From: Moniliella sp. 'wahieum'
Lineage: Eukaryota > Basidiomycota > Moniliellomycetes > Moniliellales > Moniliellaceae
Reading direction: 5' to 3'
NCBI GenBank assembly: GCA_003971905.1
Contig: RSEE01000012.1
Coordinates: 923,171 to 987,170, forward strand
DNA length: 64,000 nucleotides
Below are positions 1-64,000 of this stretch, piece after piece. Under the pieces are notes generated by a model. It saw only the letters and a program-made list of their open reading frames with translations. It did not search any database and had not been told where the DNA came from. How positions within the stretch are numbered: the stretch's first letter is position 1; each line of letters opens with the position of its first letter. The position numbers and the translations under genes are program-made.

Positions 1-1
1 C

Positions 2-2819
2 CACTTCCCCGAGCTCGAGAACGGCTCCATCTCCTTCAAGAACCGCGTGGCCATCATCACCGGCGCCGGCAACGGCATCGGCAAGGCCTACGCTGTCCTC
101 CTGGCCAGCCGCGGCGCCAAGGTCATCGTCAACGACCTCGGCCCCGCTGTCGAAGACAAGAGCAAGAAGGCCGCCGACGTGGTTGTGGCCCAGATCAAGG
201 CTGCCGGTGGCGAAGCGATTGCCAACTACAACTCCAACATTGAGGGCGACAAGCTGGTCAAGCAGGCCGTCGACACGTGGGGCCGCATTGACATTGTCAT
301 CAACAATGCCGGCATTCTGCGCGACAAGTCGTTCAAGTCGATGACTGACGCTGAGTTTGATGCGGTCATTGCAGTGCATGTGACCGGATCCTACGCCTGT
401 GCGCATGCTGCCTGGCCCTACATGCGCAAGCAAAAGGTTTGTTGCTTCTGTGCTTTCCTCCCTCCCTCTTCCTCTTCCTCTTCCTCTGCCTCGATCACCT
501 GTTGCCGCTTCTGACTTGCGTCCTCGTTCTTGCTCCAGTACGGCCGCATCATCAACATCTCTTCTGCCGCTGGTATCTACGGCAACTTTGGCCAGGCCAA
601 CTACAGTGCCGCCAAGTTGGGACTCTACGGCTTTTCGCGCACCCTGTCGATCGAGGGCGCCAAGTACAACATTCTCGTCAACACGATTGCTCCCATTGCC
701 GCGTCACAGATGACGGCAACGGTGATGCCGCCGGAGATTCTGGAGAAACTGCAGCCAGAGTATGTGGCGCCACTGGTGGCCTACCTGGTCAGTGCGGCCA
801 ACTCGGAGGTGACAGGGCAGCTGATCGAGTCGGGCGCAGGCTTCAATGCGGGCCTGCGCCGCCAACGTACCAAGGGCCACGTGTTCCGCGCCGACGCGAC
901 CTTTACCCCTGCAGCCATTAAGGCCAAGATTGATGACATCCTTGACTTTGACGGCGACGTGGAGTACCCGACCGCCATTACGGATGCCAACCACCTGGAG
1001 CATCTTGAGCGCGCCAAGAAGGCCCCTGCCAATGAACAGGGGGCGAGGTGCGATTTGATGGCAAGACGGTGCTCGTCACGGGCGCTGGCGCTGGAGGCAA
1101 GGCGTATGCTCTTGTTGGCAAGGCGGGGGCCAATGTAGTGGTCAATGACTTTTCCGAAAAGAATGCGGTCGAGGTGGTAGAGGCGATTCAAAAGGCTGGG
1201 GGAAGGCCGCACCGGCCATTGGCTCGGTGGAGGAAGGTACCAAGATTGTCGAGGTGGCAGTCAAGGCGTTTGGCGGACTGCATGTAGTCATCAACAATGC
1301 AGGTATTCTACGCGACAAGTCCTTTGCCTCGATGACGGACGACGAGTGGAAGGCAGTGATTGCAGTGCACTTGCGCGGCACCTACTCGATCTGCAAGGCG
1401 GCCTGGCCCATCTTCCTCCAGCAAAAGTACGGCCGCATCATTAACACCACCTCTTCTGTCGGGCTGTACGGCAACTTTGGTCAAGCCAACTACTCGACGG
1501 CCAAGGCGGCCATTTTGGGCTTGACTCAAACCCTATCCATTGAAGGCGCCAAGTACAACATTCTGGCCAACACGATTGCCCCGAACGCTGGGACGGCTAT
1601 GACGGCGACCGTTTGGCCACAGGAGAGGGTGGATGCGTTCAAGCCAGACTATGTTGCGCCGCTAGTGGTTTTCCTGGCATCGGAGGACAATGAGGACGTG
1701 ACCAAGGGTCTGTTTGAGGTGTCGGGCGGTTGGGTGGCGGCGGTACGCTGGGAGCGTGCTGGTGGGGTTGCCTTTAGTCACCAAACGCCCCTGACCCCGG
1801 AGGAGGTGGCTGCGCGCATCACGCGCATCTTTGACTTTGACCCCAGCGTGCCAGTTGGCCCGCCGATACCCAGGAGGCACTGGGCGACATTATGGCCAAT
1901 TTGGATGGTGAGGGGGACGAGGTGGAGGAAGTAGAGGAGGCGGGCGAGGCGTCGTCGATTGATCCTGAAGACCCAGAGTTGGTCCGGGAGGCCAAGAAGC
2001 AACCGGCCGAGTCGTCCGAGTACACGTACGACGAGAAGGATGTCATTCTCTACAACCTTGGCGTGGGCGCCAAGGCGACCGAGCGGAAGTATACGTTTGA
2101 GCAAGCGGATGACTTCCAGGCCTTGCCCACGTTTGGCGTCATTCCTCAGTTTAGCGCCTCCTCTTCCATCCCGCTCGACTGGCTGCCCAACTTTAGCCCA
2201 ATGATGTTGCTGCACGGGGAACAGTACCTGAAGATTTACAAGGAGATCCCCGTGGCCGGTACATTGGTCATCAAGCCGGCGCTACTCGAGGTGTTGGACA
2301 AGGGCAAGGCGGCCGCGGTGACAACGGTGACCAAGACGTATGAAAAGGAATCGGGCGACTTGTTGTTTGAGAACCAGTCTACTGTGTTTATCCGCGGCGC
2401 GGGCGGGTTTGGCGGGGTAAGAAGACGGGCAAGGACCGGGGCGAGGCGAGCGCGGTCAACACACCGCCTGCGCGGGCGCCGGATGCGGTGGTGGAACAGA
2501 AGACGAACGTGGACCAGGCAGCGCTGTACCGGTTGAGCGGCGACTTTAACCCACTGCACATTGATCCCGACTTTGCCAAGGTCGGCGGCTTCTCCCGCCC
2601 GATCCTGCATGGCCTCTGCACCTTTGCCGTGGCGACCAAGGCGATTGTGGATACTTATGGGCCCATTGTTCGGTCAAGGTCCGCTTTGCCTCGACCGTCT
2701 TCCCGGGCGAGACGGTGGTGACCCAGCTGTGGAAGGAGGGCAAGCAGGTCACATTTCTGGCCAAGATCAAGGAGACGGGCAAGGTGGTGCTGTCGCATGC
2801 GGCGGCTACGCTTGCTTAA
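2..2819 (+). CDS. FOX2: Peroxisomal multifunctional beta-oxidation enzyme, 5' partial
   Basis: This is the fungal peroxisomal (3R)-hydroxyacyl-CoA dehydrogenase / 2-enoyl-CoA hydratase 2, catalysing the second and third steps of fatty-acid beta-oxidation. Coding is open from base 2, so the start lies to the left. Domains in order: SDR dehydrogenase A ([12 protein letters not shown] and YSAAK motifs), dehydrogenase B (about 1,048-1,830; NNAG, YSTAK) and a MaoC-type hydratase 2 (about 1,960-2,819) with the GDFNPLHID signature near 2,540. An intron at 437-538 (GT-AG, 102 bp) joins QK to YGRIINISS. The frame breaks near 1,040, 1,204, 1,862, 2,410 and 2,666; at most of these one extra G or C in a run restores it. 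The Rossmann glycine motif of dehydrogenase B reads TGAGAGG, one residue short. The C-terminus ends ATLA, with no SKL-type peroxisomal signal. The family call is firm; the exact protein is not, because of the breaks. Confidence 0.93.
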
Positions 2820-2835
2820 CGGTTAACGGTTAACG
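2816..2835. repeat. Tandem heptamer TTAACGG x3 at the FOX2 stop
   Basis: Two perfect copies and one 6/7 copy of TTAACGG begin inside the FOX2 stop codon. This is one of a set of 7-bp tandem repeats in the window. Confidence 0.9.
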
Positions 2836-3837
2836 TGGAACGTTGCACCACGGCTCGACCTTCAACTTTCGTTGTTTTGGAGCAATGCCCCCCCAATCAC
2901 GCCATCCTGCGGGATAGGCATCACCCCTCTTATCCGCCTGGACTCTCCCTCTGCTCCTCAGTACCATCGGCTCTACAAGGCCCTACCCTTCTCATAGGCT
3001 CCTGTACCTCTCCTCAGAACCAACACAACTTCCATTCGCCTCCTTCGGCAGACTTGAAGATTGCCATTTAGCTGCCTCTTTTGAATCCTTTTTCTTTTGC
3101 CCTCTTCTTGCTATCCTCTTGCTTCTCACTGGACGTGCCGCCCATACCCGCGTAATGGGATGAGAATGTTCCTTACTGTGTGTGTATGGGTAGAGCCACG
3201 ACGTTATTAGGTCGATCAGTGGGAAGCTGGCCGTCTTATCGCCGCGCCGGACCAGAACCAACGTAGAATCGCGGGGGAGGAATAAAGATCTACACGAGAG
3301 TGCATTTTTTATTGTGGCGCAGGTGTGCGTTGTTAGATTGGCGCTGCGCAGGCAGCGATGCGTGGGTGCGCTGGGCGCAGGGACACAACGAGCGGCAGAA
3401 GCTGCGGCAGAGCCCAGAGGTGCGAGCTGCGAGCAACCAGCCGAGTCCAGTACGCTCTCTCTGCTGCCCCACCCCCTTGGTGGTGTGGCTGGCCGCTGAG
3501 GGCGGTGCGCCGCGGATCTTGAAGCTGGACGCTTGACTCCCCCGCAGTAGGCTCCGTACGCCAGACTCCGGTCAAGACCACACTGGCCCAGTGCCCCCAA
3601 AGGACAGTGCCACCTGTGCCCCGCGGTGGACTGCAATGAGGCGGTAAGGCCAGCGCCCGGATATATCATTGGTTGCCATCGTTGCTGGCTCTTCTCCCAT
3701 CGTCTTCGACCGTCCACCTCTCAGGCTCTCTCGCTGCGTCTCCGTCACCTGCTCTGATTGCCCACCATCCAGCACGCCCGGGCAGACAGCCTCGCCCTTT
3801 GCTGTGCTGTGGTGTTAATACGCCATTCACATCGTAG
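2836..3837. other. Intergenic, FOX2 to DUF2985 gene
   Basis: This stretch holds the FOX2 3' flank and the presumed promoter of the next gene. It contains pyrimidine-rich tracts around 3,070-3,120. A 241-codon antisense frame here has no recognisable domain and looks like a GC-composition frame. I see no RNA gene. Confidence 0.5.
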
Positions 3838-6800
3838 ATGGCACGCCCACTGCGCCCACTGCCGCGTCCGGCGCAGGCGGATGGCGACACGGTGCTGCCC
3901 ACACCCGCCGTTTCTGCGCCTCCGCGCCCCTTGCCCTTTACGCCTGCCAAGCACGCATCCACCTCCCACCACTCGCCCCGCCTCGCATTCAACAACGCCA
4001 TCGTCCCACCCCTCGCGGCCAGTTTACCACCGTCGAGACTCGTGCCGAAGCCGCGGCCAATGCCGAGGCCGAGCGTGCTCAAGAGGCGGATGTGTGGGAC
4101 GTGGTGGATCCTGCGTATGCGACGATGAACACCTGGAGCAACATCCAAGGTGTCCTTTTTGGCCCCTCCTTCCACCCGCCCCCGATCCCCTCTTGGAACG
4201 ACCTCGCACCTCGCCCTCCATCCTCGGTGGAGAAGAATATGGATGCAGCAGAGGAGTGGGGGTCCCACCACCAGCTCAACAGTACTGCGATTGCCAGGCC
4301 AGCCATCCCCAGTTCACGTCGGACCTCATTAGCAAGCCGCCCGGATCGACTCGGCTCCCTTGTCCCCTCTTTTGTCGGCCGCCCGAGGAGAGGGTCGCTT
4401 CTGGGACACCGGACAAGCCAGTCGAGTTCCGCTGGGGCTAGTAGAACAGTCCGCCACCCAACAGGCCCTTCTTCTCTGAACGCCATGCCCGAACACACCA
4501 TTTCCGTTCCCCGCCACGATCCTTCGGGGTCCCTGCGAACACTTATGATTCGGTGGCTTACCACGAGGACGGAGACCCCAACAACGTCTCTCTTGAGTTG
4601 GAGCCGATATCCCCACCCCGCCCTGAACCCTCGCCTTTCTCCACTTCCGGATCCAGCTGATGTTTGCAGGCACAAATGCCGCAGCTAGACAAAGATGGCG
4701 CGGGTTCTCGGGGCGATCTTACCGACCAGGCACAGTTAACCCCGCAAGAACAGGAAGAGGAAGACGCAGCAGTTGAAGCAACCATTTCGCGCCTTATGCA
4801 ACCGCGTGAACGTTTTCGGCGCGGGCTGCTTGGCTTTGGAAGATATTTGAAAACACGTACGTTTCCCCCCACTGCCATGCACTCCCTCGTTGCATTCCTT
4901 TCTTTTCAAGTGAGAGTTGACTCTCTTTTCCCACTCTCCTTGACTCTATACTGATTCCACTCTGCAGCCATGGGTTCTTAATGGTCCTCTCTGGGCTGCT
5001 CATCGCATCATGGGGGATTGCCATTTTCCTCTTGATTGTACACTGGTGGAACCCTCCCATCGGCGCTTTGGATTGAGCGGTGCGACAAGATCCTGTGTGT
5101 TTTGTTTAACCTGACGGGCTTCCTCTTAGCCCCCTCACGTGCCGTGACTCGTATCGCATGTTCCGCATCACTCGGTACCGCCTCCGTGCTTCCGTCGGCA
5201 AACAGCTGGGCTTACCTCCCTCCAGGACCCTAACGATCTGCCCCGCTCGTATGCCTACCGTTTATACGATACCAACCGGCGTCGCCATCTGCCTCCAGCA
5301 GAAGCGGACCAAGAAGCTCAGGAAGAGCTCTTCCCCCTGCAGAAAAAAGAGCAATGAATCGACGACGCCTCAGCAACGCCGCGCTCGCAAAAAGCAGGCT
5401 CAGGCCCATGCGGGAATCCATGATCGCGTCCGTCATGCGACGACAGCCAGGCAGAGATGCAGGTGGCGGAGGAAGCGGCCGCTGTGGCGGTCGCAGTGAC
5501 CAGAGCAGTGCGACGACACCTCCTGCTTCGGCGCTCACCCTACCGAATTTGGCATGGTGACGTCGGGAGTGTCCCACCCTTCCCAGACTCGGACCGGGGG
5601 TGGCCTGTCGATTTCTTCAGACCCTTCGCTTGGAATGCAGCAGCAAAGAGAAACTGTCGATTTGGCTGCACCGCCCCGCGCCACGTTCGCCGCCCTCCTC
5701 TCGCGGATTCTCCAGCCTCCCATCGCCCCTCGTCCGTTTGGTCACACACCGTCCCCAGCCACTCCTCGTCGCCACCCCATCCTCACAGCATCAAATCCCA
5801 CCCACTACTCGTACGGCTCGGGGGGATAGGCCAGTGACCGTCACCCTGCCGATGAAGCATCGGAGACCGGCGTCCTGGCCCAGTACCCCACTTCGTCCTC
5901 TGGTTTCATGGGCCCGCAGACCCGGCCTTCGGGAGCCGCAGACCCCTTGCGTTCTTTGGTGGAAGAGGCCCACATGCCTGGACCCAACTACCTGTTCGAC
6001 CTGCATCAACAACGCCTGTTACCCAGCGACACTGCGTCTTTCTCTTCCTCTCGGGCCACCAGTCCCGCCAGTCCCGCTACTCCGCTACTCCCGCCAGTCC
6101 TGCCAGTCCGGGTGGTTCTGTCCCCACGTCCAATGGGCAGCGTGTGCATGTGCTGGTCCGGTCCCGGTCCGAGTACCGAGCTCCTGAATTCGGCCCGGAT
6201 CCGTGGGTTCGATGAGTGCGGCCTGCGACCCGAGGAGAGCACTAGGAGCGACTTGATTCTCATTTCTCCAACGCTACCACCACCACACCCCACTCCTGGC
6301 GACGGTCGTGTCCCACCCAACACCTCGGTGGGGGCACAGACACCGCGCTGGAGCTTGGGGCTGCGTTCCTGCTAGACGGCCCTGAGAGCCGGGTGGCGTA
6401 TGCGGTGCCGGCGGATGCCGAGCCAGCGTTGCTTTCGCTCGCTGAGGAGAGCGAGCTGGTGTCAGCAGAGAAAGTTCCGTGCCGCGCACAACTACTACCG
6501 CTACCATGAGACGGAGACCCACCGCGCGTTCAGTGCCAAGCGAGCGATTGCGATCGTGATCCTGTCCGATTTGCACACCTTGTTGCAAGCGGCGCTGTGT
6601 GGTGTGACGTGGGGGATGAGTACCACCACCGTCCACTGTCCTGACCGCCATGATCATCTCGTCCTCCCTCACGTCCAATGCGTTGGCAGGGCTGCTGATC
6701 TGGCTTGGGGGAAACAAGACCAAAAAGACCGAGGTGGTGCATGCGCAGTTGATGCGCGGGCTCGAGGCTCGAGGCGAGGCCAGGCGCAGGGTTCGCACTG

Positions 6801-7108
6801 CCCGCGCAATGGAAGCACGAGCACTCGCCTTGGCCGCCCAGGGCAAACCGCCCTACCCCCCCTTCCAACAGCTTACCGGCAAAGCAGCCTTGACCAAACT
6901 CAGCTTGTACGACCTCGATGGACGCCAGGAACTGCCTCCGATCCATGGCCCGTTCCCTTCCTCTCACCAACGTCGCGGGTGGAAACATCTCTGGAGCGCA
7001 CCTCAACCGTCCCCCCCTGTTCCCTCTCCCCCCGCTTTGTCTGCCACTCCTTACCAATGCCTGATCACGCGCCACACCCACCCGCTCCCCCGCCCACGCA
7101 GTGCATGA
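3838..7108 (+). CDS. DUF2985-type fungal membrane protein
   Basis: The function is unknown. The pattern matches the fungal DUF2985 family of multi-pass membrane proteins. The N-terminus (3,838 to about 4,850) is a long disordered Pro/Ser-rich tail; near 4,020-4,150 it reads an acidic stretch ending WDVVDPAYATMNTWSN. An intron begins about 4,856 (gtacgt) and ends at a CAG about 4,968. A first membrane helix follows (about 4,970-5,040, MVLSGLLIASWGIAIFLL). Next comes the family block WIERCDKILCVLFNLTGF with RDSYRMF (about 5,065-5,170) and LQDPNDLPRSYAYRLYD (about 5,222). The C-terminal half of the domain (about 6,480-6,745) reads YRYHETETHRAF, SDLHTLLQAALCGVTWG and GGNKTKKTEVV. Several single-base breaks and possibly more introns lie between these blocks. 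An in-frame extension to about 7,459 is possible. The start is chosen only as the first ATG of the compositionally continuous N-tail. Confidence 0.65.
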
Positions 7109-8605
7109 CATGCCACAACACCCACTGCCTCCTCCTCGACGATCGGCATCCCCCTCCCCCTCCCCACCGCCATGGCCATTATCCCCATCACCATTGGCGT
7201 CGCCCTCTTCCCAGAAATCGTTTCACAAGGAGACAGTCGCCCTGCTGACTCTTCCTGTCATGCCAGCGACGACAGCCTGCCCGCCCTCCCCGATCAAGTT
7301 CCCTCCCACTGGCATACGACGCAGGCTCAGGCTCAGGCTTTGCCCCCCACCCATTACGACGGTTCTACACCACCACTCCCCGGTCTCCCCCACTCCCCGA
7401 CCCGCGCGCAGGCCAAAGGCCCACGCATCTCCCCTGCCCCGCTAAGCGGGCCCACCTAATAGCACAACACCGCTCGCCTCTCCCCATCCACCACCCTCCG
7501 TCTCCCCTTCCTATACGCTCCAGCGGCCCCCTCGTCGTCCCCTTCCCATGATCCATGATCCATGAGCCATGAGCCATGGGCCATATGCTCTCATCACGAG
7601 TTTTGTCTCGGATCGCGTGTTTGTCGTGGACTCTGCATTGAACCATTCGTCCCCCCCAGTTCCTCTCCACATATCTTGCCTCAGGCTCAGGCCCACTGCT
7701 AAGAACTACTAGTCACTGATACATAATTTAGTGAGGCTATGAGTGAAGCCACTATGGCGACTGCGTGCCCCACCCCGTAGAACTCCGTAGTACTTCCCAT
7801 CATTGCTCGCTGGCGAGAGGAGGTACTCTCTTTGGCATGTGTGGATCGTGGATGTGTGGCCTGCATCCTGCCCGTGCTTCATTGTCTATCCTTAATTCCA
7901 CCGTGCTTTTTGGCCTCATCAACGCAGTGATCTGCCCTCGAGGCCCAGAGTGGAGAGGAGAGCTCGGAAAGGCCAGTAGAGGAGGAGGGCCGACGAATGG
8001 TAGGGAGGGGGGGAGAGAACCGTGCGGTTGTGGTGAGGCGGAAGAACGATTGATGCATGACAGTGACATGTGACAGTGACATGTGAGTGACAGGTGATAG
8101 TTTGAATGTTGATGACGTTGATGGGTGATCGATGATGCATGATGCATGGTGTCGTGCGAGCAACCCGAATTGGAACGCATGCGAATCATGCATGGTGCAT
8201 GGATGATGCCGCGTGCTGGCGCAGCCAAAATCAAGCATCGCCACAGAAGCACCGAGCGGCGTTGCACCGACCGCCACTCCCTCATGCCCCCACTGCTCCC
8301 CTGGGGCTTCGGTGCAAGGAGGAAGAACGCGATGAATAATTAACCGTCGAAATCATCGACCATCGATCACCACCTTAATGATCGATGGATCAGCCGCCCC
8401 GCGCCGATTGCGCTCCGCGAGGATCGATGACGCTCGATTACGTAGGTGCCCCGCACACTGCCCGTTTGCGGGCGGGTGCCCGAAATTTTTTGCGCTCAAA
8501 CGAATACCAGCACGGACCGCCGCTTTTTAGGCGACTTGTCCATGGCTCGAATCCTGGGCCTCGCGCACCACCTCCCCCCACCACCTCGGCCCTTTGTTAC
8601 CCAGC
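7109..8605. other. Intergenic / ARB1 upstream region
   Basis: About 1.5 kb lies between the DUF2985 gene and ARB1. It contains a possible C-terminal extension of the upstream gene (to 7,459), a heptamer array at 7,547-7,588, an ACTAGTCACT motif at 7,708-7,717, and a doubled 13-mer TGACAGTGACATG at 8,058-8,083. GATGCAT appears twice at 8,134-8,147. No RNA gene was seen. Confidence 0.5.
7547..7588. repeat. Tandem heptamer CATGATC/CATGAGC, about 6 units
   Basis: There are two units of CATGATC, two of CATGAGC, then CATGGGC and CATATGC, all in 7-bp register. Each unit begins with the palindrome CATG or a near form of it. Confidence 0.9.
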
Positions 8606-10482
8606 ATGGTGTCTGCATCCAAGGCAAAGCGTCAGGCGGAGAAGGCCGCCAAGAACCCCAAGGACGCCAGCTCGTCCAAGACGTCCAAGTCCAAGGCCTC
8701 CAAGGCCTCCAAGAGCACCGATGCCACCTCGGCCGACGGCGTCGACGGCGCGACGGACGAAATGAAGAAGTTGGAGCTGGCTACCGACCGCAACGCGTCC
8801 GGTGTTCTTACTTCGGACAAGCAGTCGCGCGACGTGCACATTGACAACTTTACCATGTCGTTCCACGGCCGCCTCCTGCTCGACGGCACCTCGATCACGC
8901 TCAACTATGGCCAGCGCTACGGCCTGTTGGGTGAGAATGGCTCGGGCAAGACGACGTTGCTGGAGGCGATCAATGGGCGCGACGTGGAGATCCCAGAGCA
9001 CATTGATATTCACCTGGTCCAGGGCGAGGTCGAGCCGTCAGAGATGAATGCGCTCGAGTACTGCATTGCGTCGGCCAAGGAAAAAGTGGACAAGCTGGAG
9101 AAGCGGATTGAAGATGTGTCGGCGTCCGACGATGTGGACGAGTTGTTGATTGAGGCAATGTACGAGGAACTGGATGCGCTCGACCCATCTACGTTTGAGG
9201 CCAAGGCTTCCTCCATTCTCCACGGTCTCGGGTTTACGGTGCAGTCGATGAAGAAACCGACCAAGGACTTGTCTGGCGGTTGGCGCATGCGTGTCTCGCT
9301 CGCTCGTGCCCTGTTTATCAAGCCCCACATGCTTCTGTTGGACGAGCCGACGAACCACTTGGACCTGGGTAGCGTCGTGTGGCTCGAGGCTTACCTGGCC
9401 AAGTACCCCAACATTCTCGTCCTCACCTCCCACTCGGCCGACTTTATGGACGAGGTGTGCACCAACATTATTGACCTGACGATGGACAAGGAACTAGTCT
9501 ACTATGGTGGTAACTACTCTACCTACGTCCGGGTGAAGAAGGAGAACGAGGTGAACCAGATGAAGGCGTACTACAAGCAGCAAGAGGAGATTGCCAAGAT
9601 CAAGCGGTTCATTGCCTCGGCCGGTACGTACGCCAACTTGGTCAAGCAAGCTCAGTCGAAACAAAAGATCATCGACAAGATGGAGGCCGCTGGGTTGGTT
9701 CAGCCCGTGCGCGAGCCCAAGAAGCTGCGGTTCAACTTTGAGGATGTGGCACGCTTGCCGCCTCCTAACATTGCGTTTTCCGACGTGGCCTTCTCGTACT
9801 CGGGCAAGAAGGAGGACTACCTGTACAAGGGCCTCGAGCTCGCTGTTGACATGGATTCGCGCGTGGCGATTGTCGGGGCCAACGGTACGGGCAAGTCAAC
9901 CCTGCTCAACCTCATGACTGGCGCGCTGAACCCGGTCGAGGGTACAGTCAACCGCCACCCATCCATCAAGCTGGCCAAGTACTCGCAGCACTCGGCGGAC
10001 CAGTTGCCGTACGACAAGAGTCCGCTCGACTATATGGAATCCAAGTATTCGCTCAAGTTCCCCAACAAGGACGTCCAGTTCTGGCGTGGCCAGATTGGTC
10101 GATTTGGCCTGACGGGGTCGCACCAAACCTCGGAAATTCGCACCCTGTCCGACGGGCTGCGGAACCGGGTGGTGTTCTCCAGTTGGCCATGGAGTCCCCC
10201 CACATTATCCTCCTCGACGAGCCAACGAACCACTTGGACATGACCTCGATTGATGCGCTGGCGCAAGCTATCAATGAGTTCGCCGGCGGCGTGGTGGTGA
10301 TTGTCTCGCACGATTTCCGCCTGCTCAAGGCAGTGGCCAAGGACATTTGGGAAGTGCGCGACGGTCGGATTGTCAACTTGACCAAGGAGGAGAACATGGA
10401 CATTGAGGGCTACAAGAAGCGTCTTCATGCTGAAACCGCCGAGCAGATCAAGAAGGCTGAGCTGCTGACCAAGCGCTCTTAA
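8606..10482 (+). CDS. ARB1: ABC-F ATPase Arb1 (ribosome biogenesis)
   Basis: This is a soluble ABC-F ATPase of the Arb1/ABCF2 type, needed in yeast for 40S and 60S ribosome maturation. It has no membrane domain. A Lys/Ser/Ala-rich N-terminus (about 60 residues) precedes two ATP cassettes. Cassette 1 has Walker [10 protein letters not shown] (about 8,930), signature LSGGW (about 9,265) and Walker [12 protein letters not shown] (about 9,335). The linker carries the charged ABC-F helix. Cassette 2 has Walker [10 protein letters not shown] (about 9,876), signature LSDGLRNRV (about 10,144) and [11 protein letters not shown] (about 10,210). The ATG at 8,606 is the first in frame. The total of about 625 codons is normal for the family. 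One break lies near 10,179: the sequence reads TTCTCCAG where TTCTCCCAG restores the frame, so a single missing C is likely. No intron is apparent. Confidence 0.95.
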
Positions 10483-11759
10483 CCAAAATTGCCCCCCCCG
10501 CATTGCTTTTTTCCCCTTCCAACCCCCCCCCCCCTTCCCCACACGCATGACAGCAGACGCTGTTCCTTGTAGCATTCTTCCCCCAACATCTACTTAATCA
10601 GTGCTGTGGGCCACCAATACCATGTTTCATCTGCCTCCTCCCTTGTCTCGCTTAGCCTATGCTTTGCATCCCAGACCGCACCTGGTAGGGGCCAGCTGGT
10701 TCCCATGGGATTCAGTTGTGGCTATTAGGAGCTGTAACAGAGACGCTAGTGCCCAGATCAAGGTGGGGCATGTTCCAATACTAGGCATGCACTAGGCATG
10801 CATCGACGCGCGATCAAGTGATCACTACCTTCACGTCAACGAGTCGCGCGAACGACAACCAAGACGCGGCAACAGAGTCAAAGAAACACTGAGTGGGGAG
10901 GGACGAGACGAAACGCGTTGGTCGCAGCCGAAAATGAGGTCCCAAGAAGAAGAGCATCGAAAATGACATGAGACCCATGGAATGAAATGAGATGAGAGAT
11001 GAAGCCAAGATGAGATGAGATGATCCGAGACGTGGTGGGCGTGCTCAGTTCGCGCAATCCTCGCAAGAGATCCAACATCCTGCCGGCAACGCAGTCGCAC
11101 AGGAGATAATCATGGACTGACGGTATTGGTTGAGCAATCTGGCGGCTGAACAGTCCGGCTGCCCACCACTCATTCGTGCTCTCATTCAGGAGCACGGCAC
11201 GGGCAAAGACGAGGCAGAGGGAGGCTGAGGAGGTGCGAAGTGTCCGTCTGGTGGCTGAGGCTGGGGCGGCAGGTACTGTACCACCAGTGCTAGTGATATT
11301 GGTACTATTGCTTCGTTCTGGAGTGTCTATTCTGCTGCCCCAGTCTCCTCGTCTACAGTTCTTGCCTTTCGGCAGTAACATGCCGTAGGCAGCACTGGCG
11401 CTGTCTCCAATGATGCTACTACTACTAGCGTCACTTAGTTGTCCCCCATCATTGTCACTACTACTAGTCACTCCTCTCCGAACCCAGAACGCGCACCTCA
11501 CCCATCCACCTTCATACCATCCATCCACTCTTCTCTTTCTCACACTCTTTCACTCTCACTCTCTCGATGACAACCACGCCCCCTGCGCCTCAACGATAGA
11601 CCCTACAACCTACAAGTTGAGCTGGACGTCAAGAGAGGTGTGGCGAGGATAGGATCGTATCGTGTAGTACTAAGCGAGCGGGGGGAAGGGCAAAGGGAAG
11701 GGCAAGGAAAGAGCGCGCCCACCCATCCGAAGTAACTGATGGATCCGAGTTAGGGAGGG
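10483..11759. other. Intergenic between convergent ARB1 and SEC3
   Basis: These are the 3' flanks of two convergent genes. The stretch includes a run of 12 C (10,523-10,534), a 12-bp direct repeat ACTAGGCATGCA near 10,780-10,803, and a CACTACTACTAGTCACTCC stretch at 11,456-11,474. Short frames here show no recognisable domain. Confidence 0.5.
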
Positions 11760-14700
11760 CTAAAACAATGCCCTCCTGCTCCAGGCGCCACGGCCGCCCC
11801 GCCTCCGCCTCCGCCTCCGCCTCCGCCTCAACCTCAGGCTCAGCCTCCCGTCCCGCCCGTGCCGACAGGCGAGTCGGTCTGGAAGCAGGACGCGACCGAC
11901 GACCCGTCCACGGACCAGGCCAGCACATCCAATGCCATCCCCGACGGGTCGGAGCGAAAGACGGCGAGGGCGAGGGAGCGGAAGCGCTCGACATCGGCTA
12001 CCATTCTGCGTTGGATCGCAGTCCAGGCCAGCTGCGCACCTCGCGCGCTGGATGCTTGGCCCTGCCCCTGGCTCTCCCGCTCGGGAGAGAGCAGGTGGAA
12101 GTGCAAGCCGACTTGCCGACTGAGCGATCGTACCAGCGCCGAAACGTTGTCTGCCGAGTAAGCCTCGACGAGCGCGAGCCAGTCGTGGGGTTGGGTGCCT
12201 GGTCGCCGTAGCGGATCGCCCGGCACTTGTTCCACCTGGGCCACAAATGCGCCCATTTGACCCCAGGGCGCATGGAGAAGGGCGTGGGCGTAGCCCGCTA
12301 CCGCCGCCTGCAGTGTCCGTTCCGTCTGGCTTGCCAGCTCGTCCAATGCCCGGCTGGCCACTTGCCCCGCGCCCGCCCCGTCGCCTGTAACATGGCGTCC
12401 AGATTGACGATCCGGACCAGGTCCGCGTGCAGTTCTTTCGGCGCCTGGCGCGCAAACCGTCTTGCGTCCCCAGCCCGCGCCGCGATCAGACTCAGTGCCA
12501 CCTTGCCCAACTTGGCCACTGCCGCGTCCAGGCGCGCTTGGGTGCTCTTGGGTTGCGCCACGGGCGCACCCACCACCCGCAACGCAAGACGCACCTGCGC
12601 ATCCGCTTGCACAAACCACCCTGGCACCCGCGTCGCACAGGGCAAGACGTACGTTTCGTGGCTCACCACAGGTGCCGGTACCGACGGCCGCCGGAGGGTC
12701 AACCTGCGTCCCAACCCACCTTTCTCCTCTCCTCTCCCACGGCCTGGGACAGAGACGGCGCGTCCTCCAACGATTGGCGTAACAGCCCGGCCTCATGCTG
12801 CACCAGTTGGTCCATGTCGGCCACCAAGGTGGTCCACAGGGGCGCCAATCGCGCGCGCGCGTATTCCATCCCGTCCTGAGGAGGTGCATTGGCGCGAGGC
12901 GAGGCGGCCAAGGCAGACTCGAGCCCAGCAAGAAGCGCAATGGGCGCCAAGCCATGCATCCGTTCCTGGTGCACCCGTTCCTCCACAGCTTGCACCGCAG
13001 GCGCAAAGATTTGGTCCAGCACCCGTTCGGGCCGCACGTCGGGCCGCGCAAGACGAGGCCCATACCCCAGCTCGGTCCTGCGCAACTAGCTCGGGCTCAA
13101 GTTGAAGGTAGTTGGCAAACGTGATTGGGACCGAGGACAGATGCAGAAAGTCCACCACAAAACTGTGCTGGGACGCCATCAGACCAGCGACTGAATGCAT
13201 CAATCGGACTGCCGCCGCTACCGAGGCGCCCTGCGAGCCAGCAGACAAAAGGGCAGGCGAGGAAGGAGAAGGGGCCAAACCAGTACCAGGGGGGAGCGAC
13301 CATTGCGAAGCATTGTAACATGCACCCCGTACCGCCACAACATATTCGTCCCTCAGTGCCTCGTAGCTGTCCGGCGCCATCTCCCGGACAAACAAGACCA
13401 GGCCGCAATACTGCTCCAGCGCCGTCTCGATTGACTTGGCCAAGGCCAACCCTTGAGGCGGGCCTGGTTGCGTCGTGGCCAAGGAAGGGGAGGATGCAGA
13501 GGGAGAAACCGAGGCCGTGGTAGGCCTCGACACGGCCACCGCCAGCATCTGCTGAGTAAAGGTGAGGAACTTGGCCGCAAACCGGGCTGCCGTCTCGAGT
13601 GCTCGAGGGTCCGACGAGGTGAGTAGCGCTTGTACACTTCCGTTGCGGCCGCTTCCAACGTAGCCACATGGTCACCCTGTGCTGTCAAGGGGTGGAGAGA
13701 AGCGTCTCCATTGCAGCCGCTCTGCCCGCGCGGGATGAACCATGGGCCTGCGGACAGGCACACGGCCGCTCAAGCTCGAGAGCGCGCGGGCAGGAGGGAA
13801 AAGGGAGCAACGTCCATGCTTTGGCGTCGGCGAGCGTCCAGCGCAAGAGGCATCGGTCCCCTGACTCCCTTTGCATCATCGTCCCCAGATGCGCCGCGGC
13901 GAGGGTCCGAGTCCCATATATCAGCATCCACACTCTTGCTCGGACGCAGGCTGGGGCGAACAACGTCCATGCTCCGTCGCGTGTCCATCCGGCCCACATC
14001 CATGCTGCGCCGCAGCGCAAATCGACCAACGTCCATACTGCGCCGCGCGTCCCCGGTTTCCATCCATGTTCCGCCGCGCATCCATCCGACCCACGTCCAT
14101 GCTCTTGCGCGCATGCAGGCGCGAAACATCCATACTGGCGGGGCGTCGATCAGGGCCGGGGAGCGTAGGTGCCAAGGGACACGACGCGCGAGCCTAGTCG
14201 ACCCTGAGCCGGGGCACGCCGAGGTGGGAGCGACCAGTCGTCAGCTTGGGTGAGGAAATGAAATGTCCAGTTCCCGCGCGAGCGCTTGCGCATTCGACGC
14301 TGCCAGTTGCTCGCCGTGCCGCTTTTGCGAATCGCCACGACACGGTGCGGCAGCCAGCATGCCATCCTGCGCCGAATCCAGCATCCCGCCCAAATGCTCG
14401 AGGTGGAACAAGGCCTCCTCCACCCCATCCAGCAGTTCGTCTACCTCTCTCGAGTCGAAAATCCCATACTCTGCCCCTTCGTCTTCTGCGACGAGGGCCC
14501 AGGTGGGTCCTTCTGCTTCCGTCTCCTCCTCCCACCCGCCCAGCCGCCGGAGATGGGAAAGGATGCGGCCTTGCATCGTGCAGGCTGAGGCGCAGGAGGT
14601 CGCATCGCACGCCAAGGCTGGCGGGACGTGCCACCAACGGTACCTAGCAAGCCCACTCGAAACCCCCTCGGCCGCGGCCAGCTCGGCTGCAACGTGGCTC

Positions 14701-16500
14701 CAATCACATCGCCTGCCCGCACCGTACCCCGCTCCTCGGTCGAGGCACTGAGACCATAGCCAATCGTTGACAGAGCTTGCCTCTCTGCCACGCAGCTTCG
14801 TCCTCCTCCTCTGTCTGTGGCGTGGGCTGAACCGGAGGGCGCGAGCGGCTGCGCCCTGCATTTTGACTCGTCGAGCGGGCCGACTTGGCCTTCGCTTTGG
14901 TCTGAACAGCTTTGACTGCGGCATCGAGCGTGGCGTAGGGTGTGCCTTGCAACAACGTTTGCTCAAACACGCGTGGATCGAACCGTTTTGGGTTCCTCCG
15001 CCGCTTGCGTTCCCCATGGCATGGGTTTCGATCGGGCCTTGACCCATGTTGGTCGCGAAGAGTGCGGCCCAGCGGACGCGGCGGCAGGCGCTGCTGTTCT
15101 TCGGCCACGCGGACGTGTAGCATTCACTTCCGACACAGCATCTGCCTCTTCTTCCTCCTCCTCCATTCTGCCGCCCGAACAAAGGGAGGTGGGTCGGGGG
15201 GCTGAAGCCCATCCTCAACGGAAAACCCCGGCGGCTCGTCGTGCGCGGCGGCTCTGGTGCAAGAGCAGCCGAGGTGCTGCGCTCAGAGCGGCGCGCATCA
15301 GATTGAGCAGAGAAGGTCGAGGGCGAGGCGTGGCCGCATCCTCTTCCTGCACCTTTTCTTTCTTCGCTTCCTTTTCCCTCGGGTGGGAGAGCGAGGCGAT
15401 GACGCAAGCTTTTTTCGGCCGGCAGCGTGGCGTGAGCGGGAGGGAGGGGCTGCTGCTCTGGCTGCTCGGCGCGCAGCGAGCGCGGACGATGCGCGCCGTG
15501 GTCGGCGTCGGTCGTCGGTGTCCACAGGACCAGAAGGGGAGGTGGGCAGGGGCTCCACGGCAGAACGAGAGCGAGGGGGGTGACGGGAAGGCAGGCGCGC
15601 AGAGTCTAAAGGCTCGGCCCACTCGCTGTCTGGGTCAGGCGGCGAGGGGGGGGGACAGGACGGGAGGAAGAAGGTTTGGTGCGCGCGGGGCGCAGCGTCG
15701 GGCTCAGTGACGACTGTCGAGGCTGAGGGCGCATCGGACGAGGGACTATCAGGGGTGCACGTTCCAGCGCAGGGTGAAAGTGCGGCGGGTTGCTGCTGGA
15801 TGCAGGCACGGACGTAGGCGAAGGCGGAGGCAGATCAGCGCCCAGCACACACTCGGCCAGTGCAGCAACAACGTCTCTGCCTCGCCTGGATCGTCGGGGA
15901 CCAGCCGAGCGTGCTCTGGTTCGTATCAAAGATGAGGAGGAAGGCGGTGGGCTAGGCAGGCGAGAGGCGGCGCACCGGGACGAGTCAGGGGAGCAGCATG
16001 GGCGGGAGAGCGGGGGGGGGGGGGGGGAGGAGGGGAGCAGGCACGAACCGACTCGTGCTCGACAGCCAACAAGCGTTGCGAGGGAGGCAGGTGCGCCAAT
16101 GGTGTAGGCACCATGGTGCTTCTTGGCCTTGAGAAGGACCATGGGTCGGCGGGCGCCTGCCCTCTGCTGCTGCTGCTGCTCCCGCGAGGGAGGGCCTGGG
16201 CGAGGAGGAGGAGACGCGGGTTTGTGGTCGTCGCGGCCGGCGACATGGGCGATGGGAGGGGGAGGGAGGGCGGCGGGAGGCCGCAGCGAGTGCGGCGGCA
16301 TGGCGGGTGGTGTAGTGGTGGTAGTGGCGGTGGTGGTGGTGGTGTTAGCAGCCACAACGCGGGGCCGAGTGGGAGCGGCGGGGGCAACCAACCCACACGC
16401 GGCCAAAGCAAGCTCAGGCACCCGCCCATCCCACACGCCGCCCCGCCACACTGCCCCCGCGCTGCCGTGTGCATGTGCTGCCGTCTTGCGGGGCACAGCG
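11760..16500 (-). CDS. SEC3: Exocyst complex subunit Sec3 (frame-broken)
   Basis: Sec3 is the exocyst subunit that tethers secretory vesicles to plasma-membrane PIP2 sites. The C-terminal Sec3 domain is recognisable across several frames: ALAKSIETALEQYCGLVLFV and MAPDSYEALRDEYV (about 13,440-13,360), then SVAGLMASQHSFVVDFLHL and PITFANYLQLEPELV (about 13,190-13,090), a helical block about 13,050-12,720, LVRIVNLDAMLQAT (about 12,400) and LALVEAYSADNVSALVRSL (about 12,190-12,110). Upstream, VDELLDGVEEALFHLEHL (about 14,440) and ASNAQALARELD (about 14,300) fit the Sec3 coiled coil. KAKKHHGAYTIG (about 16,110) may be the N-terminal PIP2-binding PH-like fold within a Pro/Ser-rich region. Both ends are approximate: the stop could be at 11,760 or 11,840, and the start is unresolved. 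At least four frame breaks, and possibly introns, interrupt it. Confidence 0.7.
11798..11830. repeat. GCCTCC hexamer microsatellite
   Basis: Five or so GCCTCC units encode an Ala-Glu repeat on the minus strand near the 3' end of SEC3. Confidence 0.75.
16012..16027. repeat. 16-base G run
   Basis: This is an uninterrupted run of 16 G inside the presumed SEC3 N-terminal coding region. It is a likely site of length error. Confidence 0.9.
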
Positions 16501-16687
16501 GCGCCGGCGGGGACGCAGGCACGGGCGCAGTGTCCCGGGGGGCGGCGTCGGGGCCCGGTGGCCGATCACGGGTGGGCACGTGACTTGCAGACCCCACGCA
16601 CCCAGACAGTGCTCTACTAAAATATGGACATGCTATGGACATGCTATCCTTCAAAACCGCCTGCTTCTTTGCTTTGCTCGACATGCA

Positions 16688-16702
16688 GAGTAGTGACTAG
16701 TG
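16688..16702. promoter_or_regulatory. TGACTAGT motif between SEC3 and the TF gene
   Basis: GAGTAGTGACTAGTG occurs in the short gap between the two minus-strand genes. It matches a motif that recurs at four other gene-flanking sites in the window. A regulatory role is inference only. Confidence 0.3.
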
Positions 16703-16721
16703 CCCCCCTCCCCCTTCCCCC

Positions 16722-19700
16722 TCACATGGCCTTGCTCTCCCAGTGCGACGTGAGCGAGGCGAGCAGGTCGTTGAGCGACGAGCGCGACGGCGTGGGCGGC
16801 GTCGCCTCCCGGTCCGCGTCGGCGTCCGGGCCAGGCGGCGCCACAGGCATGCCAGTCAGGTAGTCCGGCAGGCGCGGCAGCGGCGACAGCCCGCGTCGAG
16901 CGGGCCAGCAGCAGCAGCAGCAGCAGAAGCAGAAGCGGAAGTGGAAGCAGCGAACCCAGCCAGGCGTGCCTCCTCCCCGCGCCCGGCCACGCAGTCGACG
17001 CTGAAAGCAGTTGCGCCAGGCGGAACGGGTCGCTGACCGGCGGCGGCACCGGCAGTGGCGCTGCCGCCGCCGAGATGGAGGAGACCATGGCTTCGGCTGG
17101 GATGCCCAGCGCGGCCTGCACCCACAGGTCGGGCGGGAGCACCACGCTCCCCCCGCCATGCCAGGTGCGTCCTTGGCAGCCCGTCGGCCAGCTCGCCCAC
17201 CTCCATTCCGAACGGTGGCCAGGCCATGCCGGGGTCGGGGCCGAACTGGGCGTGGAGCCTGACGGCGTCGAGCCCCGGCCCATACTCGACCTAGCTGGCG
17301 CTACGTCCGCTGCTCCAAACGGGTACGCCAGCACGGCCTGCGCACGCGGCGTCGCACTCGACAGCAGGTCCCATCCGGCGGGCGGGTCGAACGGGTTGGG
17401 CGGGTAGAGGGAGGCAAGCGAAGGCATGCTCGTCTCGGTCGCACCTGATGCGGTCAACGTCGCCGCATCCGGTCTCTCGGCTACTTCGGGGACCCTGGCG
17501 GTCTCGGACGATCCACCAGCTCGCGGGGGCAAGGTCCACATCGTGCTCCCGTTCGCCAGCACACGCTCCGAACGGGGCGAGGGGGGCTTGGTCGACGATG
17601 AGGCATGTGGCGATCCCGCCGTCTCTTGCGGACTGGTACGCTGCGTCGACGACGCTGGCGGCGACAGAGTGGGTTTCCTCCCGCCGGCCCCGCCCGCGTC
17701 CGAAATATCAATCGGCTGGAAATTGTTGAACAGCGCAACGACTGGATCCGCGACCAAACTGGCCTCTAGGTCCTGCTCGTCCGCCTCGGGCGAGCTGGAG
17801 CTAGGCCCGCGCCGGGTCCGCGATGAGGGACGCTGACGAGTGGGATGGTCGCCTGCGCCTGAGGCTGGGGGACGACCGGTGCGCATACGTTCCAGACGCG
17901 CCCGCCCCAGACGCGAAGAGAGGTAGCGTTGTCGTAGCTCCTTGCGTTGAGTGCACAGTCCATGCAGCAGTAACTGGCACACTGCGCCGAGCGGTTGCCC
18001 TGCGAGCCCAGCTCTTCGAAAAATTGCAGCGTGTCAAAGATCTTGGATGCAAACCAGTCCAAGTCTCCCGAAGGCCACGTGTGCGGCCCGCCACTGCTGC
18101 CGCCGAGCTGGCGCCGCCGAGCCATCGCACTCGGCCGAGAGAAACGGCACGGCAAACGTCATCGACGCGCTCAAAAGGTTATCGGGGTTCCATACCGCAT
18201 GGCGGCAGATACGCGGATCCTTGGTAATCGCCCGAACAAACGGGATGATCTCGAGCACTTTGCGCGCATGCACCAGCGCCGCAAACCGTAGGTCCTCCGG
18301 CGCATTCGGGTCGTCGAGCCAAGGACGCGCCAGCATCGATCGCAGCGTATACGCATTAGACCATGTATGGGCAATGAAGCCCAGCCGGACCGGGTCATTG
18401 AGCGCACGGATCGAGTCGTTTTCCCCTCCTGGGCTCGGCCCGAGGAAGATTCGTTGTTGGAGGGCGCTGGAGGACGCCAATCGAGCAGTTGCTCTTGAGA
18501 CAGCCCTACCGCCGCCAGATACTCTTCAACAGATATGCAATCAACGCGTCCAACGCCCGCGTCTTTTCCGCCTTCCTGGCGTGGTAACGTAGGCAGCACA
18601 CTATCAAAGCATGTTAGCCTTCAGTCCTCGAAACGACGACAAGCAGGAGGAGGAGGAGGAGGTAAAAGTAAAAACGTACCGCAAATGTAGACTGAGCTGA
18701 ACCAGCACATCTGTATAGACAAGGTACCCCACGCGCTTTCGGAACGACATCCGATTCCGACTTGGGGGGAGAAAATTGCTCAGAGAGCGCCCGTGTCAGG
18801 GTCAAGCGTCCTCCTGCACAAACCATGGCGGTTGTACATTGAACAAGGCTGGTGTGACGGACCAGTCGCGCTGGAACAAGAGTGCCTCCCAACGGTCGAT
18901 AAACACGAGTTTGTGCGCTGCACGACGACGGAACTCTTTCTGCATATCGGTCAGGTGGCGCCACGAAACGTGATTTTCGTCAAACAGATGGATCGCTTGT
19001 CCACGCCGGCAGCCGGCGCCCACTTTTTCCCACAGCAAGTCACGCGCACCCAGAAGCGAAGCGTACATGGCAGCCAGCAAGTCGGCAGCACACGCGTGAA
19101 GGAGATCTCCTGAGCGCGGGGGACCATGTGCTGCCCCGTCGGCGCGCCAAAGGGCGAAAGGCAGAGGAAGAGGGCCATCGCAGATGTCCATTGCCAGGGT
19201 GCGTAGAGACGGGGATGTTGGACCTTGAGAGGCACAGAGAAAACGGTCCCACCTCGCTCCCGGGCGGAATCAGAATACCAACCAGGGCAAGGATCAAGAG
19301 ACACAGCGCCACCGCCGAACGCGGGACCGCACCAGCATCCCGCTTACTCGACTTGGTCGGCGGATAGGCAAAGTGACCACACCCGCATCAGGTCGCCCAT
19401 CGGGATGAACCCCACCGCACCATTCCACCGGCGGTACGCGTCAAACGCCGCTCAAAGTCACTCACGGCGGGTAGCAATCGGCCAACTCGGCCCAGGTCAC
19501 CGAACGTTCCCGCATCATCGCGCACATGTCTGCATTTTCCAAGCACATGGCAAACCGGGTGGGATGCGCCGGAGACGCACCGAGCCGGGCCTCCCCGTCC
19601 GATGCGGCGGCCGGGGCGGTGGGTGCCGAGGTAAAGCCCGTAACCGGCGACACGGCGCCTTGAACATTGGGAAACGTGTTGGCTCGGGCGGGAGGTAGCT

Positions 19701-20800
19701 GCCGAGTAAACAGCGTGGGTTGCTGGGACGAACGGAGAACCATCATGGGCGCGTCCATTCATCGCCCGTCGGAGGCTGCATCGCCGCTGCCACATGCAGC
19801 GACTCGCGCGCCATGCGAACCACATCGTAAAATATATCTTTGGTCAATGCTTCTTTGCTCGCGCGCACATGCGAGGGCAGAGGATCGTCCGGATCACTTC
19901 GTGGTCGAGATCGTGATTGGGATCGTGATTGGGATCGTGATTGGGATCGAGGTGGTGCGCCGCTTTGGCCCGATCCCGTTGCTCCACCACCTGCAACAGC
20001 GAGTCGAGTCGATGCAGGGTACTCCGCACCCCTTCCAGCTGGGCACGAACCGCATCGACGTCCAGCGAAGCACCGCGCGTCGTCGCACCGGTCAAGGCGG
20101 CAGATATATCAGAGAGAGAGTCGAGCGCATAGCCCTGCGGCAGGGGTTCTTTGCGCTTGCGGGAGCGAGACGCACTAGCGTCCGCACGTGGCTGCGGCGC
20201 CGACGTGGAGGCAGCAGCGGCAGTGCTTGCGCTTGCACCCGCCAGATGCGGTCGGTCCGGGTAGCAGAATTCGGTGGTGCTGCGCAGCACACACGACGCA
20301 CACGGCCGGATCCGATCGCATTTCGTCTTGCGCCGCCGACATGGCTCACAGTTGCGGCTGTAGCGCGATGCGCTGCGGGCGGGCGCAAGCGCGGGAGTGG
20401 CCAGGGACGAAGAGGAGGCGGTGGCTGCCGAGGGGGGGGGGACGGCGGGAACGCTGGCATCGGGCTGGGGCCGAGGACGGGCATGGTAGGTGCGGCTGGT
20501 GGCGGGTGCGTCGTGGCCGCTGGCTGGGGGGGGAGCAGACGATGCGGATGCGGGTGGTGGTGGTGGTGGTGGGCGCAGTGGGAGGCGAGGGCATGGTGTG
20601 GGGGCGGAGAGGGCAGGGGAGGCGGTGGCGCTGGGCTGGGCTGGGCTGCGGGTGGACGCCTGCTGGGGGCGGCTATCGAGCGCCACGCAAGAGAAGCGGG
20701 CAGGACAGCGGTTCGTGGCGAGGCGAGTGAAACTTTTGGCGCCTGCCGCCCGAAGCACCGAAAACGCCTGCGGACACCCACGGCCGCTGAGGGTTATTAC
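16722..20800 (-). CDS. Zn2Cys6 fungal-specific transcription factor
   Basis: This is a nuclear DNA-binding regulator; its targets are unknown. A zinc binuclear cluster lies at 20,264-20,350 with spacing C-x2-C-x6-C-x5-C-x2-C-x8-C (begins CEPCRRRKTKCDR, ends EFC). A basic stretch ASRSRKRKEPL and a leucine-spaced helix about 20,080-19,990 (LEGVRSTLHRLDSLLQVVEQ) look like the dimerisation region. Then comes a DPNH triple repeat (about 19,910-19,945). The fungal-trans regulatory domain spans about 19,300-18,050. It includes DLLHACAADLLAAMYASLLG, FRRRAAHKLVFIDRWEALLF (about 18,900) and IAHTWSNAYTLRSMLARPWL. An intron is likely at 18,601-18,679 (gtacgt...tag). The C-terminus ends LASLTSHWESKAM before a TGA at 16,722. 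The start is uncertain: the N-terminal frame is long, Pro/Ala-rich and lacks a convincing ATG. Several frame breaks are present. Confidence 0.75.
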
Positions 20801-22313
20801 GAGATGGGCGGCACACGACGCGCCTCGTGCTCCCCAGCGCACCCGCCGCCGCAGCACCTCCACCCGTGCCCATGGCTCGCACCCACTGCCATTGCTGCTC
20901 TGGGCGTGCTGGGCGCTGGGCGGCCTGAGCGCCGGTTTAAGCGGCTGCGCTCTGAGACGCTGGTCTGATCGGTACAGATCTGAGACCAGATCAGGGCAGG
21001 CTCTCACCCTCCCCTCCACGCGCCCATCGGGCAGCAGCACGCAGCACCCGCCGCCAGACCGCCTCTATCCGTCGCTGCGACTCCGCACACAAAGCACGCC
21101 AGAGCGCCAAGCTGCGGCAGAGACGAACGGACACGCGTGTGCTGTGGGCCAAGGCATGCGTCTGGCCGCTGTGCTGGCAACGGCCGTTGCCCATTCCGGT
21201 GCCCGCAGCGAACCCAAACGGGGGTGGACGCTCGACGGGGACGGGCGACAGACAGGCCAAGTGGGGCGGGTGTGACAGGTGTGTGACGGCTGCTGGACAC
21301 ACAGGCGCTGGGCTGGGCTGGGGTGCTCGATGCCCGACGGCCTCAGCCATCACTGTCGGGGGTTGGTGGACTGCGCCCCCATGCGACGCCCCCTCGCAGT
21401 GAGTCATCACACTCACATACCCATCCGCTCCTCTTCGCAGCCAGTAGGTAGACCGCCTCTGTAATGCACGGCTCCAGCTATATAATACTCGGCCGATACC
21501 ATGTTCATCACATGTTGTACCACGCCGCCTGCGGCCTGCTGCAGCCTCGACACATCCCCGATGCACGCATGTCATTCGCACTCTCTGTGGCCCTCTGTTG
21601 GCGAGATATAAAAAAGGGTGTTATGGTCTTGTTTTCCTTTTTTCGCGAGCACACGTGCGTTTGGGGGCACAGGCCCTGTGCGGAATGTGGATGCACAGGC
21701 GAACGAGACACCAATACCAGAGAGAATAAGAGCCGGTTCTCCTCGTCAAGCACATCCAACAGTCACTAGTCACAGGAGATATGTGGTGTTTTGTCCAGCC
21801 GCTTCTCTCTCTACTTTGGTCCCTTGCCGCAGAGGTGGAATGAATCTGAGGAGATGCTGTGAAGAGGCGAGAACGGAGGCGAAAGGAGACAGTATACCCG
21901 GGTAAAACGCGTGCGTTGCGGTAAGACAAAAGGCGTTATCTGCTGCGGTACTGCGATATGTGGAGACCATTATAGCTTTCCTTTATTAGGAGGAACCTCA
22001 GCGGCACTGGCACGAGGCCACTAGGCCTTGTCTTCGCTTCTGCCTCTTTCTTTGCGCTCCAGTGTTCACTTCCCCCTCGTGTCTTGTCTCCACGAACCAT
22101 GTCACTTCCGCTGGATACTTGCTTCCCCTCTGTGCTCGTAACCAGTCCTCTCCAGGTCTTAATAGTCAGTGAGGGCCATGTGACAACGGCTAGTTCGATG
22201 TGGCCAACGCGCAACACCGCGCAACAAGATTCTGTGGCTCTGAATTTATATCATCGACAACCCCCCCGCTTACATGGAGGGCGCCCATTGTGACATGATC
22301 CAGTCAGTGGAAC
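20801..22313. other. Intergenic upstream of the TF gene, downstream of TDA3
   Basis: This stretch contains the presumed promoter and 5' leader of the transcription factor and the 3' flank of the TDA3-like gene. AGTCACTAGTCAC sits at 21,761-21,773. The long frames in 20,800-21,580 are GC-composition frames without recognisable domains. No RNA gene was recognised. Confidence 0.45.
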
Positions 22314-23599
22314 TTAAAAGCTAACTCTGTAGTCCTCCACAGCAACCCCTTGTACGCAGAGACCCGCTCTGCCTAGCTTGGCGGCACTCACTAGGCCCGC
22401 AGGCCGCCAATCTCGGCACTGTGCGCCTTGCCTTCGAATGAGTTCGGCCATGACCTTACCTGTTCCTGGGCCGAGGGTGATGCCCCAGCAGGTATGACCG
22501 GCAGCAATGTAGAGTCCACGCTCGGGCAACCCATCAATCAACGGGCCTCGGAATGCGCCGGCAGGAAGATAGCAGGCATGTTGCGCCTCCAGCACCGCGC
22601 CATCCCCCAAACTGGTCGGGGCAATATGATGCGGATTTGTTCCATAAGCCGCTTGGTTTGGCGTGGCTCGTATCCAATGTCGTCCGCCAACGCCGGAAGC
22701 GGCTCATTGTCCGACCCGCCGCAAATGTACACTGTGCCATCCGCGCGAGCGTAAATCTCGGGCCCACGAGCAACAATGCCCGTGTCGCCAAAGCGCATGT
22801 CGGTAAAGAGGCAATGCGCCGTCGTCGGCCTTGTGCTGCGCAACACGATCGAATGCGCCCTCGACCCGCCCACCGTCCTTCCCTTCCGCGCGACTTTACT
22901 GTGGTAGAGCAAGCTGGTGGGCTGAATCATGTTCTTAAACAGCTCCCCGGTCCAAGGACCGGCAGCGACCACAACGCGGTCGCACGCCAGCTCGAGAGGC
23001 ACTGCGGTTTTGTACGTCGGGTCGTACGTCTCGAGCACAATGCCCTTAATCGCATCTTCCTCAGAGAGAAGGATGCTGGTCGCCTTGGTGCTCATGTAGC
23101 ATTGCACGCCTGGCTGACGACACGCTTCTTCCACCATATACTCCACCAGGGCTTTGGGCATCACCTGGGCGGGTGGAGCCGGTGCCACCCATGTGTTGGT
23201 CGAGGTGACGATTTTAGGGTCGATCCAGGTAAGCTCACGCGGACATTTGGAGCGGTGCTTGGAGGTGTCAATGTTGACCTGCAGCGTCTCCACGTCGCGA
23301 TAGCCCCATCGTTCTGCGCCTTGCAGTTCGTCGGCCAAGTCCGCGGTGCAGCTGGTAGCTCAACCGCGCCAGGGACGAGGTGGAAAAGCCGTGGCCAATC
23401 GCGTGCCAAGAACCCGCCAGACCGGCCACTGGCTGCAGCTGCCAGCTCCGAACTGGCTTCGACCAAGGTCACCTTGCTCCCCGGCGGACGATAGGGGTGC
23501 TTGGCGGTATAGTACAGGATCGACGCACCAATGATGCCCCCGCCAATGATGACGACGTGCTGCGGCGGGGTGGGTGTGGGTGTGCTGGAAGGAAGACAT
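22314..23599 (-). CDS. TDA3: Tda3-like FAD-dependent oxidoreductase (DAO family)
   Basis: This is a FAD-dependent amino-acid-oxidase-fold protein. The yeast homologue Tda3 is linked to late endosome-to-Golgi transport; the substrate is unknown. The N-terminal dinucleotide motif VVIIGGGIIGAS is at about 23,555-23,520, followed by VTLVEASSELAAAASGRSGG, a family pattern. GAERWGYR (about 23,300) is also typical. The middle reads CDRVVVAAGPWTGELF (about 22,985-22,940), and the C-terminal FAD motif is GLYIAAGHTCWGITLGPGTG (about 22,510). The ATG at 23,599 begins MSSFQHTHTHP; a single-base break near 23,565 then moves to the frame of the FAD motif. Further breaks lie about 23,340 and 22,600. The length of about 430 codons fits the family. 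No intron was seen. Confidence 0.78.
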
Positions 23600-24231
23600 G
23601 GGTGCCGGTGCCGGTGCCGGTGCAGATGGTGGTGGTGGGGCAACGGGTGGAGCGGGTGGGGTGGGGGGAGGGGGGGATATGGCTAGGGAGGCACAGGCGG
23701 CTCACAAGGACAGCTCGAGGCCAGCGTCGGCTCCAAACGGCCCCCATCCCATCGTACATACACCCACCCACCCATCCACATAACACAACCCAGTCTCACT
23801 TGGCTAGCTTGGTGCTGGCACCAGGCTCAGATCACAGTGACCAGCGCCACACACTGCCCTTGTGCCAGGTGCTGCGGGCCGGAAGCTACGGCGGGAGAGC
23901 ACAGCGCTGCTGCCTCCTTCGGCGCCGGCCGCACAGCGCCAGTGTCCGCCAGGCTGGCCCCACTCCCCCGGCGCAAATTTGAAATTGGCAACACCGGTGC
24001 CGGCAAGCCAGCGGCGCGTTTTGGGCGGCACTTGACCACTTGAGCTGGCAGCCGCTGCCAGTCACCGCACCACTTCGGCCGGGCGAAGACGTCTCGAAGA
24101 CGGGGCAGCAGGGGCTAGCGCAACCCACTTGCAACACTCAGTCGCATGACCCTGGCCATGGCCATGCCCACGCAACTTCCCTCGCCTGGCTTTTGGATTT
24201 GGCGCCCATCGCTGTTTTCCTGATGGTAATC

Positions 24232-24254
24232 GGTAACCCCGGTAACCGGTAACG
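24232..24254. repeat. GGTAACC heptamers
   Basis: GGTAACC is followed by two C, then GGTAACC and GGTAACG. This is the reverse complement of the GGTTACC array 210 bp downstream, so the two could pair as an inverted repeat. Confidence 0.85.
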
Positions 24255-24397
24255 CCACCACGCCCAGAGATGGATCTAGCACGCGCGTGGGTAGCTGGGT
24301 AGCCCCATCTGCTTTCAAGCTTCAGGAACGCGATGGGAAGATATTTTCTTCACATTTCCGCTTCTTGTTTCCCTATAGCGTCGCCAATTAATCACCA

Positions 24398-24455
24398 GTC
24401 ACTAGTCACTACTAGTCACTCACCTGGTCACTTGCTTCACGAGGTCACTAGTTGA
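24398..24455. promoter_or_regulatory. Cluster of AGTCACTAGT motifs
   Basis: ACTAGTCACT occurs twice in tandem (24,401-24,420), and GTCACTAGTTGAC follows at 24,444-24,456. The core TGAC-TA-GTCA is a perfect palindrome in related sites. Its placement upstream of the TDA3-like gene suggests a protein-binding site, unproven. Confidence 0.35.
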
Positions 24456-24463
24456 CTGTCCCT

Positions 24464-24484
24464 GGTTACCGGTTACCGGTTACC
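24464..24484. repeat. Tandem heptamer GGTTACC x3
   Basis: Three perfect head-to-tail GGTTACC units. Confidence 0.95.
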
Positions 24485-25005
24485 CGCCTCTCGCACGGCC
24501 ACATATCAGATTTCAAAAAGGCACATCTTAGATCTCCCAGATAGCCCCTGGGCGCGCCGTTGTCGGTCGCATTATCAGGCCAGCCCCGCTATCAGCGTTC
24601 AACATAAGAGTGTGGACCCGATGAAGGTGTCTGGCAACAATAAGCCCCCCCCTCCCTCTTCCTCCATCAGCGCACCGCCCCCATCAGGTTATCCAACCCC
24701 CCTCCGCTCACCCACCCTGTCAACTGACGGACAGGCGCTCGTAGAAGTATTTCGCTCGTAGAAAAGCTGTCCTTCTACACAAAAAAAATCAAACCTGAGA
24801 TTTCAGAACCAAATACACTCTATGCCACTGATGATTCAATCACTCCCAGTGGAGTTGACCGTCCGTCAACGTTCAACGGACAAAAAAGCCATCATCGAGT
24901 CTTGTCCATGCCATCGTAGAGAGAAGGGGAGAGAGGAGGATGGATGCGACCAAGGGAAAACCAGTATTCAATAACAAACAACAGTAGGGGAAAACGAGAA
25001 CGTCG

Positions 25006-28000
25006 TCACAGAGTAAACAGGAAGCGCAAGTCCGCCACACTTAGGCGTCCCATTGCACTGTCGTCTTTGCCAATTGCAGCCTCGATCATGGCGCTCTTCT
25101 TGTTTTGCAATTCGATGATGCGGCTCTCAATCGAGTTTTCAATGATCAGCCGCTTGACCACAATTGGTCGATGTTGGCCGATACGATGGATGCGGTCCAT
25201 AGCCTGCGTCTCAACCGACGGGTTCCACCACGGCTAGTGCAAGCAAGCCAACAACAAAAAACTGGGTCAATCTCCGCATGAATAACGCGATAAAAAAAAC
25301 GTGCCAGGAAACTGTCTACTCACGTCCATCAAATACACCCGACTTGCTTCAACCAAATTAAGCGCCACACCACCTGCCTTGAGAGAAAGCAGGAGCACCG
25401 TAGTGTGGGTGTTGGCTTGGAAGTGCTTGATGGTCTTATCCCGGGCCTCCGGGGTCATCGAACCCTCCAACCGACAGATCGAAAAGCCAAGACGTTGGAG
25501 ACGGAACGCTATCAGATCCAAAAAATTGGTAAACTGACTAAACACCAGCGACTTGATTGTCGAATCCTCCCGACGGAGCGAGAGGAGCTCTTCCACCAGC
25601 GCTTCAATCTTGGTCGAAGAACGCCACTGCTCCATGTTGAGACGAGAGAGGATGCCTTGACGAGCAGCGTCGTACCCACGGGGGGGCGCTAGCGCTTCCT
25701 GCTCCAGATTAATCACCATCGTCGCATGGCAGCAGGGGCAGTCGTGGGAATGCGCATGAGATCCCGGTTCCATCTCAAGGTATTCTCGAATGCAAAGGCG
25801 GCAAAAAACGTGCCGGCACTTGGACAGGATCGGGTCCTCTGCCACGTCCATACAGATCCTGCACACTCGGTTGTTTTGCTCCACATCGTCGGCGAGCAGA
25901 TGCTGCTGCATTCCCGTCTGGGACCGGAGCACCAAGTCGGGGTGATTGGCCATCTGGCGCATGCGGGTCAGGAGGGTAAAATGTTGCTGTAGTTGTTCAG
26001 TACGGTGCCCTGGTTGAGGTAGGTGGAGAACCGACGAGTGGTGTCCCTGTACAAACTCTCGTACAGGTCTTCCTCCTCCTCGTTGAATTGGTCCCGTCGG
26101 ACCAAGACTGTGCGCGGGGGCAGGCCCATATCATCCGCCCGTTCCAGCTTGGTTCGACGGAGCATAATGTGCTCCAAGAGCAAGTGCAGGCGCCGAAATG
26201 CGTCCCGCCCTTCACCCGCGTCGATACCACCGCGTTGAATGGGCTTGAGGATTTCACTGTTCCAGAAGGCGGTATGCGTCATGGGCGGATGGCGACATTG
26301 ATCGCACCAGCGCTTGTTACTAAACGACCAGTGCAGCGACTTGCATTTGCAATACAGGCAAAAGTAGAACGCATACGGATCGGCCCCCATGAACCGGACC
26401 ATCGAATAGAGTTCTCCCACCCGGTTTTGCAAAGGCGTGCCCGAGAGACACCACCGGTAATCGCCGACGAGCTGGAAGGCGGCCTTGGCCATGTTGGTAG
26501 ACCCCTCCTTGATATTGTGGGCCTCGTCCAGCACGATCCGATGCCAATGGGTGCTGTGGAGGGGCTGGGCTCAAAGAACAGCTGCCCCTTGCGCCGCCAT
26601 CCTTTCACTTGTTTGCTGAACGACCGCTCCATAGTCTGATACGATGTCAACACCACATCGTAGTTCTTGAATTCGTCGGCATCCCTCTCGCGATTGAGGC
26701 CGTGCCAAAGAAGGACATTCATACCAGGTGTGTACTTGTTGATTTCGTTGCGCCACTGTATAATCGCCACCGTCGGCGCCACAACCAACGCCGGACCTTT
26801 CTTCTCATGGTAGTCTGACATGAACAGCCCAATCATCTGGATCGTCTTGCCCATGCCCATCTCATCCGCCAGAATGCCACCGCCCCACATGGACTTTTCC
26901 TGCTTGGTGAGCCAGTTGATGCCTTCCAGCTGGAAGGGGAGCAACTTGATTGCCATGCCTGGCGGCTCCTCGGCTTGCTCAGCCTTCCGCACCGGAGACC
27001 GGGCCAGGTCTTTCCAAATGTTCTTCAACTCTGGGTGATACGGTAACAATCGTTGCCGCATCTGGGCGTACCGGGACCGAGTATCGTTGCTGGGGCGGGC
27101 GTGTTCCCGTCTCCGCCGTTGGATCGCCCTCTCATAGCGAATGTCCTCATCGGCCATTGAGCCACGCGCTAACGGAGGAGCCTCAGGCACATCGCCATCA
27201 CCACGACTCGGATCAGGCATGGTGGACGGTTGATCGGCACTGGCCGCCTCGTCTTGGACGGGTACGTTGCTCCCCCCCCCATCAACCTGAACTTCGCTCT
27301 CCTCCTCCCCTTCCTCGCCCACCTCGCTCGGACCGTCGCCATCGATCTTGAGCCGCTTGGATGACTGGCTGGCATGGCTGCGCAGAGGCTGGGAAGAGAC
27401 GGGGCCCGACTCGCCACCGCTCTCAGACGTGTACTTGCGCTTGCCCTCCTTTTTTGGCATGGATCGGGATCGGGAACGAGATCGGGATCGGGGTGGGGAT
27501 CGAGATGGGGTTTGGGTCTTGGCTTTGCCTTTTCCGTTATTCTCGCCAATGGCACAGTCGGCTACGGTGGATTGGGTCGGGGCCACAGAAGATGAGGACT
27601 CCATTGGATCGTTCGAAGTGACGGACTTGGGTTTGCTTTGAGCGGCGGAAGGTGTGTCCGTCTCTTGCTCCAGCGGACCGTCAACGCCACCATGATCATC
27701 CTCTTCAATTGTCCCGCCAACTATTCCGCTCGACTCGGCCAGACCGGGTTGCATCAACTCCTTCTCCATATCCTGTTGGATGAAGGGGCGGCCGTGGCGA
27801 ACAGATGTAATATGGGAGGGGAAATACGGATTGACATCAGGAGTGGATGGGAGGGACGCGTCCGAACCGCCATTCGCCACCAGCGTCACGTTGGCAGAGG
27901 TGAGAGCGGCCGGATCGCCGCGACGGAGAGAAGACTGGCTGGACGGACGATCAAGGGCACGACGCAGGTTTGATCCAGTCCCGCTTGGAGTGCAGGACTG

Positions 28001-28189
28001 AGCGGAGGCCACGAGGGATGAGGAATGGGGTGTAGGGGGAGCCGGCTCCGGCGTGGAGGCAGTGGAGGAAAGCGTGTGCCTCGTCGCAGCGCTGGTGCGG
28101 ACGGTGGACGTGGCGGCGGGAGAGGACGGAGTATCGACCACGGCGCCGAGGCGAGCGGAGCGGCGGGGCGCACTGACGTTGGACGACAT
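25006..28189 (-). CDS. RAD16: Rad16-type SNF2/RING nucleotide-excision-repair ATPase
   Basis: This is a nuclear Swi2/Snf2 DNA translocase that in yeast works with Rad7 in global-genome nucleotide excision repair and as an E3 ligase. The ATG at 28,189 begins [15 protein letters not shown] disordered acidic/basic N-tail (SRSRSRSRS about 27,480) comes first, then the helicase core: [16 protein letters not shown], Walker A DEMGMGKT (about 26,850), DEAH box VLDEAHNIK (about 26,525), [10 protein letters not shown]3HC4 RING insert lies at about 25,729-25,863 (CRICMD...CPCC), then the helicase C domain. An intron at 25,234-25,323 (gtgagt...tag, 90 bp) splits LMD from PWWNP, the conserved motif preceding DRIHRIGQ. 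Stop is TGA at 25,006. Two breaks are seen: near 26,575 and near 25,978, where a T run one base short turns NIFTLL into a stop. Confidence 0.95.
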
Positions 28190-30877
28190 CTTGCCTGCGG
28201 TGGCGGCGGAGGGAGAAACCGTTGCCTTAACGAGAGGCACTCGTCCACCCGACTACTCTACTCGATCCAAGCAGAGCCCAAAGATGGCCGGCATAAAGTA
28301 CTTGAGCGACTTCTCGCAACACTGCCCTCGTGCCACATCCTGACCCCTTCCCTAACCGGTGACGCATAAGAAATGCCTGATCCGTGAGTAATTTAACGGC
28401 AGTCACCGGTGGCCATCCATCGTCTGCGGCAGATTTCACCCACAAGTGTAGCAGGGTTTAGCTAAGTTAGGGCACAGCCAGCACAGGCCAACATGCGGCT
28501 CTTTAACGGCAAACGCGTCACTTCCGTCACGTTGCGGCCATGCGCTTGTGCCACTGCGTCTCCCGTCCGGCCACGTCTCCCACGCCCGACCAGATGGTAG
28601 CAGTCGGGGCTGAGCGAGGGCGACTAAGATGGAGCTCGAGACGGGGAGGATGGCATGATCGTTCGCGGAAGGAAACGAGACGCATCAGGCATAGGGAACA
28701 AGAGGAAAAAAATTAAGGGAAATGGGAGAGAGCGAAGGGATATATATGCAAAAAGGATAAGAGATGCAGCATTTGGACAATCGATAATAGTGAGCATTTG
28801 AATTCTTCCCCCTTTCAGGCCTCACCTCCCCAGCAGTGGAGATGGCGAACTATAGGTCGCATGCCAAGTGTTGCCCAGGAAGCATGCTTATCGGGGTACA
28901 GCGCTTGGAAGAAACGGGCCACAACAAAAGGGTGGCGTCCTGTGCTGCGATGTCGTCGGCAGCGGAGACTTCATTTTCCCGCTAGTGTGGATGGGATACC
29001 ACCCCTCTGAAATGGAAAATGCCCACCTCGATCATTAAGGGAGAGGGGTAAGTGACTCCCGTGGATGTCGTGGTGAGACGTCCCCGTGCCAGAATGGCTG
29101 GAAATAAGGGGGGGAAGGGGCTCGACTGAAGACGCCGCAACACTTCATCAACATGCTCCCCCCATGTGTGTCTTTTCGTCCGAGAAGTACGTGGAGGAGA
29201 TTACCAAGCGTTTCTTATGGCATGGAAAGGGACAGGTGCGTTACAGGGAGACTGAACGATATATGACGACGAGAGACTCGAAGTGACCCTCGCGACGAGT
29301 ACGAAAGGGAATATTGTACTCATCGCCTTTCTTGATACTCATCGCCTGCCTTGATACTCATCGTCTTTCTTGACCTTCAAAAGGTTGTGCAATCCCCCCG
29401 GAAGTCAAGCTTTTGCGTTGGTGAAGTTGCGGGTCCCTAAAAAGCACACTCGAGCGAGTCGCTGTTGGTCTGTGTTTGAGATGTTGTACAAAACGAACTG
29501 GAGATGTGTGCGGAGTGTCGGGATCAGACTCACTTGATCATGTTCTTTGTCACCAAGTTGTCTGGCCCCCTTGATTTGTTCTATACCTGTTTCCCCCCTT
29601 TGGATTGTGCTCCCTCTTTCCCTCCATGCGATTTATAGCTCGCATATTCTCTTCTTCTCCGAGGCATATATACCTCGCTTCCTTTCCATTAGATGAATAT
29701 GATCCATGTCCTTCCCCCCATATCCATCTCCTGTTATGGAGACGCGCGACAACATCACAACCAATCGAAGACACTGTCCACATGACCAGTAATGCGTCCT
29801 CTACTATGTTATTCCTAGCATGCCGCGCACTCTTGTTGGCCAGCTCGGTGGGGCCGTCACCAGACATCAGCTGGGACGGAAAAGGTGGCGCAGGGCAAAG
29901 AGACTAACACGGAAGCTAAAAGGAGTGGGGGAAGAAGGCATCGAGGGTTGCTCTCACCTCTTACACATCGCTTTCGGGAGTGGCAGGGATAACTATTTTT
30001 TTTACGGGCGATTATATGGAGTCTATAAGCAATTGCGGGCAACGATGAAAACGATAAGTGATGCCGATGATGTATGGGGTCGATTCTGGAAACCCGACTG
30101 GCGGTTGAACGTGGTTGAACTGGGGTGTTGGTGCTGAGCATAAAAACCGAACCTCGGAACGCCCCGTTCCCTCAACTGTTGGCAGCTGAGCTCAGCGGGA
30201 GGATGCGTTGTTGGAGCACATGCCCTCTCAGTGTGCTGACAGTTCAACCTAAGCTACACGTACAAGCGGCCGCCTCTCGACGGATAGGCGGTGGTTGAGC
30301 GTTGGACGTTGGTGGGAGTGGAGGGCAGGCCTAAGTAAGCTGACGTTGGCCGACGCATGCTGGTAACCTCCAGCTGGGCTCACCTGCACGACGCATAAAA
30401 TTCTGCTCTCCCAGCAGCGCAGGCAGCCGGCAGTAGGGTTGGGCGGGGAGTGCTGGCGCTTGCCTTGGCGCTTGCCTGGCTTGTTCTTCTGGGCACAGTT
30501 TAATTTGAGCTGCATGCGCCAGGCAAGGGGCCATGCAAAGTGGGCTGCTTGCACGCACGGCGCCAGTGGCGGCGCTGGCGGAACAAACAGTTTGGCCGCA
30601 CACGAGCAGTGTCCCTGCGGCAGCCCCCCTCGACAGGCACACTGCCGCCCTGCCTTCTGTCCGGCTGTCCGCCCGGCCCGGGGGCGGCACCGCGCTTGTG
30701 TTCCTCCCCGTCTCGTTTCACGGTGTCCTCCGTGGGGCATCGCAGCACACCGCACGGACCGCCCATGCTCGACGCCCCAAGCGCAACCCATTAAAAGGGC
30801 TTCTCGCTCTGGCCACATCAGCCGACCCTCTTCCCCCATCACCACCTCCTTCTCTACTCCCCCTCTTTGCATCCACC
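28190..30877. other. 2.7-kb divergent intergenic region, RAD16 / TPI1
   Basis: This is the largest gap in the gene-dense part and noticeably richer in AT between about 28,640 and 30,130 than its neighbours. It contains TATATATGCA at 28,741-28,750, a 19-bp triple repeat (29,317-29,373) and scattered short frames of about 70-105 codons without recognisable domains. From about 30,400 the composition returns to GC-rich promoter-like DNA for TPI1. An unrecognised short gene or ncRNA is possible. Confidence 0.45.
29317..29373. repeat. 19-bp tandem repeat x3
   Basis: There are three consecutive 19-bp units of the form TACTCATCGCCTTTCTTGA; units 2 and 3 differ at two and one positions. They lie in the RAD16/TPI1 gap. 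Confidence 0.95.
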
Positions 30878-31641
<764 letters not shown>

Positions 31642-32048
31642 GCAACCCGTTACCCCCTTACGACATTTGCTCGACACCCCCCGATCTAAGCGCAATCGCA
31701 ATGTGATCTATTGCACTGCCATTCCCACTCATGTGGCCCAGGGCTTGCTGGCCCTTTTTCTTTTTATAGCCCTCCTCGTATCATGAACATCTGCGGGCAC
31801 TGTCCGCGTACAGTTGCTGTTCGGCAAGTCATCGCTGCTCTGCGAAAAAGGAACCTGTCCTGCATCTCTGAAGAGTCGACAGACGATCGTCATGCTCATG
31901 GCACGTCCTACGAAGTTAACATCCCGCCGTTGAGATGAACCAGACCAACAAAACTAGCAACCAAAGGGACCAATGCATGCATCCATTGCAGGGCTGGATA
32001 TGGATAATGGCAAGATGGAGCACAGCGATAGAGGATATATACCGCCGC
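31642..32048. other. Short intergenic between convergent TPI1 and muskelin
   Basis: These 407 bp are the shared 3' flank of two convergent genes. Nothing else was recognised. Confidence 0.6.
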
Positions 32049-35000
32049 CTACGCCTCTTTCAGTCCGAGACGAGCGACGACGAGCGTCAAGTCTTGCGCC
32101 GGTTCCGTCGCCTCAGGAGGGAAAAAGCGCATGAGCGACTCAAACAGGCGCATGCGCTGGGAAAAGCACTCGCTGCTCTTTAACGGTACAACTGCGGGTA
32201 CGCGAACGGCGCCCGACGGGTCCACGTGGTCATCAGGCAGGACTTCCGTCGAAGAAAGGGTTTGCGAAATGGAAAGTGGCTCGTCGTCTGCAGCCTCACT
32301 ACTGCAGGACGATTCAGCCTCGCGTCCGGGTGGGGAAAGAGGTGTGGGGGGAGACAACAGCAGTGCGCTCAGATTGCGTAAGATGGTCGTATCGTGAACT
32401 GACTGGTAATCCACCATATCCGCAACCGCCGAGTTGAGATATTTAAGTGCCACCTGCGTCGCATGGTAAGGCGATGGAGAAAAGTAGCGAAGCAACTCCT
32501 TAAACTTATGTTGCCGAACCAAAAAGCGGGCTTGCCGAAGCATCTCGCAACGGGGAGGTGGGAGAGAGTGATGTGCCAAGTGTCGCCCCAGCGCTCGCCC
32601 TGCTTGCCAACTTGGCTCTGCCCTCCAAACACCACCAGTTCTCCGCCATCAGGGCGGGAAACGTAAGCCATGCTCTGGGAAAGCGGGGAGGCATGGTGGA
32701 AGCAGGTGTGGCGGTGGCCCCCCCAATGAAGGTGTCACCTGAGCCGAGGCAGCGGAGGCAATAAGGGGCCCAAGCCAAAACCATAATCCTCCTCAGCCTC
32801 CACTTCAACGTCATTTCTTGTCGCCGTTCGGCGTGGTTCCTGCTCGTCGGCAACCGTCGTTTGACTGGCATCGTGCCCGTCCGAATGCTGAAAAGATTGT
32901 TTGGGGCCGAGCCAAAGAGCGCATATTCCATCCCTCACCAAACAAGGACACGCCTGGAATGGGCCTGGACTCTTCGTTGACCCGAATTGCACCGCCAGGT
33001 AAAGTCGTGGCCAATTCGTCGGCGAACGTATTATTCCTTTGCTGTCTTGGAAGGAGGGGAACTGCACGCTGCCTGACAGATTCGCGTCCAAGTACGCGAA
33101 GCAGGTCAAGAACCCAAACTTCGTTCTGCGTCGGCCCGTAATACCACGAGCCGTACGGGCGGGTGCTTGACCCGTCAGAGCAACAGTTCTCCTGGGCCAA
33201 GTCCAAGGCGGCCCTTGGCGTGGCACCCATCACTGGATGGCCTGCTTCAGGTCCTAGAGATGGGTCTGGTAAAGTCTGCACCCGGTTCGCCGAGCCCGTT
33301 TGCAAATCATACGTCCATACATCATCACAGGCTAGCGTCCCACGCATGCCACCCACGACCCAGAGGCTAGCACCATGGTCAGGCACATTGAAGTGGCCTG
33401 TGCGGGGAGAGGAAGTAAGGTGTGTCCTGCGCGGGGGGGCAACCCAGATTTGTCAGGCGACGCCATTGACGAGCGACCAGGTCGTACTCCCAGAGGCCGA
33501 GCCATGGGCCATCGGCCTTGCGGGAATGGCCACGCGTCGAGCGATAGTGGCCAACGATATGGCCTCCAAACACGTACAACATCTGGCCTTCCTCATCGAC
33601 GGCAATCTGGTGGTCAGAAACGAGAGGTGGTCCGCCATCAGCCTCGAGATCAGACGAATAGCAGGTCCAACGACCGGTGCGAGTGTTGTACCCCCAAAGG
33701 TCCGATCGGTAATCATTTCCGTCCATGGGTGTCATCCGAGACGCACCGGGATCCTCAATGCTCTCGTGAAGCCGGTCGAGGAAATGTTCGGTCCGGTCCA
33801 CCCTAATCTCCGCGCGTGCATCGGTTGCAGTGGTAGAGTTGGACAGCATCATCAACATATCCTGGGAAACATCTAGGTACCGCCCTAACAGGTACATCAT
33901 GCCCGAGCGAGAGTCGAACGTCATTGCGTGTCCTCTTCTTGCACTTGGGCCAAAGGTAGGTCCGCGGGATGAGGAAGACACGGGGTTGCGCAGGTCTACC
34001 ACGGGCTGCAGCCCCATACCAGGCACAGCTTGGACCTCGGGTGCTTGCGCAGTGTTGCACGTCACCAATTCCCACTCGCGCTTGACCAAATCGTACTTCC
34101 AGAAATCGGCAAGATCACGCTCACCATCGTACCCGCCGTGGAGGTAAAGGATTTTCTTGGCTGGGTCCAATGCCGTCGCATGCCCTGATCGGCCAGGTGG
34201 GGCCGATGGTGGTACAGTTGGCCAGGGAGGTTGATATACGCGTTCGGGGTCATGCGGGACCGACTCGGTCCAGGTGACCTGTGGCATTGCCTTGTTTGCT
34301 GCTTGCTCAAAAAGGGGTGGTGCCAGGGGGGATCCAGATACCGGGCCAGGTTGCGACGGGGGCGGCAAAGGCGCGTCGCCATAAGCGGCCCGCTCCAAGT
34401 TGGCTTCGGCGGCCTCAAAGTCGCCTTCCAGTACTAGGGAAGAAAAGAGACGAGAAACAATGGGGTGTTCAAACGGATGGGGGGCGGGTGGAGCAAGGGA
34501 AGATGAGCGCAGGAGTGTGTCAAAGGCAGTTAGGTGGCCTTGGAGACGAAGATGCTTGGCGGCGAGACGTAATGCCATGTCGTTAGTGTGCTCCTCCCAT
34601 GCAGCGAGGACAGGATGAACGATAGATGGGTCGTCGCATCCCTCGACGGCAAAGTGCCATACAGTGCAGTGGTAGTTTGGTTGATGCGTAGCAAGCGGGA
34701 CGAGCATGAGGTGCTGCGTAGCAAAAGGGGTGCCCGACGCGTCGGTCCAGCGCACGGAAAACGTCTCTGATGCCGGGTCGTTGCGCAAACCGTCGCGCAG
34801 AATGCGGACCCAGGGCGCGTTGCGAGTGGGCGCAGCGGAGGAGTGGACAGAAGCGGCGGCGGCGGGCGAGGCGAGCGGCAGCGCATAGATCTTGAAGTCG
34901 GATAGGTTACATGGATGGGCGCGCATGTATTTTCCAAACACGACATTGGTGACCACGGCGGGGGCCGAGAGGTGGATGATGAGGAAGGCAGTGGTCGTGT

Positions 35001-35251
35001 CGGAGACACCGCTGTCGCCGGTCGAAGTAGCGGCTGAGGCAGCGGCGGCCACAGGCGCAGCCGCAGCCGCCGGCATGGAGCGGGCCGAGGCCTTGCGTGG
35101 ACCAGCAGTGACGCTCCAGCGCGAGTTCTGGTCGTTGGGGCGGTGGTGGAGGATGCGGCTGGGATGGTAGGGCCCGCTCCAGCCGCTGTGTGCGCCGATG
35201 CGATAGGGACGTATGAGTCGGCGCAGCGGCCACGCTGCTGGCCGTGGCCAT
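32049..35251 (-). CDS. Muskelin (kelch-repeat, CTLH-type)
   Basis: This is a muskelin homologue. In animals muskelin is a substrate-side subunit of the CTLH (GID-like) E3 ubiquitin ligase; the fungal role is not established. The order matches the family. A discoidin-like N-terminus has RPNDQNSRWS, VVTNVVFGKYMRAHPCNLSD, TVWHFAVEGCDDPSIV. A LisH/CTLH-like helix region has RLAAKHLRLQGHLTAFDTLL and LEGDFEAAEANLE. Kelch repeats follow: KILYLHGGYDGERDLADFW, MMYLLGRYLD, MLYVFGGHIV, LWVVGGMRGTLACDDVW, ELVVFGGQSQVG. The C-terminal tail reads ARFLVRQHKFKELLRY, ALKYLNSAVADMVD, LFESLMRFFP. The ATG at 35,251 (MATASSVAAAP) resembles known muskelin N-termini. Breaks occur about 35,225, 33,380, within about 33,090-32,790, and about 32,560. 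Stop is TAG at 32,049. No intron was needed. Confidence 0.88.
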
Positions 35252-35990
35252 GAGACGAGGGGAGGGGGCGGGAGAGGGGGCGGGAGAGGGAGATGGGGAT
35301 GGAGAGGGAGTGAAGTGGGAGATGAGAGGGAGAGGGCTGAGATGGAGGTGGAGCAAGGGGCGGTGTGCACGAGGCGGGAGGGCGCGTGACGTCAGCGCCG
35401 GTGAAAGCGCGCTGAGGCGGAGGGGCCCCCTGGGTGCTGCGATATGGAGGAGTACTCAGTACTCAGTACTCAGTCCGGAAACGCCACCCTCGCACAGCGG
35501 AGCAGTGCGCAGCGCATCTGCAACTTTCAGACGCCATGTGTGCCTCGCACTGCCCCGCCGAGCCGCATTGGTTCCGACTGCTGTCTCCGATCGCAAGGTG
35601 AGGCCTGTGTCTTCCTTATCTCTCCTCCTTCTTGAAGCTTGAAGAACGCGTCTGGGTCCATTATCTGCTCCTTCCCGCCACCTTGCGCTTGCGCTGCACA
35701 CACTCCACCCCAGTCCGGCATGCTGCGACCCCCTCCGTGTTTGCCCTTCGTCTGTCGTGCGGAACAACCGTCTTGCATTTTGGAAACACGCCTTGCATTC
35801 TGAGAACAAGTCTTTGGGAACACGTTTTGCATTTTGGTGGCCCCTTGCGGGTCCGGGACGGGATGCAGCGCAGGCGCTTCCAATGCCCCACCAGCACCCC
35901 ACTGCACGCGGGCAGCGCTATCGGCCCTCCAACGGGGCGGGAGGATAAGACGTCGATGCAGCGCAACCCTGCGGACGTCTGGGCCTTGGC
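35252..35990. other. Intergenic, muskelin promoter side
   Basis: This stretch contains GA-rich repeats just upstream of muskelin (35,258-35,340), a heptamer array at 35,451-35,474, and a triple near-repeat ending in TTGCATTTTGG/TTGCATTCTGA (about 35,773-35,836). No gene was recognised. Confidence 0.5.
35451..35474. repeat. Tandem heptamer AGTACTC x3
   Basis: Three perfect AGTACTC units plus AGT. Each contains the palindrome AGTACT. Confidence 0.95.
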
Positions 35991-37983
35991 CTACGCCTCC
36001 TCCTCCTCCTCCCGCCCCAGTCGCTCGTCGCCGCCGAGCAGGGTCCAAGATTCGACCTCGCGACCGCGGGCGTCAGACCTGATGAGGAACTTGCCCTTGT
36101 CGCCCTGCTCTTTCCAGACCAGTTCGCGCGTGCGGCCAAGCGACTCAATGGCACTAACACGGTCCATGACTGATTCGAGTCGACTTTCAAAGTCCTCCTC
36201 TCCCTCCAGCACCGAGATAAATGCATGCAAGAGCGGCACCGAGTTGGCCGTCACATGGTGCGCACGGTCAATGTGGATGACGTTGAGATGGTCCAGATTC
36301 TCAATGTAGTCCGGCCGCGTCATGATCTGCCGCACATCGCCCCAAGCGATCTCAGGGTTGGGCACCTCCCGCCCATCTTCTTCCTTGGACTTCACTTCCT
36401 TCCCGGGTGAAATGGGCGAGTCGGAGCCAGGATCCTGGTGCTCCTCATTCTCATCCATGCCCGGCGGATGGGGCGCCTCTTCCTCCAGCGCCACGTCTCT
36501 CTCTTCCTCTACCAGTTCCGTCGAAGACGCCTGTTCAAGTTGACGGTAGCGCTTGGCCAACTCTACAAACTGAGCCAGGCCCGGTGTCAGTTTCCATTGG
36601 AAGAGGGCGGAGGAAGGAGGGGGGGGGTACCAGAAGCCAGCTGCACGTTGAATACTTTTGCTCGTCCATCACATCGTCATCATGGTCTTCAATGATCCCG
36701 GTAAAAGACAAGACCCATTGTTTCTCATCTTCGATCAGGTGACGCGCAGCACTGAGCATGTCTTGCCTCCGAGCCACGGCATTAAGGATGGACAGACGAC
36801 CGCCTGTCAGGCGGTACACCTCGTCCAACTCGTTCACTGGAAGGCTGTCGCCATCCCCATAGTAAACCTGGCGCATGTTGCGCAGCATGTTGAGCGACTG
36901 GAGACGGGTCAGGTCACGCACCGTGACAGTATCCATCCGCACCCCGGTCCGACGCAGTGCCTTGTAGCAGCTATAGTTGTCACTCAGGAACACAAACGTA
37001 GCAGTACCTGTGCTTGCCCAACGCTCGGCTCGCTGCTGGAAGCAGCGTAACATCGACCGTCCCTCCTCCTCTGCCGCGAGCAAGTGAGCGGCCGACATGA
37101 CAATTACCACGGGCCGGTGCTCCTTCTCACGGCGAATGATCAAGGCTTGCTCGAGCTTGTGCAGTGCCCGTTCCAGCGCTTGCATCGTCGTTGTTCCCGA
37201 GGGGTCTCCCAAACCGAGAAGCGATCCGAGGTAATCCCGGTTCATGCTGAAGTTGATCGCCTCACTAAAGCGATCCAGCACGACCGTTAGGTCATGGTGC
37301 GCTTCAAAGTACGCCGCCCCATCCGCTTTGGTATCGGCCATGGCCTTGATAAACATGGAACTCTTCCCGCTGCCCTTGGGACCCATGAACAAAAAGTATC
37401 GACCCTCCTCCTGGCCACGGACAATGGAGTCTACCAGCTCTTGCTCCGGACGCGCAGGGCTGACAGGCAAACGAGACGGGTCGTCGCCTTCGGTTGCCTC
37501 GGACAGAGTGAGGATGGGGTCGTAGCCACCTGTATCGCAGTTCTTTGGTTAGTGGGTTGGGCGGGGGGGGGGGGGGGGGGTGACCAAGATTGCTATAAAA
37601 CGACGTACCATCAAAAGCCTTGGACATCTTGGACAGCACACGCGCCTTGTACCATTCGTTGTACCAGAGCGCGGCGATGCCCAAGAGCAGCACGCCAACA
37701 CTGGCGCCGGCCGCCGTCTCAAAGCCGGAGCTATTGAAGAAGGTCTTGAGAGCCCCCTCGGGCCGGCCCGCATGGGGACGCTCCCATCCGGGCGGCGGCG
37801 GCGGGCGCGACGGGCGGTGCGACGGCGAGGGCGTCTCCTGCAGCGACACGGACGAGGTGGCAAGGCTGCGCTGCAGCAATCCGCTCGGCTGACGGGTGGC
37901 GGGGCGAGCAAGCGCACGACAGGCCGCGGCAGGCACGCCGGAGCGCACCACGGCGCGGGGAGGGCCGTTCGGAGAAGGAGCAT
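35991..37983 (-). CDS. Mitochondrial P-loop ATPase, uncharacterised
   Basis: This is a predicted mitochondrial, membrane-anchored P-loop NTPase of the AAA/STAND-like ATPase type; its role is unknown. The ATG at 37,983 gives an Arg/Pro/Ala-rich presequence (MLLLRTALPAPW), then, after a break near 37,870, RSLATSSV, a typical matrix-processing region. A membrane helix (AAGASVGVLLLGIAALWYNEW, about 37,710-37,650) follows. Intron 1 is 37,530-37,608 (gtacgt...cag) and joins KAFDG to GYDPILTLSEA. Walker A is FMGPKGSGKSS (about 37,375). The expected Walker B strand reads VVIVMSAAHLL, with Ser where Asp is usual. Intron 2 is 36,570-36,631 (62 bp), joining SWLL to FVELAKRYRQL. The C-terminus is Glu-rich, ending in EEEEEA before TAG at 35,991. 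A broken frame near 37,870 is the only defect seen. Confidence 0.75.
37563..37580. repeat. 18-base G run inside intron 1 of the ATPase gene
   Basis: This is an unbroken run of 18 G on the plus strand (C on the transcript strand), lying within the 79-bp intron near its pyrimidine-rich acceptor side. Confidence 0.9.
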
Positions 37984-38832
37984 GGCTGAGCGGCTGGCTG
38001 GCGGAGGTGGCAGAGGGAAGCACTACCCCCGCCCCCCCCCGCGCCAAGAAGTGTGTTGGGCCCGTGCCCGGCCAAGCCTGGCCTGCGTGCAGGCTGGATC
38101 CACTTTAGCCGCTGCGTGCTGCGGGACGCTGCACTGCCACGCGCTGCCGCCACACACTGCCCCCCCGCCACACCTGGGGGCTCCCATTGTGGCTGTCTGT
38201 AGGGCGATCACTCAATCACCTGTCACGCGTCACGCGTCACGTCTCACCCATCGCCGGCTGGCCTGCTTCCGGCGTCGGTCGGTCGACTGCTGCCTACTGC
38301 CGGCGCGCCGCAGCAACCAGTCTCAGATCTCACCCACTCACCCCCGGGTCTCTGTCGTTACGATCGCCTCCTCCGATCCTCACTCTCCCATTTCCACTTG
38401 CCGCTTCCACGCCCACGCCTCAGGATGGGTCGCGCTGTATGCCACTAGCCGGTACGACACCCATTTGTACAGCAGGAACCAGCCCCAGACCAACGGCATT
38501 CACATGCCACATGCGCAGAACGTCGCTCCGCTCGCTCAGCCGTCCTGTCTGTTCAACCTGTCCATCCTCGCACCCCGCACCGTGCGATGCCTAGTCTGAC
38601 CACGGAGAGATGGGAAGGTGGCGGCCTGTCGCGCTCCCCTTTCCTTTCTCCGCCCCACTCTGCCAACATCATCGCATCTACCAACACCGAGCTGGTCTTC
38701 TCACTCACAAAGGCAGGCTGGAGCAGATACACCCTCATTCAATTCATCTGTTGGATGTGTACATCGCGGCACATACCAACGCTGCTGCCACGGTCCATCC
38801 GTCGATGAGCTCAGTTGGAATCAAGCATCTTG
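37984..38832. other. Intergenic, ATPase promoter and SNU13 3' flank
   Basis: About 850 bp with a GTCACGC heptamer array at 38,222-38,242. Frames here lack recognisable domains. Confidence 0.5.
38222..38242. repeat. Tandem heptamer GTCACGC x3
   Basis: Two GTCACGC units and one GTCACGT. Unit junctions create ACGCGT palindromes. Confidence 0.95.
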
Positions 38833-39276
38833 TTAAATGAGCAGGCGCTCAATCTAGAAAACCAAAAGTCAGTATCATATCCCGCGACAGAGTAGAGCAG
38901 AAGTAAGGCCAACGTACAGCAGCTTGATGGTTTGAATCTGACTCTGCAGTTCGCGCGCCTCATTGGTGGTGACCGAAGCGGCAATGACAGGGCGCGAGAC
39001 GTTGCAGGCGCGGCCCAGGGCCGTCTTGGACGGGACAAAGACGTAGGGCACGTTCTTGTCCTCGCACAGGAGCGGGAGCGAGAGCACAATCTCAATCGGC
39101 TCCGTGTCGGCAGCCATGACGATGAACTCGCAAATGCCACGGTTGAGCGTCTTGGTCGCCTCGTTGGCGCCCTTTTTGAGCTGCTTGTAGTGCGACGCCT
39201 GCTGCACCAGGTCGAGGATCTGGTTGGTGAGCGTGGCGTCGGCCAAGGGGAAGGCCTTGGGGCTGATGGAGGACAT
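38833..39276 (-). CDS. SNU13: Snu13 / 15.5K L7Ae-family RNA-binding protein
   Basis: Snu13 binds kink-turns in U4 snRNA (U4/U6.U5 tri-snRNP) and in box C/D snoRNAs, in the nucleus and nucleolus. The protein begins [16 protein letters not shown] (ATG at 39,276) and contains the hallmark [17 protein letters not shown], followed by [33 protein letters not shown] and [14 protein letters not shown]. The length of about 127 codons is standard. An intron at 38,854-38,917 (gtacgt...tag, 64 bp) separates IQTIK from IERLLI. The splice is one base out of frame; a single extra G before the donor would give IQTIKAAIERLLI, matching the family. The stop is TAA at 38,833. Its start codon lies 435 bp from that of the divergent SFT2 gene. 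Confidence 0.95.
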
Positions 39277-39711
39277 GGCGAAGAGAGAAGAGGCGGGTGA
39301 ACTGCGAAGGACCTCACGGCCGAGGATCACGGGTCGAGGGCAGCGCAGGAGACGCGGGCGGTGGTGGGTGCGTGGGCTGGTACAACAAAAAAAAAGGAAA
39401 CACATATGGGGCCGCAGGCAGGCGGAATAGGATGCGGGGGGAACACGACGACGGCTGCCAAGCCAGCCGGCCGGAATCATTAGCAAGGGCGCCTGAGGCC
39501 AGCCGGCCTTGTCCGACGGTGGAGTGGAATGTTTTCGGGGCGGGGCGACGGGCGACGGGCGACGGGATGGGTGACACGCGACGCGTGACGGTGCGCGCTG
39601 CCCGTGGCCAGCGGCGCGCAGGAGACGCCGACTGCGCTTCTGGGCGCTCAGCCCCAGAGAACGCACGCCCGCTGCTCTGCCCCACCGCCCCGCCCCGCCC
39701 GTCGCGCCCCC
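39277..39711. promoter_or_regulatory. Bidirectional promoter region SNU13 / SFT2
   Basis: These 435 bp separate two divergent ATGs, so both promoters must share them. The stretch holds a GGCGACG heptamer array (39,544-39,564) followed by GTGACACGCGACGCGTGAC. No TATA box is evident. Confidence 0.6.
39544..39564. repeat. Tandem heptamer GGCGACG x3
   Basis: Three perfect GGCGACG units within the SNU13/SFT2 shared promoter. Confidence 0.95.
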
Positions 39712-40615
39712 ATGTCTTCCTGGTGGTCGACGTCCAAGGGCCAGTCCTCCACCAGCCTCGACAAGGACGACGCCAGCATCTGGTCCAACCCCTTCACCCG
39801 CGTCTCCTCCAACCAGTCCCTTGCCACCCCAGCACCGAGCCCCAGCCCAGCGCCTCGTCCTGGGCCAACCCGTTCCGCAGCACCCCCCCCGATCCGCCCA
39901 GCACAGTAGCGGCGGGCGGCTTGTTCTCCTCCTCCAAGTCCAAAGGCGCTGCTGTTGGCGGCGGCTCCGGCTCAAAGTGGATCAATGTCGACAGCGAAAG
40001 CTTGTCCTATGCACGCGGCGAGCTGACGGGCGAAAACTCCGAGTTCAAGCGCTGGGGCATTGACCTGACCCGCCAGCAGAGGATAATGGGCTTTGTTTGC
40101 TGGTTCGTATCCCGGTGGAATGCGTGCGTCCCTCTTTGCCACTCTCTACTGACCCTGCTCCACGGTTCCTTCCTCAGTGTGTTCGGTGGGTTTGTCCTTT
40201 CCTTGCTCGGTACCATTCTCCTCATCACGGGCAGCCATGCGGCCTTTGCTATTCTCTACTCAATCGGCGTGCTGATTTCACTGGTTGGAACTGGGTTCTT
40301 GATTGGGGTATGTAATGACTGACCATGGGTGGTGCGAATGGGTGAATGGGTGTGTGTGTGGGAATGCTAACCTAACCCGATTGTGGTGCAGTTTGTCCGC
40401 CAACTGAAGCTCATGTTCAAACCCGTCCGCATTGTCGCCACCGGACTGATGATCGGCGCCTTTGTCATGGTCTGGGTCTCGGCGTTTGTGCTCAACATTG
40501 GCTTTTTGGCCCTCATCTTTTGCATCGTGCTGTACCTCTGCTACCTTTGGTATGCTCTGTCTACATTCCCGGTGCGCGCAACTTTTTCAAGGCGATTGTC
40601 TCCAAAGTCATCTGA
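39712..40615 (+). CDS. SFT2: Sft2-family Golgi membrane protein
   Basis: Sft2 is a small four-helix Golgi protein involved in retrograde endosome-to-Golgi vesicle fusion. The ATG at 39,712 gives [13 protein letters not shown] and a Ser/Pro-rich cytosolic tail. Family sequence then begins at [12 protein letters not shown]. Helices: [51 protein letters not shown] and [17 protein letters not shown]. The end reads [17 protein letters not shown] before TGA at 40,613. Intron 1 is 40,103-40,177 (75 bp) and intron 2 is 40,308-40,391 (84 bp; gtatgt...cag), the latter placed exactly between FLIG and [11 protein letters not shown]. Two single-base breaks are visible: near 39,830 in the tail, and near 40,560, where one extra C gives [11 protein letters not shown]. 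Confidence 0.93.
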
Positions 40616-41445
40616 ACCGCCTTCCTTGCCCTTGCTGAACCTTTTGCTGCGGCTGACCGCCCCCCTTGCCATTCCTCCCGTTGCGTTTTCTTTTCCTGAT
40701 GGAACCCACCCGAGCTTCCCTGTTCCACGAACAAACCCATGTTGTTACTGAAAAAAGATGGACTGGACGAAAACGACATCGCGACTAAAAAGAACGCCAT
40801 CAGCTGGTCCGGGTATGGCAGGCCTTTCCATCCATCCGAGGGCGACCTGGCACAATAGGTAGCAACAAACGAGCCACCCCACTAGAGGATGGGATAGAAG
40901 TTGTGCTTGTGGATCGAAAGGAGTCGCACGCTCCACTTGAGGGCGTACGGAGCGCAGCCTGCGCTGCGCACTTCTCGTCCCGCTTGAGTCCTCGGTGAAG
41001 CATGGTGATTGCCCTGGTCAGAGGTCGAGCACGAGATAGGGACACCTTGCTGGGACCGGGACCACTCAGGCTCAGCACAACAGGTTCTGATCACTATGGA
41101 CTCAATGCTGGCGCTGGTGCGCCAGAGCGCGGATCTTGCTCTTGTAGCCTCCCGGGTTGACAAGGACATTCGGTTCACTGATTGCGAGAGAGGAGGGCGA
41201 GGGGCTCAAGCAGACCGTCAGGATGCACGAGCCTCATTGTCTGAGCAAGGAGTACTAGTAGAACCCATATCCTACAGGTCAATCACTTGGGCTATGCGAG
41301 AACTATCGGCATGGAGGGCACAGGTGTCATTAGTGCTATCGTGACGCGTGATTGTGCGGGGCACCAAGACGACGGGCCCAAGCGCATCGAGCGCCCTCAC
41401 GTTTGCAAACGGGGATGGAGTGGTGCCAAGGGGTACTGAGCGATA
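40616..41445. other. Intergenic between convergent SFT2 and the kinase gene
   Basis: These 830 bp are shared 3' flank. The frames present show no recognisable domain. No repeat or RNA gene was seen. Confidence 0.5.
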
Positions 41446-42704
41446 TCAGAGCACTGGGTCGGTTGACGGAGGGGGCAAGTCGGCTCCTGAAGTGCGTAAG
41501 TGGGCCAGAAAGGTATCGAGGGTGGTGATGAGGGTGCGGAGGCCGGAGAGGAGGCCTTGGTCGGGCCCGTGGCCTAGGACAAAGTAAGAGTGGGCAAAGT
41601 CAATCAGGCGGCAGGTCGAGATGGGAGGGCCGGTCCAAATGCGCCGGGGCGATTGCAGCTGATCCGTGGCCCAACGGTGGAGGAGGACGGGGTCGCTCTC
41701 GTAGGCAAGAAGTAAACTGGAACCGCGGAACCGCATTTCAACCCCCCCCCGATACCACCCGTACCATCTGGTTCAGCGAAGGCAGAATGGATCGCTCCAA
41801 GAGCAAAGCAATAATCCAACCAGGGATACGGTCAGAAGGCCAGGCGCCCCCCGTGGAGCCAGACTGGGTAACCGAGCTAAAGTGAGCCTCGTCCTCTGCC
41901 GACGCGCAGCCAAGGAACATTCGCAGTCCCACGGCAAATCCCGCATGATCCACGTTTTTGCCAAAGATCTTTCCGACCGAATGAAGAACACGTTCCTGGC
42001 GGTCTTGCGACTTTGGCCTCCCATCCGGTCCAGACTGAGGCGGAGGCGTGAGCCAATGCTGGAAGCCCGTCAGACGAACCCCATGAGTTGAAGACGTGGT
42101 GCTGGCGGAAGCAGCTTGCATCCGCTTGATCTTCTCCTCCTTGGTCCGGCCAGGTCGTCAAAGAGAATGTGGCCCAGTTTAATGTCGATGGTGTGGGGCC
42201 ATTGCATGCCGGCCACCACGTTGCTCAAAACCATGCTCCAGCTGTGCATCTCAGGGTCAGAGGCGGCCATGGAAGTGCGCGCTAAAAGGCGGATGGCATT
42301 TCGGACGTCCGCGTCTTGGGGAGAAGGATAGGTGGGAGAGGGAAAGAGAGGATAGGCACCATAGAAGCAAGGCTGCAGCTCGACAAAGGCAGCGATCGCG
42401 GCGCGCGTGGCAGGAGGCACAGCCGCCTGCGGCAGCTGGAGCTCGGCCGCATGTTCCGCCGCCGGCGCATCTCCACCGGCGAGGCTGAGACACGCAGCGT
42501 AGAACGAAACCTCGCCCCAGGTTGTCCGCTTCAGCAGGCGGCGCTGGCAGTGCGGGCCGGCCCAGACGGCGGCTACTTGTTCGGCCGGCTCGGCGGGTCG
42601 CCACTGGCGGGCAGAGGCGCAAGGGAGGTGGGGGCGGGGGGCGGCTGGTGATCCGGAAGCAGGATTACGACATTGGCGTGGCCTCCGACCTGGAAGGAAC
42701 TCAT
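41446..42704 (-). CDS. Inositol polyphosphate kinase (IPMK/Arg82-like)
   Basis: This is an inositol phosphate kinase phosphorylating inositol polyphosphates. The signature PxxxDxKxG is present as PHTIDIKLG (about 42,173-42,199). It is followed, after a break near 42,155, by STTSSTHGVRLTGFQHW, matching the family pattern TTSxxxGxRLTG. Near the C-terminus SSLLLAYESD corresponds to the SSLL motif, and LIDFAHSYFVLGHGPDQGLL carries the metal-binding Asp in IDFAH. The ATG at 42,704 begins MSSFQVGGHANVV, resembling the conserved N-terminal QVGGH block. KRTTWGEVSFYAA and ELQPCFYGAYPLFP follow. Stop at 41,446. At least three single-base breaks are present. The size of about 420 codons favours the Arg82/IPMK type, though a Kcs1-type IP6 kinase is not formally excluded. 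Confidence 0.85.
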
Positions 42705-43150
42705 CGCCAGCCTCTGGGCATGGGCGAGGCGAGGCGAGGCGCGGGATGGGGTGGAGGGGGAAAAGAACGCAGCCCGAGGGGGCAGCAACACACTGGGGGA
42801 TTTATTTGGCAGGGCAACATTCCGCTTTCAGATTCAGTGCATCATGCATCATGCATCATACATCATGCATCATGAACCACCGCCGTCTCACAATCTCCGC
42901 CTCATTTAAAAATGGAAGCCCACATGCGATGGGGCCAGGGCGAGCCATGCACAGAGGGTGGACGTGGTAGCGAGTGGAGGCAGGTCGAAGCGGCGTCGGC
43001 GGTGGAGAGGAGACAGGTCAAGCGAGCCCATACAAGAGCACAAATGGAAGGCGCACGCGCGCGGGCAGAGCACGGTGGTGTAATACCAGCGTCGCATGGG
43101 GTCTGTCCAGGTCAAACGCGTGGGTCTGAGGAGAAAGCCAGCCATATCGT
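42705..43150. other. Upstream region of the kinase gene
   Basis: This is the presumed promoter, containing a five-unit CATCATG array. Right of about 43,000 the sequence passes into the repeat-rich domain. Confidence 0.5.
42840..42874. repeat. Tandem heptamer CATCATG x5
   Basis: Five 7-bp units (the third is CATCATA). The junctions create ATGCAT palindromes. It lies 136 bp upstream of the kinase ATG. Confidence 0.95.
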
Positions 43151-43330
43151 TGCAGGAGGGTGTGGTGGTCATGCATTCATTGCCCGCCGGCCGGCGACTT
43201 GAGGGAGGATGGACGTACAGACGAAAAACGTAGGGAACGCGTGGGCTGCGTGTGCGCGGGCACTCAAGCCGCAAGCCAGAGCCATCATCAAAACACAAAC
43301 ACATCCCACAAGCAACGCCCTCAGAGAGAC
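43150..43330. repeat. Dispersed repeat segment A, copy 1
   Basis: This stretch resembles 48,185-48,330 and, more weakly, 45,780-45,850. Shared landmarks are TGGTCATGCATTC or TTCTCATGCATTC, then an Arg/Pro-rich stretch, then GCCAGAGCC and ACCATCA-type words. In copies 1 and 3 it sits beside degraded retroelement sequence, so it probably belongs to the same element. Confidence 0.5.
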
Positions 43331-43459
43331 AAAAGGGGACAATGTGCGCACGGTACGTCCAGCCTTGCCCACCAGGCCTTGGCCTCCGCTCTGCCGGGCG
43401 GCTACCGTCCCCGGTCAGCCTTAATTTCTTGCCCTGTCTGCTTGTGTTCTCATGGACAA

Positions 43460-43930
43460 TCACCGGGGCCAACACGGCGGCAGTAGCGGGGCATGACAAA
43501 CCTGCCGCGCCACCATCCGAGGTTGTCGTTGCCTGGCGGGGTGTTTAATCTGGTGCGGAGGGAACACCTCGGCAGATAGCGGGGCGATCATTGGCTTTCC
43601 ATCGGCTATTCTCCACCGTCCAGCGTATTCGTACCTGTTTAGCGCACTGGTCAGTACATTACCGTACATGATGAACGAATAGTGGGTACATCGTGCATGA
43701 CAGTGTGAAAAGGCATATTTGCACGCCTGTAAGCCGCCCATACGGGCTAGCAAGGAGAAAAGAGCCCTGTCCCCCTCAACGCTCAGGTCCGCTCCCCGGA
43801 TTGCCTTCAACCTCGCGCCAGAGCTGCTCGTCGAGATCTGGTGGAGCTGGTCCGCCAGGTGGTCTGTCCTCATAGAGCGGAGCAGGTGCCGCAAGTTCTG
43901 CTGCAGAGCCACGCGCAACACATTGCTGGG
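43460..43930 (-). pseudogene. LINE ORF2 C-terminal fragment, internally deleted
   Basis: Minus-strand translation gives ALQQNLRHLLRSMRTDHLAD and LKAIRGADLS, matching the region after the reverse transcriptase in the 52-54 kb copy. It then jumps to FSHCHARCTHYSFIMY and NRYEYAGRWRIADGK. Compared with the 52-kb copy, a few hundred bases between GGL and FSHCHAR are missing. There is no RT core. This is a dead, 5'-truncated and internally deleted copy. Confidence 0.75.
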
Positions 43931-46139
43931 AGGATGCTTATCCGGAACTGTGTGCTATCCAGCACCCCATCATCTATGTGCTGCCATGCGTTACCAATGA
44001 CCTGACAGCCCAAGTGGCCCACATTGCCACATGAAAGAGGTGTACTCGACATCGTTCTCGGGAGCAGTGTTGGCACGACGTCACTAACTGATTCTTCCGG
44101 CGTCCCTCCCGGACATACGCCATGCCCAGCGGACAAACTGTGCTGCGGATGGTCGCAGCAGGCGCGAAAAAGCGATTTCGAGCTAGTGGCGGGAGGGGAC
44201 GGGGGGGGGGAGGGCAACATAAAGCTGACCATGCACAGGAGTACGAGGCGGGGACACCCACATATCGCAAGCTTTGGCCCTGGACTTTTTGATAGTCATG
44301 TCAACTGACAGGGGCAATGGGGATGTGTCACAGCTGTGAATGGGGCAGTCGCCATCGAGAGGCGGGAGACGGTCATGGACGGACGGGTGGTCGTTCCCGA
44401 GCTGACAAACGATGGAAGGTTGACCGGGGTGGAACGAAAATGAGACGGGCATGCCAGTGACCAACTCTGCACCGGGTTCGGACGTCATTTCACCAACGTA
44501 CCGCATCCACCTCTTTCCTCGTTCTCTTACCTACAGCCACGGATCACCTTCGGCCACCCACCAACGGACTCGTGTGCTGCGCTCGTTTTTTTGCCGTCAA
44601 CGGAGCAACATGTCCTGATAAGCCCCGACTCCAGCGGTTCATGATCCTTGTTGCATTCCTTGTTTCGGCCTTGTTTGGCTTGTGTTTTTTCGAAGTGAGA
44701 TTGGTTCCTTCCCACCTTACCGACCTCTGCCAACATACACTTCGCCACCGTAGACGGCACGACTCGAATCTTCTCCATTCGGTGTTGGGCCTGGGGCAAT
44801 CCGTATGCACAGTACCTTACATATGCTCGTTCGCCTGTCACATATGCTCGTTCACCGGTCACCTGTCGTGGTCAGAACAGGGTAGCAGGAAATGTACTAG
44901 AGGCAACGCGGTGCAGGGTGAGGGAGGGGTGATGTGTGTTGCGGTAGGGATGAACTGTAAACTCCCAGGTGTGCCCCACGTGTCATTGGACCGCCCACCG
45001 GCTCAAGGTTTGGGAAAAGGAGGGTAATGGAGGGTCCAGGAGAGGGGAAGACAGGGATGATGATGGACAAGTGTATTCCCTTGGCTGGAGTTGGAAGATA
45101 GGTGTTGCGAGGCACTGAGTGAGCCAAAGATGGTCATGATCCCCCCCTTTCTTACACCCTCGGCGAGGCCACACTTGGAGGGCGGTCCATCATGGATTTG
45201 GCGTGTGTCCACGGCCTCGCAGCCGCTGCTTTTGGAATGGTGTTGGTGGGCCGACTTGATTTGGATCAGGATCGCTGGTCAGCGACTTCGGCAGCCCGGC
45301 TTCAGCTTGCCTCCGGTGCGCCAGCACCGCCATGCGCGTTCTCCACCGCATCGTGTCTGTGCATCATGCCCGAGGGCCACACGGTCGTGCCAGCGCCCCG
45401 AATTGCATGCCGTGGGTAAGGAATACGAGAAGGATCGGCAGGAGTTGGACTGGCGGGGATGGAGTGGGAGGGGGCGATGGTGGAGACTGACCTGGTGGGC
45501 ATTCGACGCTCAACCGGGCTACCCATTTTGTTGGGGTCGAATCGACCGCCAGCCACTGCATTGCTTCATTCGCGCAATTTACCACGACGCAAGCGACCTC
45601 CACCGTCCATATCGACAAGCAAAAACACTCGCCGGGCGTCTGCTGCCACCGCCAGCTGCCCTCCTTGTCCCCGATCCCGCCCCCATCGCGTCCAGACACC
45701 AAATAGACCATCCAACTATACCATCCGCTTGCCCCTCACACCCTTCGGTGTGGATCCAAGCAAAAGCCGCGTTCTAAGGGGTTCTCATCATGCGTTACAC
45801 ACACACTGGCCGCTTGGGAGGATGGACGTACGAAGCAATGCGCAGGCAACCCGTTATAGTGCTGTCACTAAGGTTGCTCACGACACAAGCCGGAGTCAAT
45901 GATCAAACGAACACGCCCCGCAACCATGACCGTCAGAAACAAGTTAACCCTTGCCCCCCGTCTGGCACATCAGGCGCTTCATGCGCGTTCGGCCCGGCCC
46001 ACCATCGTCCACCGCGGCTCTGTAACCAGGCCGTGATGGGAAGAGACCTTGGGCCAGCCTCATCGTTTCGGGCACCTACATACCCTCCATAGAGTGCCGG
46101 TGGTGCGGTGACGGGTGGAATAGCCTACTCCCCACCAAT
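43931..46139. other. Repeat-rich DNA without recognised genes
   Basis: This stretch contains short frames only. The part about 45,540-45,790 shares CTGCCACCGCCAGCTG and the following Cys/Pro-coding words with 47,990-48,180 and 54,565-54,590, so it is likely a further element fragment. The part 43,940-45,500 matched nothing I recognise. Confidence 0.4.
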
Positions 46140-47840
46140 GCGAAATGTCAGCAACTTGGGCCCCCGCAGAGAACATGAACCACGTGCACACCGACCAAAT
46201 TGGCGCACCGGGCCCAACCTAGGTCGGTAAGCCCAGAGAGGCGGGCACCGCGACCAAGCACATCACGAGGGACAGTCAACACCAGTTCAGCTTCTCATCC
46301 AGCAGGGCGTACACCCCCATGACTGACCCACATTCCTTGGGCTTAAGCGAGGCGATCAGCAGGTGCGCAACCCCTTCTTCCTCGGCACCAGGTTGCGGCA
46401 GAAGCTGGCCAAGATTCGACCCACATCTTCCAAATGGTCATCGATATCTTGCAACGCCTGTCTGGTGTTCTCATCACCCACGCCCCCGTCACCGTATAGA
46501 CAGCGGGTCCTGGCCAACCTTCCCGCCACCATTCGAGCTTGTCATTGCCTGGAGAAGTGTTTGATCGGCGGCGGAGGAAATGCCGTTCAGTATAGGGTGG
46601 CGATCACTTGCTTCATCCATCGCTATTGTCCTGCGCCTAGCGTATTGGTACCTGTTTGGCGGCCTGGTCAGTACGTCACTGGAGAACAAGGGTTGGGTGG
46701 TCCCGTACATGATGAACAGCAAGTGGATGTAGTAGCAGTGCCAATGTGGCGCAGAAAAGAGGGAAACTGTATTGGCACGTCTCGCACTTCGGCGCGGGCC
46801 GAATGACCGAAATGAATAGGGTGGTGCTATAGGCTTGCCGCATGCGAACAGGAATCAAAAGCGGACCGACGAGATGCCCCACCGCCTCACAGATGCCTTG
46901 ATGGAAGCGTCAACACCATCTTGGCCGCCACCACCGCGGGAGACAGGTGCGATATGAGCCCAGTCGCATCAGGGATACCAGCAGGCGCCAATGGAAGACA
47001 CCATATCCAACCCCGTCTTGTCAGTGCCTTGAATAAAAGCAACCGGAATACCACCACCGTTGGCACCCGAAAGCCTAAGGCACCCATATGGGCTAGCAAG
47101 GAGAGACGAGCTTTGTCCCACCTTCGACCAGCTGCATCACTCTCGGATCCGCTCCTCCCGGATTGCCTTCACATCACGCCAGAGCTACTCGCCCATCTAC
47201 TGGAGCTGAGCCGCCAGATCCTCCGACCTTATTGAACGGGGCAGATGCCGAATATTCGGTTGCAGAACCCCCTGCACCAAAGCAGACGGTCGCGCAGCGT
47301 CAACCCGTGCAACGAGGGTGCAGAGCCGCTTGTGGCCTAACCTCACAGCCGCGTCCTGGGGACGCAGCGGACGCGCCGTCCGCCCTAGGACGCCTGCTTT
47401 GACCTGGCGGTGCGCACGCGGCAAATCATCAATAGATGGTGGCCAGGCCCCCTCGGGATCGGCCCTGAGGGAGACGCAAACGTCGATCGAGGAGCCTCCT
47501 TGCCAGCCCGCCTTCGGAAGGAGCAAGCAAGTTGAAGGCATCGCGATCGTCGAGATGATCTAGATAGGCAATTCCAAAGCAACTCGCGACCTGTTTGAAT
47601 AGAAGCGGCACCATCGCGCTGACCGGCCGCGAGGCTGCTGCGTGCTCCATCACTCGAATGGATCTGAATCGGAACTGCCAGGTTGTCCGCTTCGGTGGCA
47701 AGTTTGGGCTGAGCGCACGACTGCCTGGCGTAGCGGCTGTCGGTGTCACGCGAGTGCCCGCCGGCCGAGGGTACGCGCACCACGGCAGGCGACACGATTC
47801 GCCACGATCTCCAGGCGGTGGGCAAGGCGGATGAGAAGGA
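46140..47840 (-). mobile_element. LINE copy with the RT core deleted
   Basis: Read on the minus strand, this is the same element as complement(51,600-54,300). From right to left: an ORF2 N-terminus (CAQPKLATEADNLAVPIQIH, then AYLDHLDDRDAFNLLA near 47,560, and a DLTRAH-like region near 47,410), then directly a post-RT segment (about 47,270-47,220), then the C-terminal extension (LFIMYGTTQPLFSSDVL about 46,700, RQALQDIDDHLEDVG about 46,430) and the conserved KLLTF-type block at 46,146-46,158. About 1.1 kb covering the RT palm is absent between 47,280 and 47,330. Many stops and shifts are present, so it is non-autonomous and decayed. Confidence 0.7.
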
Positions 47841-47966
47841 GGTGGTGGAGAGATGGAGAAGGAATCAGTTCAACTTGGCCGTGTCAGGCCTCAGGAGGCG
47901 CCAGCGGCTTGTTTTCACCCACCACAGGATCGTTTCAAGTTTCAATCGTGCAATCAGTCCTGCTCG

Positions 47967-47994
47967 GGTGACCGGTGACCGGTGACCGGTGACC
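47967..47994. repeat. Tandem heptamer GGTGACC x4
   Basis: Four perfect GGTGACC units, related to GGTTACC elsewhere. They lie between the ORF2 and ORF1 remnants of the 46-49 kb copy. Confidence 0.95.
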
Positions 47995-47999
47995 CCAGC

Positions 48000-48930
48000 C
48001 GCCTCCATCGCCCAGACGAACTAGTTCGGTAAGCACCACTCGGACTGCGTCTTTTGCCACCGCCAGCTGGCGTTTGTCCTGCTCCCGACCCACATCCCGC
48101 CCAGAGACGGGATCAACATCCCACTACGCACCATCGCCTCGTTCCCCTCGCTCTTAAAAGTAGACCAGAGGAACAACAGTCGGGTAGGGTGTGGTTCTCA
48201 TGCATTCCATGCCGACCGGCTGTTTGCGGGATGAACGCACGAAGAAAACCCAGGGAACCCGTGAGTACGGTCCCTCACGTCGCGAGCCAGAGCCGACCAT
48301 CACAGAAACATGCCCCTCAAGCAAGGACGACCGACACAACGCTTCATCTCGTCCAGCTCACGAGGTCTTAGGGTGCGCCCGGCCGCCCGGACCACTACGC
48401 TGGCTGGCTACTTTCGGCCCAGCTTGGGTAATTGGCGGTGTGACGGGAACGGGGTCGGCAACAGACCTCACCATTTTCGGGTACCATCCTGATGGCGAGG
48501 TTGGTGGCTCGAGCCACCTCCTTACGCCGAATTTCAGAGCAAAACGAGGCCACCACACCAATTTGACTGGACGCACTGCAATACTAGCCGAGGAGTCGTA
48601 CACCAAGAGTGCCTTGGACCCATTCGTGGCCAAAGTAGAGCACGCAGTCCAGAACGTTCTGCGGATACACATCTTGCTCGTCTTGTATTCTTGAGCAGCC
48701 AAAGCACCGCAAATGCCTAGCCCGGCTCCCAGGCTGTGGTTTTGCAACATGGTCGGCAGGTATACCATTGCTCGCACAGGCAAGAGTCCGAGCGGCAAGG
48801 CGAATAAGGAATGACAACCAACGCTTGCTCTCCACTGGCAGTGTGCCAAAAGCAGCCCTGGACAAACCACAGGCGTAGTCACCCTCAAGGAAGACCAAAG
48901 GGAACAGAGCTAGACATCCGTTGCACAAGG
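48000..48930 (-). pseudogene. Degenerate LINE ORF1-like (gag-like) remnant
   Basis: The minus-strand reading MLQNHSLGAGLGICG (about 48,750) matches LRNHSLGNGLGDYGG near 62,360, which precedes two CCHC zinc knuckles there. The following DCVLYFGHEWVQG (about 48,645) aligns with the first knuckle, but its cysteines are mostly lost. It lies upstream (on the minus strand) of the ORF2 remnant at 47.8 kb, the usual ORF1-ORF2 order. Heavily frame-shifted. Confidence 0.5.
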
Positions 48931-49589
48931 ATTGTACGTTGGTGCTTTGCTTTGGTCTCTGCGTCGAACAAGATGATCATCTCCTTCTTGCACAGCGCAT
49001 GTGCCGGCGGGGCGGCAACGAGTGGATGGCAGACACGGCCTAGGATTGGCGTCGCGCGTCTTGTCCCCGAATGACCACAGGGTTATGCCGTTCAATATGT
49101 ATAGGTTCTTTGGAGCACCTGCTTTAGCCATCGTGATCTGAGCGCGGGCGACAGTGGTGTGGGAGCGTCCAATTCGCTCCGGATTGTTGGATGGGTCGGG
49201 CTCTACCATACCACATCACAGCCGATGAGCTCGTTCGCCAATACGTTCACCTCTCTCCGCAAGTCAATGCCCTGGCCTGTCGAGCAAAGTCAAGAGGAGA
49301 GAGCAAGACTGATCTGCCCAAACCGACGGGCATCGGGATGCCAACATGGCCCTACTATTGATCGACCACATTGCCGCAATCGTCGCCCCGGATGACTTGC
49401 CTCGTGCCATTGCGGCTCACCTACCCAGGGGAGTTTGGCCCGTGCTAGATCCGTTTCTCCGCCTCGAGCGAAACAGATGTCGGAGGAGTTGCTGCAAGCA
49501 CGAACCGCAAAATGAACAACCGGTGGGGCAACGTGAGGGATTTCAGGCAGGGGTAGCCAGTGGTTTGATCCACATTTTGACTCGCAAGA

Positions 49590-50240
49590 GCATCAGTCAG
49601 GTGATAACATCCCCAATACAGAAGCCCACGATCTTGGGATGTTGCGCTTGCACATCTTGTACGCTGTGTTTGAAGTCGAGCCACGTTACACATTGGAACC
49701 TTTCTTGTTCACTCGGGCCCTTCGCGTCGATCGCCTTCTGTAATGAAATGCCCAGCCGATGCACAATCTGCCGTACTGTCCCTTGGACTTGATTCTCATC
49801 TGGGAGAAGAGTGGGGAGGGCACTCTAATAAGCTGCAGTAAAATATTCGCCCCAAGACGAGACGGAGCCTGGAAGCATATGACTTGGCAGCATCCACAGC
49901 GTCATCATGTTGGGGGATCACCAAGTGCGAAGCGATGCCGAACCATCAACATCTCCCACATAGCTGAAAAGCAGGCACTCATTTGATCCATGTTGTTGCA
50001 CTAGTGCTCGGACACTCTTGATGATCCATCTCTGTCTGCATACCCGTGCCTGTACGTTCCGGCCTGCACAAGCGCGTTTTGGTCAGTACATCATCCCAGA
50101 GGAAGTGTGAGTGGGGGGATCGTCGTCGTACATGTAAAACCAGTAGAGCGAATCATGGCCCCGGTAGTGAGTAGGGCTGCGTGGATGGTTCTTTTCGTCT
50201 TTAGTATGAATTGCGCTGACGGTCGGCAGAGCAATGTTGA
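49590..50240. repeat. Dispersed repeat segment B, copy 1
   Basis: Near-identical to 54,590-55,130. Shared blocks include TTGCGCTTGCACATCTTGTA (about 49,645 and 54,598), GTACGTTCCGGCCTGCACAA (about 50,053 and 54,970) and AGAGCGAATCATGGCCCCGG (about 50,144 and 55,052). Segment B follows the retroelement remnants at a similar distance in both places, so it is probably the 5' region of the minus-strand element. Confidence 0.8.
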
Positions 50241-50869
50241 GGTGACGAATGCGTTCGCCGTGTGGAAAGGATTGTGGATCGTGGAGGGCTTTTCAGTCTA
50301 CGCCGCAAGTGAGTCTGAGAAGAGTTTGGGCCTGCTGCTGGAACAAGGCTGGGCGTTCGACCCATTCGGTAAGTCCTGGGTGGGGATCAATGCGGTTGCC
50401 ATGTTGAGGAACACCCAGCCACTCTGGGAGAAGAAGAGCTGGTCGGTCTGCGTGGGACAGCGGAGGCGTGGGGGCCGAGTTGGGGAAGGGAGAACAAAGG
50501 GGGGAGCAATGGGGCCACAACACTGCTGCGAGTGGCAATGGGCGAGGTGGAGGATTCACTTTGGCACAGCTCGGGTTAGGTGGGCGAGACAGTTACTTCA
50601 ACGTTCCGTATTCAATCGAGATTGAGGCTCATTAACCCCGTCTCTATCCTCTTCAGGGGGATCACGAGGGAGATGAAGAGCAGCCGCGCGACCTGTTCTA
50701 CGCGCCCGTCCCGCACAACAGAGCAGCATCGAGCAGCATCTGCTCGTCGCCAGCCGTAGAGGCCTTCCCTCCAGGCGCATCTGCAGGGGGCGGGAAGCGT
50801 GCCCTGCCCCTTTGCCAATATTCCCTGCATTGACGCCTTGCACGTCTGGCTGGGGGGACGTGGATGCCT

Positions 50870-51780
50870 CTAGAGCTGCGTCCAGCTAATGGGAAATGCT
50901 AGCAACTTGGGCGCCAGCAGAAGGGTATGAACACGTACAGGCATCACTACCATCGAAGTTCCGGTACCCCATAGGTGGGCGGCCTCCAGGCTGATTTGCA
51001 TTCCGCCACTGTGCATCGTGCCGACCTCGGCAATCCAGCCGCCGTCTCGACGCCAGTCCGGGTACTGACTGCATCGACAAGGATGTGCAGCAAAAAGTGG
51101 AACCCACGGGCATGCCCCCCCGTGAACACGCACCGATGTGGTGTGCAGCGAGAGAAGGGTGAAGAGGCAGCAAGGACACGAGGCGTAGCAAAGCTCCAGC
51201 GTGTTGGTGGTGGAGAGGCAAAAGCGGTCCCAAACGCAGCCAGGCCAGAATCGGCGCGGGGCTAAGTTTGGGCGGTGTGGCTGCGGCCATACGGAGGAAC
51301 TTCTGCGCGCCAAGCACGGCGGCAAACGCACGTTCAACGTTAACCCCGCGGCGGGAGCAGCCCTTTCTGCGCGTCCCGCGCAGAGGCAGTCGATTGCGGT
51401 TGCTCGTGGGGCTGCTCGGTTTGCTTGCGCCACCGCCATCTGGCGCGGTTGGCGCAGCCGCGGGTGAGTGCGAAGCGTGCCTTGTCTTTGCCAATGGTGC
51501 TGCCTATGGCCAAAGCGCCCAGCGGAGGTACTCTCTCCTTGGGCGCGTTGCACGACTGTTGAGGCACGTTGATGTGGCAACGGCTAGACGAATGTGGGCG
51601 CTCCGACGGCGCCTGGCCAATGCCAAATGTCAGCAACTTGGCCCACCGCAGAAGGACATGAACAACGTACAGGTATCCCCACCAATAAAGGTGGCGCTCT
51701 GGGCCCATCGTAGGTCGGTAAGCGCAAAGAGAGGCGGGCACCGCGGCCAAGCACATCCCGAAGGACAATCAGGAGCGGCA
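50870..51780 (-). mobile_element. Element 3'-side region with two KLLTF-type blocks and segment C
   Basis: This region lies downstream (minus strand) of the 52-54 kb ORF2. The minus reading gives MCLAAVPASLCAY, YVVHVLLRWAKLLTFGIG (about 51,690-51,620) and, further on, MHSGGMQISLEAAHLWG (about 51,015-50,970) and HTLLLAPKLLAFPI (about 50,930-50,890). The first block recurs at 46.15, 56.43 and 59.32 kb. The second (segment C) recurs at 57.84-58.27 kb. No known domain was recognised. Confidence 0.55.
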
Positions 51781-52043
51781 CAGCTTTTCATCCTGTTGGT
51801 CCCTCATCTCTGACCAACATTCCTCGGGCTTGGGCGAGACGACCTGCGCATGCGCAGCCCCTGTTTCCTGCACCACTTTGCGGCAGAAGCTGTCAATGGC
51901 ATGATCCATGACATATCTTGCACCCCAAGTTCTTGCAATGCCTGTCCGTTGCGTTCATCTACAGCGCCCTCGGTTAACACTAGGACGGGCCCTGGCAAAG
52001 CGGCCCTGCAACCATCCGAGGTTGTCGTTGCCTGGCGGGGTGT

Positions 52044-54199
52044 TTAATCTGGTGCGGAGGCGATACCTCTGGATTGAGCGGGGGGATCACTTGCTTTTCC
52101 ATCGGCTATTCTCCACCGTTTAGCATATTCGCACCTGTTCAGCGCACTGATCAGTACATTACAGCACAGCAAGGCTTGGGTGGCTTCGTACCTGATGAAC
52201 AGATTGTGGGTATATCGTGCATGACAGTGTGAAAAAGGATTTGTACGTCTGGACTTCGGCGTGGTGGTAAGGCGGCAAGGCAAGTGGGGGCGCGAGAGAT
52301 GTGCCGGATGTAACAGAAGCGGACCGACGAGGTGCCGCATCGCGTCAAGGTGTGCCTTGACCACAGTGTCAATTCCATCTTGGCCACGGCACCACCCTGG
52401 GGGGCAGGAGCGATGTGATCCCAGTCTCATCAGAGGTACGAGCAGTCCCACTGCAATGGAAAGCATTGTATCCAATCCCATCTTACCAGTAGCTGTGGAT
52501 GGAACCAACCGGAATGCCACCACTGTTGGCGCCCGAACGCCTAAGCCCCCATTCGAGCTGGCAAGGAGAAAAGAACCCTGTGTCACTTCTGCCCGTCCTT
52601 CCCGCTCGGATCCGCCCCGATTGCCTTCACCTCGCGCCAGAGCTGCTCGTCGATCTGGTGGAGCTGGTCCGCCAGGTCGTCCCTCTGCATGGAGTGGAGC
52701 AGGTGCCGCAGGTTCTGCTGCAGAGCCACTCGCAACAAGAGCAAGCGGTCCTGCAATGGCATACCGTGCAAGGAGGGGTAAAGCGCCGCCTGAGCCTCCA
52801 CCTTTGCCTGCAGAAAAGCGAGCCGAGCTGTCCTGGGACCCACGCACGAGCCAAGGAAGGTGCCGCCCTCCAGACGCAACTTCTGCGTCGAGACAGTCTT
52901 CGTCTTGCCCAGGTTGAGTTCCAGCCCCGTCTTGCTCTGCGCCACGACACGCGAGACCAGCTGCAACGCATTGGCGTTGCGGGACAATACATAAGTGTCG
53001 TCCAAATAGGACACCGCCAACCCATCGTCGCCCAAAGCGCGCTGCGCCTACTCGAGCATACTGCGGATGCCGACAGAGAAGAAGGGCCCAAAGGGGTCGC
53101 CCTGCCTCACTCCCTGCTGGCTCAGGAGGCTTCCAAAGCCGCCTACACCAACCAACACCAACTGGGTGTGCTTCCCATAAGACCAACGAAAGAAAGGAAG
53201 GAGCTCGGGCGAAGAGTCACTCACCGCTTGGGCTACCGCTGCCCGGTCGATCGAGTTGAACGCATTCTTAAAGTCCAATGACAGCACATAGTTGAATTTG
53301 GCCCAAGCTGGGTCCCTCTCTTTCCCACTACCCAAACGATCCACAAGCCGCACGATCGGCTTCACACCGCCCATGGACTTGACGCCGAACTGCGTGTGGA
53401 GTAGAGGAGTAACCACATCGAAATGAAGAAGTGCCTTGGCCATTACGCGGTAAAGTAGCTCACCACCGGCGATCGGTCTCACTCCACTGTCAGGCTTCGC
53501 AAGCGCCGCCCACCTACTGGTGCACAACAGCCAAGCACCCGGACACGTCCCATGAAACATGGCACACGCCATGGCTTTGAGAGCTGCTCTAAAGTCATCG
53601 TGCTTTAAAGCCAACTGGAGAAGAGGAACCAACCATCCGCCCACGCCTCCGCCCACGTCCCGGGAGAAGCTGCTTGCCGGGCGATAGATGTCCTTATCAT
53701 CCACACTCCAAAACCGTTGGGGCTCACGGGCGTCTGCCGCTGCGGTGTCACCTGTTAAACCAGGCCGGGCTCGCTCCGACATTTGCCGAACCACCAAACC
53801 AGCCAGCGGGTTCTTCGGGCCTGCAGGGTGCTTCGCGCGCAGGGCCTCTACCGTTTCCGGCCCAAAGCCCACCGCCGCATCCTGGCGATGCAACGTGCGC
53901 GCCGCACGCCCCAGCATGCCCTCTTTGACCTGGCGGTGTGCACGGGTCAGATCATCGGAACGCTGGCGCTCTGCAGAGCCCTTCTCCATAGCTGGCGGCC
54001 AAGCCACCTCCGGATACGCCTTGAGGGTGGCACAAACGTCGGCCGAGGAGCCCCCCCGCAAGCCCGCCTTCGGCAGGGCAAGCAGGTTGAACACGGCATA
54101 ATCGTCGGGATGATCTAAGTAAGCTCGTCCCAAACGACCGGCCGCCTCCTTGAATCGACGCCGCACCATCGTGCTGCCTGGCCACGAGGAGCAGTGCAC
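52044..54199 (-). mobile_element. Non-LTR retrotransposon ORF2 (reverse transcriptase), one in-frame stop
   Basis: This is the best-preserved minus-strand LINE copy. From 54,199 to 52,583 one frame is open except for a TAG at 53,048-53,050. The N-terminal region holds DLTRAHRQVKEGMLGRAART and KHPAGPKNPLAGLVVRQM. RT blocks in order: KPDSGVRPIAGGELLYRVMA (about 53,490), VLSLDFKNAFNSIDRAAVA (about 53,285), QQGVRQGDPFGPFF (about 53,115), VSYLDDTYVLSR (about 53,010, the YLDD active site) and LELNLGKTKTVS. Thumb-like LQDRLLLLRVALQQNLRHLL follows. After a shift near 52,600 the C-terminus (GGLGVRAPTVVAF, LFIRYEATQALLCCNVL) runs to a stop at 52,044. This is a LINE-type RT of the kind common in protists and fungi. 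I see no endonuclease domain. Confidence 0.9.
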
Positions 54200-54370
54200 T
54201 CCACCACTCGAATGGATCCGAATCGGAATTGCCGGGTTGTCCGCTGCGGCTATCAGATTGGGCTGAGCACAGCCGGCACCGACTGCCTGGCTTAGCGCGT
54301 GCGCGCCTGAGCTGTTGGTGTTACGCTAGTTCCCAGCGGCCTCGTTCACGCGCATTACACCAGGGGGTAT

Positions 54371-54470
54371 ATGGTTCGCCACGACCTCCAGGCGGCGGGC
54401 AATGCGGAGGAGAAGGTGGCGGTGGAAAGGTGGAGAGGGAAGAAGTTCAACTTGACCGCGTCAGGGGGGG
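54371..54470 (+). repeat. Conserved plus-strand open block
   Basis: The plus-strand reading MVRHDLQAAGNAEEK and VERWRGKKFNLTASG matches IRHDLQAVGKADEK and VERWRRNQFNLAVSG at about 47,800-47,900. Minus-strand frames are closed here. It lies just beyond the 5' end of ORF2. It may be part of an element-encoded plus-strand gene or simply conserved DNA. Confidence 0.4.
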
Positions 54471-54589
54471 GTCAGCCGCTTTTTTCCGTCGCCCAGACAA
54501 ACGCATTGCGAGCGACGAGCGCCGACGCAGCGGCCAAGACGCACCGCTTGGATCGCGTCTCTTGTCACCGCCAGCTGCCCCCTCCGATC

Positions 54590-55130
54590 TTGGCACGTTG
54601 CGCTTGCACATCTTGTACGCTGTGTCTGAAGTCGATCCACGTTACACATTGGAACCTTTTCTTGTTCGCTCGGGCTCTTCGCCTCGATAGCCTTCTGTAC
54701 CGAAATGTCCAGCAGACGCACAATCTGCCCCACTCTTCCTTCGACTTGATTCCCATATGGGAGAAGAGGGGGGAGAGGACTCTAATCTGCAGCAGTCGGA
54801 TATTGGCCCACAGACGAGACGGAGCCTGGAAGCATATGACTTGGTAGCTTCCACAGGAACCACTAATATCTCCCACATAAATGAAAAGCGGACGCTGGTT
54901 TGATCAACGTCCTTGCTCTAGTGCTCGGACCCTCTTGATTATCCATCTCCGTCGGCATACCCGTGCCTGTACGTTCCGGCCTGCACAAGCGCGTTGGTCA
55001 GTACATCATACCAGAGGAAGTGCGAGTGGGGATCGTCGTCATACATGTAAACCAATAGAGCGAATCATGGCCCCGGTATTGAGTAGGGCTGCGCGGATGA
55101 TCATTTTCGTCTTTAATATGAAAGGCGCTG
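54590..55130. repeat. Dispersed repeat segment B, copy 2
   Basis: The duplicate of 49,590-50,240. Compared with that copy it carries small deletions (for example around 49,900-49,960, absent here). Its similarity drops abruptly near GGCGCTGACC at 55,130. Confidence 0.8.
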
Positions 55131-56400
55131 ACCTGGCCTGTCGGCGCGGGGCAGCGGAGGCATGCAGAATGCGAGTAACAAAGGGAGGCGCAATGGTGCC
55201 ACAGCCCTGATCCGAGTGGCGGGCAAAAGGGGCGACGCGGAGGAGCCACTTTGGCACAACTCGGTTGAGGTGGTGGTCGCCAGCCCACCTGACCAACAAG
55301 CGTGTCCAGCGAGGCAGTCACATCAATGATCGGTACCCAATCGAGAGTGAGGCTCATCGACACTATCCAATCCCGTCTCCATCCTCTTCAGGAATCCAAC
55401 GAGGGAATTAAGAGCAGCCGCGCCCCCCCCCGGGTTGGTTCTACGCGCCCATCACGCCGCCTTGCTTCTCTTGGTTAGGACCTGCGGTACACATGCGCTC
55501 GCGGGGACAGTGATTGTTGCGGGACAGGTGGAACGAGACAATTCGAGCGACTAACTGGGCCGCTGCTCCAACGACGGCTGCCGCCATGACAGCCGCTATC
55601 TTTGCATGCACAAGGGCATGCCGCAAGAGCCGTACCAGGGGCTCGCCGTGTGGGTACCCGCCCCAGGAGCAGCGGGGGGGCGAGGGTTGGGGAAGGGGGA
55701 ACGAGGAAATGTGAATGATAAGGAGTGGCGAATGATCAGGGGGTGGCAGACAGAGGATGTGAGGCTGAGGATGCACTCCGACACGGCTTGGGGGTGGGGG
55801 TGGTCGACAGCCCACCCGAATGGCAAGCGCGGTGAGCCAAGCGCCGCATCAATCCTCGATATTCAATCGAGAGCGAGGTTCACTGACGCCAATCACACTA
55901 TCTGCACCCTCTTCAGGGGTTCGAGATGCGGCGCCCTTCATCCCCCCTATATGGCAACGGCAGGCCGGGTCTCGTGCACGGGTGAAGGGATGGAACTGCG
56001 GCTGGGCCGGCCTGCTCGGTCAGCAAACGCGTTCTCTGGCAGCAGGCAAACCTGTCGCCGCCGACCCCACCTTCTTTCGGAGTGCCGTGACAGTGCGATA
56101 GACAGCCCACTGCGGCCGCTCGTTCCCCGCACCCCGTCTCCACGTCTGTACCGGACCCGCATAACAGAACAGCATCGAACAGCATCGAACAGCACTTGTG
56201 CCTTGATAGCAACTTGAGGGCCTTCCTTGTCTGCGGAACCGAGGGAGTGCGAAGCCGGACTTGCTTGGCTTGTGGTGCAGCACCGATAGCCAGAAAGGAC
56301 AGCGCCTTGTCGGCGTACCCTCCATACTTTGAATGACTGGCTGGGGGCGTTGACGTGACGAGGTGAAGGGCTGCGTGATGCATCCGACCCGATTGCCTCC
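55131..56400. other. Repeat-rich DNA, no gene recognised
   Basis: Contains a C run near 55,425 and sequence related to 50,300-50,860 (TTCAATCGAGA, GAGGCTCA, CTCTTCAGG and GAACAGCATCGA words), so this is probably another partial copy of the same region. No coding domain was recognised. Confidence 0.4.
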
Positions 56401-57450
56401 AGGACTGCGCCTGATCATTGAGAAATGTCAGTAACTTGTGCCACGACAGAAGAATATGGACCACGTACAAGCACATCCACGCAAAAAAAAGTTGGCGCGC
56501 TCGGCCCATCCTGGAACGGCAATCCTCGAGAGGGGTGAGCGCCGCGACCAAGCACATAATGAGGGCTGAAAAGTAGCAGCACTTCTTTGCATCCCGTTGG
56601 TCGCATACGACCATGCTGCCCCCCATTCCTCAAGCTTGAGCGAGGCCATCTCCGGATGCGCATCTCCTTCTTCACCGACACAACGACGCGGTATAGGCTT
56701 GCAATGGTTTGATCCGATCCGCGTCTTTATAATGGACCTCAAACTCTCGTGCAAAGCGTGTCCATTGGGCTCATTGGGAACGATGCCAGGCCAGTTGGGC
56801 GGCGGGACCGCCACCATCCGAGGTTGCCACTGCCTGGCGGGATGTTTAATTTGGTATCAAGGAATGGCTCTGCAGATGGTGGGGTGATCACTTGCTTGTT
56901 TCCATCGGCTACTCGGCTCCGGCAGGCTTATTTGTACCTGTTTAGCGCGCTGGCCAGTACATCGTGGGACAACGAGGCATGGGTGCTTTCGTACCAGAGT
57001 AACACATAGTGGGTCTAGCGGTACCAACGTACCAACGTCGGGCAAGGCAGCGTAAAAATGATTTGCACATCTAGCAATTCGTCCTGGCCATGAGGCCAAA
57101 AGGAAGGCGGCAGCACGATAGGCCTTTCGGATGTAAACGCAACAGAAACGGAACGACGAGGTACCACACAGCGTAACAGTGTGCCTTGATGGCAGCGTAA
57201 CCCCGTCTTGATCGAAACACCGCGCCGGGGGACCGGTACGAGAGCCCAGCCTCGCTCGTCGATGAAGGAAGCAGCGGTACGAGCAGCCTCACAGCAAAGG
57301 AGGGCCCCATATCCAACCCCACCTTACCAGTGCAACTGCTGGCGAAAGTACCGGAATGTTGACCTTGTTGGCACCCGCATTGCAAAGGGAACACCCATAT
57401 CCATGTCAAGAATGCTCCCCAGGTTGATGTGGCAAACGATTGTTGCTGCA
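56400..57450 (-). mobile_element. LINE ORF2 C-terminal fragment
   Basis: The minus strand reads CTGKVGLDMGPSFAVRLLVP (about 57,330), matching ATGKMGLDTMLSIAVGLLVP at 52,470. Then comes HYVLLWYESTHASLSHDVL and SALNRY (about 57,010-56,940), NEPNGHALHESLRSI (about 56,770) and LYVVHILLSWHKLLTF (about 56,475-56,425). It therefore covers only the post-RT half of ORF2 and the 3' region. Decayed, with shifts and stops. Confidence 0.7.
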
Positions 57451-57839
57451 CCCCACTCCGACAAGCCCAAACGCACGCACAGCTGCTCAGGGGTCATGGG
57501 TCCACTTCTGCGTACGCCAGTTGCCACCAAGCCTTTGTGGCAAATGGTTGCTCTTGGGAGCCCAAGCACGGCCGATTTGGGGAGACATCTAAAATCGATA
57601 CAAGCAGGTTGTCGGCGCTCCATCGGGGAGTGAGGTTGGCGCGCTGCCGTTGGCCAATGTGCAACGCAAATGGGAGGGCGGAACATACCAGCAAATGAAT
57701 CATCCGCGAGTGGTGTTGCTTTTGGTTGGGGCGCCGCTGGCTCTGAGAGGTGTGCACGATGCATGCTGCTGACCAGCAAAGGGGAGTGGGCAATCCCTAC
57801 TGCCGCCCTCGTTGCCACCACACGCACAATCCAGTTGTC

Positions 57840-58270
57840 ACTACCCCAAGGGTGGGCCGCCTTCAGGTTGATTTGTATTCCGCCACGCATCGTGTCGACC
57901 ACGCTTTGGGCAGAAGCAGCCGAATCGGGGAAAACCCGATCCACGTTTGCACAGAAGGCCAGGTTCGTCGTACCGATGACTCGCGATGGGAGGGTGAGGG
58001 AACAGCGCGCCTTGCTCGGCCTGTTGTTGGAGCCGACCTAGGCCTGCGTCCCAGCCGCGCGCTCGCATCGGGCGCTGCTTCAACAAGGATGGGCAGCAAG
58101 AAGCGGAGGCAAGGGGCGCCGCGCCCCATGAGCACGCATCCGGCTTCGTGCGCAGCAAGAAAAGAAGAAGCTAGGACACGAGCTGCAGCAGCGGCCCCAC
58201 AGTGCTGGTGGTGGCGCAGAATCAAAAGCCGCGCAGACGCGACGAGATTAAATTCAGCGGGGTGCTAGGG
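57840..58270 (-). repeat. Dispersed segment C, copy 2
   Basis: Resembles 50,965-51,275: GTGGGCCGCCTTCAGGTTGA against GTGGGCGGCCTCCAGGCTGA, then TCCGCCAC, ACAAGGATG and GGTGGTGG words. The minus reading MRGGIQINLKAAHPWGS (about 57,890-57,845) parallels MHSGGMQISLEAAHLWGT of copy 1. Most differences are conservative at the protein level. Confidence 0.6.
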
Positions 58271-59060
58271 TTGTAGATGGTGGCCGCAGCCAATGTGGAT
58301 GAATTGCAACTGCGTGCGCGCGCCAACCGACGCGGCGGCCGCAACGCGCGACCCAACGCTCGCCGCGATACCGAGCGGCCCAGCGCTGTGCCGGGGGGTG
58401 CATCCGCACCCACACCAGCACCACACTCCCGCCCCTGGACCCTCCCCGCGCGTGGCTGCGCGGCCCGTACCCCCTCCTTGGCTGGCCCGTCCTTACTGGC
58501 CTGACTGGGCCACGAACCAACCCACGCTGCCGATTCTTGGGGACAGCAGTAGGCGTTTGCCACGCTCGGCAGCACAGCGCACCAAGCAAGCGGAGCCTTG
58601 TCTACCCACCCGCCAATCCGACACACAGCGCACCCAGTGCGCCTGTTGGTCGTGCGTCCTGCGTCCCCTCGCGTCTCGTCCCCGCCTCCCGCCTTCACCG
58701 CCGTCGTCCCCGTTGCCCCCGTCGCCGCAGCCACTTGGCTACCCCCCTTGGCCGTTGTCCCGTCCAGCACCATGCTCTGCAGCTGCTTCGCGTCGAGGCC
58801 ATGTCCATGGTGTTGTCCTGCGAGCTGCTCCTCGGACTCCGCGAGGGCGCTGAGCGCGGAGGCGGTCGATTGTTGTTGTTCGTCGGGGTGCTCGCTGTGT
58901 GTCGCCTAACATCTCTCGTTGCGGCCAAGAAAAACTACCAACCTAGTCTCTCCCTTTCGCACGAGCAGCAGCCGCTCCAGACCCGTACTGCAGCCGGAAG
59001 CGCTGCAGACGGCGTTAAAGGCGTCCGCTGTTAACCCAGAAGCACGTGGCTATCCCCTAG
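58271..59060. other. GC-rich stretch without recognised gene
   Basis: Long Arg/Pro/Ala-rich frames occur on both strands, typical of GC-rich noncoding DNA. A CxxC pair (minus strand CAVCRIGG, about 58,630) hints at a decayed zinc-binding region, but this is weak. Confidence 0.35.
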
Positions 59061-59748
59061 GGGCGGCGCCCGGCCGCTAAAAGAGCCGGATGCAGGTCCG
59101 ACACCGCCTTCGCACGTCTCCGCCCGGCCAAATGGCAATCAGGATCGTCCGAGCAGACCCCACCGAAGGCGGAGTGGAGCGGGTACTTTCTTCGCCAGTG
59201 CAGCTGCCAATCATCAAGTGGGGCAGTGCCTCCATGGCCACCGCGTACGCTCGTATGCCTGGAAAAGGGGTATTGATCCAGGCAGATTCCTTGGTGGGGC
59301 GTTTGATCTACTCTGATTGTCAGTAACTTGGAATGCACAAGAGAGCGTGGGTAACGTACCGCCATCACAATCTGGGGCAGCGGGGCAGCGACGGTCCTAA
59401 GCGAACAATGCCGACAGTAGCCTTGCCACGCGCGGATATCCCAGTCAAGAGGAACATTCGTAGCTGGAGCAAGGTAGACGAGGGGGCAAGGGATGAAGCA
59501 GAGATGTGCTCGTCAACACAGCCATGCATAGTGTGCCAGCCCAAGGAGGCAACTCTATTACTCAAGGAGGCTGCTCCTTGGGGGTGGGCCATGCCTTCCA
59601 TGGCGACAAACAACTTGGGGGTCCAGTGCTCGGCATCTTGCGAAGCTTCGTCAAACTGATAAGGCAAAGTGTATCCAGCAAGTATATCGTCCCCTCCGGT
59701 TCCTTTTCTGGTGGGGTCGCGCCACGACCCTGAAAATCATCATCATAC
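59060..59748 (-). pseudogene. Element C-terminal block fragment (KLLT type)
   Basis: The minus-strand frame of about 100 codons reads WTPKLFVAMEGMAHPQGAAS, MFLLTGISARGKATVG and THALVHSKLLTIRV. It aligns with the KLLTF-type block at 46.15, 51.63 and 56.43 kb, in the same orientation. It abuts the plus-strand RT copy that begins near 59,749. Confidence 0.5.
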
Positions 59749-61400
59749 ACGTACGTTCTTGGGCGCCAGATACGCCAGTCGGTCCTCCGTATCTACCAGT
59801 CGCTGCAGGACAAGCACCCGACCGGCCCGCGCAACCCGATGGCTGGTATTGTGGTCCGGCAGGTCGCCGAGCGCCCGCCGCCGACGCTGACCGGCGACGC
59901 GATCGAGGACGACGAAGGCAACCCGCTGGAAGATCTCGAGGTTCAAGACAAGGATGTGGACCGTGCTGCTGCTAGCTTCTCCCGCGACGTGGGAGGCGGC
60001 GTCAGTGGCTGGTCCCAGCCGCTGCTGCGGCTCGCACTCCAACATGACGACTTTAAGGCGGCTGTCAAGTCCATGGCCACCGCCATGTACGCCGGCACCT
60101 GCCCCGGCGCCCAGCTGCTCTGCACCAGCAGGCTCACGGCTCTTGCCAAGCCGGACGGCGGTGTGCGCCCCATTGCCTGTGGGGAGCTCATCTACCGGCT
60201 CCTGGCCAAGATCCTCCTGCTGCACATCGACGTCCGCTCGCCCCTCTTGCGCACCCAGCTGGGTGTCAAGTCCAAGGGCGGCGTGGAGCCGATTGTGCGG
60301 CTGCTGGACCGCGTCGTCACCGGAGGCGACCAAGGCAACGGCCCCGAGTGGGAGGACCGGTTCAAGTATGTGACGTCGCTCGACTTTACGAACGCGTTCA
60401 ACAGCGTGGACCGACATGTGATGGCGCAGGCCGTCAACGACCAGTGCCGCGAGCTGGTGCCCTTTTACCGCTGGGCATACGGACAGCACACGCAGCTGGT
60501 CGCGGGCAGTGCGGGGAACGTGCGCACGATTGTCAGCCAGCATAGCATCCGGCAAGGCGACCCCTTTGGCCCCTTTTTCTTTTCCGTCGCGATCCGGGAC
60601 ACGCTCGCCGCGGCGCCGCGCGCTCGGCGACTCGGGTGTGGTCGTGTCCTACCTGGACGACACCTACCTGCTGTCGCGCGCGCCCAACGCACTGTCGCTC
60701 GTGTCGGGCGCCCTGCGGCACGGAAAGACGGGGCTGGCGCTCAACATGGCCAAGACCAAAGTCACCAGCGTGCAAGAGATGCAGACCCAGGGTGCCAAGG
60801 TCCTCGGCTCGTGCATTGGGCCGCGGGACGCCCGCCTGGCCTTTCTGCGGGACAAGATTGCGGACCAAGCCTCTCGCTACCCCGCCCTGCATGGCCTCCT
60901 GCTGCAGGACCGGCTGCTGCTCTTGCGGTCGTGCCTGCAGCACAACCTCCGCCACCTGCTGCGCTGCATGCGGACTGACGATCTCGTGGATGAGTTGCGC
61001 GAGATTGATGTGCAGCTGTGGCAGGAGGTCAAGGCCATTCGGGGCGCCGACCCGAACGATGTGGAGGGACAACGGTGGGACGAAGCTCTTCTTTCCCTGC
61101 CCGCCCGGCGGCGGGCTTGGCTTCTTCTCCCCACCTCGACGTTGCTCCCCACGCGCGGGCGGCCTCGTGCGAGGAGGCGGATGTGTGGGTGGAAACGGTG
61201 ATTGCTGGCTGCCGACCGAGAGAGAGAGAGAGAGAGACGCGCCAGCGGCCACCCGACAGTCGCAGCGGGAACGGACGACCGCCATGTTTGCCGACCAACA
61301 GGCGAAGCTACTGACCGAGCTGCCGCCCGAGTTGGGACACCGGCTGCTAGAGAACGCCGAAGCGCTCAACCGGACGTGGATGTCGGTAGGCCCACCTTAA
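59749..61400 (+). mobile_element. Non-LTR retrotransposon ORF2 (reverse transcriptase), 5'-truncated, plus strand
   Basis: The only plus-strand LINE copy. It enters the ORF2 protein at TYVLGRQIRQSVLRIYQSLQ / KHPTGPRNPMAGIVVRQV. RT blocks: KPDGGVRPIACGELIYRLLA (about 60,150), VTSLDFTNAFNSVDR (about 60,373), HSIRQGDPFGPFFFS (about 60,541), a break near 60,615, VVVSYLDDTYLLSR (YLDD at 60,650-60,661) and LALNMAKTKVTS. Then LQDRLLLLRSCLQHNLRHLL, SLPARRGGLGFFSP after a break (about 61,095), and APHARAASCEEADVWVETVI. A tail ends near LLENAEALNRTWMSVGPP (stop about 61,400). This is the most complete RT in the window. The missing N-terminus suggests 5' truncation at insertion, typical of LINEs. No endonuclease was recognised. 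Confidence 0.88.
61220..61237. repeat. (GA)n microsatellite
   Basis: A GA/AG dinucleotide run interrupts the C-terminal coding region of the plus-strand LINE copy. Confidence 0.85.
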
Positions 61401-61989
61401 GAACGACAAATGGCATATGCCCGGTGCGTGGAGCCGTATGCTGGGCCTGGGGGGGAGGGCAACGCAGAGTAGACGCGAGTGGTGAGCAGAATAGAAGCAG
61501 GAGGGAGGGGGATGTGCATGCAGACGTATGTCCAACGCTGCAACAACGCACCTGCTTAGTAGTGGCGTTTACTGTGGTGGCAGTGTTGGTGGACGTGACG
61601 GGCTTGGTGGAGGAGCGACGTGTGAGAGCGTGTGGCGATGGCTAGCATGGTGCCCCAGGCGACGTTGGTGAACATGGCACTGTTTTCTTTGCACTGGGAA
61701 GGAGCTTCGCAGGGGTTTAGACCGGGAGGGGTGGACCAAAGGCCGCTTCGAGCAGCCCCGCCCGAGCTGCCCCCTCACCCTCGCTGCCGGCCTTCTCGCC
61801 CTCCGATCCACCCCACTCGCTTCCCATTCCGTCCCCTCCTTCCTTGCCCGACTCCAACCCATCGTCGGATCCACCCGGCAAGGGGACGAAGGCCGCCTCC
61901 GCAACGGGTTACGCCCGCCCCCATCGCGGGCCTCGCTGGCGTCTTGACCGCCGCCAAAAGACTCCCCCTCCGACTCGGAGGGGAGTAGT
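61401..61989. other. Junction between opposing element copies
   Basis: A GC-rich stretch between the end of the plus-strand ORF2 and the minus-strand ORF1 remnant. It may be their 3' parts; nothing was recognised. Confidence 0.35.
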
Positions 61990-62420
61990 AAACACGACCA
62001 CGTCTCTTTTCAGATGAACCACACGCGCTTGTCCGGGACCATCCAACGCGGCAGCCGCTGCTGCCACTCCCATTCGCTCCGACCCCTTCGCCACGATGTC
62101 TTTTGTGCTGCATTCAACTTGCTCGGGGGGTACCCCTTTCTTGCGAGCAATCGCCCTGATCGCGAATCAATCACGTCCTGGCATTGGTCGCGTCGGTGAC
62201 CGGGGATACGGCACAGGCCACACTTTCTTGCCCCAGTCGCCGCTTGTGGCAGACCGCTGCCGTATGCCCGAAGCGGGAGCACCACTCGCCTTGTCGAGGG
62301 CGCATCGTCGTCGTACAAACATTCTTGCCCCGCCGTAGTCGCCTAGCCCGTTCCCTAGGCTGTGGTTTCGCAACGCAGTCGAAGGGACAAGCGCATCCCA
62401 CAAGGCACATCATACCTTCA
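61990..62420 (-). pseudogene. LINE ORF1-like fragment with two CCHC zinc knuckles
   Basis: The minus strand reads LRNHSLGNGLGDYG (about 62,365), then knuckle 1 at 62,249-62,290 (GEWCSRFGHTAAVC; the first Cys position is Gly), then knuckle 2 at 62,181-62,222 (CGLCRIPGHRRDQC, an intact C-x2-C-x4-H-x4-C). The knuckles are separated by 26 bases, so they are out of frame by one. A basic tail follows to about 62,010. Tandem CCHC knuckles are usual for LINE ORF1 or gag proteins that bind element RNA. Confidence 0.65.
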
Positions 62421-63164
62421 CTTGATAGTTAGCGATGAGCGAGCGAGGCAATGGTGGGGACTACTGGACACTCCAAGCAGGGCATGCGTCAGCCGATGAG
62501 TGAGCTGACGTTCGGCATGTCGTTGTGCTCCTCGGCTTAGGCGCTTCGCCGGCACACAAAGGGCAATTGGAAGGGAAGACTGGGTTGTGGGAGGATGCGA
62601 GTGGCCAAGAGAAATGAGCACCGGTTGGGACGAATCGAACATGGCTCTGCGCCCCCGATGCCGTGCATGGCCCCGCATTGGTCATGCTGCGGACTCAGGC
62701 GACAGAGTTAACACTCATGCTGAAGGTGGTGGTGGTCAGGGCGATGCCTTGGCATACGTGTGGTGTGGTGGTGGTGGTGGTGGGGTGGTGGTGGTGGTGG
62801 TGGTGAGAGGATAGGGGGCAGGCCCGAAAACCAGCACAGTTCACTGGCAATCGCGGCACTAGGGTTGCGACTCCGCAGCAACAGAATGAACTAGGGTTAA
62901 TTATAATTCCAAGCCGCGCTTCAAGGGTGTCCACGCTATAGGGTGAACAGTGCCGAGGGAAGCACGATGCTGCAACCGTACGCAAAACTGTATATATATG
63001 GGCTCTATAGGTTACGGAGGGGGAGCGGTGGGTAGGTGCAGCGTCTATATAAGCTCTATATGGTGAAGTGTGTAGTACTGACTGGGCGATACTGTGGTTA
63101 ACTTCGCAGATCGGACGGGATGCGGTGCTTTCACAGTTCTATGGCCGCGGATGCCTGTTGAGTT
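62421..63164. other. Flank between element nest and rDNA spacer
   Basis: Contains a GGT-rich microsatellite (about 62,724-62,803, several uninterrupted GGT runs) and, from about 62,880, AT-richer DNA with TATATATAT near 62,992. No gene was recognised. Confidence 0.45.
62724..62803. repeat. (GGT)n-rich microsatellite
   Basis: Three blocks of GGT/GTG repeats within 80 bp, interrupted by short unique words. Confidence 0.85.
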
Positions 63165-63470
63165 TGGAGGGGGGGGTATGGGGGGGAGGGTGTATTGAGG
63201 GGGGGAACCCTACTGGGGGCTAGCCCAGTAGGAGAGGACAAGGGAGGGGGGAGAATACACCAAGGGGCAACCCTGGGGGGACACAGGGGAGGAGGGAGGG
63301 AGAATACACAACGGGCAACCCTACTGGGGGCAGACCCCAGGGGGAGAGGCTACAGGGGAACCCTACTGGGGGCAGACCCCAGGGGAGAGAGTACAGGGGA
63401 GGAGGGAGGGAGAATACACTAAGGAGAACCCTAGGGGGGGCCCTAGGGAGACCCGAGGGGGATACTCGCC
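63165..63470. repeat. G-rich minisatellite in the rDNA spacer
   Basis: Imperfect tandem units share AACCCTACTGGGGGC (63,206, 63,317, 63,358), GGCAGACCCCAGGGG (two copies) and GGAGGGAGGGAGAATACAC (near 63,291 and 63,401, with a diverged form near 63,243). Strong G-strand bias with many GGG runs on the plus strand, which is the non-transcribed-side strand relative to the adjacent 25S gene. Confidence 0.85.
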
Positions 63471-63707
63471 GCAGTGGAGCGAGCTGGTGAGTAGGGTTTC
63501 GGGGTGCTCGGAGCTGGGTAAACAGCACTGAAAAACGGGAGGAGTAAAAGGGTATGGCTCAAACCTGATAGAGCGTCCGGCGCCGCTCACGCAGTCTTCC
63601 CTCTTTTCTTTCCCTCTTTTCGTTCTTTCTTGCGCGCAGGCGCGCTATTTTTCTGTATTTTTCTAGGGTTCGTACTTGGACATGGACCCCCTCCCGAGGG
63701 AGGGGGG

Positions 63708-64000
63708 GAACAGAGGTGCCGAGATGGGCTTCAGCCGATCGTGGGAACAAGCCCACTCTACGGCGTACGGCGCTCGGACCATGCCTCGTCTGCGGGGGAT
63801 TGAAAGTGTGCATAACATGTATTTGTGGGGCGTGTGGTGGGGCGTCGCCCCGCCACAGAGACCCCCCAGTGGTGTACGGCTTGCGCCTATTGGTACCCAG
63901 TCCAGCGCACATGCGAGCGTCTAGCACGAGTTCCACCTTAGAGGCGTTCAGGTGTTACTCGGCGGGCGCGGCTGCGCACCTCTGCCCGGTCGGACAGGTG
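63708..64000 (-). rRNA. 25S (large-subunit) rRNA, 3' end, partial
   Basis: On the minus strand the window's last 290 bases read as the 3' end of a eukaryotic LSU rRNA. CTGAACGCCTCTAAG (about 63,935-63,949) is the near-universal 3' domain motif, followed by GAACTCGTGCTAGA. Near the 3' end, GTAGAGTGGGCTTGTT and ACGATCGGCTGA (about 63,735-63,763) match the yeast words GTAGAGTAGCCTTGTT and ACGATCTGCTGA. The helix around the universal motif is CACC/GGTG here instead of GACT/AGTC, so pairing is kept by compensatory change. The gene continues beyond the right edge. The mature 3' end is estimated near 63,708 from the alignment with CTCTGTT; exact to perhaps 10 bases. A T-rich stretch at 63,645-63,664 lies just downstream. 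Confidence 0.88.

Follow-up and report, generated by a model that had tools for sequence, protein, structure and literature searches.

The window analysed here, the terminal 64 kb of contig C12 (987170 bp), carries a nest of LINE copies between 43 and 62 kb. The nest probably consists of the decayed remains of a LINE lineage whose insertion target is the 28S rRNA gene, these genes being subtelomeric and transcribed inward, with the resulting arrays scrambled by exchange between chromosome ends. The best reading of this lineage is that of a fungal, R2-like, 28S-targeted LINE with an unusually long target duplication.

Setting and composition of the nest

C12 breaks off inside a 28S rRNA gene, with a 5S rRNA gene downstream of it on the same strand (Table 1). 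The first-pass annotation had placed the nest directly beside rDNA and proposed that it may mark a chromosome end or an rDNA-boundary target; rDNA does lie on its right side, and the nest does mark a chromosome end, the window ending where the contig ends. All 40 scored 28S matches elsewhere in the genome (72 candidates) lie at most 18.4 kb from a contig end and are transcribed inward. Together with the 28S fragments at the boundaries of the nest, the terminal position of all these matches identifies rDNA as its relevant boundary and target. The rRNA, judged by eye, and a Zn(2)-Cys(6) domain point to a fungal host; also by eye, the assembly appears indel-rich.

Self-blastn recovers the repeated same-strand segments described earlier, within 43.5-57.4 kb and at 65-81% identity. 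The minus-strand copies are partial and frameshifted and look composite, with a 5' part containing the reverse transcriptase (RT) (W), a block of ~930 bp that may or may not belong to an element, and a 3' endonuclease part (V); W and V could be a single rearranged element. An RVT_1 match at 53.05-54.3 kb on the minus strand (E 8e-4) falls under Pfam's cut-off, and more RT and endonuclease fragments occur at 52.6-53.0, 49.0-49.9, 47.1-47.9 and 43.7-43.9 kb. The ~930-bp block, previously noted as the KLLTF region, is present four times in the window, once only partially; searches outside Pfam gave no coding function for it. For the ORF1-like part attributed to the copies, the one candidate found is a zinc-knuckle N-terminal fragment. 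The single opposite-strand copy is real, and the same piece also occurs in the C14 and C69 ends. It belongs to a young family (family A; 96% DNA identity), whereas its relatives on the minus strand are older and have ~60% RT identity to it, which rules out the single LINE family that had been proposed.

Table 1 Features of the nest and the adjoining rDNA (positions in the window)
Feature	Position	Strand	Evidence
Innermost fragment: RT C-terminal end and part of the repeated ~930-bp block	43487..43921	-	self-blastn and family A comparison
Second W copy, RT fragments	47071..47881	-	tblastn and family A comparison
Decayed version of the 70-bp 28S fragment, separating two nest units	48706..48762	-	nhmmer, 32.2 bits
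V: pieces of the RT C-terminus and the endonuclease, on the outer side of the inner 28S fragment	48817..49868	-	62-66% DNA identity to family A; tblastn
~930-bp block after RT	51605..52535	-	repeats at 56403-57377, 46135-47027, partial at ~43487-43729
Nest copy W, reverse transcriptase region	52543..54325	-	RVT_1 E 8e-4; 60% amino acid identity to family A
Stretch of nest matching the C3 chromosome end	55455..59805	-	83% over 4466 bp
Inverted internal piece of family A, without both ends	59794..61393	+	96% over 1605 bp to the 28S-inserted copy on C2
Zinc-knuckle N-terminal region, outermost nest copy	62046..62289	-	64% DNA identity to the 5' part of family A; CCHC spacing by eye
70-bp 28S fragment (LSU positions 2279-2348), outer nest boundary	62322..62389	-	blastn and nhmmer
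5S rRNA gene, downstream of 28S	63036..63152	-	Rfam RF00001, 59.6 bits
28S (LSU) rRNA gene, 3' end; contig stops inside	63705..64000	-	Rfam RF02543, 84.7 bits

A young relative inserted in 28S rRNA genes

Family A, which shares 61% RT identity with the nest copies, is found within 28S genes. At the filled site on C2, the LSU sequence is complete up to ...GAGGAACACCGG, is interrupted by a LINE of 4.05 kb in sense orientation, and resumes from GGGATAACTGG; the element is flanked by 225-bp 28S duplications that are 99.1% identical. Uninterrupted 28S on C53 and C14 represents the empty site. The 3' junction of family A with 28S occurs at eight places among 21 matches (C2, C33, C30, C24, C69 and three times on C158), and the 5' junction at four among 17 matches (C2, C33 and twice on C158). 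On C158, copies of this same 28S piece at 2711, 6954 and 11182 have family A sequence in between, forming a head-to-tail array. C2 and C33 are letter-identical across the 4209 bp compared and may represent a single event or a duplicate assembly of one locus. Family A inserts into 28S with junctions that recur, but independent events are fewer than the junction counts, and few independent filled sites have both junctions. Family A 3' ends away from 28S amount to four matches and one partial match (C222, C30:609535, C1:385012, C63:117076, C127). A search of family A for known self-cleaving ribozymes gave, besides LSU, only sub-threshold Twister-sister and 5_ureB_sRNA matches deep inside the element.

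The endonuclease of the lineage is probably restriction-like (REL). Family A contains the motif C-x2-C-x8-H-x3-C-x9-RHE...E...RTD, which resembles the REL pattern printed in PMC12857005; its RHE, its RTD and the 16-residue spacing to the next D deviate from the printed patterns. The same CCHC-RH core was reached by 3 of 200000 shuffles, a figure to be read with RHE, RTD and one spacing off the printed pattern. The RT piece has three matches in the PDB, all to R2 proteins and weak (E 0.024-0.075), while the endonuclease piece has none there, and the N-terminal and endonuclease pieces match no Pfam family. A scan of four pieces of family A, which cover the N-terminal half in part, gave no APE endonuclease match. 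Fold predictions were too poor for use (pLDDT 40 for RT, 38 for the endonuclease). Canonical R2 insertion is at TAAGGTAGC/CAAATG; the junctions of family A, at GGGATAACTGG and GAGGAACACCGG, fall elsewhere in 28S, with GGGATAACTGG ~530 bp downstream of the R2 site as placed by this motif.

28S fragments at the boundaries of nest units

The outer boundary of the nest, with its 70-bp 28S fragment, recurs at 18 further loci; the match spans 110 or more of the 121 query bases at 12 of these and is weaker or partial at the other six. It is present in 19 of 25 matches, and the remaining six are the 28S genes themselves. Sequence X, between the 5S gene and this fragment, is a conceivable LINE 3' tail, though not recognisable as LINE. 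The inner 28S fragment is found at 26 loci including the window (25 others genome-wide), of which 24 are terminal and 5'-outward, two short contigs being counted by their rDNA side. The best match to reversed sequence, our nhmmer control for this fragment, scores 7.5 bits; the match at C24 (6.8 bits) is not above it. The window holds two such fragments, fewer than its partial nest copies. By analogy, the 70-bp piece may be the target duplication of W and V copies; no complete W or V element was found within an intact 28S gene.

The polarity of the nest had been likened to that of HeT-A/TART-like or telomere-targeted retroelements. The boundaries found carry 28S fragments, and a scan for exact hexamers between 43 and 62 kb found a single TTAGGG at 48368 and no tract. 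End-addition elements that maintain chromosome ends would share the inward 3' ends and the head-to-tail order. However, several contig ends are capped by TTAGGG-type repeats outside the nest block, at odds with the end addition that replaces telomerase repeats in HeT-A/TART/TAHRE, and the copies are decayed and located inward of rDNA. With 28S at the junctions read and no telomere tract within the nest, we rejected this explanation, to which we assign almost no weight.

Another candidate is a CRE-clade LINE like MoTeR, FoTeR or Cnl1, which would target telomere repeats and lie with its 5' end outward. MoTeR1, FoTeR and Cnl1 are likewise fungal; they have a REL endonuclease, and a REL-like motif is present in family A. 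Polarity and subtelomeric location are alike; FoTeRs and MoTeR1 have their 5' end toward the chromosome end, according to PMC12857005. These elements are associated with telomere repeats, whereas the boundaries found here are 28S sequence, the nest is without a TTAGGG tract and its young relative, family A, sits in 28S. The 28S junctions largely refute telomere-repeat targeting, which we rejected as very unlikely.

Sharing between chromosome ends

Among RT segments of at least 55% identity, 46 of 47 lie at most 30 kb from a contig end and 41 of 47 point 5'-outward, in a tally that took in 115 of 116 search rows. With all scored 28S terminal and inward, the suspected concentration of close relatives at ends, mostly in one orientation, is borne out. 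When 15.7 kb of the nest is compared with other contig ends, ten of them cover 32-95% of it, with mean identities of 77-88%, several of the compared stretches being only 10 kb long. The nest is therefore a shared subtelomeric block, and exchange between ends probably accounts for much of its spread. The first-pass annotation had named segmental tandem duplication in place of repeated insertion as a refutation of its reading; this holds in part, a segmental block common to ends making up much of the nest.

A stronger form, in which one old composite repeat was multiplied by segmental duplication and end exchange with repeated insertion minor, draws on this coverage and on the order W, block, V and 28S piece, which recurs at several ends. 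However, the blocks are fully collinear in none of the ten ends, and the 28S fragments as unit boundaries, the young family A insertions and the array in 28S are left unexplained. We consider it improbable as a full account; it complements insertion into 28S and does not exclude it.

Proposed mechanism

On the 28S-insertion reading, the lineage would insert into 28S rRNA genes that adjoin many chromosome ends and whose transcription runs inward. The proposed mode of insertion is target-primed reverse transcription in which the cuts in the two strands lie far from each other; each insertion would therefore remake its target, and arrays could extend head to tail. Array polarity would be set by the direction of the 28S gene and not by the telomere: dead copies mostly point one way, on this view because the 28S genes in which they appear to have landed face inward at many chromosome ends. 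Later, exchange between different chromosome ends would have spread and scrambled the arrays, and telomere repeats may have healed ends that had broken. Subtelomeric rDNA of fixed direction would be a simple reason why LINEs can seem telomere-oriented without targeting telomeres. More tentatively, very long target duplications might carry the target site along, and self-growing head-to-tail arrays at rDNA-capped ends might act as a buffer that renews itself between the rDNA, the telomere and the genes, an idea that we hold to be possible though doubtful.

Comparison with known systems

In Aurantiochytrium, rRNA genes adjoin chromosome ends. The same is described for Encephalitozoon in PMC10158259, whose main text uses the word 'retrotransposon' 0 times. 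As far as seen, the reports on both organisms are without LINE arrays.

R1-type elements of arthropods resemble the nest in its 70-bp 28S fragment, which starts at TGTCCCTATCTAC, the R1 target duplication. R1 has an APE endonuclease, unlike family A with its REL-type-looking one. R9 of bdelloid rotifers has a target duplication of 126 bp, which the title of its paper terms exceptionally long; in family A the duplication is 225 bp and the host is a fungus, and the two are compared here by description. Like family A, R9 targets 28S at a site other than that of R2 (PMC5035012).

Titles and abstract openings of the literature searched, a set outside subscription papers that implies no absence from print, name no fungal 28S-specific LINE. 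If the reading is true, a LINE of fungi that targets 28S, with a REL-type endonuclease, another site and a 225-bp duplication, would broaden the host range of rDNA targeting and extend its mechanics, both in the distance possible between the two strand cuts and in the way arrays grow.

R2, the 28S-specific LINE of animals, differs from family A in its 28S site (GGGATAACTGG in family A), in the 225-bp duplication and in the fungal host; the authors of PMC5035012 state that they never found R2 outside animals. Family A and R2 share the 28S target, the sense orientation, a putative restriction-like endonuclease motif in the case of family A, and an element 3' end that resembles 28S; such 28S-like 3' UTRs are described in that paper for seven R2 families (PMC5035012).

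Ribosomal DNA at contig ends

The window forms the terminal 64000 bases of contig C12 (987170 bp; C-numbers denote contigs and L-numbers stretches of contigs). Both its rRNA, read by eye, and the window's Zn(2)-Cys(6) domain (E 3.9e-5) identify the organism as a fungus. A search of the 69.5-Mb genome (223 contigs) with a piece of the LSU (28S) gene gave 72 candidates. All 40 matches that were scored are no more than 18.4 kb from a contig end, with transcription directed inward, and 32 sit on contigs of at least 100 kb. By our own count the 40 represent 34 contig ends, a figure in which a single rDNA locus split by the assembly would count as two. TTAGGG-type repeats occur at contig ends (e.g. 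C3, C19, C24 and C118), and an exact 24-base telomere pattern begins within the first 5 bases of six contigs; the count of this pattern alone proves nothing, since its 14 matches are fewer than the 58 of the reversed control.

Features of the window and examples of the terminal ~140-bp repeat
Feature	Location	Strand	Remark
28S (LSU) gene	63705-64000	minus	window and contig end fall inside the gene
5S rRNA gene	63036-63152	minus	same strand as 28S
Same-strand repeats	43.5-57.4 kb		65-81% identity
Inverted repeat, partner	59.97-61.06 kb		one such repeat
RT	53.05-54.3 kb	minus	recognisable, below Pfam cut-off
RT	59.7-61.0 kb	plus	recognisable, below Pfam cut-off
Inner 28S fragment	48706-48762		between units
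~140-bp repeat	L010:34-470		
~140-bp repeat	L020:5-864		
~140-bp repeat	L021:37-193		
~140-bp repeat	L093:1-200		also at other contig ends

28S fragments bound the nest copies

The first-pass annotation had described several copies of a LINE on one strand next to the rDNA, with one opposite copy, and self-comparison of the window bears this out in part, with same-strand repeats and one inverted repeat. Translated and DNA comparison also finds RT, RT C-terminal and endonuclease fragments in the nest. Its outer boundary is a 70-bp fragment of 28S (LSU positions 2279-2348, starting at TGTCCCTATCTAC), within about 40 bp after which the zinc-knuckle region of a nest copy begins. All 25 candidates for a 121-bp outer-junction query were scored; six correspond to 28S genes and the other 19 to the junction, which in 13 cases is matched over at least 110 bases. 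Each of the 18 junctions on contigs of known length has the LINE 5' end toward the contig end (5'-outward) and lies within 19 kb of that end, and the nineteenth, on C174, was found by hand to be likewise 5'-outward and within this distance.

Further 28S fragments, more decayed than the outer ones, lie between units in the window and at other ends. Eleven of these inner fragments score 17.6-33.9 bits and that of C24 scores 6.8, the best reversed-sequence control reaching 7.5. The inner-junction query found 26 loci, 22 of them terminal and 5'-outward by a scripted rule; those on the short contigs C201 and C208, which carry rDNA or an outer junction at the opposite side, fit too, and those on C54 and C20 are interior. 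On C14, one unit's endonuclease match reaches as far as the 28S fragment belonging to the next unit.

A young relative inserted in the 28S gene

Family A, a young relative of the nest copies, lies within 28S. From the start of C2 the order is 18S, 5.8S, 28S to ...GAGGAACACCGG, LINE, and 28S again, which resumes at GGGATAACTGG and continues to the true 3' end of the gene. The 4046-bp insert is in sense orientation relative to 28S, carries zinc knuckles and RT, and has a CCHC-RHE endonuclease-like end; the flanking 28S copies are 99.1% identical across 225 bp (one mismatch and one gap). C33 matches C2 at equal coordinates over the first ~9 kb, letter-identical across the 4209 bp compared, and the two diverge beyond, a likeness that reflects either recent exchange between ends or one locus assembled twice. 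The A-28S 3' junction occurs at eight places among 21 matches to its query; four others are LINE ends without remaining 28S, another is short and partial, and eight are 28S without the LINE end, including two upstream duplicates (C2, C33). The 28S-A 5' junction makes up 4 of 17 matches, and on C158 three 28S pieces are spaced 4.2 kb apart with A sequence between them. The gene is uninterrupted on C53 and C14.

At its 3' terminus, A closes with ~22 bases that resemble the 28S tract immediately upstream of the insertion site, and the LINE share of this tract is uncertain because the four family A ends outside 28S also match a few bases into GGGATA. The duplication is therefore about 225 bp long, or as much as about 247 bp. 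The C53 28S gene has a LINE-like version of the tract, as would be expected if a copy had been lost through recombination between the duplicates. Around GGTGCCAGAAAA in uninterrupted 28S genes, the tract TGCACCCC, elsewhere a mark of the 3' terminus of family A insertions, is present in C53 (read) and closely matched in C219 (score only), possibly as an excision or conversion scar.

Genome-wide distribution of the LINE

With the window RT as query, 99 of 198 candidates were scored and gave 116 matches. We tallied 115 of these rows, 47 at 55% identity or more and 68 weaker; they count segments rather than copies and include blocks common to several ends, and so are not independent. The proposed gathering of copies at chromosome ends, mostly in one orientation, holds for the close relatives: 46 of 47 are no farther than 30 kb from a contig end, spread over 18 ends, and 41 are 5'-outward. 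The corresponding figures for the weaker rows are 33 and 37 of 68, and no more than about 19% of the genome falls within 30 kb of contig ends (calculated by hand as 223 x 60 kb of 69.5 Mb). Three of the six exceptions among the 47 are the inverted piece in C12, C14 and C69; the others are on C92 (interior), C102 (3'-outward, at a distance of 11 kb from the contig end) and C211 (16.8 kb long, with its rDNA at the opposite end). Interior relatives at C73:212319, C2:979458 and C5:1233677 have RT identities of 40-47% and open frames of 914-961 aa.

Probable insertion and exchange between ends

The 28S junctions, the long duplication, the sense orientation, the array and the terminal, inward-directed rDNA are direct observations. 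From what is established for R2, a bottom-strand nick would be made at the 3' junction, followed by target-primed reverse transcription and a cut of the top strand about 225 bp downstream. Because the duplication contains the target site, a second insertion would yield a head-to-tail array, and the 5'-outward polarity would be set by the direction of 28S.

The first-pass annotation had named a single segmental tandem duplication as the alternative to repeated insertion. When 15.7 kb of the window nest was compared with ten other ends, several of them stretches only 10 kb long, the ends shared 32-95% of it (C14 95%, C69 91%, C53 84%, C3 start 84%, C19 75%, C2 73%, C29 61%, C118 61%, C3 end 50%, C41 32%) at mean identities of 77-88%, and none of the ten was fully collinear with it. 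Neither LINE end is retained in the inverted family A piece, which occurs in C12, C14 and C69, was not seen in C3 and C53, and appears to be a captured fragment and not a fresh insertion. The segmental alternative thus holds in part: exchange between ends accounts for their likeness, and insertion for the nest boundaries and polarity.

Other structures at contig ends

Many contig ends are capped by a ~140-bp tandem repeat within CCCTAA-like tracts. Its query gave at least 85 matches, with 40 of 92 candidates scored, and the 58 rows tallied on contigs of known length are all no farther than 14.6 kb from an end and share one orientation. The repeat meets the rDNA/LINE block at varied breakpoints: before 5S (C3), inside X, the sequence between 5S and the outer 28S fragment (C118), inside the nest (C29) and inside 28S (C129, C112). 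Telomere repeats are joined straight to X at the end of C19 (L025/L026) and to a nest copy's N-terminal part at the start of C24 (L022), as if broken ends had been healed.

At five ends (C175, C211, C24 end, C80 end and C41 end; L038-L041, L044) the 28S gene stops at or near CACTGTCCCTATCT, which we take to be the R1 site, and other sequence follows; 24 of the 40 scored 28S matches end at about this motif. In C41 the motif shows a small duplication where 28S stops, and a degenerate 5S-like stretch lies 400-450 bp beyond the stop in C211, C24, C80 and C41.

Comparison with known systems

The target duplication of R9 is reportedly 126 bp long. The title of the R9 paper, as cited in PMC2861651, reports an exceptionally long duplication, and PMC5035012 places R9 at another 28S site. 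The latter paper also describes 28S-like tracts within R2 3' UTRs and states that its authors never found R2 outside animals; the R2 hosts given in PMC4640811 are animal phyla. In PMC12857005, the REL pattern is given, and FoTeR and MoTeR1 combine 5'-outward polarity with telomere-repeat association. In Encephalitozoon, according to PMC10158259, rRNA genes adjoin telomeres.
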